A DNA stretch of 64,000 nt, from NCBI RefSeq assembly GCF_001420005.1, contig NZ_LJAK01000017.1, positions 1 to 64,000 of the forward strand. Reading direction: 5' to 3'. The translations under genes and the position numbers were made by a program. Positions 1 through 64,000 of the stretch are shown piece by piece. Source of the stretch: Loktanella sp. 3ANDIMAR09. Lineage in GTDB: Bacteria > Pseudomonadota > Alphaproteobacteria > Rhodobacterales > Rhodobacteraceae. The stretch's first letter is position 1, and each line of letters begins with the position of its first letter. The notes under the pieces were generated by a model that saw nothing but the letters and a program-made list of their open reading frames with translations, ran no database searches and was not told the DNA's origin.

Positions 1-868
1 CGTTAAGGCCTTCCTCAACGGTCAAATTATCGACGTTCAAATCGCGAGTTGATTGCAGTTGACCCGTCGCGTCAGTGTAGGTGACAACATCAGTGATAAC
101 CATTCCACTTTGAGCGTCAAAAACACCCTGAGCCGTAATATTGTCGTTGCCAACGCCAAGAACAACCTGGTTGTCGGACGTTGTAGTGGCTCCGGTGCCG
201 AGAGCAGTCGAAAAGTCGTGCTCCACAACAGTGCCGAAACCGATCCCAGTCGATAGTTCACCGTTTATCATCGAACCACTGCCGACTGAAGTGTTTCTGT
301 CTCCAATACTAGTCGAGTTAGAACCCAGTGTAACCGAGCCATTGCCCGAAATGCTGCTCCCTACGCCGACAACAACTGAGTTGTTGCCTTCCACACCACT
401 GAAGCTACCAAGAATAGTGCCATTGTTACCGCTAGCATTACTAAAAGAACCAAACACTGAAGAATTGTTTCCATCAGCAGTTGACTGACGACCAACTACG
501 GAAGCAGCGCTGCCCGCTGCTGTGGAAGCCCAGCCAATTGCAGTTGAACCTGCTCCCTGAACGTCATTAGAGCGGCCAAGTGCTGTACTCTGATCTCCAG
601 CAACCGAGTTTTGTGAGCCATACGCAGTGGATCTGGGTCCAATGACATTGTTGTCATAACCGGCAGCAACAGAATCTGAGCCAACTACGGTGTTCTGCCC
701 AGGCCCCAGATCTTGCGCAGATGCCAAATCAGCGACGGAAACAAAAACCATAATCGCGGTACAAGAAGGAGCGATACTGGCGATCACACCCTTCCATTTA
801 GTCATCCGACCACCATTTTTATTTAGCAACGCAACCCGTTGTTCTGTTGAAGTGTCATGTTTATTCAT
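1..868 (-). CDS. Trimeric autotransporter adhesin (YadA-like), N-terminal part, cut by window edge
   Basis: The minus strand is open from an ATG at 868 to the window edge, giving about 289 codons with no stop. The translation begins with a long charged N-region and a hydrophobic stretch ending ASA-QD (likely Sec cleavage). It continues as tandem 14-16-residue head repeats of the S-x-A-x-G type (for example STALG, STAIG, NQVVLG), which are the hallmark of YadA/Hia head domains that trimerise as left-handed beta-rolls on the cell surface. NQVVLG near the left edge resembles the transition into a neck. An alternative in-frame ATG lies at 880; 868 is preferred because GAGA lies 7 nt upstream. The stalk and the C-terminal YadA anchor lie outside the window, so completeness is unknown. 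Confidence 0.85.
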   Translation of the reverse strand, partial: MNKHDTSTEQRVALLNKNGGRMTKWKGVIASIAPSCTAIMVFVSVADLASAQDLGPGQNTVVGSDSVAAGYDNNVIGPRSTAYGSQNSVAGDQSTALGRSNDVQGAGSTAIGWASTAAGSAASVVGRQSTADGNNSSVFGSFSNASGNNGTILGSFSGVEGNNSVVVGVGSSISGNGSVTLGSNSTSIGDRNTSVGSGSMINGELSTGIGFGTVVEHDFSTALGTGATTTSDNQVVLGVGNDNITAQGVFDAQSGMVITDVVTYTDATGQLQSTRDLNVDNLTVEEGLN

Positions 869-923
869 ATTCAGTCTCATTCATTGACTTTACAGATATT
901 GATATCGAGAGATCATCAGCTTA

Positions 924-1346
924 TCAGCGCACAAACCGACTAACTAAGCCGCCATTGGCTTGAATGGCAGGACACTGTGCCAAGCCGACGATAACATGAG
1001 CACCTTGGAACGAATTCTGCGACCTATCCGCAACCGCTACTTCGCAACCAGATACCGCGCGAGCCCGCGACTCGGCATCGCCAAACCTATCTGGAACCTG
1101 TATGCGCTTGCCTGGCGTTTCAGTTCGATAGAGAACCTCCGCAAATCCATAAGTTGAAACTGATGCACCTGTAGCCTCATCAAATGAAAAACGATCAGCG
1201 CGAGCACGCGTTACGATCTCGTTGTTGGCCCCTTCATTAGCAATAGCTGAGCCACGATTAGCGTCGCCTCCAACGTGTCCAGCACCACCACAAGCGGCAA
1301 GTGGGAAGAACAGCGCCGTTAGGGCCAAGGGTTTCAGAAAGTTCAT
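924..1346 (-). CDS. Small outer-surface or periplasmic lipoprotein, function unknown
   Basis: The predicted product is 140 residues. It starts with a type II signal peptide whose lipobox is LAAC (Cys at about residue 19), followed by a Gly-rich linker. The mature part contains two Cys (in SGCEV and AQCPA) that could form a disulfide. The start at 1346 is chosen over the longer open frame because the lipoprotein signal begins there and GAGGAC lies about 8 nt upstream. The gene lies 55 nt upstream of the trimeric adhesin on the same strand, so the two may be co-transcribed. I do not recognise the family. Confidence 0.7.
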   Translation of the reverse strand: MNFLKPLALTALFFPLAACGGAGHVGGDANRGSAIANEGANNEIVTRARADRFSFDEATGASVSTYGFAEVLYRTETPGKRIQVPDRFGDAESRARAVSGCEVAVADRSQNSFQGAHVIVGLAQCPAIQANGGLVSRFVR

Positions 1347-1452
1347 TAATTTAGTCCTCGCAAAATTCACCCGACAACTGAAGACAAGTACGTCACACTC
1401 GGGCCTCACGTCGATGTGACTAATCAAATAATGAATGTTTTAAAATCTCGTC

Positions 1453-1469
1453 ATTCCGATTTACGGAAT
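1453..1469. promoter_or_regulatory. Inverted repeat ATTCCG-N5-CGGAAT in a divergent intergenic region
   Basis: Two perfect 6-bp arms are separated by 5 bp. The repeat lies in the 200-bp AT-rich region between the lipoprotein gene (leftward) and the glycosyltransferase gene (rightward). Its position fits an operator acting on one or both promoters, but no regulator can be named. Confidence 0.3.
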
Positions 1470-1546
1470 ACCGAGCTGTATGAAATGCGAGCGCTTTGCT
1501 AAAAAAGCCTTGCACAGATCGCTTCCGCTCGAAAGAATCAGGACAC

Positions 1547-2770
1547 ATGACACGCAAGGCAGCTTGCAGAATATTATTTGTAAGCTTTAAAGCGCTGTTG
1601 GATCGTAATAGTGGCGCGGCGCTTGAATTAAAGACGGTGATCGAAGCTCTGGCAAGAGACGAAAGTAACTCTGCCGCCTCTGTTAGCTTAAATTGCTACG
1701 ATGTGGGAGACAGTTACCGTTTGGATCCGCGAATTGCCTCGGAAATGACCGACAGCTGCAATGTGGGGCGATTTTACCACTTCGACGATAATTGCATCCG
1801 GCACTATATTCAGGCTTGCCCTAGTATGAATACTATGAATATCGGGCGTCAAACTTATGATCTTTTTCTTAATAATGCACGCAAGGTAATCTCTAAATTT
1901 GATCCAACTGTTGTTATATTCTTTGGATCAAATGAAATTCTACCAGTTATTCAGTTTGCGAAAAACAGGGGTACCCGTGTTGTTCTTTATACCGGCACGG
2001 CATCCTATCATGAAGACCGGCAACCGTTATTTGATATCGCAGATGAAATTGTTGCTCCTAGCGACTTTATTAGAGAGCTTTACGAGGCTAGATTTAAAAA
2101 AAATGTAAAAGTTATTCCAACTAGTTTACCATTTGCACCACCTGCAATCAATATAGAGCAAAAGGTTGCTCGACGAGAAACTGACTTTATTACGATCATC
2201 AATCCGTCCACTGACAAAGGTGGGCACGTAGCATTTTCAATCGCCAGTCACATGCGAGAAATAAGAAACTTTTTTCTAGCTGTCGAGGGTCGAGCAACAC
2301 ATAAGTACTGGACGGAGCATGGTTACGATTTAAGTGCGATCTCAAATTTATTCTGGGCTCCATGGCAGTCGGATATAACAAGAATACTTTCGAAGACATC
2401 AATACTCTTGATACCATCTTTAATCCCGGAAGCCGCCGGTAAAGTTATTTCAGAAGCAATGGCACTGGGTGTACCAGTCGTTGGATCTGAAATTGGCGGA
2501 ATACAACAACAACTTGCTGGATCGGGCGTGACTGTTTCGTTGAAACCTTCGCTACTTCCAAACACGTTGACCAACAAGTACAAGGTACATCTCAGTGCAG
2601 AGGACGTAGAAGATTGGACGAGTGCGATCGCTGCGGTATTAAATTCTGAGGATTTTTATAGATCGCTAGTAATTAAAGGTTTAGAAAGCTGCGATCGATA
2701 CAAACTTGAGAATATCCTACCGTCTTGGCGTTCTTCGCTCGGAATTGAGATGTTCGACGCCACGGTTTGA
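1547..2770 (+). CDS. Glycosyltransferase, GT4 (GT-B, group 1) type
   Basis: This is a roughly 407-residue protein predicted to transfer a sugar from a nucleotide donor to a cell-surface or secreted acceptor. The C-terminal half shows the group-1 donor-site pattern PEAAGKVISEAMALGVPVVG (E-x7-E type) followed by SEIGG, after a NPSTDKGG segment that fits the usual start of the C-terminal Rossmann domain. The N-terminal half (ILFVSFKALLDRNSGAA) fits the acceptor domain. The ATG at 1547 has AGGA just upstream; a longer frame from a TTG at 1496 has no ribosome site. The gene is clearly AT-richer than the housekeeping genes to the right, and no other polysaccharide genes adjoin it. The substrate is unknown. 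Confidence 0.8.
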   Translation: MTRKAACRILFVSFKALLDRNSGAALELKTVIEALARDESNSAASVSLNCYDVGDSYRLDPRIASEMTDSCNVGRFYHFDDNCIRHYIQACPSMNTMNIGRQTYDLFLNNARKVISKFDPTVVIFFGSNEILPVIQFAKNRGTRVVLYTGTASYHEDRQPLFDIADEIVAPSDFIRELYEARFKKNVKVIPTSLPFAPPAINIEQKVARRETDFITIINPSTDKGGHVAFSIASHMREIRNFFLAVEGRATHKYWTEHGYDLSAISNLFWAPWQSDITRILSKTSILLIPSLIPEAAGKVISEAMALGVPVVGSEIGGIQQQLAGSGVTVSLKPSLLPNTLTNKYKVHLSAEDVEDWTSAIAAVLNSEDFYRSLVIKGLESCDRYKLENILPSWRSSLGIEMFDATV

Positions 2771-2851
2771 TAGTGTGTTCCTTTCTCAGGTTTGGAGGGA
2801 AGCAGTATGAGGCAAGTTCGTCACGCGAGCGCGTTGACCAGGCACGCCGTC

Positions 2852-3748
2852 TGAGGTGCCCCTAGTTTCCTAGTCACCTGCCGCGCTCAGTTTCTGCTGC
2901 CTGAATTCAGAGTCAACGGGCGACAGCATGCCTTTGTTAGTATGCTTGCGTTATCGGTTGTAGAACATTTCAATGTAATTGAACACGTCCCGTCTGACAT
3001 CGTCGGGCGTCGGGTAAGTGCGCCGCCTGATCTTTCCACGTTACAGAAACTGGGAGACGCTTTCGACGACCGCGTTGTCGTGTCAATTGCCGCGTCGGCT
3101 CGTGCTGAGTTCGTGGTCGGGACGGCGGGGAAACGTCTACCACTCCCAACTCGTGAACTGGAAACCTTGATCGGAATGCACTATGGCCTTTCCATCAGGC
3201 TTTCGACGCCAGACGGCTATGAGAAGGACTTGCAGGGCGACGTCGGTCGTCAACCGGGACTGGGCGGACCATCCGATAACACGGCGCGAGAACGGATCGA
3301 TTGCGATGCACAAATAGAGCCAGCCCTAATTGGTCCCGTTGTAGGTGGTGTCGGTCACCGAGGCGCGATCCGTTGAAGCCGTCTGAAACTGCTGTTCCAA
3401 CCTGTTTTCGGCCACGATAGCTGGCCTGCCGCCGTAGCGGCCAGGGCGGCGTCTGCAGCCAACCGGCGCCACGATCCCGGCCAGCGATGCCAGCCGCGCC
3501 ACACGGTTCTCCGAGATGCTCTCGCCCTAATCGCGCAGATCGTTCGTCGGCTTGCGATAGCCGTAGACCTTGCCACTCTCTGCCCAGGCCTGCCGGAACA
3601 GCTCAGACTGGCGCACGTATTCCTGAGCACGGCAGCTTAACAGTCCCTTAAGCGATGCATAGAAGCCGCTGAAGTGGACCCGAAGAACCCGGCACATGGC
3701 CCGGATGCCGAACTCCGCGCAATGCGCCCGGACAAAGGCGATTTTCAT
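2852..3748 (-). pseudogene. IS3-family transposase orfB, decayed, with one IS end
   Basis: Read on the minus strand, the region gives a near-complete IS3 OrfB carrying several nonsense codons and frame changes. It starts MKIAFVRAHC, passes through KVYGYRKPTNDLRD and WLYLCIAIDPFSRRVIGW (rve/DDE core), then HSDQGFQFTSW, then HDNAVVES, and ends in DDVRRDVFNYIEMFYN. Stops interrupt it after NDLRD, after YNGTN and after SWEW. The left border at 2852 begins TGAGGTGCCCCTAGT, which matches (in inverse orientation) the IS end at 13081. No OrfA is recognisable. The element is dead and is probably an old insertion. Confidence 0.85.
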
Positions 3749-3816
3749 TGGGACCCTCGTGCGAAGTACACCGTTGGCTTCCTAAGACACACCCAGTTCT
3801 TCGCGGGCCTAAAGCA

Positions 3817-4630
3817 ATGAGGTTTAGGTTCATCAAAGAACATTGAGATCACTTCCCGACCAATCGCTTGCGCCATGTTGTCGGTGACAGCAAGCGCGGG
3901 TTGCGGGCTTGGCGAACCCGTCCAGCCAACCGCCGACAGCGGTCTGACTTGGTCACTCTAGCACATATCATGGAACAGTCCGGTCTCAGTTTGGGCAGCT
4001 ATGGCCGCCCTCGAATGACTGAAGTGCTGAAGGGAATTGGACTGGATACATGCCACCGCCGCGTTGGCAGATTGATGCGCCAGAACGGCATATCAGCGGT
4101 AAGAACATGTAAGCACAACGTGACGACCATTGCGCGGCAGGCGATTGCAAAGCAATCTGCCGAGAGGGGGGCAATGACCATAAGTTTACTATTGCGCCGA
4201 ACCCCCTAGATCGTGACTTCATGGCAGAAGCACCAAACCAGAAATGGGCGGGTGATATCAGCTAGGTCTGGACCCGCGTGGACTGTTCGGACTTTCGCTT
4301 TCCAGTCGCCATTTACACCTCCAAGGTCAGGGTGTTGCGACGACCGGTTGAATCCGCGCAATACTGTTCGCACGACTGTCCGAAAGTCCTGGCCAAGACG
4401 GGTTCAAGGTGCCGATGTATAGGAAGGGTAACTGTTATGACAATGGAGCAGTCGAGACCTTCTTCAAAACCATCAAGGCCGAACTCATCTGGCGGAGATC
4501 ATGGGAAACGCAGCGACAAACTGAAATGGCCATCTTCAAATACATCAACGGGTTCTACAATCCGCGTCGCCACCACTTAGCACTGGGCTAGAAAACCCGT
4601 CGCCTTTCAAAGGAAAGTGATCTAAACGAG
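3817..4630 (+). pseudogene. Second IS3-family transposase orfB, decayed, opposite orientation
   Basis: Starting at the ATG at 3817, the frame gives MRFRFIKEH, a TGA stop, then a recognisable OrfB N-terminus (LSLGSYGRPRMTEVLK, HRRVGRLMRQNGI). Shifted frames follow, with the core FMAEAPNQKWAGDIS, the segment QYCSHDCPK and the C-terminal pieces GNCYDNGAVETFFKTIKAE and YINGFYNPRRHHLALG. The part between the first and second catalytic Asp is largely deleted. A Trp codon near the end has become TAG. It abuts the oppositely oriented IS3 remnant to its left, suggesting one inserted next to or into the other. It is non-functional. Confidence 0.85.
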
Positions 4631-5087
4631 CACCTGAAGCGGAACGAAAGCGTGACCGGTCCAATTGTGTGTTTCGCATTTGGGAACACGTTTTGCGACA
4701 ATAGCGTTTATTTCTGCTTCACTCAGAGACTATAGTACTAATGTCGCAGAGCGCACGGTGTCATTTTCTGAAATATATTTGAGGTTGATAGGTCGTTACG
4801 CCCGCCCGCAAGCGGCGTGGCCAAGGGTTTACTTGGCCGTGTGGACTAGTGTTCTCCACTCTATGAATATGCTTGATCTGATCAAATATCTTACCGATGC
4901 ATCACCCCCTTCATAACCAATCCCGCGGGACGGGAATTTTGCCATTCAAGAGGAGTTCGATGCTGCGAACGCTACTTATGGCACTGGGGACATTGCAGTA
5001 TTTACCTTACGTCATCCCGATAGTGACATAACCAAATTCGCGGAAGCGGAAGCTTCAAAACGCAATAAAAAGTAGAAGGAATTTGTA
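4631..5087. other. Gap between IS remnant and serralysin gene; possible gene remnant
   Basis: No convincing complete gene is present. Frame 4917-5075 (+) is open for 53 codons and reads as plausible protein (it contains EEFDAANATYGTGDIAVF and ends in KRNKK), stopping 12 bp before the protease gene. It lacks a start codon and is separated by a TAA from an 83-residue open frame at 4665-4916. It could be the 3' end of a gene truncated by the neighbouring IS insertion. The stretch also supplies the protease promoter, which I cannot place. Confidence 0.3.
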
Positions 5088-7106
5088 ATGGCTAAAGGAA
5101 AGAATTTAATCGGAACAGTGACCGAGTCTGGGGACAACCGGATTGACGGCCTTCTAATAGGCACAAATTGGGGCGGTGACGCGATAGAGTATGCTTATCA
5201 TACCACTTCAAGCGTCGATGATTACTATTCTAAATATACGCAAGGATTTTCCGAAATTAACACCCAGCAAGAGAAGGCAGTCATGTTTGCCCTTGATGCG
5301 GATCGCGGTGGTCAGGCATCGCAAGGGTTTTCAGTCGAAGGATTTACGAATCTTCAGATCGAGTTTGATGCAGCCGCAGATAGCGCAGCACCCGAATCCC
5401 TAAGATTTGGAAACACAAGTTCAAGTTTGCTTGCAAGCGCATTTTCCTATTACCCTGGAGCCAATTCATCTGCAGGAGACGTCTGGTTTGGTCACGATGC
5501 TGCGAAAATTCCTGTCGCGGGCAATTATGGCTGGTACATGACGCTTCATGAAATCGGTCATGCCTTGGGCTTATCTCATGGCCATGAAGCAAGATTTGGG
5601 TTTCCTGCACTGCCACCTGAGTATGATTTTTTGGAAATGACTGTTATGTCCTATCGATCATATGAAGGTAAAACGCTTAGTTCTGGATTGTCCAACGAGA
5701 AATGGGGATACGCCCAATCCTTTATGATACTAGATATCGCTGCACTCCAATATATTTATGGGGCGAATTATTCGACCAATAGTGGTAACACCGTTTATCA
5801 ATGGAACCCCAACAGTGGAGATACATTGGTGAATGGCGAGGTTGCTATTGATACCAGCGGAATCCGTATTTTTGCAACTATTTGGGATGGCGGCGGCGTT
5901 GATACATATGATTTAACCGCATATACTACGGATTTAAATCTAAACCTTCAGCCAGGTGAAAGCTCGGTCTTCAGTGATGAGCAGCTTTCAAAGCTAGGGC
6001 AAGGTAATGATGCGGAGGGCAACATTTATAATGCTCTAACACATGGCGGAAATAATACTTCGTTGATTGAGAATGCATTCGGCGGGACTGGTAACGACCG
6101 CATTTCGGGAAACGATGCCGACAATAATATGTACGGAAATGATGGAAACGACCAGTTATTTGGATTAGCCGGAAACGATATCCTTTCGGGCGGGTCAGGG
6201 CGAGATGATATCTTTGGGGGCACTGGAAACGACATCATTGATCTTGGCGCGACCATCGGTAACAGGCCACAGTTTGCCAGAGGCGGGGCTGGAGATGACA
6301 TTTACTTAATCTCCCGCGGCAATGGTTTTTCCGCTGTCTATGACGAATCTGCTGGCGGCGGAAACGACCGCGTCATCTTCACGGATGTAAATTTTGACGA
6401 GAGCAGTTTTCAACAACATCCAGACGAACGATTATCAAACTCCATTATTATTAAAGCTGCAGGCGGCATGGACATTCACATTAACAACGTCATTGGGTCA
6501 TATAATGCGATCGAAAGCTTTGAGTTCAGTGATGGCACCGTGATTAATGATTTCCACTTCGGTGGATCTGGGCGTGAAAGTATCTATGGTGGCGATGGGG
6601 CAGATTTCATGGACGGCGGTGCCGATTGGGATCTACTGAAAGGCGGGAACGGTGCAGATATAATGAACGGCGGGGATGGCCGGGATAAATTGTTTGGCGG
6701 GGAAGATGCAGATATCATTTACGGTGGTAATGGCTGGGATAAACTGTTTGGTGGCGGCGGTGCCGATAACATGGACGGCGGCAATGGCTGGGATAAACTG
6801 TTTGGTGGCGACGGTGCCGATATCATGGACGGCGGTACCGGCAGGGATCGACTGACAGGCGGGAACGGTGCAGATATATTTGTCTTCTCGGATGGTTATG
6901 GGGCGGATAAAATAACTGACTTCGACGTAAACTCCGGCGATGTTTTGCGCCTTGATGTTGCTGGTCTTGATACCTTCACAGCCATTCTTTCTGCGGCTCA
7001 GCAGAACAGTAGCGACGTCGTAATCAACTTTAGTGATGCTGATATTTTAACTTTGAAGGGCATTCAATTGGCGGCCTTGACCCAAGATGATTTCGCCTTT
7101 GTTTAG
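5088..7106 (+). CDS. Serralysin-type (M10B) RTX zinc metalloprotease
   Basis: This 672-residue secreted protease has the M10B zinc signature HEIGHALGLSHGHE at about residues 154-167 (three His ligands and the catalytic Glu) and a Met-turn MSYRSYEG about 20 residues further on. RTX calcium-binding nonapeptides (GGxGxDxux) occur in two blocks, roughly 333-390 and 490-600; the second is especially regular, alternating NGWDKLFGG and GADIMDGG. There is no N-terminal signal peptide, and the extreme C-terminus ends DDFAFV. Both features fit type I export through an uncleaved C-terminal signal. The exporter genes follow at 8436 and 10172, separated only by a dead IS256 transposase. No serralysin inhibitor gene is seen. 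The ATG follows AAGGAATTTGTA. Confidence 0.95.
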   Translation: MAKGKNLIGTVTESGDNRIDGLLIGTNWGGDAIEYAYHTTSSVDDYYSKYTQGFSEINTQQEKAVMFALDADRGGQASQGFSVEGFTNLQIEFDAAADSAAPESLRFGNTSSSLLASAFSYYPGANSSAGDVWFGHDAAKIPVAGNYGWYMTLHEIGHALGLSHGHEARFGFPALPPEYDFLEMTVMSYRSYEGKTLSSGLSNEKWGYAQSFMILDIAALQYIYGANYSTNSGNTVYQWNPNSGDTLVNGEVAIDTSGIRIFATIWDGGGVDTYDLTAYTTDLNLNLQPGESSVFSDEQLSKLGQGNDAEGNIYNALTHGGNNTSLIENAFGGTGNDRISGNDADNNMYGNDGNDQLFGLAGNDILSGGSGRDDIFGGTGNDIIDLGATIGNRPQFARGGAGDDIYLISRGNGFSAVYDESAGGGNDRVIFTDVNFDESSFQQHPDERLSNSIIIKAAGGMDIHINNVIGSYNAIESFEFSDGTVINDFHFGGSGRESIYGGDGADFMDGGADWDLLKGGNGADIMNGGDGRDKLFGGEDADIIYGGNGWDKLFGGGGADNMDGGNGWDKLFGGDGADIMDGGTGRDRLTGGNGADIFVFSDGYGADKITDFDVNSGDVLRLDVAGLDTFTAILSAAQQNSSDVVINFSDADILTLKGIQLAALTQDDFAFV

Positions 7107-7225
7107 GTCCTTCACCACGGCATGTTGAGTTATGACCGAATTTGGTTATGGCGTAATTCAAAAAGCGGCGTAATGAGGCAGATGTCAGCGCCGGCCAGAA
7201 CCTCATAAGTAGCAATACGCCCATA

Positions 7226-8369
7226 ATGAACTCTACACAAACCCTACCGTTTAGCCCAACGGAAACGATTGTTGATCCGTTGATAAAACTTGCACGCGAA
7301 TGTGCCCGCCGAATGCTGGCGGAAGCGCTGAAACCAGTAGCTGACGCCTTAATTGCCAGTTTTACAAATGGACAGCTAGATGATGGTCGCCAGCGGATTG
7401 TCCGTCATGGATTTGGCCCCGAGCGGCAGCTTCAGACCGGTTTCGGTCCGCTGGATGTCCAGCAACCCAGGGTGCGCGACCGGCTGGCGACACCTGATCT
7501 GTCAAAAAAGGTCCGCTTTACTTTGAACTTATTGCCAGAATGGGCCCGCCGCTCGATCAGCCTGGATGCCTTGCTACCAGTGATGTATCTTAAAGGCATC
7601 TCGACGGGTGATTTCCAAGAGGCGCTCTCGGACATGATGGTCCCTGATGCTCCCACCCTGTCGCCAAGTGTCGTATCACGACTGACGGCAGGGTGGGGCA
7701 GGCGCAATATGAGACTAGGTACGGCGTGATCTGTCAGGATGTCACTACCTCTGCATCTGCATTTGGGCGGATGGTATCTACCTACAGGCCCGCGTAGAGG
7801 AAAATGCTGAAGGTATATTGGTGATCATCGGCTCAACACTTGAGGTCAAAAAAGATCTGATTGGTTTTCAGGTTGGCCTTCGGGAGAGCGCGCAAAACTG
7901 GCACGAATTGCTGGCTGACATAAAGAGTCACGGGTTGTCCGTCGCACCGGAAATTGCGGTTGGTGATGGCACCACGGGGTTCTGGAATGCACTGGATAGA
8001 GTGCTTTTAAGCAAAAAACATCAGCGCTGTTGGGTGCATGAGGTGCTGTTGGTGCATAAGGTAAAAAATGTCCTGAATTGTCTTTTAAAGCAGATGGCGC
8101 CAGCCGTGAAGTCAGACACGGACGACATCCAGCATGCAGGGGCGGGTAAAAAAGCAGAAATGGCGCTGACAGTGTTCTCCGAGAAATGGGGGGCAAACAT
8201 TCAAAGGGTGTCGCTTGTTTCTTTAAGGACAAAGACGCAATGCTCGCATAGTCAGACTTCTGCGGTAACGCCTCCGCAAAGCCTGGAAAATGCGCAACGT
8301 CAACCATCAATCCGCCAGTCCCGGACAGAGACCTTGACCGAGCCCATTCCCCACAAGATAACCACTTAA
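7226..8369 (+). pseudogene. IS256-family (mutator-type) transposase remnant
   Basis: The first frame (7226-7729) encodes an IS256 OrfA N-terminus with PRVRDR and SLDALLPVMYLKGISTGDFQEAL. A frameshift follows, and the next frame carries the core (IYLQARVEENAEGILVIIG, LSVAPEIAVGDGTTGFWNAL, HQRCWVHEVLLVHKVKNVLN). A further shift near 8200 destroys the C-terminus. The first catalytic Asp region is damaged at the frameshift. The remnant lies between the protease gene and its exporter genes, so the original operon was probably interrupted here. Exact IS ends were not found. Confidence 0.85.
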
Positions 8370-8435
8370 GTGGGACAACCTCGGCACAAAATCTTGGTCA
8401 CTTTTGAATAGGAAGCATGTTGATGGATAAGCCCA

Positions 8436-10175
8436 ATGGGTGACGAAGAACGGCGGATGGGGGCTGCGGAACTGGCAGCGGTGCGGCGCGAAGGACTTGG
8501 GCTATATATTGCGGTTGCGGTCTTCAGCTTCTTTGTGAACCTGCTGATGCTGACCGGGCCGCTTTACATGCTAAACGTCTACGATCGGGTGCTGGGATCA
8601 CGCAGCCTTGAAACGCTCATCGCCCTTAGCGTCTTGGTCGCTTTTCTCTATGGCATGATGGGTATTCTCGATTTCGTACGTGGCCGCGTCATGGGACGCC
8701 TTGGCGCACGATTTCAGGCACGTCTCGACCGGCGTGTGTTTGCCGCGACGCTGCATGCCCAGACCCTTAACCGCGTCCCGCAAGAGGCGCGCACTGGTTT
8801 GCGCGACTTGGAAGCTATCCAGCGTCTGATCACCTCACCAGCCTTCATGGCGCTTTTTGACCTGCCCTTCATCCCGCTGTTCTTTTTGGGGATATTCATT
8901 TTCCATATAAATTTAGGCATCTTAGCGCTGGCCGGCAGCGCGGTCCTGATCGTCGTCGCCGTCGCCAACCAGATCACCACAAAAAAAAAGATGGAGGCTG
9001 CGAATGCCGCGTCCTTCCAGTCCGAGGCACTAGGCGCGCAAATCCGTAGCGAAAGTGAACTGGTTCATGCCCTTGGCATGCGCGGTGCCTCTTTTGATCG
9101 CTGGCAGGTCGCGCGTGGAAATTCGCTCGATGCCACGATCGGTGCGGCGGATTCCGCTGGCACATTTACCGCGATGACCAAAACATTCCGTCTGTTCTTG
9201 CAGTCCGCCATACTGGGTCTGGGTGCGCTACTGGTGCTGCGCGGAGAGATCACGCCGGGGGCGATGATTGCAGGTTCGATCCTGATGGGGCGGGCGCTGG
9301 CCCCAATTGAGATGATCGTGGGCCAATGGGCCGTATTCCAAAAGGGCCGTGAGGGCTGGACCCGTCTGTCCGTCCTGCTGGGGTCCATCCCCGAAGAAAA
9401 GGTCCGCACAGCCCTGCCTGCCCCCCGCGCAATACTGACGGCCGAGAATGTGACCGTGATGCCGCCTGGCGAACAGCAGGCCAGCCTGCGCCAGATCAGC
9501 TTTGCGGTGCAGCCTGGGCAAGCTGTCGGTGTCATTGGCACATCCGGTGCCGGGAAATCCACGCTGGCGCGCGCCTTGACGGGCGTCTGGCGACCTGCTG
9601 GTGGCAAAATCCGCCTCGATGGGGCGGCTCTGGACCAATACGATGCAGACACGCTGGGCCAGCACATCGGTTATCTGCCGCAGCGGGTTCAGCTCTTTGA
9701 CGGTACGATCAAGGAAAACATCGCCCGGATGTCGATGACTCCCGACGATGCCGCCGTCGTCCGTGCAGCGCGGAAAGCGGCGGCACATGACATGATCCTG
9801 CGCCTGCCCGATGGCTATGATACGCGTGTCACTACCACGGGCGGTCGTCTGTCCGGTGGCCAGATCCAGCGCGTTGGATTGGCACGTGCCATGTATGGTG
9901 ATCCGGTGGTGCTTGTGTTGGATGAGCCAAACAGCAACCTCGACAATGACGGGTCGATCGCTCTGAACAACGCGATCCGTATCGCCAAATCCGAAAACAA
10001 GGCTGTCTTCATCATGGCGCACCGTCCTGCCGCGATCCAAGAATGCGATTTGCTGCTCGTGATCGAAAACGGCGCACTGCGCGCCTTTGGCCCCAAAGAC
10101 GACGTGATGAAGAAAGTCCTGAGCAACGCCCAAACGATCACCCAAGCAACCGGCAAAATGGCGGTCACGCAATGA
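8436..10175 (+). CDS. Type I secretion ABC transporter (permease-ATPase), PrtD-like
   Basis: This 579-residue fusion of a six-helix exporter domain (about residues 20-310, with [17 protein letters not shown]) and a nucleotide-binding domain drives export of RTX proteins in one step through both membranes. It has Walker [11 protein letters not shown]-loop YLPQ, signature LSGGQIQR, Walker [14 protein letters not shown] and switch His in MAHRP. It lacks the C39-like N-terminal domain of HlyB, as expected for PrtD/AprD exporters of metalloproteases. It overlaps the next gene by 4 nt (ATGA). The adjacent serralysin is the obvious substrate. The start at 8436 has a weak ribosome site, perhaps because the neighbouring IS remnant replaced the native leader. 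Confidence 0.93.
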
Positions 10176-11479
10176 CCTCTGGCATCAATGTTCCCAGCCG
10201 CTGGTCAGCGACAAAACCGCTTCTGATTGGCACGTTCGCTGTTTTCCTGCTGGTTGGAGGTTTTGGTGCGTGGGCTGTCTTTGCCAATCTGCAAGGTGCC
10301 GTAATCGCCCAAGGCCAGATTGAGGTCGACCGCAACCGTCAGGTGATCCAGCATCCGGACGGCGGTGTAGTCGAGCGGATCGCGGTCGACGAGGGCGAAA
10401 CCGTCGCCGCAGGCGATTTGCTGATCGAACTTGATTCTTCCAATCTAGAGAGTGAATTGGCTGTGGTCGAAGGCCAACTCTACGAGGTACTCGCCCGCCG
10501 CGCCCGGCTCGAGGCAGAGCGTGACGGGTCGACTACATTGACCTTTGACCCTCTGCTCTTGAAGGGGGCGTCAGAGGCAAAGGACCTGATCGACGGTCAG
10601 CAGCGACTGTTCGAGGCGCGCCTCGACAGCCTACTGAAGGCGACCAATCAGCTTGAACAGCAAGGCATGCAGATCGCGAGCCAGGTGACCGGCATCACAG
10701 CCCAACAAACGGCAATGGCAGAGCAAGCTGCCTTGATCGACGCAGAACTGGCCGACCAGCAAAGTCTGCTCGACCGCGGCCTGACGCAGGCCAGCCGGGT
10801 GCTGGCACTGAAACGCGAGGCATCTAACATGCGCGGCCGGGCCGGAGAGCTCCGCGCTCAGGCCGCCCAGGCTGCGGAACGTCGCACCGAAATCGAGATC
10901 CAGATCCTGGGGCTGGCAAGCACCCGCCGCGAAGAGGCAATCACACGGCTGCGCGATCTGCAATCCAACGAGCTGGAACTAACGGAACGGCGTCGCACGC
11001 TGCGCCAGCAACTTGATCGGCTGGATATCCGCGCTCCAGTCTCGGGGGTCGTTTACGGGTTGACGATATTTGCGCCGCGCTCGGTGATCCGCCCAGCTGA
11101 ACCGCTGCTCTATCTTGTGCCGCAGGACCGTCCATTGGTGATCGCCACACAGGTGCAGGTGACCGACATTGACCAGATTTATTTAGGGCAAGACGTGCTG
11201 CTACGCCTATCGGCATTCGACCAGCGCCGCACACCGGAATTGGCTGGCCATGTAACTCAAGTCAGCGCTGACGCCTTTACGAACGAACAAAACGGCCTGT
11301 CCTTTTATCGTGCAGAAGTGAGCATGAATGAAGGAGAGATCAGAAAACTTCCCGATGGGATGATGCTGATCCCAGGCATGCCAGTCGAAGCCTACGTCAG
11401 GACCGCTGACCGCACACCCATGAACTACTTTCTCAAGCCCATCTCAGACTACTTTGCAAAAGCCTTCCGAGAGAGCTGA
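10172..11479 (+). CDS. Type I secretion membrane fusion protein (HlyD/PrtE family)
   Basis: This 435-residue periplasmic adaptor links the ABC exporter to an outer-membrane channel. It has an N-terminal transmembrane helix (about residues 17-38), a biotinyl-lipoyl-like half ([19 protein letters not shown]), a long Ala/Gln/Glu/Arg-rich coiled-coil hairpin (about 90-280), the returning lipoyl half ([12 protein letters not shown]) and a C-terminal beta-barrel domain ([12 protein letters not shown]). The ATG at 10172 overlaps the exporter stop codon (ATGA), so the pair is translationally coupled. No TolC-like gene is present in the window. A longer upstream frame overlapping the exporter is not credible as a start. 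Confidence 0.93.
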
Positions 11480-11633
11480 AGAAGGTTAAAGGGTCTCATA
11501 GCCTGCACGACTGACCCATGATCCGTTCGCGCTTTCGCTAGAGGATGCCTTGCTGGTCGGATACTAAAAAGCCCTGCGAGGTCATCTTATTGGCAGGGGG
11601 ATTTAGCAAGATGGTCAGTCTTGGCATTTGGCG

Positions 11634-11649
11634 TGACCTGCTCCCCTGA
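11634..11649. repeat. Left terminal inverted repeat of the IS3 element
   Basis: TGACCTGCTCCCCTGA, perfectly complementary to 12819-12834. Confidence 0.9.
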
Positions 11650-11659
11650 GTGTCCCCGT

Positions 11660-12480
11660 TTATAAGTTAGCTCTGTTCAGGTTTTGGTCGTCCTTTGACC
11701 GGTTAGCATATTCCCACGGCGTCAGGCCAGCGAGGCTTGAGTGTGGGCGATGGTGGTTGAAGTCTTCGCGCCATGCCGCCACGAGATCGCGGGCATTGCG
11801 CAGAGTGTCGAACAGGTGCTCGTTCAGAAGTTCGTCCCGCATCCGGCCGTTGAAGCTCTCCACAAGGCCGTTCTGCATGGGTTTGCCCGGCGCGATATAA
11901 TGCCATTCGACCTTGCGGTCTTCCTGCTACTTCAGGATCGCGTTCGAGGTCAGTTCTGTCCCGTTGTCAGAGACCACCATGCAGGGATAGCCGCGCATCT
12001 CTGCGATCCTGTCCAATTCGCGGCCGACGCGCATACCTGACAGCGACGTGTCAACAACAGCGGCCAGGATTTCCGACTGAAGTCGTCGATCACGTTCAGG
12101 ATGCGGAGCCGCCGACCGCAGGACAGGCTGTCGGACACGAAGTCCAAGCTCCACCGCTGGTTCGGCCCTCTCGGGATGGCCATCGGCGCTCTGGTGCCCA
12201 AGGCACGTTTCCGGCCACCACGTTTGCGCACTGTCAGGCCCTCCTCTTTGTAGATGCGATACAGCTTCTTCCAGTTCACCTGCCAGCCATCGCGCTTCAC
12301 CAGCACATGCAGCCGTCGATAACCGAACCGCCGCCGTTCCGATGACAGATCCTTCAGGCGTGCCCGTAGGTCAGCGTCATCTGATCTGCTCGACGGCCTG
12401 CGATACACACGCGGATCTATCCCCGCCAAAGCGCAGGCCCGCCGCTGCCGATATCCCTCCTGGTTCATGGCCCAATCCAC
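11660..12480 (-). pseudogene. IS3 OrfB (DDE transposase), frameshift plus nonsense
   Basis: The frame from 12480 encodes the HTH_21 region (RRFGYRRLHVLVKRDGW) and the first catalytic Asp (WSLDFVSDSL) up to NVIDDFSRK. One base is then missing near 12078, and the reading continues in another frame with TSLSGMRVGRELDRI and the second Asp (VVSDNGTELTSNAILK). There a Trp codon has become TAG (about 11926-11928). The C-terminus ([36 protein letters not shown]) follows intact with the catalytic Glu. Two lesions mean this copy cannot make transposase. Confidence 0.9.
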
Positions 12481-12503
12481 GGCGCGCCGCCGTGCATCAG
12501 GCC

Positions 12504-12770
12504 TCAGAAGTTTTTTCCCAGCATCTCCTTCAGCGTGGACACATCCATCATTTGCTCGGCCAGCAGCTTCTTGAGTTTGGCGTTCTCTGCCTCCAGCGCC
12601 TTCAGCTTCCTTGCATCAGATACTTCCATGCCGCCAAACTTGGATCGCCATTTGTAGAAGGTCGCATCGCTGACGCCGTGCTTGCGGCACAGCTCCTTCG
12701 CGCCAAGCCCCGCCTGATGCTCCTTCAGAATGCCGATAATCTGTTTTTCACTGAACCTCGATCGCTTCAT
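12504..12770 (-). CDS. IS3 OrfA (helix-turn-helix transposase subunit)
   Basis: The 88-residue product starts MKRSRFSEKQIIGILKEHQ and contains the HTH_Tnp_1 segment ELCRKHGVSDATFYKWRSKF, then a leucine-zipper-like tail (ARKLKALEAENAKLKKLLAEQ). In IS3 elements OrfA binds the ends and is fused to OrfB by a programmed -1 frameshift. Here OrfA is intact but OrfB is broken, so OrfA alone could act only as an inhibitor. The ATG at 12770 is preferred to an upstream start at 12806. Confidence 0.88.
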   Translation of the reverse strand: MKRSRFSEKQIIGILKEHQAGLGAKELCRKHGVSDATFYKWRSKFGGMEVSDARKLKALEAENAKLKKLLAEQMMDVSTLKEMLGKNF

Positions 12771-12818
12771 CGTCTGTCTCCTTTGATAGGAACAGACTAA
12801 CCTCAAATCGCGGACTTT

Positions 12819-12834
12819 TCAGGGGAGCAGGTCA
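12819..12834. repeat. Right terminal inverted repeat of the IS3 element
   Basis: TCAGGGGAGCAGGTCA, perfectly complementary to 11634-11649. Confidence 0.9.
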
Positions 12835-13081
12835 GCAGGCGCGGAAATTGCCACGATAACGCGGTGGCGGAAAGCTTCTTCCATCTTTTGAAGCGCGAAC
12901 GGATCAGGTGGCAAACCTACCTCACACGCGATGCAGCAAGGCAGGACGTATTCGATTACATTGAGATGTTTTATAACCCCACCCGCAAGCACACGAACAA
13001 CGGCATGTTGTCACCGGTTGACTATGAAACCACACAAAGGAAATGAACGATGCAGGCGTCTAAGAGACTAGGGGCACGTCA
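12835..13081 (+). pseudogene. 3' fragment of another IS3 orfB with its right IS end
   Basis: The frame continues from the IS boundary as RRGNCHDNAVAESFFHLLKR, then QDVFDYIEMFYNPTRKHTN, and ends SPVDYETTQRK at 13046. This is the C-terminal third of an IS3 OrfB of the same type as the remnant at 2852-3748. The sequence GACTAGGGGCACGTCA at 13066-13081 is the inverse of the IS end found at 2852. The upstream two thirds are absent. Confidence 0.85.
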
Positions 13082-13090
13082 AACAATGAT

Positions 13091-13489
13091 TGTAAGCTTC
13101 TGACATCCATCTCAGGAATTGGGCCGTTCAACGCCTTGGCCATTCTGGCAGAGGCTGGTGATCTGCGCCGCTTTCAGCATCACCGCCAATTCTTGAAGTT
13201 CTGCGGTACGGATCTGGCAACCATCCAGTCCGGCACATTTCGAGGCAAGACCAAGCTGTTCCAATACGGCAATGCCCTGCTACGGCGGACGCTTTGGATG
13301 GCTGCGCAGGTGGCCATCATGCAAAAGACCAACAGCTTTCGTGATAAGTTCGAGCGTTACATTTCCAAAGATCGGAAAAACACCCATTTGCGCCGCACGG
13401 CGTATACCGCAATCGCTCCCAAAATGGCCCGGACGGAGCGCGGGATCATCAAACGGGGCAAACCTAATCGTCCCTTCTTTCAGGGTTGA
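13091..13489 (+). pseudogene. IS110-family transposase, C-terminal fragment
   Basis: In-frame with the 13136-13489 open frame, the translation begins KLLTSISGIGPFNALAILAE, the helix-hairpin-helix part of the Transposase_20 domain. It continues with QFLKFCGTDLATIQSGTFRG, LRRTLWMAAQVA and AYTAIAPKMAR. The N-terminal DEDD catalytic half is missing, so this is only a remnant. It directly follows the IS end at 13081. The next 240 bp (13490-13731) hold no recognisable feature. Confidence 0.85.
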
Positions 13490-13731
13490 TCGCCAGCAGG
13501 AGGACCTTTCTCTGTAGGGGGCGAAGAGGCGAGCAATCGAACTCGTAGATAATGTTCAGGCCTTCTGCTCAACAACCCGAAGATCTTGTCTTAAGGACGG
13601 TGTGAGCCGCAAAATTGTACTCTGTGTTTGTTATGGGAGAGACATGTTGTTGACCAAAATGCCGAACTGACACACATTTAAACAAGCTGGAGTGCTCTAG
13701 CGTGACAATGATCTGATTCCGAATCAACCAA

Positions 13732-14019
13732 TCATTCCGCGCATAGAACGTTGTCGCTGAAGATGCAGCCGGGCTTGCCGTAGACCCGGATGAGGGCAAC
13801 GAGCTCCCTGGCAACCCGTGTGCCGGACAGGCTGGGGTCCGCGACAAGGCACGGGCATTGCCGAGTGCTATCGTCGACCACTGTCAGCATCCGGAAGTTT
13901 CGCGAGGTGCCGAAGCTGTCGGACACGAAGTCCAATGACCAACGCGCGTTGGGATGCGGGGCAACTGGCATCCAGTTAGTCGAAAGCTCCGCTTTGCCTC
14001 GGTGGTGACATGAGACCAA
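13732..14019 (-). pseudogene. IS3 orfB internal fragment
   Basis: On the minus strand the frame gives HPNARWSLDFVSDSF (first catalytic Asp), RMLTVVDDSTRQC, SLSGTRVARELVAL and KPGCIFSDN (second Asp), then stops. This is the central part of an IS3 OrfB, distinct in sequence from the element at 11634-12834. Both ends are missing. It marks the left boundary of the IS-rich zone next to the mobile element. Confidence 0.8.
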
Positions 14020-14070
14020 ATTCTGGGGTAAATCTGCGAGCTAAAATCTATCGACTTAGATCTGAGATAA

Positions 14071-14244
14071 TCAGCCTTGAGCGTTTTGGTCGAACCAGTC
14101 TTCCATCATCCGCCGTATCATCTCTGGCCGTGATGGCTTGTCTGATTGAGCGTCTATCGCATCGTCCAGCCGCTTCAATGCATCAGGGGGCACCCTCACC
14201 AAAACTGGTGTCGCGTCAGTTTTAGGACGACCGATCTTCGCCAT
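14071..14244 (-). CDS. Ribbon-helix-helix (CopG/Arc-like) small DNA-binding protein
   Basis: This 57-residue protein begins MAKIGRPKTDATPVLVRVPP, a beta-strand with the usual RHH pattern, followed by two helices (DALKRLDDAIDAQ, SRPEMIRRMMEDWFDQ). Such proteins bind DNA as dimers of intertwined strands and commonly autoregulate. The ATG at 14244 is chosen; an upstream TTG at 14265 would place the start inside the repeat CCAATATCG. It faces the operon starting at 14365 across a 120-bp region with paired direct repeats, so it probably controls both sides. It has no adjacent toxin gene. Confidence 0.7.
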   Translation of the reverse strand: MAKIGRPKTDATPVLVRVPPDALKRLDDAIDAQSDKPSRPEMIRRMMEDWFDQNAQG

Positions 14245-14262
14245 AATAATCTCGAAACTTTC

Positions 14263-14292
14263 CAATATCGTCTATTGACTTTACAATATCGT
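14263..14292. promoter_or_regulatory. Direct repeats CAATATCGT, 21-bp period, candidate RHH operator
   Basis: CAATATCGT occurs at 14263-14271 and again at 14284-14292. The 21-bp spacing is two helical turns, so both copies face the same side of DNA. They lie in the divergent region between the RHH gene (start 14244) and the rightward operon (start 14365), in an unusually AT-rich stretch. Direct repeats of this kind are typical RHH half-operators. The assignment is inferred from position. Confidence 0.5.
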
Positions 14293-14364
14293 ATAGTAAG
14301 TTCGTGCAGACGCAAGGGTCAAGCTTGCGCCTACACTAACCCCAACGATCCTATGGAGATCATC

Positions 14365-14961
14365 ATGGCTGACACTTTCCCTACCACGCGACACGGCGTG
14401 TCTCAAACCCCGAATGCGGCGCTGGATTTGTCTGTGGCGAACGCCGCTGGCTTGGCAGAGTTTGATCGCTGCATGGCGCTGACGCGCGCTGCGATCGCGG
14501 CGGAGGCCTGCGCGGATGCGGCCAATCAAGATCCCGCACTTGCGGGTTGCGATCAAGCCGCAGCCGATGCTTGGGCCATGGCAGACGAGGCGCTCTGGCG
14601 TTTCCACTCCGACAGGTCTGTGGCCCTGTCGGATGTAAAGTATGCGGCTTGGGTGCTTCTGCTGATGCTCGAAGACGATGGAGACGGCCTCGATACTCTG
14701 ACGCAGCGTGCGCAAAGTCTGCGGTATCGGGCACGGCGGTTCGCCCGCAGTCCGTTGCCTGTCGAACTGCTCTCAGCACCGCGCATGGTCGTAGCCGCCG
14801 ATCTTGTCGATGAGATTATCGCAGCTGCTCAAGAAGATCTGACCGCACGCGAGGCGCTCCGCGCGACGCCAGTTGTGAGCACCGATCTCGGGCTGTCATC
14901 GTCAAGGGTCGATGTGCAATGCGAAGAGATCGAGGACGGTTTGGACGTCAGTCCGGTCTGA
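14365..14961 (+). CDS. Unknown Ala/Asp-rich helical protein, first gene of the mobile-element operon
   Basis: The predicted product has 198 residues and no domain I recognise. It is rich in Ala, Asp and Leu and appears mainly helical, with a basic patch (RAQSLRYRARRFARS) in the middle and an acidic C-terminus (CEEIEDGLDVSPV). No signal peptide or membrane segment is seen. The ATG at 14365 has GGAG 6 nt upstream; another in-frame ATG lies at 14353. It is followed 100 bp later by the GIY-YIG gene on the same strand and preceded by the RHH gene in divergent orientation. Confidence 0.65.
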   Translation: MADTFPTTRHGVSQTPNAALDLSVANAAGLAEFDRCMALTRAAIAAEACADAANQDPALAGCDQAAADAWAMADEALWRFHSDRSVALSDVKYAAWVLLLMLEDDGDGLDTLTQRAQSLRYRARRFARSPLPVELLSAPRMVVAADLVDEIIAAAQEDLTAREALRATPVVSTDLGLSSSRVDVQCEEIEDGLDVSPV

Positions 14962-15060
14962 TCTGCGCCATTCCGATCTGAACGACAGCGGCATCCGTGC
15001 TTCTGGATGCCGCCGGTCTGCCTTTGCCTGCAGTTCATCCTTATTCAGGAGGTGCGTTCA

Positions 15061-16065
15061 ATGAACGTTCATTCCCTCGTATCCGACACATTCATCATCG
15101 ACGGCGATGCCTACCCTGCCCTCGATAAGCCACTCCAGCCGAACTGGATCGCGGCAGCCGCGCGCGCGGGCTTTGATCTGATCGGTCGCGCCCGTGACCG
15201 CTACCACGGCGTGTTGCGCTGTCGCACCTGCGCCACCGACGCGCTGGTGCGGATCAATGTCATTCGTGACGCGACACCGCTGTGCCACGCCTGCATCCAT
15301 GACCGACGGTCCCGTGCGGCCCAAGCTCTCGGCGCAGAGCTGGTCGCCAAGTGTCCGGAACATCGACACTACGGCCTGTTCCGCCTGCCCTGCGGCCATG
15401 TCGTGCGGAGTCAATACACTCGTGTGGAGGCCGCCGCAGACGGCGGTCACGCTCTCGGATGCGAAGACTGCCGCGCCGCACGCGATGATGAGGCGGCCCG
15501 CGACTTTGGCTGGGTCTTGGTCGGTCCTGCCACAAGCGGGCGCGCAGGGTATCGCGACTACCGCCACCATTGCGGCCACGTGCAATCCATCAGTGTCAGC
15601 AACATGCGCTGGGGAGACTGCACCTGTGCGGCCTGCGGTCAGGGGTGGGCGGCCAAGCCGTCGTTCATCTACTTGTTCCGGATCGACCTGCCGGAGATGT
15701 CGGTCCTGAAGCTGGGCTATTCCGCCCGACCGGCCAAGCGCCTGCGCCACCAGCTTGGTCTCGACCGCAGCGTGTCGGCCGAAGTCATCCGGGTGCTTGC
15801 GCTCTCCTCCGGCAATCTCGCCGTGCGTGAAGAGAAAGCCTGCCATCGCCATATGCGCAACATGCACCCCGAACTGGTCCTGCCCAAGCGCGTGTTTGGT
15901 GACGCGATCAAGACCCAAGGCGAGATCTATCATCTGCGGGCAGAACCCTTGCTGCACGCTTTGATCGATGGTGTCACGGCACGATTCCGGTCCGCCGCCG
16001 ACCATCCGTCGAGATCCACCGCGCCGAAAGCCACGGACGCGCGGCGCGACACGCGCCCCGACTGA
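15061..16065 (+). CDS. Zinc-ribbon protein with C-terminal GIY-YIG-like nuclease domain
   Basis: The product has 334 residues. The N-terminal two thirds hold a series of Cys/His pairs spaced like repeated zinc ribbons: CRTC/CHAC (about residues 57-83), CPEH/CGH/CEDC (about 99-140) and HHCGH/CTCAAC (about 175-200). The C-terminal third resembles a GIY-YIG nuclease of the Mug113/T5orf172 kind. It has FIYLFRI and LKLGYS as the two core strands, then the basic helix ARPAKRLRHQL, REEKACHRHM and a final GEIYHLRAEPLL with the candidate catalytic Glu. A strong AGGAGG ribosome site precedes the ATG at 15061. It probably nicks or cleaves DNA; the target is unknown. The tail after about residue 310 is basic and disordered. 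Confidence 0.7.
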   Translation: MNVHSLVSDTFIIDGDAYPALDKPLQPNWIAAAARAGFDLIGRARDRYHGVLRCRTCATDALVRINVIRDATPLCHACIHDRRSRAAQALGAELVAKCPEHRHYGLFRLPCGHVVRSQYTRVEAAADGGHALGCEDCRAARDDEAARDFGWVLVGPATSGRAGYRDYRHHCGHVQSISVSNMRWGDCTCAACGQGWAAKPSFIYLFRIDLPEMSVLKLGYSARPAKRLRHQLGLDRSVSAEVIRVLALSSGNLAVREEKACHRHMRNMHPELVLPKRVFGDAIKTQGEIYHLRAEPLLHALIDGVTARFRSAADHPSRSTAPKATDARRDTRPD

Positions 16066-16251
16066 CGCCAGCGCCACGCCCGCATTCGACGAAGAGGGGG
16101 CAGTCCACGGCGGAATCTGCCTGATTGCGGGCAATGGAACAGGTCGCTGACCCGCCAGCCTCACCTGCCGCCCCTTCTCGCCGTCACCCGTGACCGATTG
16201 CCCCCTTCGGGCACCGGGTTCTCCGCTCGTTCCTACAGACAGGATATCGCC

Positions 16252-18702
16252 ATGACACATTCGAACACCAATACCGCTCCTGAGCTTCCGCAGACTTCGA
16301 CCGCCCAGACCCAATCCGTCACCGCACCCTCTTGGCAACCACTGGCCGACGTGGCCCTGCATCGGCTCTATCCGGATCGTCCGCGCGGGCTGAGGATCGG
16401 GGCGTTCCTACGCAGCTTGCAAACCTCAGACGCAGAAGCCGACGTCGATGCCTATGCTGATGCAACATGGAACGCGCATGCCAAGGATGATGCGCCATCG
16501 AATGCGGATGCGGTGTCACCCACGCCTGCTGACGGCCCAAGCGCCGCGGACGCCCTGCGAGCGTCGGAGATTGCCGAAAGTCTCGATGAGGTATTCGATG
16601 ACGTTGAACTCTCGAACGACATGCCCATGCCCAGCGGGACGCCTGCGGCCGATGCCATGCGTTCCGCTGAGATCACCGCAGCCCTGGCCGCGGGCGATGA
16701 CCCATGGGCCACCGACAGCGTCACCCGGAACTGTCGCCCGCCCTGCCCCGTCGCGGCCAGCGCTGTGCTGGCCCTCGCGCAGCTGGCCAAGACCTTTGGC
16801 GATCAGGCGGCAGTCAATGCGCTGCTGTCGGATGGGGCCGCCACCGTGCTGATCTGCGACAGCACGGCCGAGGCGCGGCGCCTCAAGGACGCGCTGATGA
16901 AGGGGTTGCGCGCCAAAGGCACGCCCCCCGGTCAGCCGCTGTCGCAAACCCCGCTCCGCCCGGAGGTCATCCTGGTCGATACCCGCACACCGACCTCCAT
17001 CGCAGCAGAGCTGGCCCGCGCCGAGGACAAGCTGGCAGAGCCTGCACCGCTGGTCATTCTGACCCCACCGGGTCAGGACCTGCCCGGCACGCTGTCGCTG
17101 CTGCCCGTCGTTCACATCGCCCGGCCCTGCACCCAGACGCTGGCCTGGACCCTGCGCCTGACCCACAGCGCCACCGGACAGATGGCCGAAGGTGCGCTGC
17201 GCGCGGCCCTGCCCGCTGATGCCGCCCTGGCAGCGCTGCCGATGAGCACCGTCGACCTCGCCTTGCGCCAACCCAGCCCGTTGCGTGTCGCGCGCAAGCT
17301 GGCGGAGCTGGCCCGGCCGAAGACGGTCATCGCAGACGACGGACCGACGCTCGACGATCTGCCGGGTCTTGGTGAGGCAGGCCAAACCCTGCGCCAGATC
17401 GCCACCGATCTGAACGCCTACAGGGCGGGCACACTGCCGTGGTCGGACGTGGCTAACGGCGTGCTCCTGACGGGCGCACCCGGCACCGGCAAGACTTTTG
17501 CTGCCGCGGCCCTTGCGCGGGCCGCAGGTGTGCCGCTGGTCACCGCAACGCTGGGCGGATGGCAACAATCGAAGGCCAAGCGTGGCAACGAGACGATGCG
17601 CGCCATGGCCGACACCTTCGAGGCGGCAATCGCGGCAGCATCCGGTCCAGCCAGGGGAGCGGTGCTGTTCCTCGACGAGATCGACGCCCTTCCCTCCCGC
17701 GACGGTCCGGACGATCACAATTCAACCTACTACCGCAATGTGACCAATGCTGTGCTGGCGCTTCTCGACGGGGCCATCGGTCGTGACGGTGTCGTTGTCA
17801 TCGGGGCCACGAACCACCCCGAGCATCTCGACACGGCGATGGTCCGGCACGGTCGGCTGGGGCTGCGCATCGATATGCACCACCCCACGACAGCCGACCT
17901 GCCGGATGTACTGCGTTACCATCTGCGCGGCGATCTGCCCGGCGCCGACCTGACGGGCATCGCGCGCGCAGCCGCCGGTGCCACGATGGCGGACATCAAA
18001 GGTCTGGTGCAGGTCGCGCGTCAGACCGCCCGTGCCAAGGGTCGCGATCTGGCGGTCAGTGATCTGATGACCGCCCTGCGGGATCAGCGCCCGCTGGTGC
18101 CGCAGGCGCTGCGCGCGCGTGTCGCCATCGCCGGTGCCGCCAAGGCCGTCACAGCCCAGATCACCGGATACGCCCGCCCCGACCGGATTAGCCTGACCGT
18201 GGCACGAGACGTCACGGCGCAGGTCGTGCTGACACCGCTGCCGAATGCGCGCAGGCCGACCGACATTCAGCGCGAGATGATCATCCTGCTGGCCGGACGT
18301 GCCGCCGAAGAGGTGATCATCGGGTCCGTGTCCGGTCGCAGCGGCGGCGACGCGGCATCCGATCTGGCACGCGCCACCCGCCTGGCGATCGCCGCTGACC
18401 TCAGCTTTAGCCGTGGGCCGGGTCTGATCTGGTGCAGCGCGGACGCAGACCCGGCCACGCTCTTTGCCCGGCACCGTGGGTTGCGCGACCGCACCGCCCG
18501 CAGGCTCGACGCCGCCTACGCCCGCGCCTGCGACCTCGTCCGCGTGCACCGCGTCATGATCGAGACGCTGGCCGGTGATCTGCTGGTGGGTGGTGTCGTG
18601 GAACGTGAGGCTCTGCGTGATGTGCTGGAAGTCGCAGCACCGGAAAGCGATAGTGGCGATGAGGGTGGGGGCGATACGGCGAGGTTCTGGCCGAGGGTGT
18701 AA
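16252..18702 (+). CDS. FtsH-like AAA+ ATPase with degenerate M41 protease domain
   Basis: The 816-residue product has an acidic, Ala/Asp-rich N-terminus (about 45-150) with a short internal repeat (AADALRASEIAESL / AADAMRSAEITAAL). An AAA+ module follows: Walker A GAPGTGKT (about 408), Walker B LFLDEID (about 473), sensor GATNHPEHLD and arginine fingers in RHGRLGLR. The C-terminal part aligns with the FtsH peptidase domain, including LAGRAAEEVIIG and the later Asp in ASDLARAT. However, the zinc site RVAIHEAGHAV is replaced by RVAIAGAAKAV (about 623), so His, Glu and His are all lost. The FVG pore loop also appears replaced by KAKRG. There are no transmembrane helices, unlike true FtsH. It is probably an ATPase remodeller rather than a protease. 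The ATG at 16252 follows AGGATATC. Confidence 0.8.
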   Translation: MTHSNTNTAPELPQTSTAQTQSVTAPSWQPLADVALHRLYPDRPRGLRIGAFLRSLQTSDAEADVDAYADATWNAHAKDDAPSNADAVSPTPADGPSAADALRASEIAESLDEVFDDVELSNDMPMPSGTPAADAMRSAEITAALAAGDDPWATDSVTRNCRPPCPVAASAVLALAQLAKTFGDQAAVNALLSDGAATVLICDSTAEARRLKDALMKGLRAKGTPPGQPLSQTPLRPEVILVDTRTPTSIAAELARAEDKLAEPAPLVILTPPGQDLPGTLSLLPVVHIARPCTQTLAWTLRLTHSATGQMAEGALRAALPADAALAALPMSTVDLALRQPSPLRVARKLAELARPKTVIADDGPTLDDLPGLGEAGQTLRQIATDLNAYRAGTLPWSDVANGVLLTGAPGTGKTFAAAALARAAGVPLVTATLGGWQQSKAKRGNETMRAMADTFEAAIAAASGPARGAVLFLDEIDALPSRDGPDDHNSTYYRNVTNAVLALLDGAIGRDGVVVIGATNHPEHLDTAMVRHGRLGLRIDMHHPTTADLPDVLRYHLRGDLPGADLTGIARAAAGATMADIKGLVQVARQTARAKGRDLAVSDLMTALRDQRPLVPQALRARVAIAGAAKAVTAQITGYARPDRISLTVARDVTAQVVLTPLPNARRPTDIQREMIILLAGRAAEEVIIGSVSGRSGGDAASDLARATRLAIAADLSFSRGPGLIWCSADADPATLFARHRGLRDRTARRLDAAYARACDLVRVHRVMIETLAGDLLVGGVVEREALRDVLEVAAPESDSGDEGGGDTARFWPRV

Positions 18703-19784
18703 ATGATGCGCACATCGCGGCATGGGCGGCGGGTGTCGTCGCCCGTGCCAGCCAAAAGCCTCTACGATTCCAGCTTTCGCTCGCCCGTCGCCAAATATCC
18801 TTCTTTAGATCGCGCGTTCTTTGTCAGGACGATAATCCGTTGGTTCATCACTTTAAAGTTCGCCAGCATCCGACGAACAGCCTCATCGGGTTGCGCCGTC
18901 ACAATTGAAAGCAATCCACCAAACAAAAAAACGCTCACCATATAAAGCAGGTACAGTCATTTATTGATACTGATTGGCCAATATTCACGGCAGGCCTGGC
19001 ACCTGCAAAGCCGCAATCCATCAAACAATGATACCGTCGTGGGGGCGTGTGACGCACAATTCAAAGTCTGCCTGTCGCTGTCGAACAAGAGTGGATCACA
19101 AACACTTTCCCGAAAGACAGACTGCCATCCCCTCAAGATCGGCTCCCTGCCAAAACCATCTCACTTCCTGCAGCCTGACAAAACCTACCCTTTCGTTGCG
19201 GGTCTGACAAAACCTGATTGATCTTCGGCCGTCTGACAGAACCTTCCTTATTGTCGTGCGTCTGACAAAACCGGTTCAAGTTTTGCGCCTCTGACAAAAC
19301 CTCGCCTGAAGCCATTCCCTGACAAAACCGGTCTGCATGCCGTGGCTCTGACACAACCTCTTTCTGTCTTGCCCCTCTGACAAAACCGTTTTGCAAATTC
19401 CGGGCCTTACAAAACCTGATGGGGTCGTATTGTTGGAAAGGGCGACCATCACTGCGGCATCATCGGCAGGCCCTGGTCAGCGCCAATTTCTTACCTGATG
19501 ACCATCTCGGAAACCGCTGTGATTGATCTGCGACGCCCCTATCGGCCGATCAACCAGACATCGACACCAGAACGAGGATGACCGCTGATCGACCAGGACA
19601 GCGCAGCGAGCCGGCGGTGATTTCGATCTTCTAGAAGCCCGTCCCTTCGAGTTGAGGTGACCTACCCGACAGTAAGCGCAGATCTCTCGAACACGCACAT
19701 CTGATCGGCAGAAGCACCGCCAAACTGAGGAACGCCGTGCGCTTCTGCGATCGCGCAACTGTTCAAATCAGCCGCGGTCTTTTC
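18703..19784. other. 1.08-kb noncoding region with iteron array; candidate replication origin
   Basis: No credible gene is present; short open frames here lack ribosome sites and recognisable protein features. An AT-rich stretch lies at about 18,895-18,985. It is followed by the repeat array at 19147-19416 and then about 370 bp of ordinary sequence up to the relaxase stop codon. An AT-rich segment next to phased short repeats is the usual architecture of an iteron origin. The location between the operon end and the convergent relaxase gene fits a maintenance or replication locus. Confidence 0.5.
19147..19416 (+). repeat. Iteron-like array, ten copies of CTGACAAAACC, 28-29-bp period
   Basis: Copies begin at 19147 (CTGCC variant), 19175, 19204, 19233 (AGAACC variant), 19262, 19291, 19319, 19348 (CACAACC variant), 19377 and 19406 (CTTACAAAACC). 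The spacing is 28 or 29 bp throughout, so the 11-bp core recurs about every 2.7 helical turns, while the intervening 17-18 bp are unrelated. Binding sites for an initiator or partition-type protein are the most likely meaning. A CRISPR array is excluded because the conserved unit is too short. Confidence 0.85.
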
Positions 19785-21005
19785 TCAGGTGGGACCCAAG
19801 CCCTCATCCCGCTCATCCCATAGTTCACAATCAGCCACGCCCGTGTTTGACGAGTCCTGCTTTGCCGCAATAGGCTGCTCCTGCCCCGCGACCGCCCGCC
19901 GATAGGGCCGCAACGTCTCTGCATCCTGCGCGCGCTGCATCTGACCGAACTGCCCCTCACGATAGGTTTGATCATCCACACGCTCGAGGGCAGCCCGGAC
20001 CTCTTTGATCTGCTTGTCTGGGACGTCGGGCAACACCTGCCTGATCCTGCGCAACAATCCACGCTCTGCGGCGGCGTCTTTCAGCAACAGTTTCAGAGGA
20101 CGCAGATAGTCAGTGATGATCCCTTCCAGTTCAGCCACTCGCTTTTGCAGACCACCCACAGTCTCGGCGACGATCCGGTCCGCACGCGCGCGCTCTTGCG
20201 CGCGGGCCTCCAGCACGGCCGCGTCTTTCAGATCAGCGATCTCGGCAAAGGCCGCGTCCAGTTCTGCGTGTCGCGCTTTCAAACGGGCGGCCTCTTCGTT
20301 CACCCATTGGCGGGTCGTTTTTGGCTTGGGATCGTCCTGCGTGCGAGGATAGCCCGGATGGATCCCCAGCGCGGCAAAGGCCCGACCGAACGCCTGGCGC
20401 AGCGCCTCAAAGCTTCCCTCCAGCCGCAATGTTGGATGCGATGCGCGACCCACCGTGCGCACCCCCGGTGAGGCCGCAACCTTGGCCTTGCGCGCCGCGA
20501 ACGCGGCATCGGTCTCTCCCTTTCGCCGTCGGTCCACAGCACGGGGCTTGCGCAGATAAGTGGGCGCGACCAGCACATGCAGATGCGGCGTGTCCTCATC
20601 GAGATGAAGCGAGACATGCACCAAATCCGCGCCAAACTCTTGTCTCAGGGCCGCCATTGCCACATCAAGCCAAGCCTCCAGTCGCGCCGCGTCCCATGTG
20701 CCGATCTGCCCCGGCGCATCGGGCCGAAAGAAGTTTGCCGACGCCCCCATGACGATCCGCAAGTAAGGCAGACGCGCACGCCGGGACGGCATCTTGACCC
20801 CCGCTTTGTAGAAGTCCGCCAATGCCGCTTTGGGACCGGCGGGATTACCGAACAGCACCCGGTTCAAACAGGTGCGTGCGGGATCGATGTTGGATGAGTC
20901 CGCCACACGCTTGATCTCATGGGTGTCCATCTCCGTCACATTGTCGGCACTGGCAGGCTCACAGTTGAACACCAAGAAAGATTGGTCGATCGCATCTTTG
21001 GGCAT
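19785..21005 (-). CDS. MOBV-type relaxase (Mob/Pre family)
   Basis: This 406-residue DNA-nicking relaxase is expected to start conjugal mobilization at oriT. Motif I is NIDPARTCLNRVL near residue 40. The metal-binding/histidine motif is HLDEDTPHLHVLVAP (about 130-145), the HxDE-x-PH-x-H pattern of MobV proteins. After about residue 215 the protein is a long charged coiled-coil (ARLKARHAELDAAFAEI and following), as in other Pre proteins. A 14-bp inverted repeat lies 73 bp upstream of the start and is a candidate oriT. No VirB or VirD4 homologues are in the window, so mobilization would need a helper. The start at 21005 has only GAGATGAG upstream. Confidence 0.88.
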   Translation of the reverse strand: MPKDAIDQSFLVFNCEPASADNVTEMDTHEIKRVADSSNIDPARTCLNRVLFGNPAGPKAALADFYKAGVKMPSRRARLPYLRIVMGASANFFRPDAPGQIGTWDAARLEAWLDVAMAALRQEFGADLVHVSLHLDEDTPHLHVLVAPTYLRKPRAVDRRRKGETDAAFAARKAKVAASPGVRTVGRASHPTLRLEGSFEALRQAFGRAFAALGIHPGYPRTQDDPKPKTTRQWVNEEAARLKARHAELDAAFAEIADLKDAAVLEARAQERARADRIVAETVGGLQKRVAELEGIITDYLRPLKLLLKDAAAERGLLRRIRQVLPDVPDKQIKEVRAALERVDDQTYREGQFGQMQRAQDAETLRPYRRAVAGQEQPIAAKQDSSNTGVADCELWDERDEGLGPT

Positions 21006-21077
21006 AAGCTCATCTCATAGGTTCGGCGCATTTTCTGCGGCATACTTTTTTCACGGGTCAGGATTATCGTTTGGGCA

Positions 21078-21115
21078 GATCGGAGTTTCCTGTGGCTCAT
21101 AAGGAAACTCCGATC
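21078..21115. promoter_or_regulatory. Perfect 14-bp inverted repeat, candidate oriT of the relaxase
   Basis: The arms GATCGGAGTTTCCT (21078-21091) and AGGAAACTCCGATC (21102-21115) flank a 10-nt loop GTGGCTCATA. The repeat lies in the 220-bp gap between the relaxase start and the DUF3987 stop codon. MOBV origins of transfer are typically inverted repeats just upstream of mob. A terminator for the upstream DUF3987 gene is the alternative, but the downstream arm is not followed by a T-run. Confidence 0.55.
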
Positions 21116-21226
21116 ACCTGCAGGCCGTCCGGTGCGACGTTGTCTGCAACAGTAGTCAGCATGGGTCGTGATCACGCAGACGTATGAAGCCAGCTGACCT
21201 GCCAAGCCTGCAGCGATCGGCGCAAC

Positions 21227-23095
21227 CTATTCCGGCTGCGGGGCCTGCCCCGGCGGCCAGATCCGCGGGTTCACCGCCGCGCGCCGACTGGGCGCACCGC
21301 CCCGCGGCCCACTGGGGGCCGCCTTCATCAGCCGCACAACATGTGCCCGCTCCAGCCAAGTCATCAGGTCCACGAAGGCGTCACCTTTTTCGAACTTTTC
21401 AGGCGCCATACGCCGCAACTCCCGCACGGGGATGGATGCAACCCTATTGGCCTGCAACTTCTTGACGAGCGTGTAGGCCGCCAGTTCGGTCTCGCTGCAC
21501 CCGTTCCGCCAGTAAACCGACCGTGCCATCGGCAGCAGGTAGTCGTCGAAGAGCCGACCCGCAGCGCGCACATCGTCGGCCTCGACAGTCTCCGGTGTAT
21601 CGGGTCCGGTTGAGACCACGCGCATCAGAGCCAGCACCAGCGCAAGCCGCGCGACCGTGCCGTCACTCTTGCCGATAAAGCTTACCAGCAATCCCGCCTC
21701 TTGCGATTGCCGTGCGGCCGTGATGCGCGCGGCCATGAGCGCCCGCGCGTCATCAGTGAACGGCACCTCCCGCGGCGCGGGTCCGTGCATACCCTCATCC
21801 ATCTGCAATGCCCTGAGACCGCGGAGCACATCCAGGATCGGACCATCATCGATGCGCGCATTCAGGTCGACGACCGACTGCGGAACACCCCACACCGGAC
21901 AGAACCTGGCAAAAAGGCCGTCTGATGCGAGTTTGGGGACGTGCTTTTCGAGAACGTCAGGCTGGATACTGCCCACGATCGAAAGCAACACACCCGCAAG
22001 ATCAGTATTCTCTTTGGCAGTATAACGCCGGAAAGGGGCACCATCGGCGCACTTGAGAAGCAGTGCGCGCAGGTCAGAAGGCATCGTCTTGACAAAGCCC
22101 GCGATCTCATCCGCGGTCATCAGCATACCGCGCCTGTGCTGCGCGAGCATCTTGATCAGCCCGAGATAGGTCATCATCTCGCACATCAGCAACGGTTTCG
22201 GACCGAGAGCGGCCTGAATATTCTCTCCCCCGTCCGGCATCACTGCCTGCCGCCAGGCATGCGCGTCATCTTCCAAATCCGGCAGGCCAGCCGCCGCGTG
22301 CGCAGCCTGCTCTTCAGCCTCCAGCGTCCGGTATGGTTTGAGCGTCCGGCCCATGGCCGGACTTTTGGCGGCTGCCGGATCCCCGATCAGCAAGAACCAC
22401 AGAATGCAGGGCACCGCCCATTCCGGACCGACGCGCCCGACCCGCGCATTTCCGATCGCAGCGGCCGCCATCGCCAAAAACGTGGCCACAACGTAACCCT
22501 CGGAGGCCCCGACCGCTTTCGCGACCGACCGAATGAAGTCCGCGATCATATCCGGGAAGATATCCAGCGGCACATTCACTTCCGGCAACGCTCCGATCAA
22601 GTTCGGATCGACAGACGGCCAATCCGCAACATAGGCTCCGGCAGCTGTCTCGTCCGGAGAATGTGCAGGCGGCGCGATCGCAGGCTCTTCCGCAACCTGA
22701 TCAGCAGACTCGGCCTCATCAAAGTCGTCTTGCTGAGACAGATCCGGTGGCCGCACTGGTTCATCAACACCGTCAGCTGCAGGGGCTGGCGGATCGACGA
22801 AGCTAACGTCGGCACCGCCCAGATCTTCAGCATCCGTCGCAGGTTTGCCAGCCAGCGACGTTGAACCATCGGCGTGAGGCGGATCAGGTGTTGCAACCTC
22901 TTCATTTGCATCGGGCTCAGGCGTAGAGCTCTGCGCCGCTGGCGGGATCGCGACCGGCCCGTTGACGTTGTCATACCGAATATCCTCTTCCGGAATAGAG
23001 GTGCGAACGACACCCGCACCGGTAATCGGCGGATCAGCGGGACTTGGTTTCGGATCGTAGACCTTGGACTTGGAGAACATCGGAGATTTGGCCAT
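21227..23095 (-). CDS. DUF3987 (YfjI-like) helicase/primase-associated protein
   Basis: The 622-residue product has a disordered acidic, Pro/Ala-rich N-terminus (about residues 1-165). The following domain matches DUF3987: VPLDIFPDMIADFIRSVAKA, then a modified P-loop GDPAAAKSPAM (about 235), TADEIAGFVK as a Walker-B-like segment, and LSIVGSIQPDVL. Proteins of this family occur in phages and integrative elements beside integrases and replication genes and are thought to be replicative helicases. The classic GKT/S is replaced by AKS. A good ribosome site (AAGGAAATCC) precedes the ATG. It lies upstream of the relaxase on the same strand, 221 bp away. Confidence 0.75.
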   Translation of the reverse strand: MAKSPMFSKSKVYDPKPSPADPPITGAGVVRTSIPEEDIRYDNVNGPVAIPPAAQSSTPEPDANEEVATPDPPHADGSTSLAGKPATDAEDLGGADVSFVDPPAPAADGVDEPVRPPDLSQQDDFDEAESADQVAEEPAIAPPAHSPDETAAGAYVADWPSVDPNLIGALPEVNVPLDIFPDMIADFIRSVAKAVGASEGYVVATFLAMAAAAIGNARVGRVGPEWAVPCILWFLLIGDPAAAKSPAMGRTLKPYRTLEAEEQAAHAAAGLPDLEDDAHAWRQAVMPDGGENIQAALGPKPLLMCEMMTYLGLIKMLAQHRRGMLMTADEIAGFVKTMPSDLRALLLKCADGAPFRRYTAKENTDLAGVLLSIVGSIQPDVLEKHVPKLASDGLFARFCPVWGVPQSVVDLNARIDDGPILDVLRGLRALQMDEGMHGPAPREVPFTDDARALMAARITAARQSQEAGLLVSFIGKSDGTVARLALVLALMRVVSTGPDTPETVEADDVRAAGRLFDDYLLPMARSVYWRNGCSETELAAYTLVKKLQANRVASIPVRELRRMAPEKFEKGDAFVDLMTWLERAHVVRLMKAAPSGPRGGAPSRRAAVNPRIWPPGQAPQPE

Positions 23096-23558
23096 GAGGA
23101 TTTCCTTTTGTGAGTTTGGAACCCCTAAAATAGGTAATTATAGCAGCACCGATACCCCTCTGCTTGGCTAATTGAATCTAAACATGTGGACAAACCGGCT
23201 AATCGGCTAAACTTGCCTTGTTGCGGCACCGACCGCGAGCACTTCTCAAGCTTACCAATTAATTATATAAAACATTTTATTTTCGCATCAGAATCGAACT
23301 TCAATTAATTCATGGGCGACCAGCTTCTCACGTTCGAGGTGGTCAGAACCTGATTTTGACGGCACGACATGACGGCAAATCAGCGCGTCAACGGAATCTC
23401 GTTCTCCACCCAGGCTTATCTTCAATTTGTCCACGACTTTGTTCGCCAGAGACGGTGCAATTCGCATTGACATCGGTTAGATTGCAATCACAGCGCCACC
23501 CGACACTCCCCCGTAATCGTAACCTTCAACAAACGCGCAGCCCGCGCACGGTATCACT
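23096..23558. other. AT-rich intergenic region upstream of the DUF3987 gene
   Basis: About 460 bp carry no convincing gene. A 61-residue minus-strand frame at 23288-23473 has no ribosome site and no known features. The stretch 23255-23285 is almost pure A/T, and the 7-mer CGGCTAA occurs twice about 10 bp apart near 23195-23210. It probably contains the promoter of the leftward DUF3987-relaxase genes. Confidence 0.4.
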
Positions 23559-23819
23559 TTGTCCAACGCACCGACATCAACGACAGCCAATGGCCCCGAC
23601 CGCGCAGCCGCGCGGACGGGCCGTCGGCGTGCACTGCGTCTGGACAAAGTCATTGATACCGCACGTATCGAGAAAGCGTTGGAGACTGTCGCTCTGCTTC
23701 TGGAAGAGAACGAACGTTACCTGCCGATCTTCCTGCGGTTGGAAACCGAACTCGAAGCGGCCCGTCGCTCGGCCGACGCACTGGCGCGGGCCAAGGCAAT
23801 CGCGCGCAAGGCGCGCTGA
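23559..23819 (+). CDS. Small hypothetical protein beside the integrase
   Basis: An 86-residue frame opens with TTG and has no clear ribosome site. The product has a basic N-terminus (RTGRRRALRLDKV) followed by a helical, coiled-coil-like segment (TARIEKALETVALLLEENER, LETELEAARRSADALARAKA). The heptad-like pattern and codon use suggest a real protein, perhaps DNA-associated, but no family is recognised. It converges with the integrase gene, the two stops being 4 bp apart. Confidence 0.45.
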   Translation: MSNAPTSTTANGPDRAAARTGRRRALRLDKVIDTARIEKALETVALLLEENERYLPIFLRLETELEAARRSADALARAKAIARKAR

Positions 23820-23823
23820 GACC

Positions 23824-25164
23824 TCAGGCCAAGTGGTCCGGCACAGGCAGTGCGATGCGCGCGACAACATCGCGTCTCATCTGCAGCGCCATTTCGTCGC
23901 CGTAGACCTCACGGCCACGGACTTCCTTGACGCTGTGCCCCATGATCTCACCGCGATCGTCCATCGGCACTTGCGCGGCTTTCAACCGGCTTTCCCACGT
24001 ATGGCGCACACCGCCAATGGTCACACCTGCCGGTAGCAAGCCGTTCTCGCGCAAATATTTGTTCACGCCAGCCGAGTAGCTCCGTTTGTGGCGGTAGCGG
24101 GGAAAGCCCTCGGGATGGCGTTTCGCGGCCGCCAGTGCCAATCCCACAAGCGGCACCTGCCGCTCTGAATGCACATTCTTGACCTCCCGCCTATCGTCCG
24201 CGCTCTCGTCGCCCTCCTCATTCGCGACCATCAAATGCGGGATCGGCGCGTCAAGTTTGAACGCCCGTGCGGGCAAATCCATGATTTCCGACTGACGGCA
24301 CCCTGTCTCGATACTGATCAAAAGGATATCGCGTGCTTCGTCGTTCATTCCGTCCAGCGCACCTGGTGCCAACCATTTTTCCTTGATCCAATCGACTGGC
24401 ACTTCTCGCTTGCGGGTCGGTTTGGCATGTCGGTCACGGATCGAGATACCGGCGTAAGGTTGCGGCGGTGCCGCTTGTCCAAGGTCGTCGTAAAACCGGC
24501 GCAGCATGCCAGCGATATAATGGAAATCCTTGTTGGCAGAGGCGACCTTCAGCCTTCCACTTTTCAACCTGCCCTGCCACAGCCGACGATGCTGCAACGC
24601 TTCTGCCGCAGTTACGTCTACGACCCTACGATCCCCGCCAATCGCCTCGATCAAATTGCGAACAGCGCGATCGCGCGGGTTCCGCCACAACCGCATCTGC
24701 TGCGCGCTTTTGAACCGGTTGTCATGCGATGCAATATCTTCGATATGCGCGACAAGGCCGGATAGCATCAGGCCGGGCTCTTCAACGCCGCCCAACAGCG
24801 CCTCGGCAACCTCTGGCTGCACATCATTAGACAGTGCCAAAGTCGCCTCAACACGGCGCAGCAGTTCGATCAGTTCAAGATTTGCAACCGACTCTGCCGA
24901 CAGAAACGCATAACCCTGTCGCGCGGCCAGATCACGCGCCGCCCGAAACCGGGCCTCCGCATCCCCGTCACGCCCCGCAAGCCGCGCTTCCCATCCATCG
25001 ACGTATCCCGCCCAAACACGTTCCACCTTCGAAAGTGCAATCGCGCGAGAATCTGTTTTCAAGCTGTGCCAGATGACAGGCCGCGGCTCCACATCAGCAA
25101 ACCGCGCAGGCACGCGTCGCTTCAGGTAAAACGTCTTGCCGCGTAAGGTGAGGTTGTCTGACAT
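23824..25164 (-). CDS. Tyrosine recombinase/integrase of the tRNA-Arg element
   Basis: The 446-residue phage-type integrase has a short N-terminal arm-type domain (LTLRGKTFYLKRRVPARFAD), a core-binding region (about 140-240) and a C-terminal catalytic domain. Visible catalytic residues are Arg290 (ETGCRQSE), Arg387 (VRHTW), His410 (MGHS) and Tyr421 (REVYGDE). The first His of the box II HxxR motif is Gly384 here. The gene starts 140 bp from the 3' end of tRNA-Arg and reads away from it, the classic layout of an island inserted at a tRNA 3' end. GGAGATG precedes the ATG. Confidence 0.92.
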   Translation of the reverse strand: MSDNLTLRGKTFYLKRRVPARFADVEPRPVIWHSLKTDSRAIALSKVERVWAGYVDGWEARLAGRDGDAEARFRAARDLAARQGYAFLSAESVANLELIELLRRVEATLALSNDVQPEVAEALLGGVEEPGLMLSGLVAHIEDIASHDNRFKSAQQMRLWRNPRDRAVRNLIEAIGGDRRVVDVTAAEALQHRRLWQGRLKSGRLKVASANKDFHYIAGMLRRFYDDLGQAAPPQPYAGISIRDRHAKPTRKREVPVDWIKEKWLAPGALDGMNDEARDILLISIETGCRQSEIMDLPARAFKLDAPIPHLMVANEEGDESADDRREVKNVHSERQVPLVGLALAAAKRHPEGFPRYRHKRSYSAGVNKYLRENGLLPAGVTIGGVRHTWESRLKAAQVPMDDRGEIMGHSVKEVRGREVYGDEMALQMRRDVVARIALPVPDHLA

Positions 25165-25303
25165 CGCACATCTCCAATACCCTCGGGTAGCAGAATGTGG
25201 TGCGAAATGGGTAGCAAATCAATAACAGTAATATCGACCGAGACTGAAGCTTGCGGTTAAGATATTGGCGCTGAACAAAATAAACTAAAATTTTAATTTA
25301 TTA

Positions 25304-25380
25304 TGGCGGACTGGGGAGGATTCGAACCCCCGACCCCTTGATTCGTAGTCAAGTACTCTATCCAACTGAGCTACCAATCC
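25304..25380 (-). tRNA. tRNA-Arg (anticodon ACG)
   Basis: A 77-nt cloverleaf can be drawn. The acceptor stem is GGATTGG paired with CCAGTCC, the D-arm starts at GCTC, and the anticodon stem is CTTGA/TCAAG around loop CTACGAA (anticodon ACG, normally modified to ICG). The T-arm contains GGTTCGAATCC, the discriminator is G and CCA is encoded at 25304-25306. The 3' end faces the integrase gene, so the 3' half is the probable attachment site of the neighbouring element. I could not find a second copy of this 3' segment (attR) in the window. Confidence 0.95.
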
Positions 25381-25439
25381 GCGTAGGGCTGCATCTAGAC
25401 CTAGCACCCGACTGATGCAAGCCCCCAAAACCGGAAAAT

Positions 25440-26840
25440 TCAGCCGTTCGTGGGGGAAAGTGCAAAATCCGCCTTGGGCAGCCTGATCTCGAACACGGTG
25501 CCGTTTTCGTCGGTCTGGGCCAGCGTCAGGCGACCACCGTGGCCACGTACCAGATCGCCGGCGATCACCAGCCCCAGCCCGATCCCGCCCTTGCGCGCAC
25601 CGCCCTGGAACGGCTGGAAAAGGTGTTCGCGCGCCTTGGCGGGCAGGCCCGGCCCCGTGTCGGCCACGCGAATGCACCATGACGTGTCATCCTCGGCAGC
25701 CGTCACCGCGATTTCGCCAGCGCGGTGCGTCGCGGCAATCGCTTGGCGCGCGTTGCGCACCAGGTTGGTCAGCACACGGTGCATCTGTTCCTCGTCGGCG
25801 CGCAGCATCATCGTGGCCGGGATGTCCTCGGCAAAAGATACGGGATCATCGCCAGCGGCCAGGCGTTCGCCCTCGATCACATCGGCCACGATGCGCGACA
25901 GGTTCACATGATCAAGCCGCGGTGCGGGTTCGTCCGCGCGACCAAACGCCAGCGTGCTTTCGCACAGGTGGACGGCACGGCTGATCGACCCGACCAGCTT
26001 GGGCGCCATGCGTTTGACAAGCGGATCATCGGACCCCTCGATCCGGTCGGTGAACAGCTGCGCAGCCGTCAGGATGTTGCGCAGGTCGTGACTGACCTTG
26101 GCCACAGCGCCCCCCAGCTGCGCGAGCCGGTCCTTTTGCTTGAGCGCGCCGGTCAACTGGGTCTGCATCGCCTGAAGCGCCACCTCGGCGTCTCGCAATT
26201 CTCGCACCCCCGCGCTGGGTGCGATGATGCGGCGCGCATCCTCGGGTGCGGCGGCATAGGCGGTCATGTGATCGACGACACCCTTGATCGGGCGCACCAG
26301 CAGCACGCGCACCGCAAGGAACAGCAAAAACGCGGTGATGACCGAAATAACCGCCGACAGCAGCAACACGTTCAGCCCGTATTCCAGCATCGCCGCGCGC
26401 AGCGGCACCTGCATCATCGTCACCTCGATCAACCGCCCAGCGCCCTGCACCGGGTCACCGATCACGCGGATGATCCGCGGCTGGGTATCCAGCAGGGTCG
26501 CCATCGCATCGCGGATCAGCGTCGAGGCCGAAGGATCGCGCATGTCATAGGTCGCCGAGATCGGCGACGGAATCGGCGATGACAGCGCCAGCTGGCGCGC
26601 ATCGTCGCGCCGCAGCACGACGTTGAACACGCCCGCGTTCTTCAGCAGTTCCGCTTCCAGATCGGGCGAAATCATCGGCCCAGCCTCGACCGCGAGTGAC
26701 GCGATCTGTGCCCGTTCCAGCCGGTCCAGCAGGTAATCCTCGCGGAACCGGGCGACAGAGGGCACGAATATGAACACTTCGGCCAGCATCACAAAGATGA
26801 CGGTCAGGATCAGGAAACGTCCTGAGAGTGTGTTCAGCAT
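25440..26840 (-). CDS. Membrane sensor histidine kinase
   Basis: The 466-residue inner-membrane kinase has two transmembrane helices (about 8-28 and 155-182) around a periplasmic sensor domain of about 125 residues and a HAMP-like linker (VRPIKGVVDHM). The dimerization/phosphoacceptor site is VSHDLRNI (His251). The ATP-binding domain has N-box NLVRNARQAI, G1 DTGPGLP and G2 GGIGLGL. No response regulator is adjacent, so the partner is encoded elsewhere. The signal is unknown. It is the first core-genome gene beyond the tRNA-Arg attachment site. Confidence 0.9.
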   Translation of the reverse strand: MLNTLSGRFLILTVIFVMLAEVFIFVPSVARFREDYLLDRLERAQIASLAVEAGPMISPDLEAELLKNAGVFNVVLRRDDARQLALSSPIPSPISATYDMRDPSASTLIRDAMATLLDTQPRIIRVIGDPVQGAGRLIEVTMMQVPLRAAMLEYGLNVLLLSAVISVITAFLLFLAVRVLLVRPIKGVVDHMTAYAAAPEDARRIIAPSAGVRELRDAEVALQAMQTQLTGALKQKDRLAQLGGAVAKVSHDLRNILTAAQLFTDRIEGSDDPLVKRMAPKLVGSISRAVHLCESTLAFGRADEPAPRLDHVNLSRIVADVIEGERLAAGDDPVSFAEDIPATMMLRADEEQMHRVLTNLVRNARQAIAATHRAGEIAVTAAEDDTSWCIRVADTGPGLPAKAREHLFQPFQGGARKGGIGLGLVIAGDLVRGHGGRLTLAQTDENGTVFEIRLPKADFALSPTNG

Positions 26841-26856
26841 CGCCCCTCCTGAAAGG

Positions 26857-28278
26857 TCAGGGTAGCCAGCGCTGGACCAGACCGACCACCTTTTTCACCG
26901 TATCGCTTTCGAACAGCTTGGGTGTGAAATAGGCGCCCGCCGCCCGTTTGTTAATCTCGTTATAGGTGGGATAGGGCAAAACGGTATTGGAAATCGCCGT
27001 CATCTTGAGGCCGTTGGCGATGGCCATGGACCACATGGCGATCAGCTCTCCGGCCATGTGTCCCACGATGGATGCACCGACCGGTTTGCCCTTGACCACC
27101 ATGACCTTGATCAGGCCCTTGGTTTTCAGTTCCGTATTGGCGCGGTCGTTGTGTTCGAATTCGCTGCGCACCACGGTCAGGGCAGCCCCGTGTTTCTTGC
27201 GCGCCTGCGCCTCGGTCAGACCCACCTGGGCCAGTTCGGGGTCCGTATAGGTGACCCAGGGGATATGATCGGTCCGCGCCTTGGCGGGCAGGCCGAACAT
27301 CAGCGCACGCACCAACTGGCCGCCGTGATAGCCCGCAACATGGGTGAATTGCAGACCACCCGCCACGTCACCGGCGGCATAGACCCGCTTGTTCGTGACA
27401 CTGCGCAGGTTGGCATCCACCTTTAGCCCGCTGCGGTCGTATTTCACCCGCCCCTTTTCCAGGTCCAGCCGGTCGACGTTGACCTTGCGGCCCACGGCCA
27501 TCAACAGATGCGAGCCGGTGAAATCACCCTGCGAGGTATGCACGGTGATCTGGCCCTCATCGCCGCTGACACGTTCGGCCTTGGCGTCCTCGATGATCTC
27601 GACGCCCTCGGCACGCAGGTTGTCCAGCACGATGGCCGCCAGTTCGGGGTCATCCTTGCCCATGGCCTTGGCACCTTCGATCACGGTCACCTTGCACCCC
27701 AACCGCCGATGCGCCTGCGCCATTTCCATGCCGATGGGACCGCCGCCGATGACCAGCAGGTGATCGGGCCGTTCGCGCAGATCGAAAATCGTCTCGTTGG
27801 TATGCACCGTCACGCTGTCCAGCCCGTCGATCGGCGGGACAAGCGGCCCCGACCCCGTCGCCACGACAAAGCGTCGGGCCGTGATGATCGTGTCACCCGC
27901 CTGCACCTCGGTGTCCGAGATGAACCGGGCGTTTTCGCGGATCACGGTGCAGCCCAGTCCCTCGAACCGCTCCTGACTGTCCACCGGCGCGATGGTATCT
28001 ACGACGCGTTGGACGTGGTCCTTGGCGGCGGCATAGTCCACGGCAGGCCAGACATCGGCCACACCGTAGGATTGGTTGTTGATGCCCGCATGGGCGTGCT
28101 TTGCGCTGGCGATCAGCGCCTTGGACGGGATGCAGCCGTAATTCAGGCAATCGCCGCCCATCTTGTGCCCCTCGATCAGGACGACGTCGGCCCCCATCTG
28201 TGCGGCCCCGGCCGCCACCGACAATCCGGCAGAACCAGCACCGATCACACAGAGGTCCGTCTTGATGCGTTTGGTCAT
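26857..28278 (-). CDS. FAD-dependent disulfide oxidoreductase (Lpd/MerA-like)
   Basis: The 473-residue class I pyridine-nucleotide disulfide reductase starts with FAD-binding LCVIGAGSAGLSVAAGAA and carries the redox-active cysteines in GGDCLNYGCIPSKAL. An NAD(P)H-binding GGGPIGMEMAQ and the second FAD motif RVYAAGDVAGG follow, then the dimerization domain. The usual HPT-E motif near the C-terminus reads PYPTYNE, so the catalytic His of true Lpd is absent, pointing to a substrate other than dihydrolipoamide. It starts 1 nt after the stop of the TVP38 gene, so the two form a coupled operon. A longer upstream frame overlaps that gene and is rejected. Confidence 0.88.
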   Translation of the reverse strand: MTKRIKTDLCVIGAGSAGLSVAAGAAQMGADVVLIEGHKMGGDCLNYGCIPSKALIASAKHAHAGINNQSYGVADVWPAVDYAAAKDHVQRVVDTIAPVDSQERFEGLGCTVIRENARFISDTEVQAGDTIITARRFVVATGSGPLVPPIDGLDSVTVHTNETIFDLRERPDHLLVIGGGPIGMEMAQAHRRLGCKVTVIEGAKAMGKDDPELAAIVLDNLRAEGVEIIEDAKAERVSGDEGQITVHTSQGDFTGSHLLMAVGRKVNVDRLDLEKGRVKYDRSGLKVDANLRSVTNKRVYAAGDVAGGLQFTHVAGYHGGQLVRALMFGLPAKARTDHIPWVTYTDPELAQVGLTEAQARKKHGAALTVVRSEFEHNDRANTELKTKGLIKVMVVKGKPVGASIVGHMAGELIAMWSMAIANGLKMTAISNTVLPYPTYNEINKRAAGAYFTPKLFESDTVKKVVGLVQRWLP

Positions 28279-28279
28279 G

Positions 28280-29038
28280 TCAGACCCCTTTCTTGCCGCG
28301 CACGGCCTTGAGTACGATAGGCAGGGCGGCCAGCAGGCACAGACCCAGGATCGGCAACAAGATCGCCGGTTCAAAGATAATGCCCAGATCGGGGGTTTCA
28401 CCCCTGTCAAAGACCTGGCTCAGCCCAGCGCCGACCGAGGTATAGACAACTGCCCCCGGCATGATTCCGAAAAACGTGGACACCGCGAACCGGAACAGCG
28501 GCACACCGACCAGCGCCGGCACAAGGTTCGCCACGAAAAACGGCACCGCGGGCACCAGGCGAATCAGGAACAGCATCGACCACTGGTTTTCGTCGATCCC
28601 GTCCTTGATCCGTTTCACCACACCTTCGCCGGTGTCCATCTTGCGGGCCAGCGTGTCGCCCAACCCCCAGCGCGCCGCCAGAAACAGCGCAACCGCGCCC
28701 AGCGTCGCCCCGGTGACGTTGTAGATGGCCCCCGGCAGCACGGGAAAGGCCTGCGGAAAACTGGCGAACAGGAACCCGCCCGTCAGGGTGGCAATCGTCG
28801 CCCCCGGCAGACTGAACCCCACGATGGCCGCATAGGCCGCGATGAACCCCAGCACGCACAGCAGGTAATTCGCATCCCGAAACGCGATCAGCGCCTCGCG
28901 ATTCTGGCGCAGCGCATCAAAACTGAGGTAGTCGCGCAGCAGCCAAAAACCCAGCAGAGCTGCAATTGCGATACCGATCAGCGGCAATCGCCGCAGGATG
29001 GGGTTGGGCTGATCCGGGGAACTGGGCGACATGGACAC
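28280..29038 (-). CDS. TVP38/TMEM64 (DedA-like, VTT domain) membrane protein
   Basis: The 252-residue polytopic inner-membrane protein has about six hydrophobic segments. It shows the VTT-domain landmarks GFSLPGATIATLTGGFLFA and LRLVPAVPFFVANLVPAL followed by a second re-entrant stretch (GIMPGAVVYTSVGAG). Members of this superfamily move lipids or act in membrane homeostasis. Pairing with a MerA/Lpd-like reductase, as here, suggests a shared redox or metal role, but this is inference. The alternative start two codons in (29032) is equally possible. Confidence 0.85.
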   Translation of the reverse strand: MSMSPSSPDQPNPILRRLPLIGIAIAALLGFWLLRDYLSFDALRQNREALIAFRDANYLLCVLGFIAAYAAIVGFSLPGATIATLTGGFLFASFPQAFPVLPGAIYNVTGATLGAVALFLAARWGLGDTLARKMDTGEGVVKRIKDGIDENQWSMLFLIRLVPAVPFFVANLVPALVGVPLFRFAVSTFFGIMPGAVVYTSVGAGLSQVFDRGETPDLGIIFEPAILLPILGLCLLAALPIVLKAVRGKKGV

Positions 29039-29219
29039 TCTTTCTCTTTGGGCGCAGGTGACGGTTGTGACCTACAGTTGGCAGAATGTCGCAGCGGTGA
29101 CAGGCTTCTCACAAGGGGTTGACCGATTTGACGCGATACCGTGCAACTGCGGCCGAATTGTAACATTTGTCTCGTGTCGCATTTCGAAAATGTTTCAGCG
29201 CATTCCGGGCTTGTTTGCG

Positions 29220-29248
29220 TTGACAGCATGTATGGCACCGCCTAAAGG
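29220..29248 (+). promoter_or_regulatory. Probable sigma70 promoter of rpmH
   Basis: TTGACA at 29220-29225 is separated by exactly 17 bp from TAAAGG at 29243-29248, about 65 bp upstream of the rpmH start. No better -35/-10 pair is seen in the divergent region. Confidence 0.55.
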
Positions 29249-29313
29249 ACGGGTCTGAATTGATACGGGCCTTGTATCCATCCGTGGATCGGCCCCCGAA
29301 CCGGAGTTTTGCC

Positions 29314-29448
29314 ATGAAGCGCACATTCCAGCCCAGCAACCGGGTCCGCAAGAACCGTCACGGTTTTCGCGCACGGATGGCGACCAAGGCAGGTCGCAAC
29401 ATCATCAACGCACGCCGCGCCAAGGGCCGGTCGAAGCTGAGCGCGTAA
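29314..29448 (+). CDS. rpmH: 50S ribosomal protein L34
   Basis: The 44-residue product reads [20 protein letters not shown], continues with the conserved [18 protein letters not shown] and ends LSA, full length for L34. The start at 29314 is the family start; an upstream in-frame ATG at 29260 only adds leader. rnpA follows after 11 bp, the nearly universal rpmH-rnpA pair. Confidence 0.98.
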
Positions 29449-29459
29449 GCGCACAGGTT

Positions 29460-29855
29460 TTGAGCGACGTCAACAACAGGCCGCCGGAGGCACCCGACAG
29501 GGTTGCACCGGCGGCCTTGTCGCGTTTGCCGGTCCTGAAAAAGCGGCGTGATTTCATCGCCGCGAGCCACGCGCGCCGTCAGGGCACACCGGGCATCCAC
29601 CTGCAGGGGCGCAACCGCGACGATGGCGATGACACCGTGCGCGTCGGTTTCACCTGTTCGAAAAAGGTCGGCAATGCCGTGGCGCGCAATCGCGCCAAGC
29701 GCCGCCTGCGCGAGGTGGCCCGCCTGACCTTGCCGCAACACGCCCGTCCCGGCTGGGACTACGTTCTGGTCGGCCGCGCTGAACAGACAGCGGCCCTGCC
29801 GTTCACCCAGTTGCAATCCGACCTGATCCGCGCCCTGCGCAAGGTTCACGGGTGA
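29460..29855 (+). CDS. rnpA: Ribonuclease P protein component
   Basis: The 131-residue protein subunit of RNase P matures tRNA 5' ends together with the RNA subunit. The RNR box is present as [17 protein letters not shown], preceded by the substrate-binding core [12 protein letters not shown]. The start is TTG at 29460, 11 bp after rpmH; the N-terminal 20 residues are variable in the family. Its stop overlaps the yidD start. Confidence 0.96.
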
Positions 29856-30073
29856 CGCCCGGCGCGCGATTGCTGGCGCTGCCGGTGCGCGCCTACCGCC
29901 TTTTGCTGTCGCCCTGGGTCGGGCACGGCTGTCGCTATCACCCCACCTGTTCGGTCTATGCGCTCGAGGCGCTTGAACGACATGGCGCCATCAAGGGCGG
30001 TTGGCTGACCATTCGCCGTATCGCGCGCTGCCACCCCTGGGGCGGCAGCGGCATTGACAACGTGCCGGATTAA
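29852..30073 (+). CDS. yidD: YidD membrane protein insertion efficiency factor
   Basis: The 73-residue protein matches the YidD family with [20 protein letters not shown], three conserved Cys and [12 protein letters not shown]. It helps YidC-dependent insertion at the inner membrane. The start is GTG at 29852, overlapping the rnpA stop (GTGA). yidC is not contiguous but lies 1.5 kb downstream on the same strand. It converges with the DUF3833 gene, the 3' ends overlapping by 4 bp. Confidence 0.95.
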
Positions 30074-30609
30074 TCCGGTTTCTCGAACGAAATGCTGACA
30101 TCACCGATATCGAACCCGTAGCGTTTGACATAGGCGCGGTTGAACAGCCGCTTGTCCGTCAGCAACCACATCCAGTCGTCAAAGGTCACGCGCAACGTTT
30201 CCGACGTGCCATCCGCCGCAGGGATCGGCAGGTCAATCTCGTAGCGCCAGTTGAAACGGTTGTCCTGTTCCTGCCCCACGGCCTGCCCGATCACGCCGGG
30301 CGCGGTGCCGACCCAGCTGTCAGGCCCGGTTTTCGTCAGTGACCAGATCCGCTGTTCGGTGCTGCCGTCCTCATAGACGAAATCCTCGGTCAGGGTCAGG
30401 ACCTCGCCGTCCCATTCACCGGTGATATCCACCACAAAGCTGCGGCGCACCGTGCCCAGCACGTCCTGAAACTGACCGTAGGCCACCAGTTCGCCGTCGA
30501 AAAATTCCTCGAGGTTCAATTTCGGCCCGCCAAGGGTTTCGTCCTCGAACGACGGCTTGCCCGTGCAGGCCGCCAAGACCGCAAAAATCGCTACCGTGAA
30601 AAATCGCAT
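30070..30609 (-). CDS. DUF3833 family lipoprotein
   Basis: The 179-residue product starts [17 protein letters not shown] with lipobox LAAC. The mature part fits DUF3833: [19 protein letters not shown], then a beta-rich lipocalin-like region, [20 protein letters not shown] near the end and the final FEKPD. It is probably an outer-membrane-associated lipoprotein; no biochemical role is established. The start at 30609 is chosen for the signal peptide, with GGAGGGC upstream, over a longer frame from 30651. Confidence 0.85.
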
Positions 30610-30699
30610 GGGATGCCCTCCTGTTATGTAACGCAGGTAGCGCCACAGCATCGCGTGCCCAGCGCAATTTCACTTGGTCTTGTGCGCTGATCGCAGTAG

Positions 30700-31551
30700 A
30701 TGCAGCCCATGCTAGATGATCCAGAAATCCACCCGCTGTTTTACGGCGCACCCGACACGACCGAGTTTCGCAAGCTGCGCAAGCGGCTGGTGCGCGATAC
30801 CCGCGAGGCGATCGACCGCTACGGCATGATCGAACCCGGCGCACGCTGGCTGGTATGCCTGTCGGGCGGCAAGGACAGCTATACCCTGCTGGCTGTGCTG
30901 CACGAACTCAAATGGCGCGGCCTGCTGCCCGTGGACCTGCTGGCCTGCAATCTGGACCAGGGGCAACCGGGGTTTCCCGCAACGGTCCTGCCGGAATTTC
31001 TGGAAAAAATGGGCGTCCCCCACCGCATCGAATACCGCGACACCTATTCCATCGTGATGGAAAAAACCCCGCAGGGCCGCACCCTGTGCACCATGTGTTC
31101 GCGCCTCCGCCGCGCCAACCTGTACCGTGTCGCCCGCGAAGAAGGCTGCAGCGCCATCGTGCTGGGCCATCACCGCGACGACATTCTGGAAACGTTCTTC
31201 ATGAACCTGTTCCACGGTGGCAAGCTGGCGACCATGCCGCCCAAGCTGCTGAACGACGAAGGCGATCTGTTCGTCTATCGTCCCCTCGCCCATGTGGCCG
31301 AGGCCGATTGCGACAAATTCGCCCGCGCCATGAACTATCCGATCATTCCCTGCGATCTGTGCGGGTCGCAGGACGGTTTGCAGCGCCAGCAGGTGAAACA
31401 GCTGCTGGACAGCTGGGAGGCAAACGCCCCCGGCAGGCGCGGCAAAATGTTCAGCGCGCTGATGAATACGCGCCCCAGTCACCTGCTGGACCCTGCGCTT
31501 TTCGACTTCATGGGGTTGGCGCGCGATCACAAAGACCCTGAAACCTCTTGA
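30700..31551 (+). CDS. ttcA: tRNA 2-thiocytidine(32) synthetase TtcA
   Basis: The 283-residue PP-loop ATPase thiolates cytidine 32 of certain tRNAs using a [4Fe-4S] cluster. It shows the PP-loop SGGKDSYT (about 55), [17 protein letters not shown], and two CxxC pairs (CTMC about 132, CDLC about 224) that hold the cluster. Length and order match TtcA. A second ATG three codons in (30709) is an alternative start. It transcribes divergently from the DUF3833 gene. Confidence 0.95.
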
Positions 31552-31614
31552 CCTTTGGGGCCTTGGGGGGTTGAACCAACCGGATTCTAAATCAGCGATG
31601 GATAGGCCCGGTTC

Positions 31615-33465
31615 ATGGACGACCAAAACAAGAATCTGATCTTGGCGACAGCCCTCAGCTTTGGGGTTATCCTCGTCTGGTTCCTGCTGTTCCCGCCGCC
31701 CGCGCAGTCGCCCGCCGCGCTCGAGGATGCGACCGCCCAGATGGAAGAGGCGGCGGTGCCCAACGCCGCGCTGACCGACAGCGGTGTGACAGCCCCCACC
31801 GACGCCAGCGCTGACGCGCCGCGCGTGCCGATCGCAACACCTGAAATGGATGGCTCCATCTCCTTGCTGGGTGGCCGCATCGACGACATCAAGCTGACCC
31901 GGTACCGCGAAGAGGTTGACCCGGATTCGCCCCAGGTCACGCTGTTGTCGCCCGCGGGCACACCTGACGCCTATTTCGCCAGCTTTGGCTGGGCCGCCGT
32001 GACCGGTGTGGACGCCGCCAACGTGCCCGGCCCCGACACGCTGTGGTCACTCGAAAACGGCGAGACCTTGACCCCCGACAGCCCCATCACCTTGGCCTGG
32101 GACAACGGTGCCGGTCAAATTTTCCGCACCGAAATCGCGGTCGATGACAAGTTCATGTTCGACGTGACCCAATCCGTCGAAAACACCGGCACTGCCGAAA
32201 TCGCGATCCGTCCCTATGGCCTGATCCGCCAGTACGGTATTCCGTCAGACGTCGAAAATTTCTTTATCCTGCACGAAGGTCTGGTCCGCATGACCGACGG
32301 CGAGCTGGAAGAAACGAAATACGGCAATATCGAGGATTACAACATCGATCCCGCCGAAGGCACCAACGCCGAACGGCTGGACGTCACGGGCAGCGGGTGG
32401 ATCGGCTACACCGGCCACTACTGGATGACGACGCTGATTCCGCAGGACGGCACGCCGTTCCGGTCCACGTCGAAATATTTCCCCAGCCGCGACATCTTTC
32501 AGGCCGAGGCGGTGCAGATGCCCGTCAACGTGGCCGCAGGGGCATCGGCCACCGTCACCACCCAGTTGTTTGCCGGGGCCAAGGAATGGGAGGCCATCCG
32601 CGACTACGAACGCGCTGGCGTGCTGAACTTTGTCGACAGCATCGACTGGGGCTGGTTCTTTTTCCTGACCAAGCCGATTTTCTGGGTCCTGCACCACATC
32701 AACATCGTGATCGGCAACATGGGCTGGTCGATCATCGGCCTGACCTTTGTGCTGAAACTCATCGTGCTGCCGCTGGCCTACAAATCCTATGTCAGCATGG
32801 CCAAGATGAAAGAACTTCAGCCCGAAATGGAAAAGCTGAAGGAAAAGGCCGGCGACGACCGCCAGCAGCTCCAGCAGGGCATGATGAAACTGTACAAGGA
32901 CAACAAGGTGAACCCAGCCGCCGGTTGTTTGCCGATCCTGTTGCAGATCCCGATCTTCTTTTCGCTGTACAAGGTGATCTTTGTCACCATCGAACTGCGC
33001 CACGCACCTTGGGTCGGCTGGATCAACGACCTGTCCGCACCGGACCCGTCCTCGATCCTGAACCTGTTCGGCCTGCTGCCCTGGGGCGTGCCGGATCCCG
33101 CGTCGATCTTTGCGCTGGTCAGCCTTGGTATCCTGCCGATCCTGCTGGGCATCTCGATGTGGTTGCAGCAGAAACTGAACCCGACCCCCACCGACCCCAC
33201 GCAAAAGATGATCTTTGCCTGGATGCCCTGGGTGTTCATGTTCATGCTCGGCAACTTTGCATCGGGTCTGGTGCTGTACTGGATCACCAACAACACGATC
33301 ACATTCGTGCAGCAGTACATCATCATGCGCAGCCACGGGGCCAAGCCTGACGTGTTCGGCAACATCAAGGAATCGTTCCAGCGGCGCAAGGACGCCAAGG
33401 CAGCGGTGCCCGCCAACACGAACAAGGCCCCCAAGGCTAAATCCACCAAGGACAAGGCCAAGTAG
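31615..33465 (+). CDS. yidC: Membrane protein insertase YidC
   Basis: The 616-residue product has the Gram-negative architecture. An N-terminal anchor (NLILATALSFGVILVWFLLF) precedes a large periplasmic beta-sandwich (about 60-345). Five C-terminal membrane segments (about 350-570) include the conserved PLAYKSYVSMAKMKELQPEM coiled loop and GCLPILLQIPIFFSLYKV. The tail is Lys/Ala-rich (KAPKAKSTKDKAK) and probably binds ribosomes. It inserts proteins with or without Sec. The MOSC gene begins at the next base after its stop. Confidence 0.97.
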   Translation: MDDQNKNLILATALSFGVILVWFLLFPPPAQSPAALEDATAQMEEAAVPNAALTDSGVTAPTDASADAPRVPIATPEMDGSISLLGGRIDDIKLTRYREEVDPDSPQVTLLSPAGTPDAYFASFGWAAVTGVDAANVPGPDTLWSLENGETLTPDSPITLAWDNGAGQIFRTEIAVDDKFMFDVTQSVENTGTAEIAIRPYGLIRQYGIPSDVENFFILHEGLVRMTDGELEETKYGNIEDYNIDPAEGTNAERLDVTGSGWIGYTGHYWMTTLIPQDGTPFRSTSKYFPSRDIFQAEAVQMPVNVAAGASATVTTQLFAGAKEWEAIRDYERAGVLNFVDSIDWGWFFFLTKPIFWVLHHINIVIGNMGWSIIGLTFVLKLIVLPLAYKSYVSMAKMKELQPEMEKLKEKAGDDRQQLQQGMMKLYKDNKVNPAAGCLPILLQIPIFFSLYKVIFVTIELRHAPWVGWINDLSAPDPSSILNLFGLLPWGVPDPASIFALVSLGILPILLGISMWLQQKLNPTPTDPTQKMIFAWMPWVFMFMLGNFASGLVLYWITNNTITFVQQYIIMRSHGAKPDVFGNIKESFQRRKDAKAAVPANTNKAPKAKSTKDKAK

Positions 33466-34224
33466 ATGGTGCCACAACCGATGGGGAGCGTCGCCGCCCT
33501 GTGGCGTCACCCCATCAAGAGCCACGGCCGCGAGGCGCTGGACCGCGTGACACTGATCAAGGGGCAGACGATGCCCTGGGACCGCCGCTGGGCCGTGACC
33601 CACGACCGCAGCCGCGACAGTGACGGCTGGGACGTTTGCCGCAACTTCATGATCGGGGCGATCACACCTGCGCTGGCAGGACTGTGGGCGCGGCTCGACA
33701 CGGCAACGGCAACCGTGACGCTGTCGCATGTGGAACTTGGGGATCTGACGTTTCGCCCCGATGATTCCGAAGATATCGCACGGTTCCTCGAATGGGTCGC
33801 ACCGCTGACCGGTGACGGCCCGCAACCGCGGGGTATCGTCAGCGCAGGCGACCGCGGCATGACCGACAGCGATTTTGCCAGCCTGTCCGTCATGTCCACC
33901 GCCAGCCACGACGCTGTTGCAAACGCCGTAGGCGGTCCGCTGGAACAGACCCGCTGGCGCGGCAACATCTGGCTGGACGGATTTGCCGCCTGGGACGAAT
34001 TCAACTGGTATGGCCGCGGCCTGCGGATCGGTGATGTGATGCTCGACATCGTGGACCCGATCGAACGCTGCGCCCATACCCGTGCAAACCCCGTGACGGG
34101 CCAGCGTGATCTGGATACTGTCGCGGTATTGCGCGATAGGTTCGGTCACACGGATTTCGGCGTTTACGCCATCGTCACCCAGGGTGGCACAATCGAACTT
34201 GGCGACACGGCAGAGGTGATCTGA
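33466..34224 (+). CDS. MOSC-domain protein
   Basis: The 252-residue product has a MOSC N-terminal beta-barrel start (VAALWRHPIKSHGREAL). The MOSC core includes RGNIWLDGFAAWDEFNWYGR and IEPIERCAHTRA-type text (here VDPIERCAHTRANPVTGQRD) with the conserved Cys expected to bind molybdenum cofactor or transfer sulfur. The start ATG lies immediately after the yidC stop, and its own stop overlaps the engB start (TGATG). It is therefore tightly coupled between two housekeeping genes; its substrate is not known. Confidence 0.85.
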   Translation: MVPQPMGSVAALWRHPIKSHGREALDRVTLIKGQTMPWDRRWAVTHDRSRDSDGWDVCRNFMIGAITPALAGLWARLDTATATVTLSHVELGDLTFRPDDSEDIARFLEWVAPLTGDGPQPRGIVSAGDRGMTDSDFASLSVMSTASHDAVANAVGGPLEQTRWRGNIWLDGFAAWDEFNWYGRGLRIGDVMLDIVDPIERCAHTRANPVTGQRDLDTVAVLRDRFGHTDFGVYAIVTQGGTIELGDTAEVI

Positions 34225-34868
34225 TGCAACTACCCTTCCCCGAGGCAGAACGCCCCGACGACGCCGCGCTTGAAAAGGGCCGTCTGCTGTTCGCCGGCGA
34301 AACCGAATTCGTCAAAGGCGTCGTTGCCATGGACGGCCTGCCAGAGGCCGACCGCCTCGAGGTGTGCTTTGCCGGGCGTTCCAACGTCGGCAAATCGTCC
34401 CTCATCAATGCGCTGACCGGTCGCAAGGGGCTTGCGCGGGCGTCCAACACGCCGGGCCGCACGCAGGAAATCAACTTTTTCACAGCAGGCGATCTCTATG
34501 TGGTCGACCTGCCCGGCTACGGATTCGCCAATGCGCCCGTCGCCGTCGTCGCCAAATGGCAGGCCCTGTTGAAACAATATCTGTCCGGCCGCCCCACCCT
34601 GCGCCGCGTCTTTGTGCTGATCGACGCCCGCCACGGGGCCAAGGCCGTGGACGAGGAAATGATGACACTGCTGGATCGGTCCGCCGTGACATTCCAGGTC
34701 GTCATGACCAAGGTCGACAAGGTCAGAGGCACGGCACTCGAAGACTCATTGGCCAAGACCCGCGCGGCCCTCGCCAAACACCCTGCCGCCTATCCAGAAC
34801 TGATCTTGACCAGCTCTGACAAGGGCGACGGAATCGACGTGCTGCGCGCCATCATCGCGACCATCTGA
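34224..34868 (+). CDS. engB: Ribosome biogenesis GTPase EngB (YihA/YsxC)
   Basis: The 214-residue GTPase has G1 GRSNVGKSS, the Thr of G2 in NTPGRTQEINFF, G3 DLPGYGFA and G4 TKVDKV, in the EngB order. It acts in large-subunit assembly. It overlaps the MOSC gene by one base and probably shares the yidC transcript. The product has an N-terminal extension of about 40 residues before the G-domain, usual for alphaproteobacterial members. Confidence 0.96.
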   Translation: MQLPFPEAERPDDAALEKGRLLFAGETEFVKGVVAMDGLPEADRLEVCFAGRSNVGKSSLINALTGRKGLARASNTPGRTQEINFFTAGDLYVVDLPGYGFANAPVAVVAKWQALLKQYLSGRPTLRRVFVLIDARHGAKAVDEEMMTLLDRSAVTFQVVMTKVDKVRGTALEDSLAKTRAALAKHPAAYPELILTSSDKGDGIDVLRAIIATI

Positions 34869-34942
34869 AATTAAATCCACTTTTTCCGCGACAGGCCCTG
34901 ATCGTGACCTAACTCAACCGTGTCAGGTCAGGAGCCTTAGTC

Positions 34943-36760
34943 ATGTTTGATCAGTTTACGCGTGCCTTTTGGAAAAAGTTTTTTGCCGTGATTGCCGCCG
35001 CTGGCGTCGTGGTGGGGATCTTGGGGGTCGCCGCCATCAGCCTGGGGCTGATGCCCATATCGGCCCGCACGCCGCACATGCAGGTGACGACGCAGCTTTT
35101 GCACTTTGTGTTCAAACGGTCCACCGCACGCACCGCCGGACAGTTCACCGCCCCCGATGACCTGATGTCGCCCGAACGAATCGCCCTTGGCATGCAGCAC
35201 TACAACAACGTCTGTTCCAGCTGCCACGGCGGCCCCGAACTGGGACAATCGCCAATCGCCCTGTCACAACGCCCGCGCCCCCAGCACCTGCCTGCTGTGG
35301 TCGACCAGTTTTCGGACGAACAGCTCTATGTGATCCTGCGCAACGGGGTGAAATTCTCGGCCATGCCGTCCTGGCCTGCCGACAGCAACTTTGACGAAAT
35401 CTGGTCTGTCGTGGCGTTCATCCGCAATCTGCCCAACATGACCGCCGAGGAATATATCGCCGGCACCACCCGCACCATGCCCGAAGATGCGCCCGCATTG
35501 CCGTTCGAGGCACCGGTCGCACTTGGCCCGATGGATCGCGGTCCGCAGGCCTACCCGATCGAGGAATACCTCTACGCGGCCCCCGGCACAGGCTGGCACG
35601 AATACGCCAGCAACAACGATATCATCGCAACCTGCACCTCCTGCCACGGTGCCGACGGCAGCGGCAGCCCGACGCTGGGCCTTGCGCCGAACCTGACGGT
35701 GCAATCCGCGGATTATCTGGCCAAGGCGCTGCGCGAATATGCATCCGGTGCCCGGCCCTCTGGCATCATGATGACCGTGGCCGCCAGCCTGACCAATGAC
35801 CAGATCGACGGCCTCGCCGCCTATTACGACAGCCTGCCCGATGTGCCGTCGCCGCAGGATCAGGCCTCTGCCGCCGATCGCGCCGCCGGTGAACAAATCG
35901 CGCTGATGGGCAAGCCGGACGCCGTCATTCCCGCCTGCTATACCTGCCATCAGAACATCGAAACGCAGGCCAACATGGTGGTCCCCGCGATTTCCGGCCA
36001 ATCAGAGGCCTATCTGCGCAACAAGCTGGACCAATTCGCGACAGGCACCTGGTATGGTGACGGCGCATGGCAGCCCATGGGCCATATCGCCCAAGCGCTG
36101 ACCCCCGAGGACCGCGCCAACCTGGCCGCCTATTTCGCGGCACAGCCGGTGGGGGAAACGGCCCCGGCCCTGACCATGGCGACCGCCGATCTGGCGAATG
36201 CCGAAACGATCGTGGGGCAGGTCTGCGCCGAATGTCACACCGAATCCGGCGTGGGCGTGGACTCGGGCGAATTTCCGAACCTGACGATCCAGACCGCCAC
36301 TTACCTTGCCCAGCAACTCCGCGCCTTTCATGCACGCGAACGCGACAACGAAACGATGTCGATGGTGGCCGGGCGCCTGTCGGATCAGGACAAGACCGAC
36401 CTTGCCCAATACTTTGGCAACGCCGTCGCACAGCCGTCACCTGCACCATCCGATCCCTTTGCGACCGCTGCCGAAATCGCCAATGGCCAAGTGATCGCGC
36501 AGAACGGCATCGCGGACAAAAACATCCCCGCCTGCCTGTCCTGCCACGGTGCCGAACCCACGGACGATCTACCGATCGTGGCGCGCCTGCACGGACAGGC
36601 CGGCCGCTATATCGAAAACCGCCTGCAAAGTCTGGGGTCCGACGCGGATGCGGACCTCTACAGCCTCAGCCCGATGCACGGCATCGCCCGTGACATGGAC
36701 GTGCAGGAACGCCATGACGTTGCCGCCTGGTTTGCAGCACAGGATCCCCTGCCCAAGTGA
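34943..36760 (+). CDS. Five-haem membrane-anchored cytochrome c
   Basis: The 605-residue product has an uncleaved-looking N-terminal helix (KKFFAVIAAAGVVVGILGV). Five CxxCH haem sites follow in separate class-I-like domains: CSSCH (about 90), CTSCH (230), CYTCH (332), CAECH (428) and CLSCH (531). Each later domain has MxxxA-type distal Met candidates (for example YLRNKLDQF, YGDGAWQPMGHIA). It should face the periplasm and relay electrons; partner oxidases or dehydrogenases are not adjacent. The gene stands alone between engB and argB. The fused repeat of mono-haem cytochrome units is notable. Confidence 0.9.
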   Translation: MFDQFTRAFWKKFFAVIAAAGVVVGILGVAAISLGLMPISARTPHMQVTTQLLHFVFKRSTARTAGQFTAPDDLMSPERIALGMQHYNNVCSSCHGGPELGQSPIALSQRPRPQHLPAVVDQFSDEQLYVILRNGVKFSAMPSWPADSNFDEIWSVVAFIRNLPNMTAEEYIAGTTRTMPEDAPALPFEAPVALGPMDRGPQAYPIEEYLYAAPGTGWHEYASNNDIIATCTSCHGADGSGSPTLGLAPNLTVQSADYLAKALREYASGARPSGIMMTVAASLTNDQIDGLAAYYDSLPDVPSPQDQASAADRAAGEQIALMGKPDAVIPACYTCHQNIETQANMVVPAISGQSEAYLRNKLDQFATGTWYGDGAWQPMGHIAQALTPEDRANLAAYFAAQPVGETAPALTMATADLANAETIVGQVCAECHTESGVGVDSGEFPNLTIQTATYLAQQLRAFHARERDNETMSMVAGRLSDQDKTDLAQYFGNAVAQPSPAPSDPFATAAEIANGQVIAQNGIADKNIPACLSCHGAEPTDDLPIVARLHGQAGRYIENRLQSLGSDADADLYSLSPMHGIARDMDVQERHDVAAWFAAQDPLPK

Positions 36761-36825
36761 TCCCCGCTTGAGGCCGCACGCGCCCTCGTCTACCGTCCGC
36801 CAAGTTTCGAACGGGAGCACAGGCG

Positions 36826-37725
36826 ATGAGGGCGCAGAATATGGACCGGGACTGGATCAGCACGGCACGGACACTGTCTGAGGCAGTGCCCTTCCTGCAG
36901 CGCTACGCAGGTGCTGTGGTCGTTGTCAAATTCGGCGGCAATGCCATGGGCGATGCGGATGCAATGGCCAGCTTTGCCCGCGATATCGTGTTGATGAAAC
37001 AGGTGGGCATGAACCCGGTCGTGGTGCACGGCGGCGGCCCGATGATCAACCAGATGCTGGACAAACTGGGCATCACATCCGAATTCATCCGCGGCAAACG
37101 CGTCACCGATCAGGCCACGGTCGAAGTGGTCGAAATGGTGCTGACCGGTCTTGTCAACAAACGCATCGTGCAGGCGATCATGGACGAAGGCGGCCGGGCC
37201 GTCGGCCTCTCGGGCAAGGATGATGATCTCATGGTCGCAGAGGCGGACGATCCCGAACTGGGCTTTGTCGGCCGCCCTGTCGAAATGAACGTGCAGGTGC
37301 TTCGCGATCTCTATGGTGCGGGCATCATCCCCGTCGTGGCCCCCGTCGCCACCGGCATGAACAGTCTGGAAACCTTCAACGTAAACGGCGACACGGCCGC
37401 TGGCGCGATTGCCGGGGCGCTTCAGGCCGACCGCCTGCTGCTGCTGACCGATGTATCGGGGGTCAAGGACGCGGATGGCAAGGTGGTCACCCAGCTGTCG
37501 CCCGAACAGGTCCGCCAGATGACGCAGGACGGCGTGATCGCAGGTGGCATGATCCCGAAAACCGAAACCGCGCTCAAGGCGATCGAGGACGGCGTGCGGG
37601 CCGTTGTGATCCTGGACGGGCGTCTGCCCAATGCCTCGCTGCTGGAACTGTTCACCGAACATGGCGCGGGCTCGATCATCCGCAGCTCTGAAACGCGTGT
37701 CAAAACCCGCGGCAGCGCCACGTGA
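36826..37725 (+). CDS. argB: Acetylglutamate kinase
   Basis: The 299-residue amino-acid kinase phosphorylates N-acetylglutamate in the second step of arginine synthesis. It shows the [12 protein letters not shown] phosphate loop, [12 protein letters not shown], the substrate segment [20 protein letters not shown] and [11 protein letters not shown]. The N-terminal helix ([13 protein letters not shown]) is the type found in arginine-inhibited hexameric enzymes. The start may be 36826 or 36841. It overlaps the sixA-like gene by 4 nt. Confidence 0.96.
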
Positions 37726-38210
37726 CGAGCAAGCTGATCCTGATCCGGCACGGGAAATCGGGCTGGGACGACGACGCTCTGGACGATTATGACCGCACCC
37801 TCACGGACCGCGGCCGGACCGACGCTGCGGCAATAGGCGCATGGCTGCGCGCACAGGGGCACGCCCCAGATGTCATCCTGTGCTCATCCGCGCAGCGCAC
37901 ACGCGAAACGGCCACAGCCCTCGATTTGCCCGGCACATTGACGCTGGTGGATGCGCTTTATCTTGCGTCCAGCGACCAGCTGCTGCGACACATCGCGAAA
38001 CAGACGGCCGCGACCATAGCCGTCATCGCCCATAACCCCGGGATTGGTGATCTCGCGACAAGGCTCGCCCACCAGCCCCCGACCGACCCGCGTTTTGGCA
38101 GCTATCCGACATCCGCAACCACGGTTCTGACCTTTGATGCCCCGGATTGGTCCAGCATCACCACGGGTATCTGCACCGCCTTCGTGACCCCACGCTCCTT
38201 GAACGCATAA
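37722..38210 (+). CDS. SixA-type phosphohistidine phosphatase
   Basis: The 162-residue histidine phosphatase of the phosphoglycerate-mutase superfamily has the catalytic LIRHGKSGW near the N-terminus and the second His in [12 protein letters not shown]. SixA removes phosphate from HPt-type phosphohistidines. The start is GTG at 37722, overlapping the argB stop (GTGA), so it is co-translated with argB. Beyond its stop lies a 110-bp convergent gap to aapP without a clear terminator. Confidence 0.88.
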
Positions 38211-38321
38211 GGGCCGCACCCCTGGTGCGACCCTCACTTCTTCTGGTCAAAAATATCCCCGCCGGAGGCATCGGTTTTGCCAACGGCGAATCCGACCCTT
38301 TTGCGCCGGGCTGGCTGAACC

Positions 38322-39113
38322 CTAGTGTCCCAGGATCTGGCTCAGGAACAGTTTTGTCCGGTCCGACTGCGGGTTGTTAAAGAACTCTTTCGGCTCGTTC
38401 TGTTCGACGATCTGCCCCTGGTCCATAAAGATCACCCGGTTGGCGACGGCCTGCGCAAAACCCATCTCATGCGTCACGCACAACATGGTCATACCCTCTT
38501 CCGCCAGCTCGATCATGGTATCGAGCACCTCTTTGATCATCTCGGGGTCCAGGGCGGATGTCGGTTCGTCGAACAGCATGATCCGCGGCTTCATGCACAG
38601 CGACCGCGCGATGGCGACGCGCTGCTGCTGACCGCCGGACAGCTGGCCCGGATATTTATGCGCCTGATCGGGAATCTTGACCTTTTCCAGAAAATGCATG
38701 GCCGTGGCTTCGGCCTCTTTCTTGGGCGTCTTGCGCACCCAGATGGGGGCCAGCGTGCAGTTCTCCAGGATCGTCAGATGCGGAAACAGGTTAAAGTGCT
38801 GAAAGCACATGCCGACCTCTGACCGGATCTTGTCGATGTTTTTCAGGTCGGAGGACAATTCGGTGCCGTCCACGATGATGCTGCCCTTCTGGTGTTCCTC
38901 CAGCCGGTTGATGCAGCGGATCAGCGTCGATTTGCCGGACCCCGAGGGGCCGCAGATGACGATGCGCTCGCCGCGCTGCACGGTCAGGTTGATGTCGCGC
39001 AGCACGTGAAACGTTCCGTACCACTTGTTCATGTTGCTGATTTCGATCGCAACCTCGTCGCTGACCTTCATCTGGCTGCGGTCGATGGTGCGGTCCTGAA
39101 CGGCTTCAGACAT
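38322..39113 (-). CDS. aapP: General L-amino-acid ABC transporter, ATPase
   Basis: The 263-residue polar amino-acid ABC ATPase has Walker [10 protein letters not shown], signature LSGGQQQR, Walker [13 protein letters not shown] and switch His in CVTHEM. It is the last gene of the aapJQMP operon and energises uptake of a broad range of amino acids. There are 12 bp between it and aapM. Confidence 0.96.
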
Positions 39114-39125
39114 GTCTGGCCTCCC

Positions 39126-40442
39126 TTAGCGGTTTTCACGCTGAAGCTTGCGCTCCAGGTACATGGAATATCGGCCCATCGCGTAGCACGCGACAAAGAA
39201 CAGCAGACCGATAAAGACATAGAGTTCCCAATAGATGCCGTTCCAGTCGGTGCTGGCGCGGATCGAATTGGTCAGACCCAGCGGGTCCAGCAGGCCGATG
39301 AACACGACCAGCGTGGTATCCTTGAACAACCCGATAAAGGTGTTCACGATTCCCGGGATCGAGATTTTCAGCGCCTGCGGCAGGACGATCAGACGCATCG
39401 ACTGCCAATAGTCCAGACCAAGGCTGTCCGCGCCCTCGTACTGGCCCTTGGGCACGGCAGCCAGGCCGCCGCGCACGACCTCGGCGATATAGGCCGCTGA
39501 AAACAGTGTCACCATGATGATGACGCGTAGTGTCAGGTCAAAATTGGTGCCCGGCGGCAGGAAATAGTTCAGCAGCAGCGATGCGGTGAACAGCCAGACG
39601 ATCAGCGGCACACCACGGATGATTTCGATGAAACCGACGGACAGCTTGTTCACGATGAACAGGTCCGACGCGCGGCCCAGCGCCAGCATGATGCCCAGCG
39701 GCAGCGACAGCACGATGGCCGCAACACCGATGACGATCGACAGCATGAAACCGCCGAATTGCTTGGATTCGATGGCCATGATGCCGATGGGCAGAAAGCC
39801 TTGCAGCATGTTCACCAGCGGCATCATCACAAAGAACCAATAGAGGATCGGCACGATGACCACCCCCAAGAGCGCGACGATCTGGTTCACCGATGCCAGC
39901 GCCTTTGCCACATAGAAGCCGATGACGAAACCGGCCGCAATCGCGATCGGCAGCCAGATCGACCCGCCCCACAGCAGGAAAAAGATGATAAAGGGCGAGG
40001 CCAGCGAAAATGCCATGAACCGGCGCGGGATCGACCCGAACAGCACCGGTGCCAGACCGGCCAGCAGGATCACCAGCGCCACAACGGGGCGCCAATAGGC
40101 CTCGGACGGATAGAATCCGAACAAAAGCTGCTTCCAGCGGTCGCTGATCACGGCGAAACAGGCGGCAGAGGCATCAGGCCCAAGCGTTGCGTTGCGGATT
40201 TCACGACATTCGGTCAGCGATGATGCGTTCCAGATCCCGTTCAGGAACCAGGGGGCCGCATGGCTGATGATGAAATAGATCACATAAAGAGCGATCACTG
40301 TACCAATGGCGTTCAGCCAGGTGGGAAACAGGTTCTCGCGCAACCACTTGATCGCGCCGGTTTCCGTCGCGGGTGGCGGTTGCTGGGCGATCATGGTTTC
40401 GCGGAAATAGGCGTTCGTGACGTGTGCGTCGGTATCGCTCAT
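39126..40442 (-). CDS. aapM: General L-amino-acid ABC transporter, permease AapM
   Basis: The 438-residue permease is longer than usual His/Glu-type permeases because of an N-terminal extension of about 200 residues with extra membrane segments, as in Rhizobium AapM. The EAA loop reads EGADSLGLDYWQSMRLIVLP. Together with AapQ it forms the channel. Its start lies 2 bp after the aapQ stop. Confidence 0.95.
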   Translation of the reverse strand: MSDTDAHVTNAYFRETMIAQQPPPATETGAIKWLRENLFPTWLNAIGTVIALYVIYFIISHAAPWFLNGIWNASSLTECREIRNATLGPDASAACFAVISDRWKQLLFGFYPSEAYWRPVVALVILLAGLAPVLFGSIPRRFMAFSLASPFIIFFLLWGGSIWLPIAIAAGFVIGFYVAKALASVNQIVALLGVVIVPILYWFFVMMPLVNMLQGFLPIGIMAIESKQFGGFMLSIVIGVAAIVLSLPLGIMLALGRASDLFIVNKLSVGFIEIIRGVPLIVWLFTASLLLNYFLPPGTNFDLTLRVIIMVTLFSAAYIAEVVRGGLAAVPKGQYEGADSLGLDYWQSMRLIVLPQALKISIPGIVNTFIGLFKDTTLVVFIGLLDPLGLTNSIRASTDWNGIYWELYVFIGLLFFVACYAMGRYSMYLERKLQRENR

Positions 40443-40443
40443 C

Positions 40444-41682
40444 TTAACGCTCCTCCAGCTTCATGGAATTGTTGATGATGTTCATCACAAAAGAGATGAT
40501 CAGCGACAGCGCCAGATAGAACAGGCCCAGCAGCAACATGCATTCCAGCGCGCGCCCCGTCTGGTTCAGCGTGATGCCACCCAGTGTCGCACGCACGTCG
40601 GCATATCCCACGGCAATGGCCAGCGAAGAGTTCTTGGTCAGGTTCAGATACTGCGACGTCAGCGGTGGAATGATCACGCGCATCGCCTGCGGCAGGATCA
40701 CCAGGCTCATCGTGCGGTTGGCCCGCATGCCCAGCGCCTCGGAAGCCTCGGATTGGCCCTTGGACACGGCCAGAATACCGGCGCGCACGATTTCGGTGAT
40801 GAACGCGCCGGTGTACAGTGACAGCGCCAGCCACAGTGCAACCAGCGGGTTCGAGATCTGGATACCGCCACTAAAGTTGAATCCCCCGATCACCGGATAA
40901 TCCAGGCTGACCGGGCGCCCCAGAATAAAGAAAAACAGGATGGACGGCACAAAGGCGATGGCGATTGCAGGCCAGACCATGGGCAGCAGACGACCCGTAT
41001 CGAACAGAAGTTTTTTCGCATAGCGGCGGTAGGCGACTGCACCGATGATCGACAGCACAAAGATGATCGACAGGATACCTGAACCCGCCCCCATCACAGG
41101 CCCGGGGATGGCGACGTACCGCGTTGTAAACGCAATCGCGCCGAAAATCATTTCGACGTTGGCAACGCCGTCTGCGTTCGGGCGATAATCACGCGGAACG
41201 GGCATGGATTCGGACAGGACTGCGTAGATCAACACGATCCACAGCAGCAACGGCACGTTGCGAAAGGCCTCGACGTAGACGGCCATCAGGCGGCTGATCA
41301 GCCAGTTTTTCGACAGGCGCAGCACACCCGCGATCACGCCGATGACGGTCGCAAGGACAATGCCGAGTGCGGCAACCAGAAGCGTGTTCAGAATGCCGAC
41401 AAACGCTGCATCAAGATGGCTGCTCGCAGAGGTGTAACCCATCAATGCGGTGCCAAATCCGGATCCGATATCGTAACCGGCGCGACTGCTCAGGAACGAA
41501 AAGCTGGGCTCGATCCCCAATTCGCCGAGGTTGGCCAGCAGGTTGTCCACCAGCCACCAGATCCCCACGCACACCAGACCCAGTGTCACGACCTGGATCG
41601 TCATGGACCTGTAACGTGTATCGTAGATCAGTTGGCTCAGGTGGAAACTGTTGCGCGGCGGGTTTTCCGACATCGATGACAT
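40444..41682 (-). CDS. aapQ: General L-amino-acid ABC transporter, permease AapQ
   Basis: The 412-residue permease has about eight hydrophobic segments and the EAA motif SEASEALGMRANRTMSLVIL. The start ATG at 41682 has GGGAGA about 7 nt upstream and is preferred over an in-frame ATG at 41715 that lies before the ribosome site. The 140-bp gap to aapJ contains a stable hairpin that should lower expression of permeases relative to binding protein. Confidence 0.95.
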   Translation of the reverse strand: MSSMSENPPRNSFHLSQLIYDTRYRSMTIQVVTLGLVCVGIWWLVDNLLANLGELGIEPSFSFLSSRAGYDIGSGFGTALMGYTSASSHLDAAFVGILNTLLVAALGIVLATVIGVIAGVLRLSKNWLISRLMAVYVEAFRNVPLLLWIVLIYAVLSESMPVPRDYRPNADGVANVEMIFGAIAFTTRYVAIPGPVMGAGSGILSIIFVLSIIGAVAYRRYAKKLLFDTGRLLPMVWPAIAIAFVPSILFFFILGRPVSLDYPVIGGFNFSGGIQISNPLVALWLALSLYTGAFITEIVRAGILAVSKGQSEASEALGMRANRTMSLVILPQAMRVIIPPLTSQYLNLTKNSSLAIAVGYADVRATLGGITLNQTGRALECMLLLGLFYLALSLIISFVMNIINNSMKLEER

Positions 41683-41791
41683 AGGGTGTCTCCCGGTTGC
41701 AGTGCTAACATTCAAAAAAGGTGCACGGGTTTTGACCAGCGCACCACGGTCAGTTCTGCATTCTTTTTGTTTTTGGGTCGCTGTGGCGAAA

Positions 41792-41812
41792 GGCCCGGCA
41801 GTTTGCCGGGCC
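41792..41812 (-). terminator. Hairpin between aapJ and aapQ
   Basis: GGCCCGGCA and TGCCGGGCC form a 9-bp GC stem with a 3-nt loop, just past the aapJ stop and followed on the minus strand by TTTCG. It fits a partial terminator or mRNA-stabilising stem that raises binding protein over permease levels. Confidence 0.7.
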
Positions 41813-41825
41813 CTTGCCTAACGTT

Positions 41826-42845
41826 TTAGCGGAACGGGGGTGCGTACAGCAGGCCGCCGTCGGTCCACTGTGCGTTCAGACCGCGCGCCAGACCGATCGG
41901 GGTGTTCTCACCGATGTTGCGCTCAAAGATCTCGCCATAGTTGCCGCCGGCCATGATCGCGTTCTTGGCCCAGTCAGCCTCGAGGCCGATCATCGCGCCC
42001 AGCTCGCCTTCGGTGCCCAGAATACGGTTCACTTCGGGGTTGTTGGTCGGTGCAGCAGACATGTCTGCGATGTTTGCAGAGGTGATGCCCAGCTCTTCGG
42101 CTGCGATCAGTGCGTTCAGCACCCACATCGTCAGATCGCCCCACTCGTTGTCACCGTGACGGACCAGCGGGCCCAGCGGTTCCTTGGAGATGATTTCGGG
42201 CAGCAGCACGTGGTCTGCGGGGGCTTCGAACGTGGCACGTGTCGCGGCCAGGCCGGATGCGTCGGTCGTGTAGACGTCACATGCACCAGCCAGATACTGC
42301 TGCTGTGCTTCGGCGTTGGTCTGGATCGGAACCGGCTCATAGCTGATGTTGTTGGCGCGGAAATAGTCGGCCAGGTTCAGCTCGGTCGTGGTGCCGGTCT
42401 GGATACACACGGTGGCGCCATCCAGTTCCTTGGCAGAGGTCACACCCAGCTCGCGCGGGACCATGAAACCCTGACCGTCGTAGTAGTTCACGCCGATAAA
42501 GTCGAACTTCAGGTCGGTGTCACGGGACATGGTCCAGGTGGTGTTACGGGCCAGCAGGTCGATTTCGCCGGACGACAGCGCGGTGAAACGGGTTTCACCG
42601 GTCGTAGGGACGAATTCGACAGCGTTCTCGTCACCAAAGATCGCAGCAGCAACGGCACGGCACACGTCGACGTCGAAACCTTCCCAGACGCCGTTTGCGT
42701 CGGGTGCTGCGAAACCGGTCAGACCAGTCGTCACACCACAGTTCAGATTGCCGCGTGCCTTGACGTCGTCAAGCGTTGCCGCGCTTGCAGCGGCAGCACA
42801 CAGACCGGCAACGGTCAGCGTTCCGAGAAAAATCGTCTTTTTCAT
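41826..42845 (-). CDS. aapJ: General L-amino-acid ABC transporter, periplasmic binding protein
   Basis: The 339-residue solute-binding protein (SBP family 3) has a cleavable signal (MKKTIFLGTLTVAGLCAAAA, cut near ASA-AT), then LNCGVTTGLTGFAAPDANG, GFDVDVCRAVAAAIFG and FTALSSGEIDLLARN. The size and the paired Cys are typical of AapJ/BztA. It is the first gene of the operon and is preceded by a 200-bp promoter region with a 14-bp palindrome. Confidence 0.96.
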   Translation of the reverse strand: MKKTIFLGTLTVAGLCAAAASAATLDDVKARGNLNCGVTTGLTGFAAPDANGVWEGFDVDVCRAVAAAIFGDENAVEFVPTTGETRFTALSSGEIDLLARNTTWTMSRDTDLKFDFIGVNYYDGQGFMVPRELGVTSAKELDGATVCIQTGTTTELNLADYFRANNISYEPVPIQTNAEAQQQYLAGACDVYTTDASGLAATRATFEAPADHVLLPEIISKEPLGPLVRHGDNEWGDLTMWVLNALIAAEELGITSANIADMSAAPTNNPEVNRILGTEGELGAMIGLEADWAKNAIMAGGNYGEIFERNIGENTPIGLARGLNAQWTDGGLLYAPPFR

Positions 42846-42895
42846 TTATACCTCTTCCTGAGTTCCCACCCCACATCGGGGGCAGCCAATTATTT

Positions 42896-42909
42896 CGTCC
42901 AATTGGACG
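42896..42909. promoter_or_regulatory. Palindrome CGTCCAATTGGACG upstream of aapJ
   Basis: A perfect 14-bp palindrome centred about 57 bp upstream of the aapJ start, in the aap promoter region. Its position suits an operator near the transcription start. The regulator is unknown. Confidence 0.45.
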
Positions 42910-43049
42910 TTAGCGGTAAGAAGGTTGATCCTTCACCTGCAAACAAACTGGGCGATAAGCCGCCGAAAGGTCAAGTACATGTTGCACAAGACAGCGCGTC
43001 AAATGCCCATTCGTTCGACATCTGCCCCCCAAATGGGCGGAATTGACCG

Positions 43050-43763
43050 CTAAATCGACCGGGCCATGACCATGAATTGGGCAGCGTCGGAAAACGCCTG
43101 CGCCTTGATCGCGGCGACGTGCATGGCCTCTTCGTCGTCGCCCCACTGGCTGATCTGGAAATCCTCGTCGATCCGGCTCAGGGTCCAGGCGTCCTGCGGC
43201 GTCAGCTTGCCAGTAGCCACGGCAAGCGCCAGCACGAGCGAGCCCGACAGTTGTACGAGATCGTGAAAACCGGTCAATTCCCACGGATCATAGGCGTCCA
43301 CCAGCGCGTGGAGGCGTTGCAACGATTCGGTCGGCTGGTCGATCGGCATGATCCCGGCGGTCACGTGCAGGGGGGCATCCAAGACCTGTGCTGCCCAGGA
43401 CAGCCAGGGATTCCACGCAGCATCCTGCTGCGCGATCAGCGCCTCGGGTGCCGTCGCGCGGTAGCACAGCAGATCACTCTGCCCATAGGATGCCAGCATC
43501 GCGGCAACCTCGGCGCGTTGTGGCGTTACCTTGTCGATGGCTGAATTTGCGGCCCGAGTCACGGGCATGGTCTGGGGGTCGATCACCTCGACCTGTGCCT
43601 GCCATTCGACCGCCACGGCCTCTGCAAGGGCGCGGGTCGGCATCACCAGGGGCGTCTTGTAGGGCGTCTTGACCGGACGACCATCCAGATCAACGGCGAA
43701 CCCGCCATCACGGGTCACGACCTCGGCCATGGTCCAGAAACGTTTCGGTGCCCAGTCATTCAT
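43050..43763 (-). CDS. ATP12-family F1-ATPase assembly chaperone
   Basis: The 237-residue protein matches the ATP12 family: KRFWTMAEVVTRDGGFAVDL and DGRPVKTPYKTPLVMPTRAL at the start, then YGQSDLLCYRA, WNPWLSWAAQVLDAPLHVT and LSGSLVLALAV. ATP12 binds the F1 alpha subunit during assembly. Its ATG overlaps the HAD gene stop (ATGA). It is the last gene of a four-gene coupled run crcB-rluA-HAD-ATP12. Confidence 0.93.
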   Translation of the reverse strand: MNDWAPKRFWTMAEVVTRDGGFAVDLDGRPVKTPYKTPLVMPTRALAEAVAVEWQAQVEVIDPQTMPVTRAANSAIDKVTPQRAEVAAMLASYGQSDLLCYRATAPEALIAQQDAAWNPWLSWAAQVLDAPLHVTAGIMPIDQPTESLQRLHALVDAYDPWELTGFHDLVQLSGSLVLALAVATGKLTPQDAWTLSRIDEDFQISQWGDDEEAMHVAAIKAQAFSDAAQFMVMARSI

Positions 43764-44434
43764 GGGTGTTCTCCTGTCAGCGCATCAACAGCCGCGTCGA
43801 GCTGCGCGAAATCGGTGATGATCCGGTCGGCGTCCAGGGCCTCTGGCGGGTGATAGCCCCAGCTGACCCCGATGGTGGCGACGCCTGCGGCCCGCCCCAT
43901 CTGCATGTCGAAACTGGTATCGCCCACCATGACCGCGCGTGCAGGATCGACGCCGGTATCGGCCAGCACCTGTTGGATCATGGACGGATGCGGCTTGGAT
44001 GGATGATGGTCGGCGGTCTGCACGCTCTGGAAATAGCCTTCCAGCCCGTGATCCGCGATCATCGCCTGCATGCCGCGCAGCGATTTCCCCGTCGCTGCCG
44101 CCATCAGCATCGTGTCCTGCGCGCGAAACCGGTCCAAGGCGTCGCGGGCACCGTCATAAAACGGTGCCATCGCCTCGCTGCCCAACGATGCTCGATGGTC
44201 GTAATAAGCCTGCTGATAGGCGCTGCGCAGTGCGACCCGTTCTGCGTCCGGCGCATCGGGCACAAGGGCGCGGAACATGACGTCAACGGACAGGCCGACG
44301 CCGCGCAGGCAGGCGGCATCACCCGGATAGTCGCGCCCCACAGCGGCAAAGCCCGCCCGCATCGCATGAACGATGGCGGCGCGGCTGTTCACCAGCGTGC
44401 CGTCCACGTCGAATATCACCAGCCGCAGGTCCAT
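43760..44434 (-). CDS. HAD-superfamily phosphatase (phosphoglycolate phosphatase-like)
   Basis: The 224-residue HAD hydrolase has motif I FDVDGTLVNS (nucleophile and acid/base Asp), an alpha-helical cap, motif II AAATGKS, the Lys in SKPHP and motif IV VMVGDTSFDMQMG. The substrate cannot be told; small phosphate esters such as phosphoglycolate are likely. It shares one base with the upstream pseudouridine synthase stop and overlaps the ATP12 gene by 4 nt, so translation is coupled. Confidence 0.9.
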   Translation of the reverse strand: MDLRLVIFDVDGTLVNSRAAIVHAMRAGFAAVGRDYPGDAACLRGVGLSVDVMFRALVPDAPDAERVALRSAYQQAYYDHRASLGSEAMAPFYDGARDALDRFRAQDTMLMAAATGKSLRGMQAMIADHGLEGYFQSVQTADHHPSKPHPSMIQQVLADTGVDPARAVMVGDTSFDMQMGRAAGVATIGVSWGYHPPEALDADRIITDFAQLDAAVDALTGEHP

Positions 44435-45486
44435 CAGTCAGGCATGTTGAACGGATCGACGGGCGCATGCGCCTCGACCCAGCCCACGAAATCCCAGGTG
44501 CGTTTCATGTGGTCGGGCATCGGTGCGGTCAGATGCAGGATGGCACCGGTTTCAGGATGTTCAATCGTCAGCGACCGGGCATGCAGGTGCATCTTGCGGC
44601 TGATGTCGCCACCCATGCCAGCGCCCCAGCCATCGCCTAGGTTTTCCTGGCTCGACCCGCCGTATTTGCCGTCACCAATGATCGGATGCCCCATCTCGGC
44701 CATATGGGCGCGCAGCTGGTGCGTGCGACCCGTGATCGGGACCAGCGCCACCCAGGACGCGCGACCACCCAAGGTATCCAGCACGGCGTAATCCGTCGTC
44801 GCGCGCTTGGCACCTTCGGTCGTATCGACCTCGCGCGGGTGGATGCAGTGCATCTTTTCACCCTCGCCGTGATGGCCGTGACCGCCCGCCTTGACCAGAC
44901 CGTATTTGATCGTGCCCGCGCGCGGATGCGGTGTGCCGGCAACAGCGGCCCAGTAGATCTTGCGCGTGGCGTGATGCTTGAGGTTCTCTGTCAGCGCCTT
45001 GGCCATCATGCGCGTGCGCGCCAGCAGCAACACGCCGCTGGTGTCGCGGTCCAGCCGGTGCACCAGACGGGGCTTTTCGTCGTAGCCAAAGGTCAACGCC
45101 TCGGCCATGCCGTCCACGTGCCGCGTGGTTTTCGACCCGCCCTGCGTCGCCAGACCCGCCGGTTTGTTGATCGCGATGATATGGTCGTCGCGGTAGATCA
45201 CGCAGGACTGGATCAGCGCGGCATCCGCCTTGGTCACGCCCTGTTTCAGCATGGACCGTTCGGCGGCAACCTGTTCCTCGGTCGGCAGCGGCGGAATGCG
45301 GATCGTCTGCCCCACTTCCAGCCGGGTGTTGGATTTCACCCGCCCGCCGTCGACGCGCACGTCGCCCTTGCGGCACATCTTTTCGATGCGCCCCTGCGTC
45401 AGGTGTGGAAACAGCCGCCGCAGATAGCGGTCCACCCGCTGATCACCGTCGTCGTCACCGATTGTGCGTGTTTGTACGCCACTCAT
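44434..45486 (-). CDS. RluA-family (RluC-like) 23S rRNA pseudouridine synthase
   Basis: The 350-residue enzyme has an N-terminal S4 RNA-binding domain (DRYLRRLFPHLTQGRIEKMC, DVRVDGGRVK) and a catalytic domain with HRLDRDTSGVLLLAR, whose Asp is the nucleophile, then GRTHQLRAHM and HPIIGDGKYGG. It should modify uridines in large-subunit rRNA. The start at 45486 overlaps the crcB stop (ATGA); longer upstream frames run through crcB and are rejected. Confidence 0.92.
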   Translation of the reverse strand: MSGVQTRTIGDDDGDQRVDRYLRRLFPHLTQGRIEKMCRKGDVRVDGGRVKSNTRLEVGQTIRIPPLPTEEQVAAERSMLKQGVTKADAALIQSCVIYRDDHIIAINKPAGLATQGGSKTTRHVDGMAEALTFGYDEKPRLVHRLDRDTSGVLLLARTRMMAKALTENLKHHATRKIYWAAVAGTPHPRAGTIKYGLVKAGGHGHHGEGEKMHCIHPREVDTTEGAKRATTDYAVLDTLGGRASWVALVPITGRTHQLRAHMAEMGHPIIGDGKYGGSSQENLGDGWGAGMGGDISRKMHLHARSLTIEHPETGAILHLTAPMPDHMKRTWDFVGWVEAHAPVDPFNMPD

Positions 45487-45857
45487 ATCATCATCCTTGT
45501 CACGATCAGGCCCGCGAACAGCGCCAACAGGGCCACGCCAACGCTGGCCCCCACATATAATCCCGCCAGCCCCAGCTGGCCCGTCTCGATCAGGCGGATC
45601 GCATCCAGTGAGAACGCGGAAAACGTGGTGAACCCACCCAAGACCCCGGTCATCATAAACGGTGCGAACCGATTGCCGGACCGTTCCGCCAGCAGCACGA
45701 CCAGCACGCCCATCAGGAACGACCCGACCACGTTGACGCACAACGTGGCCCAGGGGAAACCCGGCCCCATGACGCGCAGCGCCCACAGCCCGGTCAGCCA
45801 CCGCAGGGTCGCACCAATCGCGCCGCCCAATGCCACAGAGATGCCTGTCAAAATCAT
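45483..45857 (-). CDS. crcB: Fluoride exporter CrcB/Fluc
   Basis: The 124-residue dual-topology channel has four membrane helices and the family signatures GGAIGATLRW, NVVGSFLMGVL and GGFTTFSAFSLD, the last with the fluoride-lining Phe/Ser/Thr. The start at 45857 (MILTG) is the family start. Only 31 bp separate it from the rarA stop, and I see no fluoride riboswitch. Its stop overlaps the rluA start. Confidence 0.95.
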   Translation of the reverse strand: MILTGISVALGGAIGATLRWLTGLWALRVMGPGFPWATLCVNVVGSFLMGVLVVLLAERSGNRFAPFMMTGVLGGFTTFSAFSLDAIRLIETGQLGLAGLYVGASVGVALLALFAGLIVTRMMI

Positions 45858-45888
45858 CCGCGCTCTCTGGCCCCTGGCGCGGTAGAAG

Positions 45889-47208
45889 TCAATTCTGGCG
45901 GGCCTTGCGCTTGGCCCGCAACCCGGCAAAGAAATCCAGCCGCTTTTTCAGATCACGCTCGAACCCGCGATCGACAGGCAGATAGTAAATGCCGCGCTTC
46001 ATGCCTTCGGGGAAATAGTCCTGACCGGAAAACCCGTCCTCGGCGTCGTGGTCATAGGCATAGCCCGCACCGAACCCCTGTTCTTTCATTAGCGAGGTCG
46101 GTGCATTCAGGATGTGGGCCGGTGGCGGTTCGGACCCGGTTTTTTTCGCGGCCACCATCGCCGCCTTGAACGCCACATAGCCTGCGTTGGATTTCGGCGC
46201 GAGCGCCAGATACGTCACCGCCTGCCCCAGCGCCAATTCGCCCTCTGGACTGCCCAGCCGTTCGTAGGTTTCCCAAGCTTGCAGGCAGACGTGTTGTGCC
46301 TGCGGATCAGCCAGCCCGATATCCTCGACCGCCATCCGCACGATACGCCGCGCCAGGTATCGCGGGTCCTCACCGCCCGTCAGCATCCGCGCCAGCCAAT
46401 AAAGTGCGGCATCAGGGTCCGATCCGCGCACGGATTTGTGCAAGGCCGAAATCAGGTTGTAATGTTCATCACCCGATTTGTCGTATTTGGCCGCACGCTT
46501 CATCAACCGACTGGTCAGCGTATCGACCCCCAGCGGTTTGTCCGTTTTCCAGCCTGCGATCTGTTCGATCAGATTCAGCAGCGACCGCCCGTCACCATCC
46601 GCCATGTTGATCAACGCCGCACGCGCAGAGCCGTCCAGCGGCAACGCACGGCCCAGTTCCGCCTCGGCCCGTTGGGCCAGCAGTTCGAGGTCATCCTCGT
46701 TCAGCCGCGTCAGGATCAGCACCTGCGACCGCGACAAAAGCGCGGCGTTCAGCTCGAAGCTTGGATTTTCCGTCGTGGCCCCGACCAGCAGGATGGTTCC
46801 GTCCTCCATGTAGGGCAGGAAACCGTCCTGCTGCGCCTTGTTGAACCGGTGGATCTCGTCCACGAACAACAGCGTGCCTTGCCCGTTGGCACGCCTGATC
46901 TTGGCCGCCTCGAACACTTTGCGCAGGTCCGGCACGCCAGTGAAAATCGCGCTGATCTGAACGAAATGCAGGTCGGATTCATTGGCCAGCAGCCGCGCGA
47001 TCGTCGTCTTGCCGACACCCGGCGGCCCCCAGAACACCAGTGACGACAGACTGCCAGACGCCAGCATCGCGCCCAGCGGTGCATCCGGTCCCAGCACCTG
47101 CTGCTGCCCGATCACCTGCGACAAGGCGCGCGGTCGAAGCCGATCCGCAAGGGGGCGCGGACCGGCAGGTTTCGCATGAGGAGGGTCAGAGTCGAACAAA
47201 TCAGCCAT
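45889..47208 (-). CDS. rarA: Replication-associated recombination protein A (RarA/MgsA)
   Basis: The 439-residue AAA+ clamp-loader-like ATPase acts at stalled forks. It has Walker A WGPPGVGKTT, Walker B LLFVDEIHRFNKAQQD, sensor GATTENPSFE and the C-terminal tetramerization region (ALYWLARMLTGGEDPRYLAR, YDHD...YFPEG). The start MADLFDSDPP at 47208 is chosen; the open frame extends to 47235. Confidence 0.96.
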   Translation of the reverse strand: MADLFDSDPPHAKPAGPRPLADRLRPRALSQVIGQQQVLGPDAPLGAMLASGSLSSLVFWGPPGVGKTTIARLLANESDLHFVQISAIFTGVPDLRKVFEAAKIRRANGQGTLLFVDEIHRFNKAQQDGFLPYMEDGTILLVGATTENPSFELNAALLSRSQVLILTRLNEDDLELLAQRAEAELGRALPLDGSARAALINMADGDGRSLLNLIEQIAGWKTDKPLGVDTLTSRLMKRAAKYDKSGDEHYNLISALHKSVRGSDPDAALYWLARMLTGGEDPRYLARRIVRMAVEDIGLADPQAQHVCLQAWETYERLGSPEGELALGQAVTYLALAPKSNAGYVAFKAAMVAAKKTGSEPPPAHILNAPTSLMKEQGFGAGYAYDHDAEDGFSGQDYFPEGMKRGIYYLPVDRGFERDLKKRLDFFAGLRAKRKARQN

Positions 47209-47247
47209 CTGCGACAGATAAGCCTTGCCCGGCAACTTGGCAAAGCG

Positions 47248-47838
47248 TCAGTGCATCTGGCGGGCAAATCCGATCCAGACGGCCTGATAGTCGATCCCGC
47301 CCATGTTCATGTTGCGGCCGGCGGGTTCCATCGTCAGATGACAGCGCCCGGCCCAACGGCCCCAGTTCGACGGCAACAGCGCGATCATGCGGCCGATCCC
47401 TTCGGTGCGGGCGGTGCGCAGCATCTGGTTGACCAGCCGGATGCGGACCCGCTGACGCTGGGCTGCGGGCAGGTCATGGACAATGAAACCGCGCGTGACC
47501 TCCCATGTGGCACTGTCCACCGGTGCCGCGCCGAACAACAGGTCATCGGGGATCGACGACAACAGCCCGTTTTGCGCATCACGGATCATGTAGGAATAGA
47601 CACCGCATTGCGCGGTTGTCGGTGTCAGACGCACGCCCGCCAGCACCCGCCCATCGACATCATGAACCGCGAGCCAACGTGACGCAGGTGTATCATACTG
47701 GTCGAATTCCATGCCCATGCTCTCGGGCAGTTTCCAATTGTTCCGGACGATGAACGATTCGCGCCGTGCGCGCAGGATGTTTGCGAAAAGCTCGCCATGA
47801 TTGTGCAGATTGGCAAAGGATAGCGTGGTTGCTTGCAT
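47248..47838 (-). CDS. Acyl-homoserine-lactone synthase (LuxI family)
   Basis: The 196-residue product aligns with LuxI synthases, which make AHL signals from SAM and acyl-ACP. The family's invariant residues are in place: Arg25, Phe29, Trp35 (FIVRNNWKL), Asp46 and Asp49 (FDQYD), Arg70 (GVRLTPT) and Glu101 (ATWEVTRGF). The C-terminal acyl-binding half is more divergent, so the acyl chain is not predictable. The cognate luxR-type gene lies 71 bp upstream on the same strand. No lux-box-like palindrome was recognised. Confidence 0.9.
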   Translation of the reverse strand: MQATTLSFANLHNHGELFANILRARRESFIVRNNWKLPESMGMEFDQYDTPASRWLAVHDVDGRVLAGVRLTPTTAQCGVYSYMIRDAQNGLLSSIPDDLLFGAAPVDSATWEVTRGFIVHDLPAAQRQRVRIRLVNQMLRTARTEGIGRMIALLPSNWGRWAGRCHLTMEPAGRNMNMGGIDYQAVWIGFARQMH

Positions 47839-47909
47839 GATTGTTTCTCCGATGAATGAAAAGGCGACGACGGCAGGTCATCGTTTCGGAGTCATGCTTA
47901 AAAAAGTGT

Positions 47910-48521
47910 TTAGAGCAACTTGTAGTTGCGAGCCCTCTGGATCGCTTCAACCGTTGTTCTTGCTTTCAGATTGGTACGTGCGGCAGCAAGTCGCGCCTTC
48001 AGGGCGCTTTCTGAAATGCCCAGCTTTGCAGCAGCGGCCGCATGGCGATCACCGCCCGCGATCAGCGCCAATGCCTCGATCTGTGCGGCGGACAGCGAAC
48101 CGGGTGGTTCAACCAGACGATGCATCGTTTCGATCGTTTCGGCAAACTGGGTAATCTCGCTCTGGGTGAACTCGCGTTCTGCACGGGCGGCGGATGCCAC
48201 GGTCCGGGACTTGATCGACCCTGTCGCCACGACAAACCCGTAGTTCATGCCGAATTCGCGGGCCTGCCCGATAATGTTCTCAGGATCGGGCAGCTGGATT
48301 TCAGACCAACGGGCGGTGCCGGTATTCCCGAACCCCCACAGGATGATCGGATCACGCAGCGCATAGGCCCGTTCCGTATAACGGTCCGTCCAGTCGCGCG
48401 GATAGCTGTGATAATGCATCAGGGGCAGCGCGAACCGAAAATGCAGCGCATAGAACAGCCCCGAGGGGGCCATTTTCACCAGTTCGCGCGTGTGTCTTTC
48501 GATCTCGGATTGGACGGTCAT
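47910..48521 (-). CDS. LuxR-family quorum-sensing regulator
   Basis: The 203-residue regulator is shorter than typical LuxR (about 240). The N-terminal autoinducer-binding domain is recognisable by HYHSYPRDWTDRYTERAYALRDP and WSEIQLPD. A C-terminal GerE helix-turn-helix follows (LSAAQIEALALIAGG, AAAKLGISESALKARL), less canonical than in LuxR. It lies directly upstream of the AHL synthase gene on the same strand, so the two probably form a signalling pair. The start at 48521 has only AGG nearby. Confidence 0.85.
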   Translation of the reverse strand: MTVQSEIERHTRELVKMAPSGLFYALHFRFALPLMHYHSYPRDWTDRYTERAYALRDPIILWGFGNTGTARWSEIQLPDPENIIGQAREFGMNYGFVVATGSIKSRTVASAARAEREFTQSEITQFAETIETMHRLVEPPGSLSAAQIEALALIAGGDRHAAAAAKLGISESALKARLAAARTNLKARTTVEAIQRARNYKLL

Positions 48522-48621
48522 GGCCTGATCTACATTGGGTCACCGACAGTATCGCTGCGGTTTTATAAAATTGTTACTAATGGATATTTTCGCCGCGTGG
48601 CGAATTTTTGACCGTCAAACA

Positions 48622-48652
48622 CAAAAAAGGCCCGATCTTGCGACCGGGCCTC
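48622..48652 (-). terminator. Rho-independent terminator after rplQ
   Basis: On the minus strand GGCCCGGTCGCAAGATCGGGCC is a GC stem followed by TTTTTT, 20 bp after the rplQ stop. It ends the ribosomal cluster and separates it from luxR-luxI. Confidence 0.9.
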
Positions 48653-48672
48653 TTTGACGAACTGCCGTCAGC

Positions 48673-49092
48673 TTAGCTTTCGGCGGAATCTTCTTCGGCC
48701 AGACGGGCCTTGTCGGCGGCACCCTTGGCGTCGCGGTCGCGGTCAACCAGTTCGATGATCGCCATCGGGGCCATGTCGCCATAACGGAAACCGGCCTTCA
48801 GGACGCGGCAGTAGCCACCCTGACGGTCCTGGTAGCGTGGCCCCAGGATTTCGAACAGTTTGGCAGTGTGCATTTCCTGCTTCAGCTGCGCATTGGCCAT
48901 GCGGCGGGCGTGCAGGTCGCCGCGCTTGCCCAGCGTGATCAGCTTGTCGATGACGCGCTTGAGTTCTTTGGCCTTGGGCAGGGTCGTCTTGATCTGCTCA
49001 TGTTCGATGAGCGAGCCAGCCATGTTCGCGAACAGCGCCTTGCGGTGTTCATGGGTGCGGTTCAGGCGGCGGTATCCACGTGCGTGACGCAT
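48673..49092 (-). CDS. rplQ: 50S ribosomal protein L17
   Basis: The 139-residue L17 starts [20 protein letters not shown] and contains [20 protein letters not shown]. The C-terminal tail after AIIELVDRD is acidic and variable. It is the last gene of the alpha operon, downstream of rpoA, with a terminator immediately after it. Confidence 0.98.
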
Positions 49093-49227
49093 GTTAAGTC
49101 TCCATTACGTTTTATGATGGGCCCGCGATGCGATGACGCGTAGCTCCGTTATTGGGGCACCATGCCCGGATCTTCCCCGCCATTGCGGGCATTGCCGCGC
49201 CCCGATCATGACCGGGGCGCGTATCTC

Positions 49228-50244
49228 TTAGAACTGGTCTTCGAACTTCTTGGCCAGGTCTTCGATGTTGTCTGGCGGCCAGTCCTCGACGTCCATGCCA
49301 AGGTGCAGACCCATGCCGGACAGCACTTCCTTGATCTCGTTCAGGGACTTGCGGCCAAAGTTCGGCGTGCGCAGCATTTCGGCTTCGGTTTTCTGGATCA
49401 GGTCGCCGATATAGACGATGTTGTCGTTCTTGAGGCAGTTTGCCGAACGGACAGACAGTTCCAGCTCGTCCACCTTCTTGAGCAGCAGCGGGTTGAATTC
49501 CAGACCGTCATCATCGCCACCGGCGGATGCGGATTCCGGCTCGTCAAAGTTGACGAAGACCTGCAACTGGTCCTGAAGGATACGGGCGGCATAGGCCACG
49601 GCATCATCAGGCGTCAGCGAACCGTCGGTTTCGATTTTCATCGTCAGCTTGTCATAGTCCAGCACCTGGCCCTCGCGGGTCGGCTGTACGTCATAGCTGA
49701 CCTTCTTGACCGGGGAATAGATCGCATCGATGGCGATCATGCCGATCGGTGCATCCTCGGGCTTGTTCTTGTCGGCGGCGACATAGCCCTTACCGGTGTT
49801 GACGGTCAGTTCCATGTAGAGATCGGCACCGTCGTCCAGGTGGCAGATCACGTGATCCTTGTTCAGGATCTCGATCCCGGCGGTTTCCGAGATATCGCCA
49901 GCCGTCACGATGCCCGGACCCTTGGCCTGAACGCTCAGACGCTTGGGGCCTTCGACGTCCATGCGGATTGCCACACCCTTGAGGTTCAGAACGATGTCGG
50001 TCACGTCTTCACGCACACCGGCCACGGACGAAAATTCATGCAGGACGTTGTCGATCTGAACGGCGGTGATGGCAGCGCCTTGCAGCGACGACATCAGCAC
50101 GCGGCGCAGCGCGTTGCCCAGCGTCAGACCAAAGCCGCGTTCCAGCGGTTCGGCGGTCACGGTCGCCTGGCGTGCGGGGTCGTTGCCCGGCTTGACGTCC
50201 AGTTGCGACGGTTTAATCAGTTCGGCCCAGTTCTTGTGGATCAT
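49228..50244 (-). CDS. rpoA: RNA polymerase alpha subunit
   Basis: The 338-residue subunit has an N-terminal assembly domain ([20 protein letters not shown]) and a C-terminal domain ([20 protein letters not shown]) that contacts UP elements and activators. The start at 50244 (MIHKNW) fits the family; GGAGGGA lies upstream. It is flanked by rpsK and rplQ as usual, with GC-rich hairpins in both gaps. Confidence 0.98.
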
Positions 50245-50313
50245 ATGTCCCTCCATCCTTGCCCGACCCTATGTCCAAAAGGTCCGACGCTCGAGGTTTC
50301 AAAACGGCGCAAC

Positions 50314-50337
50314 GGGGCCGTGCGGATGCACGGCCCC
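50314..50337 (-). terminator. GC-rich hairpin between rpsK and rpoA
   Basis: GGGGCCGTGC and GCACGGCCCC form a 10-bp stem with a 4-nt loop. No T-run follows, so this is more likely an mRNA-processing or attenuating stem than a full terminator. Confidence 0.5.
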
Positions 50338-50353
50338 ATCACCATAAATAGGC

Positions 50354-50746
50354 TTAGACGCGGCGACGCTTTGGGGGGCGGCAGCCGTTGTGGGCCATCG
50401 GCGTCACATCACGGATCGACGTGATGTTGAAACCGACGGCGGCCAGGGCGCGCAGCGCGCTTTCGCGGCCGGAACCGGGGCCCTGCACTTCGACTTCCAG
50501 CGTTTTCACGCCGTGGTCCTGTGCTTTCTTGCCGGCGTCTTCTGCGGCCATCTGGGCGGCGTAGGGTGTCGATTTACGCGACCCCTTGAAACCCATGGTA
50601 CCGGCAGAGGACCACGCAATTGCATTGCCCTGAACGTCGGAAATCAGGATTTTCGTGTTGTTGAACGAAGAGTTCACATGCGCCACACCAGCGGCGATGT
50701 TCTTGGAGACCTTCTTCTTGCCCCCACGACGAGTATCACGTGCCAT
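50354..50746 (-). CDS. rpsK: 30S ribosomal protein S11
   Basis: The 130-residue S11 contains [20 protein letters not shown], the platform-binding [14 protein letters not shown] and the C-terminal [13 protein letters not shown] perfect AGGAGG precedes the ATG. It lies 12 bp after rpsM. Confidence 0.98.
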
Positions 50747-50758
50747 GATGGAGCCTCC

Positions 50759-51127
50759 TTATTTCTTCTTGCCGGCGATGGCCTTTGCGGGGCCCTTGCG
50801 CGTGCGTGCGTTGGTGTGGGTCCGCTGACCGCGAACCGGCAGGTTCCGGCGGTGACGCAGGCCACGGTACGAACCGAGGTCCATCAGACGCTTGATGTTC
50901 ATCTGGGTCTCACGACGCAGGTCACCCTCGACGGTCAGATGCTCGTCGATATACTCGCGCACCTTGAGGATTTCGGCGTCGGACAGGTCGTTCACGCGGC
51001 GTGCGCGGTCGATGCCGACAGCTTCACAGATGGTTTCAGCGGTCGTGTTGCCGATACCGGTGATATAGGTCAGTGCGATGGGAACGCGCTTACCAGACGG
51101 GATGTTAACCCCAGCGATACGTGCCAA
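50759..51127 (-). CDS. rpsM: 30S ribosomal protein S13
   Basis: The 122-residue S13 starts [10 protein letters not shown] and has the helix-two-turn-helix segment [18 protein letters not shown] and the basic tail [20 protein letters not shown]. rpmJ and infA, which precede it in many bacteria, are absent here; adk lies upstream, 206 bp away. Confidence 0.98.
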
Positions 51128-51298
51128 AATAGCAATCCTTTTCGTTGCGGGTCCGTCATGCCAGACCCTTTTTTCACAACGCAGGCCTACCGGTTTTCAC
51201 GGCAGGCCGGTGTCATATGAGGTAATCTTGGCGGCGTGGGTGCGACCCGGACACCAAGAATGATTCCCTCGCGGGATGCGGGTGTTTAGGAGCAAGGC

Positions 51299-51320
51299 AA
51301 CAGGGGGTCAACCCCCTGTT
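51299..51320 (-). terminator. Hairpin after adk
   Basis: AACAGGGGGT and ACCCCCTGTT face each other with almost no loop, 14 bp past the adk stop. It is followed on the minus strand by GCCTTGC rather than a T-run, so termination may be partial. It separates adk from rpsM. Confidence 0.6.
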
Positions 51321-51333
51321 CACCATTGGCGTA

Positions 51334-51981
51334 TCAGGCCAGTGCAGCGCGGATCGCAGCCGACACATCGTCCATTGATTGCAGGCCGTCGACCGTGCTC
51401 AGGTCGTCCTTGGCGTAATAGTAACCGACCAGCGGGCTGGTCTGTTTGTAATAGGCCAGAAGGCGGGTTTTCAGACTATCTTCGTTGTCGTCCGCGCGGC
51501 GCGTGAACTCTGCCTTTTCGCCGCAGCTGACGCAGACGCCGTCGTCCGGAACCGGTTTGGTGTTGTCGTTATAGACCTCACCGCAGTTGGCACAGGTTGA
51601 ACGGGCCGTGATCCGGGCGACCAGCGCCTCGTCATCGACTTCCATCAAGACGACGCGGTCCAGATCCTCACCCAGTTCCTTCAGCAGATCACCCAGCGCG
51701 TCGGCCTGTGCCAGCGTGCGGGGAAACCCGTCAAAGATATAGCCGTCAGCGCCGTCGTCGTTGGTCAGCTGTTCACGGATCAGACCAATCACGATCTCAT
51801 CGGTGACCAGCTCACCCCGGTCCATGACCCCGGCGACCATCTGGCCCATCTCGGTGCCCGATGTCCGGGCGGCGCGCAGCATGTCACCCGTGGACAGCTG
51901 CACCAGATTGCGTTCTTCGACCAGGCGACGCGCTTGCGTGCCCTTTCCCGCCCCCGGCGGTCCCAACAGGATAATGTTCAT
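51334..51981 (-). CDS. adk: Adenylate kinase
   Basis: The 215-residue enzyme interconverts ATP, ADP and AMP. It has P-loop [10 protein letters not shown], the AMP site STGDMLRAA and [14 protein letters not shown]. The LID domain carries two CxxC pairs (CANC, CVSC), so it is a zinc-type lid. Its ATG overlaps the secY stop by 4 nt (ATGA). Confidence 0.97.
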
Positions 51982-53339
51982 CGGCGCGCTGGCCCCCTCC
52001 GCTTCGTGCCGCCGCGCTTGCCGCGCAACTGTGATTTCTCGATCAGTCCCTCATACTGATGCGCCAGCAGATGTGACTGTATCTGCTGAATGGTGTCCAT
52101 CCCCACCGACACGATAATCAGCACGGATGTGCCGCCGAAATAGAACGGGATCGCGAACTGGCTGCGGATGATTTCCGGCAACAGCGCGACCAGCGCCAGA
52201 TAGCCGGACCCCAGCACCAGAATACGGGTCACAACGTAGTCGAGGTATTCCTTGGTTTTCTGACCCGGACGAATACCCGGCACGAAACCGTTCTGGTTCT
52301 TGAGGTTTTCGGCGACGTCCTCGGTCTTGAACGCGACTTCACGGGTGTAAAAATAGGTGAAGAACACGATCATGAATGTGAAAAACAGCAGGTACAGCGG
52401 CTGGCCCGGTCCGAAATAGGCCAGCAGTGCCGACATGAACGGGCTGTTCGATCCACCCGAAAACGTGCTGATCGTTGTCGGCAGCAGCAGCAGCGCGCTG
52501 GCAAAGATCGCGGGGATCACGCCGGCAGGGTTTACCTTGATCGGCAGGTGGCTGGACGACCCGTCATAGACCTTCATGCCGCGCTGTTGGCGTGGATACT
52601 GGATGTGGATCTTGCGCAGCGAGCGTTCCATGAACACCACAAAGGTCAGCACCGCAATCACCATGATGATGACACCGACGATCACGAACGGGCTGATCGC
52701 ACCGGACCGGCCCTGGCTCAGGAACTGCGCAAGCGCGGCCGGAATTTCCGCGATGATGCCGACGAAAATGATCAAGGAGATACCGTTGCCGATGCCGCGT
52801 GCGGTGATCTGCTCACCCAGCCACATCAGGAACATGGTGCCCCCGACGATGGTGATGACACAGCTCGCCGTAAAGAACAGACCCGGATCGGCGGCCAAAC
52901 CGCCCGCCTCCAGCGACTTGGCCAGACCGTAAGCCTGCGCCGTCGCCAGCGCCACGGTGCCATAACGGGTGTATTGGTTCATCTTGCGACGACCCTGTTC
53001 ACCCTCTTTTTTCAGGTTTTTCAGCGGTTCCCACATCGCGCCCAGCAGCTGCACGATGATCGAGGCCGAAATATAAGGCATGATGCCCAGGGCAAAGATA
53101 CCCATCCGCGACAGCGCACCACCGGTGAACATCGACAGGATGCCACCGATTCCGGCGGCTGCGTCGTCCATGAAGGCGCGCAACTGCACGCCGTCGATCC
53201 CCGGGACCGGGATATAGGTGCCCAGTCGGTAGACACACAAAAGCCCGATGGTGAAAAGGATTCGGCTGCGAAGCTCCTTCGCCTTGCCGAAAGCGCCCCA
53301 ACTCATGTTGGATGCCATTTGTTCTGCTGCGGATGCCAT
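51978..53339 (-). CDS. secY: Preprotein translocase subunit SecY
   Basis: The 453-residue channel of the Sec translocon has ten membrane helices. Signatures are [30 protein letters not shown] and the cytoplasmic loop [17 protein letters not shown]. It ends with a basic tail ([15 protein letters not shown]). It follows rplO but is separated from it by a terminator-like hairpin at 53362-53397. Confidence 0.98.
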
Positions 53340-53361
53340 GCAAAGGCCTCTTCGATAATAA

Positions 53362-53397
53362 AAACGCCGCCCAACGGTTTCCCGGTCGGCGGCGTTT
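53362..53397 (-). terminator. Terminator-like hairpin between rplO and secY
   Basis: AAACGCCGCC and GGCGGCGTTT form a 10-bp stem with a 16-nt loop, followed on the minus strand by TTATTATCG. The structure sits in the 106-bp gap and could attenuate secY-adk expression. Confidence 0.65.
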
Positions 53398-53445
53398 GGA
53401 AAACGTTGATCCTATCTAGGGCAGGTTTCCCCGACCCACAAGCGA

Positions 53446-53928
53446 TCAGGCGTCTGCGGCCGCTTTCGGGGCTGCAACGGTGACGGAACCACCAGCCTTT
53501 TCGACCGCCTCGATCGCACCCTTGGATGCACCGGTCACGTTCAGCGTGATCTTGGACGTCAGTTCGCCTTTGGCCAGAACGCGGATACCGTCCTTGCGGC
53601 GGCGGATCAGACCGGATGCGATCAGCGCGTCCTCGGTCAGCTCGTTGCTGATGTCGATCTTGCCGGCGTCGATGAATTTCTGGATCAGGCCCAGGTTCAC
53701 AACGGAATAGGTCTTGGCGTTGATGTTGTTGAAACCACGCTTGGGCAGGCGTTGGTACAGCGGCATCTGGCCGCCCTCATAGCCCTTGATCGCCACACCA
53801 GAGCGCGACTTCTGGCCCTTGATACCACGGCCACCGGTCTTACCCTTGCCGGAACCAGCACCACGGCCAACGCGCTTCTTGCGGTGGGTTGCGCCTGCGT
53901 TGTCGGACAGTTCGTTCAGTTTAAACAT
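53446..53928 (-). CDS. rplO: 50S ribosomal protein L15
   Basis: The 160-residue L15 starts [20 protein letters not shown] and has the Gly/Arg/Lys-rich N-terminus [20 protein letters not shown]. The start at 53928 has GGAGATA upstream and is preferred to the longer frame. Upstream, where rpmD normally lies, there is an alpha/beta hydrolase gene instead. Confidence 0.97.
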
Positions 53929-54048
53929 TGTCGCTATCTCCTTGGCCGGAGGACCCCACCCAGCGACGGGAACGGGGCACACGGCATTACATTGAGTCGC
54001 ACCCAAGGGGTGCAGACCGGCGGCGTATAGCCCCGCACTCACCGCGCG

Positions 54049-54801
54049 TCAAGAATGGCGGGTGATGTCCGCCACGGTCGCCCTGGCCAGTGCGTCGCGC
54101 ACCGCCACGCTTGAAAAACTGTGGTCGGTGTCATGCCGGGTCAGTTGCGCCTGCTCGCCCCATATCTCGCGATAGTGTGCGGCGTATTTCATCGGCACGA
54201 CCTCGTCGTTCGTGCCGTGATGGATATGAACAGGACCGGTATAGGCCCGCAGCCCGGCATAGGGATCAAAGCCCGCCAAGACCGAATCAACCAGCGGCTT
54301 GCCGACGAGTTGGCCCGCATGGTCCACCGTGCCACCCTTCATGATCGGATCGATCGGTTTGCCCAGCACATGTCCGCCGTTGATTTCATCCGCGACATAA
54401 GCCGCTGGCGCGAACAATGTCAGTGTGGCGACCCGGTCGGGCATACGGCCCGCGATCACCGCGCTTTCCATAGCACCCAGCGAGTGACCGATCAGGTGCA
54501 CCCCCCCGCCCGGTGCCTGCGCGTCGATCATCGCAGCGATCTGGTCCAGTTCGTCCGGAATCGTGATCTGGTCCATGGTTCCGTCACTTTCCCCATGGCC
54601 AATACGGTCGTACAGGGCCACCGTGATCCCGGCAGCGGCAAGGGCCTGTGCGATCTGCGTGTAGAACCGACGCGGACCAATCCGGTTTGCACTGATCCCG
54701 TGATTGAACAGCGCCACGCCACGTGGGCGCGCGGCCCCGAAAACCGACCCGACAAGGGTCCGCCCACGGTGTTCGCAGGTCGTCTGGGTCGGAATGATCA
54801 T
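54049..54801 (-). CDS. Alpha/beta hydrolase inserted in the spc ribosomal cluster
   Basis: The 250-residue serine hydrolase has the nucleophile elbow HLIGHSLGAME (Ser about 107) and FNHGISANR as an oxyanion-hole segment. A late Asp lies in HHGTNDEVVP and the His in RHDTDHSFSS, completing the triad. The sequence resembles lysophospholipase/monoacylglycerol-lipase-like enzymes (GVALFNHGIS, VALYDRIGHGES), but the substrate is unknown. It separates rplO from rpmD and is preceded by a strong hairpin, so it is probably an independent unit. Confidence 0.85.
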   Translation of the reverse strand: MIIPTQTTCEHRGRTLVGSVFGAARPRGVALFNHGISANRIGPRRFYTQIAQALAAAGITVALYDRIGHGESDGTMDQITIPDELDQIAAMIDAQAPGGGVHLIGHSLGAMESAVIAGRMPDRVATLTLFAPAAYVADEINGGHVLGKPIDPIMKGGTVDHAGQLVGKPLVDSVLAGFDPYAGLRAYTGPVHIHHGTNDEVVPMKYAAHYREIWGEQAQLTRHDTDHSFSSVAVRDALARATVADITRHS

Positions 54802-54864
54802 CAGGCTACCTCACTTGTCCCCGGTCAAACCATGATAGGCCACAGGCAGTTCCCCAAACGCAAG

Positions 54865-54890
54865 ACGCCCCGCCGGTCAGGGCGGGGCGT
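54865..54890 (-). terminator. Terminator after the DUF1127 gene
   Basis: ACGCCCCGCC and GGCGGGGCGT form a 10-bp stem with a 6-nt loop in the gap between the DUF1127 gene and the hydrolase gene, followed on the minus strand by CTTGCGTTTG. Confidence 0.7.
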
Positions 54891-54914
54891 TTTCAATCAG
54901 TCTGGTCGCAACGC

Positions 54915-55127
54915 TCAGGCGGCCAGTGCGGCTGCTTCGCTTGCCACGGTCGGGATCATGCCGCGGGTCAGGCCGATGTCGGCCAGTTCGTAATCGGTCA
55001 TGGCCGACAGTTCATCGCGGGTGCGCACATAGGCGCTGCGACGGGCTGCCGCAGTGCGCACGCGTGCGGCAATGCGGCCCAGCAGTGTGTCGGTGTTCGT
55101 GGCGGTGAATGTGTTTGCAAAAGTCAT
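54915..55127 (-). CDS. DUF1127 (YjiS-like) small protein
   Basis: The 70-residue protein carries the DUF1127 core near its C-terminus: RDELSAMTDYELADIGLTRG with the conserved L-x-D-IG-L-x-R. Members are common in alphaproteobacteria, bind RNA in some species and respond to phosphate or stress. The start at 55127 has GGACGTACAG upstream. It is flanked on both sides by strong hairpins, so it is a monocistronic unit within the ribosomal cluster. Confidence 0.9.
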   Translation of the reverse strand: MTFANTFTATNTDTLLGRIAARVRTAAARRSAYVRTRDELSAMTDYELADIGLTRGMIPTVASEAAALAA

Positions 55128-55262
55128 CTGTACGTCCTTCGGGTTCAGGTGCCCGCGGTACTGTGCAGGCCGGTTATCTCTTTCGTGACACTCAGATAGG
55201 CCTGTCGCCCTATGCAAACAACGCACAGCGCGACAGACCCGATATGCAAATGCTGCAACGCA

Positions 55263-55293
55263 GAACGCCCGCAGCGTGCTGCTGCGGGCGTTC
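55263..55293 (-). terminator. Strong hairpin after rpmD
   Basis: GAACGCCCGCAGC and GCTGCGGGCGTTC form a perfect 13-bp stem with a 5-nt loop, 26 bp past the rpmD stop. The stem ends the rplB-rpmD part of the ribosomal cluster, although its T-run is short. Confidence 0.75.
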
Positions 55294-55318
55294 CAAAATC
55301 CGACCAAAGAAAGAGGGT

Positions 55319-55507
55319 TTAGCCCTTTTCCTCGACGATCTGCACCAGGTGCGGAATCGAATTCACCATGCCACGGACCGAAGGTGTGTCTTCCAGTTCG
55401 CGGGTGCGGTGCATCTTGTTCAGGCCCAGACCGATCAGGGTCTTGCGCTGCTTCTCGGGGCGACGGATGGGCGAACCCACCTGCTTGACGACGATTGTTT
55501 TAGCCAT
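55319..55507 (-). CDS. rpmD: 50S ribosomal protein L30
   Basis: The 62-residue L30 reads [20 protein letters not shown], then [20 protein letters not shown]. The start at 55507 is two codons inside the open frame. It lies 13 bp after rpsE. Confidence 0.97.
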
Positions 55508-55520
55508 TGTCATCTACTCC

Positions 55521-56123
55521 TTATGCGTCAGCGGTTGCTTCGGCATCGGTGGCGTTGTGTGCCACGTCAGACTGCTGATCGACGTTGTTCTGCTTGGGCA
55601 GAATGTCGGCGACCTTCTTGCCACGACGCTGTGCCACGTTGCGGGGCGACTGTTCCTTGCGGAGGCCGTCCAGCGTGGCGCGGATCATGTTGTAAGGGTT
55701 CTGGGAACCCAGCGACTTGGACACGACGTCCTGCACACCCAGCATCTCGAACACGGCACGCATCGGACCACCGGCGATGATACCGGTACCGGCGGGTGCC
55801 TGACGCATCACGACGCGGCCAGCGCCGTGGCGGCCTTCCATGTCGTGGTGCAGCGTCCGGCCGTCCTTGAGAGCGACGCGGATCATGTTGCGCTTGGCGG
55901 ATTCGGTTGCCTTGCGGATCGCCTCGGGGACCTCTTTGGCCTTGCCCTTGCCGAAACCGACGCGACCCTTCTGGTCGCCGACAACGACGAGTGCGGCAAA
56001 GCCGAAACGCTTACCACCCTTGACGGTCTTGGACACGCGGTTGATGGCGACCAGACGGTCGGCAAATTCCGGTGCTTGTTCTTCGCGGCGGCCGCGGCCA
56101 CCCCGGTTATCACGTTCTGCCAT
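55521..56123 (-). CDS. rpsE: 30S ribosomal protein S5
   Basis: The 200-residue S5 has the N-terminal double-stranded-RNA-binding fold ([20 protein letters not shown]), [20 protein letters not shown] and the C-terminal core [21 protein letters not shown] tail of about 30 residues ([20 protein letters not shown]) extends beyond the usual end. The start at 56123 follows AGGACG. Confidence 0.97.
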
Positions 56124-56231
56124 GTCTGGCGTCCTTTCTGTGTCAGGCTCGCGCCTTGTGGATACGATCGCAGTGCCCCACCGGGCCCCGATCATCGAGA
56201 CGGCCCCACCAGGGGGCCGCCTGCGTTTGGT

Positions 56232-56591
56232 TTAGATCTTCAGGCCAGCTTCACGGGCGGCGTCGGCGACAGCCTTCACCTTGCCGTGGAACAGGAAACC
56301 ACCGCGGTCGAAATAGGCTTCTTCCACGCCGGCTTTCTTGGCGCGCTCGGCAATCGCCGCGCCCACCTTCTTGGCGGCCTCGATGTTGTTGGTGCCGACG
56401 ACGCCCAGATCTTTCTCCAGCGTGGAGGCAGAGGCGACGGTCACACCGTTCACATCGTCGATCAGCTGAACGCTGATGTTCTTGTTGCTGCGGTGGACGC
56501 TCAGACGCATCCGGCCAGCATTGACGCTGCGCAGCTTGTTCCGGACGCGCAGACGGCGCTTGAGGAACAGGGTTCTTTTGCTGTTGGCCAT
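56232..56591 (-). CDS. rplR: 50S ribosomal protein L18
   Basis: The 119-residue L18 has the 5S-rRNA-binding start [35 protein letters not shown] and the C-terminal [20 protein letters not shown]. The start codon lies 1 bp after the rplF stop. Confidence 0.97.
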
Positions 56592-56592
56592 G

Positions 56593-57126
56593 TTACTTCT
56601 TCTTCCCTTCTTTACGGAAGATGTACTCATCTTTGTACTTGATACCCTTGCCCTTGTAGGGCTCGGGCTTGCGCCAAGCACGGATGTTCGCTGCGACCTG
56701 ACCAACCTGCTGCTGGTCGATGCCCTCGACGATGATCTCGGTCTGCTTTGGGGCCGTCACGGTGACGCCCTCGGGCACGTCGAAGTTCACGTCGTGGCTG
56801 TAACCCAGCGCCAGCTTCAGGACGTTGCCCTGCATCTGTGCCCGGTAACCCACACCGTTGATCTCAAGCTCTTTCTTGAAGCCGGTGGTCACACCGGTCA
56901 CAAGGTTCGACACCTGCGTGCGGGTCATGCCCCACTGCTGGCGTGCGCGCTTGGATTTGCCGCGCGGCGTCACGCTGACTGCGCCGTCTTCGACCGTCAG
57001 TGTCACATCGTCGGTCGCCTTGAAGCTGCGGGTCCCCTTGGGGCCCTTCACTTCGATGGTCTGGCCGGAGACTTTCGCCTCAACCCCGGAGGGCAGCTCG
57101 ACCGGTTTTTTACCAATACGAGACAT
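56593..57126 (-). CDS. rplF: 50S ribosomal protein L6
   Basis: The 177-residue L6 starts [20 protein letters not shown], with two L6 repeats and the signature [20 protein letters not shown] at the end. The start at 57126 follows GGAGGGAC and replaces a longer frame to 57192. Confidence 0.98.
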
Positions 57127-57136
57127 CAGTCCCTCC

Positions 57137-57529
57137 TTAGAATACGGTGCAAAGCACTTCGCCGCCAACATTGGCTGCGCGTGCATTTGCATCAGACATC
57201 ACACCCTTGGGGGTGGAGACAATCGACACGCCCAGGCCCTGACGGACGCTCGGCAGGTCATTGACGGCCATGTAAACACGACGACCGGGCTTGGACACGC
57301 GCTTCACCTCTTGGATGACGGGCGTACCTTCGTAGTACTTCAGCTCGATCGAAAAGGCCGGGTGACCGTCCTTGCCGTCTTTTTTCTCGTAACCGCGGAT
57401 GTAACCTTCGTCAGCCAGCACATCCAGCACCCAGCCACGCAGCTTGGATGCAGGTGTCTCGACCGAGGCCTTGCCGCGCATCTGACCGTTACGGATGCGG
57501 GTCAGCATATCACCGATAGGATCGTTCAT
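57137..57529 (-). CDS. rpsH: 30S ribosomal protein S8
   Basis: The 130-residue S8 starts [20 protein letters not shown] and ends with the 16S-binding [20 protein letters not shown]. In E. coli S8 is the autoregulator of spc by binding mRNA near rplE; whether that holds here was not assessed. Confidence 0.98.
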
Positions 57530-57541
57530 ACTAAATTCTCC

Positions 57542-57847
57542 TTACCAGCTCGACTTGACCATGCCGGGGATCTCGCCATTGGAACCAAGGTCCCGCAGCG
57601 CGATCCGGCTGATCTTCAGTTTACGATAATACGCGTGCGGACGACCCGTCAGCTGGCAGCGGTTGTGCAGACGCACCTTGCTGGAGTTGCGGGGCAGTTC
57701 GGCCAGCTTCAGGGACGCCTTGAAGCGCTCCTCGACGGGCTTTTCACGGTCGTTGATGATTGCCTTCAGGGCCGCGCGCTTTTCAGCGTACTGCGCCACC
57801 AGGCGTTCGCGCTTTTTCTCGCGCTCGATCATGGATTTCTTAGCCAT
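57542..57847 (-). CDS. rpsN: 30S ribosomal protein S14 (zinc-independent form)
   Basis: The 101-residue S14 starts [20 protein letters not shown] and ends [20 protein letters not shown]. It is the long C-minus form: the CxxC pairs of zinc-binding S14 are absent ([15 protein letters not shown] carries a single Cys). Confidence 0.98.
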
Positions 57848-57868
57848 ATCTTTGTTCTCCTGACGCGA

Positions 57869-58432
57869 TCAGCTGTTGAAGGGCATGTTGAAGGCTTTCA
57901 ACAGGCTCTTGGCTTCAGCGTCGGTTGCGGCGGTGGTGCAGATCACGATGTCCATGCCCCAGTTCTCGTCGATCTTGTCGAAATTGATCTCGGGGAAGAT
58001 GAGGTGTTCCTTGATGCCGGTGGCATAGTTGCCGCGGCCATCAAAGGATTTGCCAGAGACACCACGGAAGTCGCGGATGCGCGGCATTGCGACGGTGATC
58101 AGGCGGTCCAGGAATTCGTACATGCGGTCACCGCGCAGGGTCACCTTTGCACCCAGGGGCATGTCCTCACGGACGCGGAAGCCGGCGATCGACTTCTTGG
58201 CGCGTGTGGTCATGGCCTTCTGGCCGGCGATGGTCGTCAGGTCTTCCTGAGCGGTCTTCGCCTTCTTGGAGTCGCGCACGGCCTCTGCACCGCAGCCGAT
58301 GTTCAGGACGATCTTGTCCAGCTTCGGAATCTGCATGTCGTTCTTGTAGCCGAATTCTTCCTTCAGCGCAGCGCGGATCGTGTCCATGTACTGCTGCTTC
58401 AGGCGCGGGGTGTAGTTCGCTTGGTCAAGCAT
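57869..58432 (-). CDS. rplE: 50S ribosomal protein L5
   Basis: The 187-residue L5 contains [40 protein letters not shown] and the C-terminal [20 protein letters not shown]. Its ATG shares one base with the rplX stop (TGATG). Confidence 0.98.
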
Positions 58433-58737
58433 CAGATCGCATCCCCTGTCGTCTTGGCGTAACGCACCTTGTTGTCGCCATCCATGCGGAAACCGACGCG
58501 GGTGGCTTTGCCGTTCGCATCAACAACAGCCAGGTTGCTCAGCTGGATCGGCATCGCCTTGGGCGTGCGGCCACCTTCGCTGGACTGGCTCTGCTTCACG
58601 TGGCGGATCGCCATGTTCACACCTTCGACCACGGCCTTGCCGGCCTTGGGGTCGACGCTCTTGATCTCGCCGGTCAGACCTTTGTCCTTGCCAGCCAGAA
58701 CGATGACCTTGTCACCTTTGCGGAGTTTTGCAGCCAT
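58432..58737 (-). CDS. rplX: 50S ribosomal protein L24
   Basis: The 101-residue L24 has the KOW motif [18 protein letters not shown] and [20 protein letters not shown]. The start lies 2 bp after the rplN stop. Confidence 0.98.
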
Positions 58738-58739
58738 GG

Positions 58740-59108
58740 TTACAGCACCTCCGGAGCGAGAGAGATGATCTTCATGAAGTTCTTTGCACGAAGCTCACGC
58801 ACGACCGGCCCAAAGATACGGGTGCCGACCGGCTCGTTGTTGTTGTTGAGGATGACAGCCGCATTGCGATCGAAACGGATCGCGGTGCCGTCTTCACGGA
58901 ACACTTCCTTGGCGGTGCGCACGACGACAGCTTTGCGCACGTCGCCCTTTTTCACGCGGCCGCGGGGAATGGCCTCTTTCACCGATACGACGATGATATC
59001 GCCGACCGATGCGTAACGACGGTGCGAACCGCCGAGAACCTTGATGCACTGCACACGGCGCGCGCCGCTGTTGTCAGCAACATCCAGGTTGGTCTGCATC
59101 TGGATCAT
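58740..59108 (-). CDS. rplN: 50S ribosomal protein L14
   Basis: The 122-residue L14 starts [20 protein letters not shown] and has the family signature segment [20 protein letters not shown]. Both ends are canonical. It is separated by 83 bp from rpsQ. Confidence 0.98.
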
Positions 59109-59191
59109 GTGATGTCCTTTTTCGACCTATGGGGTATGCCCGATTTCCGACCGGGGCCCCAGGGTTTCGTTGAATTGGGGGTGGGCGCCGA

Positions 59192-59422
59192 TTAGGACGC
59201 GATCACTTCCCAGCGTTTGGTTTTCGACTTCGGTGCGCATTCCTGAATGCGGACCTGGTCGCCGACGTTGAACGTGTTGTTCTCGTCGTGGGCGCGGTAC
59301 TTCTTGGACTTACGCACTGTCTTGTGCAGCAGCGGGTGCTTGAAGCGACGCTCGACCGACACGGTGACGGTCTGTTCGTTCTGGTTGGAGGTGACGACCC
59401 CGGACAAAATACGCTTTGGCAT
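59192..59422 (-). CDS. rpsQ: 30S ribosomal protein S17
   Basis: The 76-residue S17 starts [20 protein letters not shown] and has the OB-fold core [20 protein letters not shown] and [20 protein letters not shown]. It lies 4 bp after rpmC. Confidence 0.98.
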
Positions 59423-59426
59423 GGGC

Positions 59427-59636
59427 TCAGGCCTCCGAATTGGCCGCGTCAGCGGCTTTCTGGTTGAGAATCGTTTTGACGCGGGCCGCGTTGCGACGTG
59501 CAGCGCGGATCGCGGCGGTGTTTTCCATCTGGCCGGTGGCCTGCTGGAACCGCAGATTGAACGACTCTTTCTTAAGGTTTACAAGCTCTTCCCGCAGTTG
59601 GTCGGGCGTCTTGTCACGCAGTTCGTTGGCTTTCAT
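59427..59636 (-). CDS. rpmC: 50S ribosomal protein L29
   Basis: The 69-residue L29 starts [20 protein letters not shown], with [18 protein letters not shown]. The start at 59636 has AAAGGAT upstream. Its usual upstream neighbour rplP is 1.3 kb away, separated by an oxygenase-like gene and a palindrome cluster. Confidence 0.97.
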
Positions 59637-59838
59637 GCCGTATCCTTTCAACATCACTGGAGGGCCCTTTCGGGTCACCCTGCATCCAGTGGAGTTCGTG
59701 ATGAAGGGGCCTCATAGAAGGGATGCGGCCAGTTGGCAAGGGGTATCCCGTGTTTGCCTTTGCCGACTTTGGTTTACAGCCAGGATGATGCCGCACAGAG
59801 TCCACACCCCGGACGCAATCCAGGGTTGTCTTGGCGTT

Positions 59839-60039
59839 ATGGAACAAATGCACACAATTATTCTCGACAACATCATCGCAGGCATCCGCCCATATTGGCC
59901 GCTTTTCGCAGGCATGTTTGCGGGACTGCTAATACTGCAAATCATCACCAGCCGTTTCCGCATCTGGCGTCGCGAAGCGTTGCGGCAGCACTACCGCGAC
60001 AAGGTCAAACAGAGCCGCAGACGCAGGATGCAACGCTAG
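59839..60039 (+). CDS. Possible small membrane protein, opposite strand to the ribosomal cluster
   Basis: A 66-residue frame starts MEQMHTIILDNIIAGIRPYW, has one membrane segment (PLFAGMFAGLLILQIIT) and a strongly basic tail (RIWRREALRQHYRDK...QSRRRRMQR). Positive charges after a single helix suggest N-out, C-in topology by the positive-inside rule. No clear ribosome site is visible, and a second ATG lies at 59848. It lies between rpmC and the oxygenase-like gene, which converges on it with stops 4 bp apart. Confidence 0.45.
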   Translation: MEQMHTIILDNIIAGIRPYWPLFAGMFAGLLILQIITSRFRIWRREALRQHYRDKVKQSRRRRMQR

Positions 60040-60043
60040 TCGG

Positions 60044-60664
60044 TCAATCCCACCGATAGTTGAAACTCACCGAGATCCGGTCCTCTTCGGCCATGTTCAT
60101 CGGGACCTCGTGGCGCAGCCAGCTTTCCCACAGCAGCACGTCACCCACCTCGGGAGCCACATAGATGAACTGACGCAGTGCCTCGTCCGCGTCCTTGGTG
60201 CGGCCGGGGGCAGCCATCATCATGGCCAGGCGCGGGTCCTCGAACTTGATCGCGGATGTGCCGGACGGCATCGCCACATAGGTCGTGCCGGAAATCACCG
60301 AATGCGGGTGGATGTGGGCGGTGTGGATGCCTCCCTCTGGCAGAATGTTGATCCAGAGGTCTTCGAGCTTCAGCTTCTTGTCGCCCAGATCGAATGACAG
60401 GTCCTGGGCGAATGCCTTTACATGCTTGTCCAACGCCTTTTTCAGCGTCTTGAAGATCGGCATGCGCCACGGCAGGTCCGTCAGCGACGCATAAGACGTA
60501 TAACCCGGAAAGCTGTTTTCCTCGCACCAGTCCTGCCCCGCCTCGTCATCCTCTGCGATGGACAGGCAGGTGGCCTCCAGCTCTTGGGGGTCGATGGGTT
60601 TGCCATGCGCGGACAGGGGCGCTTGGTACAGGCGGGTCACAAAGAGGGATCTGATCTGGGTCAT
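60044..60664 (-). CDS. Putative 2OG-Fe(II) oxygenase-like protein (TIGR02466 type)
   Basis: The 206-residue product has an iron-ligand-like motif HTAHIHPHSVISGTTYVAMP with several His and, 70 residues on, LLWESWLRHEVPMN and EDRISVSFNYRW. These are the His and Arg segments that close the double-stranded beta-helix in this family. The substrate is unknown. The start at 60664 (MTQIRS) is taken; 60673 is in frame. It sits between rplP and rpmC, downstream of a terminator and three palindromes, so it probably has its own promoter. Confidence 0.8.
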   Translation of the reverse strand: MTQIRSLFVTRLYQAPLSAHGKPIDPQELEATCLSIAEDDEAGQDWCEENSFPGYTSYASLTDLPWRMPIFKTLKKALDKHVKAFAQDLSFDLGDKKLKLEDLWINILPEGGIHTAHIHPHSVISGTTYVAMPSGTSAIKFEDPRLAMMMAAPGRTKDADEALRQFIYVAPEVGDVLLWESWLRHEVPMNMAEEDRISVSFNYRWD

Positions 60665-60707
60665 GCGCCACATCTAGCCCCATTGCCGGACCTGCGCCAC
60701 GGGGCGT

Positions 60708-60729
60708 CAGAATTTTCGCGAAAATTCTG
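60708..60729. promoter_or_regulatory. 22-bp perfect palindrome (core GAATTTTCGCGAAAATTC)
   Basis: The 22 bp are perfectly self-complementary about the central CG/CG, 44-65 bp upstream of the oxygenase-like gene start. A related palindrome follows at 60755. Confidence 0.6.
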
Positions 60730-60754
60730 GCACCTCTGGCGGGCCGGGTGGACT

Positions 60755-60771
60755 CGTTTTCGGCGAAAACG
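60755..60771. promoter_or_regulatory. Palindrome CGTTTTCG-G-CGAAAACG
   Basis: Two 8-bp arms surround one central base. The core TTTTCG/CGAAAA is the same as in the palindrome at 60708-60729. The centre-to-centre distance is about 44 bp, roughly four helical turns. The same regulator could bind both sites. Confidence 0.55.
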
Positions 60772-60847
60772 TGTCTGGACCGCACGCAGGGGTGAACGAT
60801 TTATCCCGTTCGGGACAAGCCCTTGATCGCCCGCGCACTTCGCCTCG

Positions 60848-60863
60848 ATTGCCAATTGGCAAT
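60848..60863. promoter_or_regulatory. 16-bp palindrome ATTGCCAATTGGCAAT
   Basis: A perfect palindrome between the rplP terminator and the other two palindromes. Its sequence is unrelated to theirs. Confidence 0.45.
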
Positions 60864-60872
60864 CCAGACGCA

Positions 60873-60902
60873 AAAGGCCCCCACCGCGCGGCAGGGGCCT
60901 TT
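60873..60902 (-). terminator. Rho-independent terminator after rplP
   Basis: AAAGGCCCC and GGGGCCTTT form a 9-bp stem with a 12-nt loop, followed on the minus strand by TTGCG. It lies 24 bp past the rplP stop and would end the rplB-rplP transcript. Confidence 0.75.
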
Positions 60903-60925
60903 CTATCATTAACGCTTGACCGGAT

Positions 60926-61339
60926 TTACCAGTCTTCGCGGACCACGGTGCGGGTCTTGATCGGCAGCTTCATCGCGGCAAGGCGCAGGGCCTCGCGTGC
61001 GGTGACTTCGTCGACACCGTCGATCTCGAACATCACGCGACCCGGCTTGACCTTGGCCGCCCAGAAATCGACGGAACCCTTACCTTTACCCATCCGGACT
61101 TCGACCGGCTTGGAGGTGACGGGCAGATCCGGGAAAATCCGGATCCAGACGCGGCCCTGACGCTTCATGTGACGCGTCATGGCACGACGTGCCGCTTCGA
61201 TCTGGCGTGCGGTGATCCGCTCGGGCTCCAGTGCCTTCAGGCCAAAGGTGCCAAAGTTCAGGTCAAACCCGCCCTTTGCTTCACCCTTGATGCGGCCCTT
61301 GTGCATCTTGCGGAATTTTGTGCGTTTCGGTTGTAGCAT
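60926..61339 (-). CDS. rplP: 50S ribosomal protein L16
   Basis: The 137-residue L16 starts [20 protein letters not shown] and has [20 protein letters not shown] and [20 protein letters not shown]. The start lies 12 bp after rpsC. Its downstream partner rpmC is displaced. Confidence 0.98.
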
Positions 61340-61351
61340 TGGTTCTACTCC

Positions 61352-62068
61352 TTACCGGTCGCGACGCGGGCCACCAGGACCGCGCGGAACAGCGCCTTCC
61401 TGAAGCTCGGCATGTTTGCGATCGTGCGCCTGCGGATCATGTTCCATGATCTCACCTTTGAAGATCCAGACCTTGATCCCGATGATACCATAGGGGGTCA
61501 TTGCCTCGTACAGCGCGTAATCGATGTCGGCCCGCAGGGTATGCAGGGGCACGCGGCCCTCGCGGTACCATTCGGTCCGTGCGATTTCGGCACCGCCCAG
61601 ACGACCGGCGAGGTTCACCCGGATCCCCAGGCCACCCATGCGCATGGTGTTCTGCACCGCACGCTTCATCGCGCGACGGAAGGACACACGGCGTTCCAGC
61701 TGCTGACCGATGTTTTCGGCAACCAGGGCTGCGTCCAACTCGGGCTTGCGCACTTCGACGATGTTCAGGTGCAGTTCGGACGCCGTCAGTTTCGCCAGCT
61801 TCTGACGCAGACCTTCGATGTCTGCACCTTTCTTGCCGATGATGACGCCGGGACGGGCGGCATGGATCGTGACGCGGCACTTGCGGTGCGGACGTTCGAT
61901 GATCACGCGGCTGACGCCGGATTGTGCACATTCCTTGCGGATGAACGCCTTGATGGCCAGGTCTTCCAGCAGTAGATCACCATAGTCCTTGGTGTTTGCA
62001 AACCAGCGGCTGTCCCACGTGCGGTTCACCTGAAGACGCATGCCGATAGGATTAACTTTGTTACCCAT
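61352..62068 (-). CDS. rpsC: 30S ribosomal protein S3
   Basis: The 238-residue S3 has the KH domain ([20 protein letters not shown]) and the C-terminal [20 protein letters not shown] and [19 protein letters not shown]. Its ATG shares one base with the rplV stop (TAATG), so the pair is translationally coupled. Confidence 0.98.
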
Positions 62069-62448
62069 TACGCTTGCTCCTCAACTTGGCGCACCAGAAT
62101 GGTGATTTCAGAGAACGGCTTGACGATCTTGCCGAAACGGCCACGGGCCCGGGGGCGTCCGCGCTTCATCAAGAGGTTCTTGCCCACATAGGCCTCGGCG
62201 ACGATCAGTTCATCGACGTCCAGGTTGTGGTTGTTCTCTGCGTTGGCGATGGCCGACTGCAGGCACTTCTTCACGTCAGCTGCGATGCGCTTCTTGCTGA
62301 AAGTCAGGTCGGTCAATGCCCGCTCGACTTTCTTGCCACGGATCAGCTCTGCGACGAGGTTCAGTTTCTGCGGCGAGGTACGCAGCATGCGCAGTTTTGC
62401 GCGGGCTTCGTTGTCGGCCACGCGGCGGGGATTCTTATCCTTGCTCAT
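62068..62448 (-). CDS. rplV: 50S ribosomal protein L22
   Basis: The 126-residue L22 contains [20 protein letters not shown] and the exit-tunnel loop [20 protein letters not shown]. Its start is 3 bp after rpsS. Confidence 0.98.
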
Positions 62449-62451
62449 GAC

Positions 62452-62730
62452 TTACTTCCGCTTCGCTTTTTTGTCGGCGGCGTGACCGTAATAGGTCCGC
62501 GTCGGGGAATATTCACCGAACTTCTGACCGATCATGTCTTCGCTGACGTTGACGGGGATATGCTTCTTGCCGTTGTACACACCAAAGGTGAGGCCAACGA
62601 ACTGAGGCAGGATGGTGGAGCGACGCGACCAGATCTTGATCACTTCGTTACGACCGCTTTCGCGCGCAGCTTCGGCTTTTTTCAGCACATAAGCGTCGAC
62701 GAACGGGCCTTTCCAGACGGAACGAGCCAT
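62452..62730 (-). CDS. rpsS: 30S ribosomal protein S19
   Basis: The 92-residue S19 starts [20 protein letters not shown] and contains [20 protein letters not shown] and [20 protein letters not shown]. It lies 1 bp after rplB. Confidence 0.98.
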
Positions 62731-62731
62731 A

Positions 62732-63574
62732 TTAGCGGCCTTTCTTCTTTTGGTGACGCGTACGGATGATCAGGCTGCTGGAAGCCTTCTTCCGGTTACG
62801 GGTCTTGGCGCCTTTGGTGGGCTTGCCCCAGGGTGTCACAGGGTGACGACCACCGGAGGTCCGACCTTCACCACCGCCGTGCGGGTGATCGATCGGGTTC
62901 ATCGCGACACCGCGGACCGAAGGACGCTTGCCCTTGTGGCGGGTGCGACCGGCCTTACCAAAGTTCTGGTTGGAATTGTCGGGGTTGGACACGGCACCGA
63001 TGGTGGCCATGCATTCCTGACGCACCAGACGCAGTTCGCCCGAGGACAAACGGATCTGAGCGTAACCACCGTCACGACCGACGAACTGGGCGTAGGTGCC
63101 GGCGGAACGTGCGATCTGACCGCCCTTGCCTGCCTTCAGCTCGATGTTGTGAACGATCGTACCGATCGGCATGCCGGAGAACGGCATCGCGTTGCCCGGC
63201 TTGATGTCGGCCTTTGCGGACGCGATCACCTTGTCGCCGATGGACACACGCTGCGGTGCGAGGATGTAATTCTGAGTGCCGTCTTCGTACTGGATCAGCG
63301 CGATGAATGCGGTGCGGTTCGGGTCATATTCGATCCGCACGATAACAGCGGACATGTCCAGCTTGTTACGCTTGAAATCGACGATGCGGTACAGACGCTT
63401 TGCGCCCCCACCAATACGACGCGACGTGATCCGTCCGGTGTTGTTCCGGCCGCCCGATTTCGTCAGACCCTCGGTGAGGGATTTGACGGGACGTCCTTTC
63501 CAAAGCTCCGAACGGTCGATCAGCACCAGCCCACGCTGGCCCGGCGTCGTCGGCTTATACGACTTGAGTGCCAT
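62732..63574 (-). CDS. rplB: 50S ribosomal protein L2
   Basis: The 280-residue L2 starts [20 protein letters not shown] and has the peptidyl-transferase-proximal [20 protein letters not shown] (with the essential His) and ending HQKKKGR. The start at 63574 follows GGAAGAAG; the open frame extends 52 codons further without family support. It is the first gene of this cluster in the window; rplW, rplD and rplC are not adjacent. Confidence 0.98.
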
Positions 63575-63869
63575 GTTAGCTTCTTCCGTTTGCTTGGCGG
63601 GCCCACTGACGCGGACCCTGATGTGAAGGCCCCCGTAGGTGCCAAAGAATAAACCAAACGGCCCCGGAACGAATCCGAGGCCGGTCAGTTGGCGGCTGAT
63701 AGCAGGGGGGCGGTGGGGTGGCAAGTCCATTGCTCATGGCCGACAGCGTTTCCGGACGCAGCGGCCTGACCAGACCCAGGCATCTGGCCCCTGGCCCACC
63801 AAAGCAAAAGGCACCCCGATTGCGCGGGGTGCCCCTGTTTCACGGGTGCCGGATCAGACCGGCACGCGA
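63575..63869. other. Intergenic region between outer-membrane protein gene and rplB
   Basis: About 295 bp contain the terminator at 63806-63833 and, between it and rplB, about 230 bp without a recognisable gene. The leader of the rplB transcript must lie here unless transcription reads through from further upstream. I could not identify a convincing promoter pair. Confidence 0.4.
63806..63833 (-). terminator. Rho-independent terminator of the outer-membrane protein gene
   Basis: On the minus strand GGCACCCC...GGGGTGCC is an 8-bp stem followed by TTTTGCTTT, 37 bp past the stop codon at 63870. Confidence 0.85.
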
Positions 63870-64000
63870 TCAGAAGTGGAAACGCACCTCTGCGGTGATG
63901 CCATAGCTGTCCACGTTGTCGCCAAACCGACCGTCGATGCGGATCTGCTGGTCGATCTGATCGACCGGACCATCGGTGAACAGCTGCGAGAACGTGTAAC
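63870..64000 (-). CDS. Outer-membrane beta-barrel protein, C-terminal end (cut by window edge)
   Basis: The minus strand is open from the edge to a TGA at 63870-63872, giving 43 residues: YTFSQLFTDGPVDQIDQQIR, IDGRFGDNVDSYGI and the final TAEVRFHF. Alternating polar/hydrophobic strands and the terminal aromatic Phe are the Bam recognition signature of porin-like proteins. The family cannot be told from this fragment. Confidence 0.65.
   Translation of the reverse strand, partial: YTFSQLFTDGPVDQIDQQIRIDGRFGDNVDSYGITAEVRFHF

Follow-up and report, generated by a model that had tools for sequence, protein, structure and literature searches.

A soluble FtsH-type AAA protein with a dead M41 zinc site is encoded in Loktanella sp. 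3ANDIMAR09 as the last gene of a conserved three-gene cassette, behind a small protein (P2) and a predicted nuclease (P3). At the sequence level, the zinc site is dead, the ATPase motifs and the nuclease residues are intact, the genes keep their order, and across the family the type of nuclease has been exchanged repeatedly. The explanation that we favour, which we hold to stand at about even, is that an ATP-driven ring of the soluble FtsH type controls an exchangeable nuclease, most likely in defence against mobile DNA or in competition between mobile DNA. The window below is the whole stretch of 64,000 nucleotides that was analysed, and its cassette has the following features.

14365-14961, plus strand: P2, a 198-aa protein, first cassette gene
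15061-16065, plus strand: P3, zinc-ribbon and GIY-YIG-type nuclease of 334 aa, second cassette gene
15220-15636, plus strand: zinc-ribbon region of P3 with repeated CxxC motifs, residues 54-192
15661-15960, plus strand: GIY-YIG-like domain of P3 (residues 201-300), conserved Y..KxG..R..E..ExY
16252-18702, plus strand: AAA-pseudoM41 protein, third cassette gene, open ORF of 816 aa
16252-16701, plus strand: acidic N-terminus, residues 1-150 with a net charge of -17, modelled with low confidence over much of its length
16639-17331, plus strand: conserved N-terminal alpha/beta domain with HSATG motif (residues 130-360; alignment A1 and model)
17473-17496, plus strand: Walker A, GAPGTGKT
17560-17598, plus strand: pore-loop-1 region WQQSKAKRGNETM, with two extra residues and no aromatic at the usual position
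17659-17679, plus strand: Walker B, D475 and E476 invariant in A1
17845-17856, plus strand: arginine fingers R532 and R535, invariant in A1
18112-18651, plus strand: pseudo-M41 domain (residues 621-800; Pfam, family alignment and Foldseek)
18130-18144, plus strand: former HExxH site, now AGAAK (A627-K631)
18361-18363, plus strand: D704, once the third zinc ligand, still present and invariant in all 31 rows of A1

The AAA-pseudoM41 protein

The first-pass annotation had described this protein as an FtsH homologue that lost both zinc histidines and the catalytic glutamate and kept a later aspartate, the Walker motifs and both arginine fingers, and all of this is borne out by the residues listed above, with N521 kept as well. 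Pfam AAA matches residues 404-541 (2.6e-23). The C-terminus, for which a Peptidase_M41 match had been predicted, is indeed found by that profile (1.9e-6, residues 662-790), but at 28.3 bits the score falls just under the cut-off of 29.9; the NCBIfam FtsH model gives 114.6 bits against a cut-off of 600. An AlphaFold model (mean pLDDT 77.4, pTM 0.46) matches FtsH over AAA and M41 in Foldseek, with TM-scores, normalised to the target, of 0.80 for 2ce7_D and up to 0.84 for 7zbh. The top row by E-value is 8xku_E, a chain of the Ycf2-FtsHi motor complex, at a low TM-score, and the parallel drawn earlier with the inactive chloroplast FtsHi proteins is thus apt. In the BFVD fold search the matches were FtsH/AAA proteins from giant viruses and phages, none of them closer.

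The N-terminus is acidic, as had been noted, and the alpha/beta domain that follows occupies, throughout the family, the place of the FtsH membrane part. The order of elements in the model hinted that this domain could be a degenerate second AAA, a reading that hhalign did not support (probability 0.9) and that was rejected. In line with what had been stated earlier, no membrane helix is apparent, since the 19-residue hydropathy means never rise above 1.56 (highest value 1.55). A tRNA-Val called by ARAGORN within the gene (17434-17528) was judged spurious; Rfam gives only a tRNA-Arg in 11000-26000. A promoter and terminator scan gave two promoter-like sites where shuffled sequence gave 1.0 on average, and we draw nothing from them.

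Loss of the zinc site and the pore loop across the family

Among the 96 members of the family survey HExxH is present in 91 and missing in five, and Peptidase_M41 matches all 31 members of the family alignment (A1) at E <= 0.01, the best at 2.7e-16. The five HExxH-less copies come from three species of one genus and read AGAAK, ACAAK or SGAAK, so both His and the Glu are lost in each of them and A/S, G/C and K stand there instead. They form one clade (support 100/100) nested among HExxH relatives, in a tree built without plant FtsHi, and one of them (C16) lies elsewhere in the genome of the window. The first-pass annotation had reasoned that, if homologues commonly carried HExxH, the window copy would be merely a mutant. 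HExxH is the rule in the family, but the mutant reading is rejected because five diverged copies have the loss in common, which also rules out a sequencing error. By these sequence data, the protease site died once in the genus of the window and was then retained.

Measured against the most distant dead copy, G299, dN/dS of the M41 domain is 0.25-0.28 in four of four copies (0.247 for the window) and that of the AAA domain 0.16-0.17, while P2 and P3 both give 0.21. Among active pairs the M41 values run from 0.09 to 0.39 (18 computable pairs), and between closer dead copies they are higher, up to 0.49. By these ratios the dead M41 domain is under purifying selection, which acts on all three cassette genes.

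The pore loop is a different matter. Its aromatic residue had been reported as lost together with the zinc site, and the window does read KRG there, but the lack of FVG is not special to the dead copy: FVG was found in none of the 96 surveyed members, most of which read (W/C)QxxGH(L/Q)G. The two sisters of the dead clade have GRF and the dead clade GRG with two extra residues, and a Tyr lies near the site in L076, L077 and L169. We rejected the pore-loop change as a companion of zinc-site loss and conclude that it does not track that loss, because RG is also read in some HExxH relatives (e.g. L111, L112, L115, L116 and L130). As judged from the alignment, it is mostly a family trait.

Cassette partners and exchange of the nuclease

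The cassette order is P2, P3 and the AAA-M41 gene. The upstream GIY-YIG partner, the HExxH norm of the family, the largely family-wide character of the pore-loop change and the second dead copy in the genome all go beyond what the first-pass annotation had covered. Homologues of P2 precede the nuclease gene in L046, L064, L065, L067 and L068, which are both sisters and three more loci of the dead clade. P2 weakly resembles S1, a protein at the same position elsewhere (hhalign probability 57.9, E 1e-4); Pfam, NCBIfam, PADLOC and PHROGs all gave no match for it.

The core motif of GIY-YIG nucleases consists of Y, (Y/K)xG, R and E. In P3 and its relatives the residues Y204, K217, G219, R227 and E258 are intact in 52/52, as are the cysteines C75, C78, C111, C134, C137, C171, C189 and C192, with C54 and C57 present in 50/52. 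P3 matches the phrog_681 endonuclease (3e-9, residues 160-269), a profile that has no curated cut-off, and its match to Pfam T5orf172 is sub-threshold (E 0.084; 13.8 bits, cut-off 20). Of 17 plasmid records with relatives of P3, 5 carry the annotation GIY-YIG nuclease for them. The PDB fold search of P3 gave no row at E <= 0.001, and the only GIY-YIG-like row listed was 1zg2 (E 1.8), from UPF0213, a family that belongs to GIY-YIG; in PDB sequence searches the top rows were LIM and zinc-finger proteins at E 0.0065 or worse. P3 is thus a predicted GIY-YIG nuclease, assigned from its motif and the PHROG match, and the nuclease of the window cassette is apparently intact.

Across the family the upstream gene is of a nuclease type in 69 of the 96 loci (GIY-YIG in 50, PD-(D/E)XK in 19), and on a tree of 69 rows nine changes between the two types are counted, at least six of them forced by starred branches. 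The other 27 loci have neither type as a neighbour, and a contig end does not explain about 20 of them. In L160 a metallophosphoesterase (4.5e-13) occupies the slot; neither a GIY-YIG nor a PD-(D/E)XK nuclease was recognised in L049, L059, L063, L113, L156, L036, L121 and the distant group of 900-residue proteins, L164-L169. The second dead copy in the genome of the window (C16) has no P3 beside it, and so it may be that the AAA protein can also work by itself, or together with the single P3 in trans.

The carrying island

Downstream of the cassette the window holds the following features.

19147-19416, plus strand: iteron-like array, 10 copies of CTGACAAAACC, allowing one mismatch, spaced 28-29 nt apart, 0.82 expected
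19785-21005, minus strand: MobV-type relaxase (Mob_Pre 7.3e-9, above cut-off; MobV 1.5e-16, 61.1 bits against a cut-off of 100)
21227-23095, minus strand: DUF3987 protein (4.3e-36)
23824-25164, minus strand: DUF6538/tyrosine-type integrase (DUF6538 3.2e-9; Phage_integrase sub-threshold, E 0.031)
25304-25380, minus strand: tRNA-Arg, adjoining the integrase

The relaxase, the integrase and the flanking tRNA-Arg support the mobile-element setting that had been proposed. The tRNA-Arg is likely the insertion site of the island; no second exact copy (>= 14 bases) of its 3' end was found in the window. G299 has the cassette, the array (11 copies, in the same place) and MobV in the order of the window. 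Among 31 other loci, the MobV type of the window was found only in L064 (the L067 and L068 stretches being too short to judge), and L051 alone had the integrase type of the window. The array is missing from the L067 and L068 stretches, and we rejected it for now as a part of the cassette; it is probably a part of the element.

Genomic context and defence

At 1e-12, 118 PADLOC models were matched near 20 family loci versus 3 near 20 matched control stretches, these being arbitrary contig stretches and not mobile regions. Among the 25 of the 118 models that were listed are Cas1, methyltransferase, Drt8 and NsnA, most of the 25 being Cas1 or methyltransferase models hit by one gene each, so that the genes behind them are few. 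For mad3 there are 2 matches near family loci versus 6 in the control. Single records show SIR2, DUF3427 and TIR proteins among the annotated neighbours, and AbiEi, Fic and HipA occur in a record with P3 whose stretch has no AAA-M41 ORF. Many family loci are on plasmids, where maintenance roles are equally natural, which counts against a defence reading.

Comparison with known systems

The window protein resembles FtsH in the order and fold of AAA and M41, the Walker motifs, the arginine fingers and the Asp ligand, but it lacks HExxH, a membrane helix and the FVG loop and has an extra N-terminal domain. With FtsHi1-5 and the Ycf2-FtsHi motor it shares an M41 domain that is without HExxH and conserved as such, next to kept ATPase motifs. 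Chloroplast FtsHi are reported to be membrane-bound, to be linked to protein import and to assemble with FtsH12 (PMC8197885, PMC11266112); the window protein, in contrast, is soluble, bacterial, carried on a mobile element and linked to a nuclease. BrxL of BREX is reported to restrict phage as a DNA-binding AAA+ protein, and its protease-like C-terminal domain, in this case Lon-like, likewise lacks an evident protease motif (PMC10164562). That domain is Lon/RadA-like and not M41, and BrxL belongs to another operon.

The best PADLOC match of the window protein is IetA (3.3e-19, residues 400-608, the AAA part only). The partner of IetA is IetS, a subtilisin-like protease, whereas the window protein has P2 and P3 as upstream neighbours, a nuclease as partner, and a protease-like domain that is fused and dead. 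The consulted passage of PMC10924106, which has ietA among its subjects, is not about an AAA-M41 cassette. P3 shares the phrog_681 match and the Y/KxG/R/E pattern with zinc-ribbon GIY-YIG endonucleases of the T5orf172 type and differs in being linked to an AAA-M41 gene and in falling below the Pfam T5orf172 cut-off. PADLOC 2.0.0 had no match for P2 or P3, and among the papers listed in searches of the open-licence PMC literature we found none that describes a cassette pairing AAA-M41 with GIY-YIG.

Interpretation

The dead ring and the swappable nuclease neighbour suggest an undescribed three-gene system, possibly for defence, in which proteolysis is expendable. We propose that the protein would assemble into a ring, hydrolyse ATP and work with P2 and the GIY-YIG-type nuclease as one cassette. 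The trigger that the ring may sense would be either the invading DNA itself or a protein on that DNA, upon which the ring would remodel or load its partners and license the nuclease to cut. In most relatives the M41 ring is presumably a protease, perhaps removing an inhibitor or spent nuclease; in the lineage of the window it would serve only as a structural floor and docking surface, where a contact between K631 and D704 possibly replaces the zinc. On the best reading, proteolysis is usual in the family but dispensable.

The strongest alternative, less probable but serious, is that ring and nuclease serve the replication, integration, copy control or maintenance of the plasmid or island. This would suit the MobV, DUF3987, integrase and iteron-like array of the window island, the order shared with G299, the position of L069 near repA/repB and the resolvases among neighbour ORFs (4/130). 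However, the relaxase and integrase types of the window seldom accompany the cassette among the loci searched, so that the cassette is found in other settings too; the array is missing from two stretches; and a nuclease type that changes while the rest is constant suits an effector more than a component of replication.

It is improbable that dead subunits join an active M41 protein and tune it in the manner of FtsHi (PMC8197885 and PMC11266112): the Ycf2-FtsHi row and the two dead paralogues in the genome speak for this, but the only HExxH protein found there with the window query is FtsH, at 30% identity, and no active family member was found. We rate lower still the idea that the protein remains a peptidase with another active site or metal, for which D704 and the fold are retained and against which the His pair and Glu are absent from all five copies. 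Decay of an unselected gene is hardly tenable, since HExxH conservation in the relatives and the raised ratios between closer dead copies are outweighed by five open copies, the low dN/dS to G299 and the retained ATPase motifs and D704.

Between element biology and defence, the two roles named in the first-pass annotation, we lean towards a nuclease-based function against DNA. In its full form, to which we give slightly less credence than to nuclease control by the ring, our proposal is an undescribed alphaproteobacterial system for immunity or element conflict, in which a small adaptor, an exchangeable nuclease (GIY-YIG, PD-(D/E)XK or perhaps metallophosphoesterase) and a soluble FtsH-type ring act together, and in which one lineage would have dropped proteolysis and kept M41 as a pure remodelling scaffold that gates DNA cleavage. 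The family adds a conserved cassette with interchangeable nucleases and a soluble bacterial counterpart of the chloroplast FtsHi pseudoproteases. The cassette occurs with a live M41 ring as well as with a dead one, and this natural experiment makes testable whether such AAA rings contribute the protease or the motor to a nuclease-based system.

Structure of the AAA-M41 protein and its cassette

The third gene of the cassette encodes an FtsH-like protein, in which an AAA domain is followed by an M41 domain without its HExxH motif. The features concerned are as follows (window coordinates unless stated):

14365-14961, + strand: P2, small protein, in the region immediately upstream in the cassette, same strand as the AAA-M41 gene
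15061-16065, + strand: P3, CxxC ribbons and GIY-YIG-type core, upstream of the AAA-M41 gene, same strand
16252-18702, + strand: AAA-pseudoM41 ORF, 816 aa
19147-19416: repeat array, ten copies of CTGACAAAACC, at most 1 mismatch, every 28-29 nt
23824-25380: DUF6538 integrase and adjoining tRNA-Arg
470-2905 of contig C16, same genome: L044, second protease-dead AAA copy

In the window protein, Pfam places the AAA domain at residues 404-541 (2.6e-23) and Peptidase_M41 at residues 662-790 (1.9e-6; 28.3 bits, below the cut-off of 29.9), and NCBIfam FtsH_fam gives 5.6e-33, yet with 114.6 bits, far below its cut-off of 600. Since Pfam M41 is matched at E <= 0.01 by 31/31 aligned family members (best 2.7e-16), the M41 assignment, made by eye in the first-pass annotation, is secure. 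An AlphaFold model (25 sequences, mean pLDDT 77.4, pTM 0.46) aligns with solved FtsH structures over about 430-450 columns, with TM-scores normalized by target length of 0.80 for 2ce7_D and up to 0.84 for 7zbh; the top structure by E-value is 8xku_E, from the Ycf2-FtsHi motor complex, at low TM. The reported loss of the zinc site is right: the position of HExxH is occupied by A627 G A A K631. Of the zinc ligands the third, D704, is kept, as are Walker A/B, N521 and the two arginine fingers. The protein has no obvious membrane helix in its sequence and residues 1-150 are acidic, also as first described. The claim that the aromatic pore loop was lost is correct in that FVG is absent from the window protein, but this is not special to it, as FVG was found in none of the 96 surveyed members. 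Most relatives have (W/C)QxxGH(L/Q)G at this position, the two sister copies have GRF, and the dead clade (the copies without HExxH) has GRG with two extra residues, reading KRG in the window. RG also occurs in some relatives with HExxH (L111, L112, L115, L116, L130), thus the change is no marker of the dead clade.

Loss of HExxH and selection on the dead domain

The survey covered 98 loci. All but L070 and L071 have an AAA-M41 ORF at E < 1e-60; the resulting 96 leave out a number of lower-ranking matches and are not independent, because some are near-copies (e.g. L073, L153) and the sample was drawn towards the query. At 1e-36, the family was matched in 62/390 sampled genomes of the order and 12/385 of the class, the own genome counted in both. 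That this copy might be merely a mutant among HExxH-bearing homologues was named at first as a refuting possibility; the motif is indeed carried by 91/96, yet five copies lack it: the window, L044, L067 and L068 (both in genome G297) and L064 (genome G299). In a tree of 95 rows including the own FtsH, these five form one clade (support 100/100), whose sisters L065 and L046 belong to the same genus and both carry HExxH, which indicates one loss of HExxH, in this genus. The loss was followed by duplication and then divergence to 70% identity.

Compared with the G299 copy, 4/4 dead copies give a dN/dS of 0.16-0.17 for the AAA part and 0.25-0.28 for the M41 part. Active relatives range from 0.086 to 0.391 in the M41 part in the 18 of 20 pairs that could be computed, L035-L132 and L166-L165 being saturated. 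The more closely related dead copies give higher and more variable M41 values (up to 0.49), and their synonymous divergence is unequal between the domains, which hints at recombination between copies. By these ratios, plain decay of the dead domain is excluded, some relaxation being allowed.

Exchange of the predicted upstream nuclease

P3 matches the phrog_681 endonuclease at 3e-9, its relatives are labelled GIY-YIG nuclease in 5/17 plasmid records with a match, and Y204, K217, G219, R227 and E258 are kept in 52/52 GIY-group proteins. Against a GIY-YIG assignment, Pfam T5orf172 falls below its cut-off and the P3 model (pLDDT 85.2) has no confident fold match in the PDB. A same-strand GIY-type protein lies upstream of 50/96 AAA-M41 genes, 48 by rule (<=1.5 kb), including the interrupted locus L154 (908 bases apart), together with L137 and L150, whose overlapping ORFs fall outside the rule. 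In 19/96, the upstream protein is of PD-(D/E)XK type; seven were scanned with Pfam, in which PDDEXK_5 was above cut-off for L144 (1.2e-7) and L159 (1.2e-6), below it for L037 (1.7e-5), L111 (0.0018) and L110 (0.057), and without match for L047 and L128, the remainder of the 19 being assigned by shared profile. A tree built from the 69 loci that have one of the two main types requires nine changes of type, at least six of them forced by starred branches.

About six of the other 27 loci end at a contig boundary. The slot is occupied by a metallophosphoesterase in L160 (4.5e-13) and, by record annotation only and without Pfam match, in L038, by a protein with a weak CoiA-like match in L058 (E 0.11), and by related proteins without Pfam nuclease match in L161 and L162; all five are candidate other hydrolases. 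The L161/L162 pair is unclassified and shows, by eye, a pattern like PD..ExK. A nuclease was recognised in none of L049, L059, L063, L113, L156, L036, L121 and the distant group L164-L169. One gene further upstream, a small protein, S1, is found in 54 loci (56 ORFs), to which P2 of the window is at most distantly related (prob 57.9).

Genomic setting

The window island contains a MobV-type relaxase, DUF3987 and a DUF6538 integrase, with a tRNA-Arg at its edge that is likely the insertion site; no further exact copy of the 3' end of this tRNA was found within the window. Among 31 other loci searched, the MobV type recurs only in L064 and the integrase type only in L051. The spacers of the CTGACAAAACC array are unlike each other, 0.82 copies are expected by chance, and its exact pair pattern occurs in only one of 295 genomes sampled from the family, namely the own one. 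G299 repeats the order cassette, array, MobV, with eleven copies in the equivalent place (L064 4983-5273); the L067 and L068 stretches have no array and are too short to judge MobV. The array resembles iterons or a set of binding sites belonging to the MobV/DUF3987 module. The C16 copy resembles the window only from inside the gene onward and has no adjoining P3, which is present once in this genome; it lies close to a contig end and by eye adjoins a UDP-glucose dehydrogenase-like gene. Left of the cassette are IS3-like and IS110-like transposase remains (11950-13489) and, at 5088-11479, genes resembling a type I secretion set: an RTX-repeat protein (5088-7106) with a match of serralysin C-terminal type, followed by an ABC transporter and HlyD-like protein (8436-11479). 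Three plasmids (L036, L038, L077) have DUF6634 genes close to their AAA-M41 gene.

For the neighbourhoods of 20 family loci, a crude rule (longest non-overlapping ORFs of 110-1199 aa, cassette genes left out) kept 143 ORFs, of which 130 were scanned; the control was 20 stretches about one third along contigs of the same genomes (130/183 ORFs scanned). PADLOC models matched at 1e-12 numbered 118 near family loci versus 3 in the control, but most of the 25 listed are Cas1 or methyltransferase models, each matched by one gene, so the true number of genes is small; mad3 matches were 2 versus 6. PADLOC gave no match for P2 or P3. Single records annotate SIR2 and DUF3427 (L072), TIR proteins (L038), and HipA, AbiEi and Fic in L070, whose stretch has P3 and no AAA-M41 ORF; those of L035 and L074 have ordinary metabolic neighbours. 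The defence link from neighbouring genes is suggestive only.

A proposed role of the dead ring

In the dead clade, the predicted catalytic functions left to the cassette are two, ATPase and nuclease; its output is hence something other than proteolysis. Most economically, the ring would sense or process something on or near DNA and would control the nuclease docked to it. The M41 ring would presumably act as a protease in most relatives and serve as a scaffold in the dead clade. BrxL, a phage-restricting AAA+ ring that binds DNA, demonstrates that such a ring can bear a protease-like domain in which no protease residues are evident (PMC10164562), and FtsHi demonstrate that dead M41 proteins can be retained as motor subunits (PMC8197885, PMC11266112). 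As Prochlorococcus marinus SS120 is described as having one presumably inactive FtsH (PMC8197885), a dead bacterial FtsH alone is not new. The earlier interpretation, a remodelling ATPase recruited for element biology or defence, was half right. No description of such a ring-nuclease pairing was found in the open-licence PMC literature searched, preprints being outside its scope. What is new is the pairing itself, of a conserved, soluble, protease-dead FtsH-type ring with an apparently live nuclease that is exchangeable within the family.
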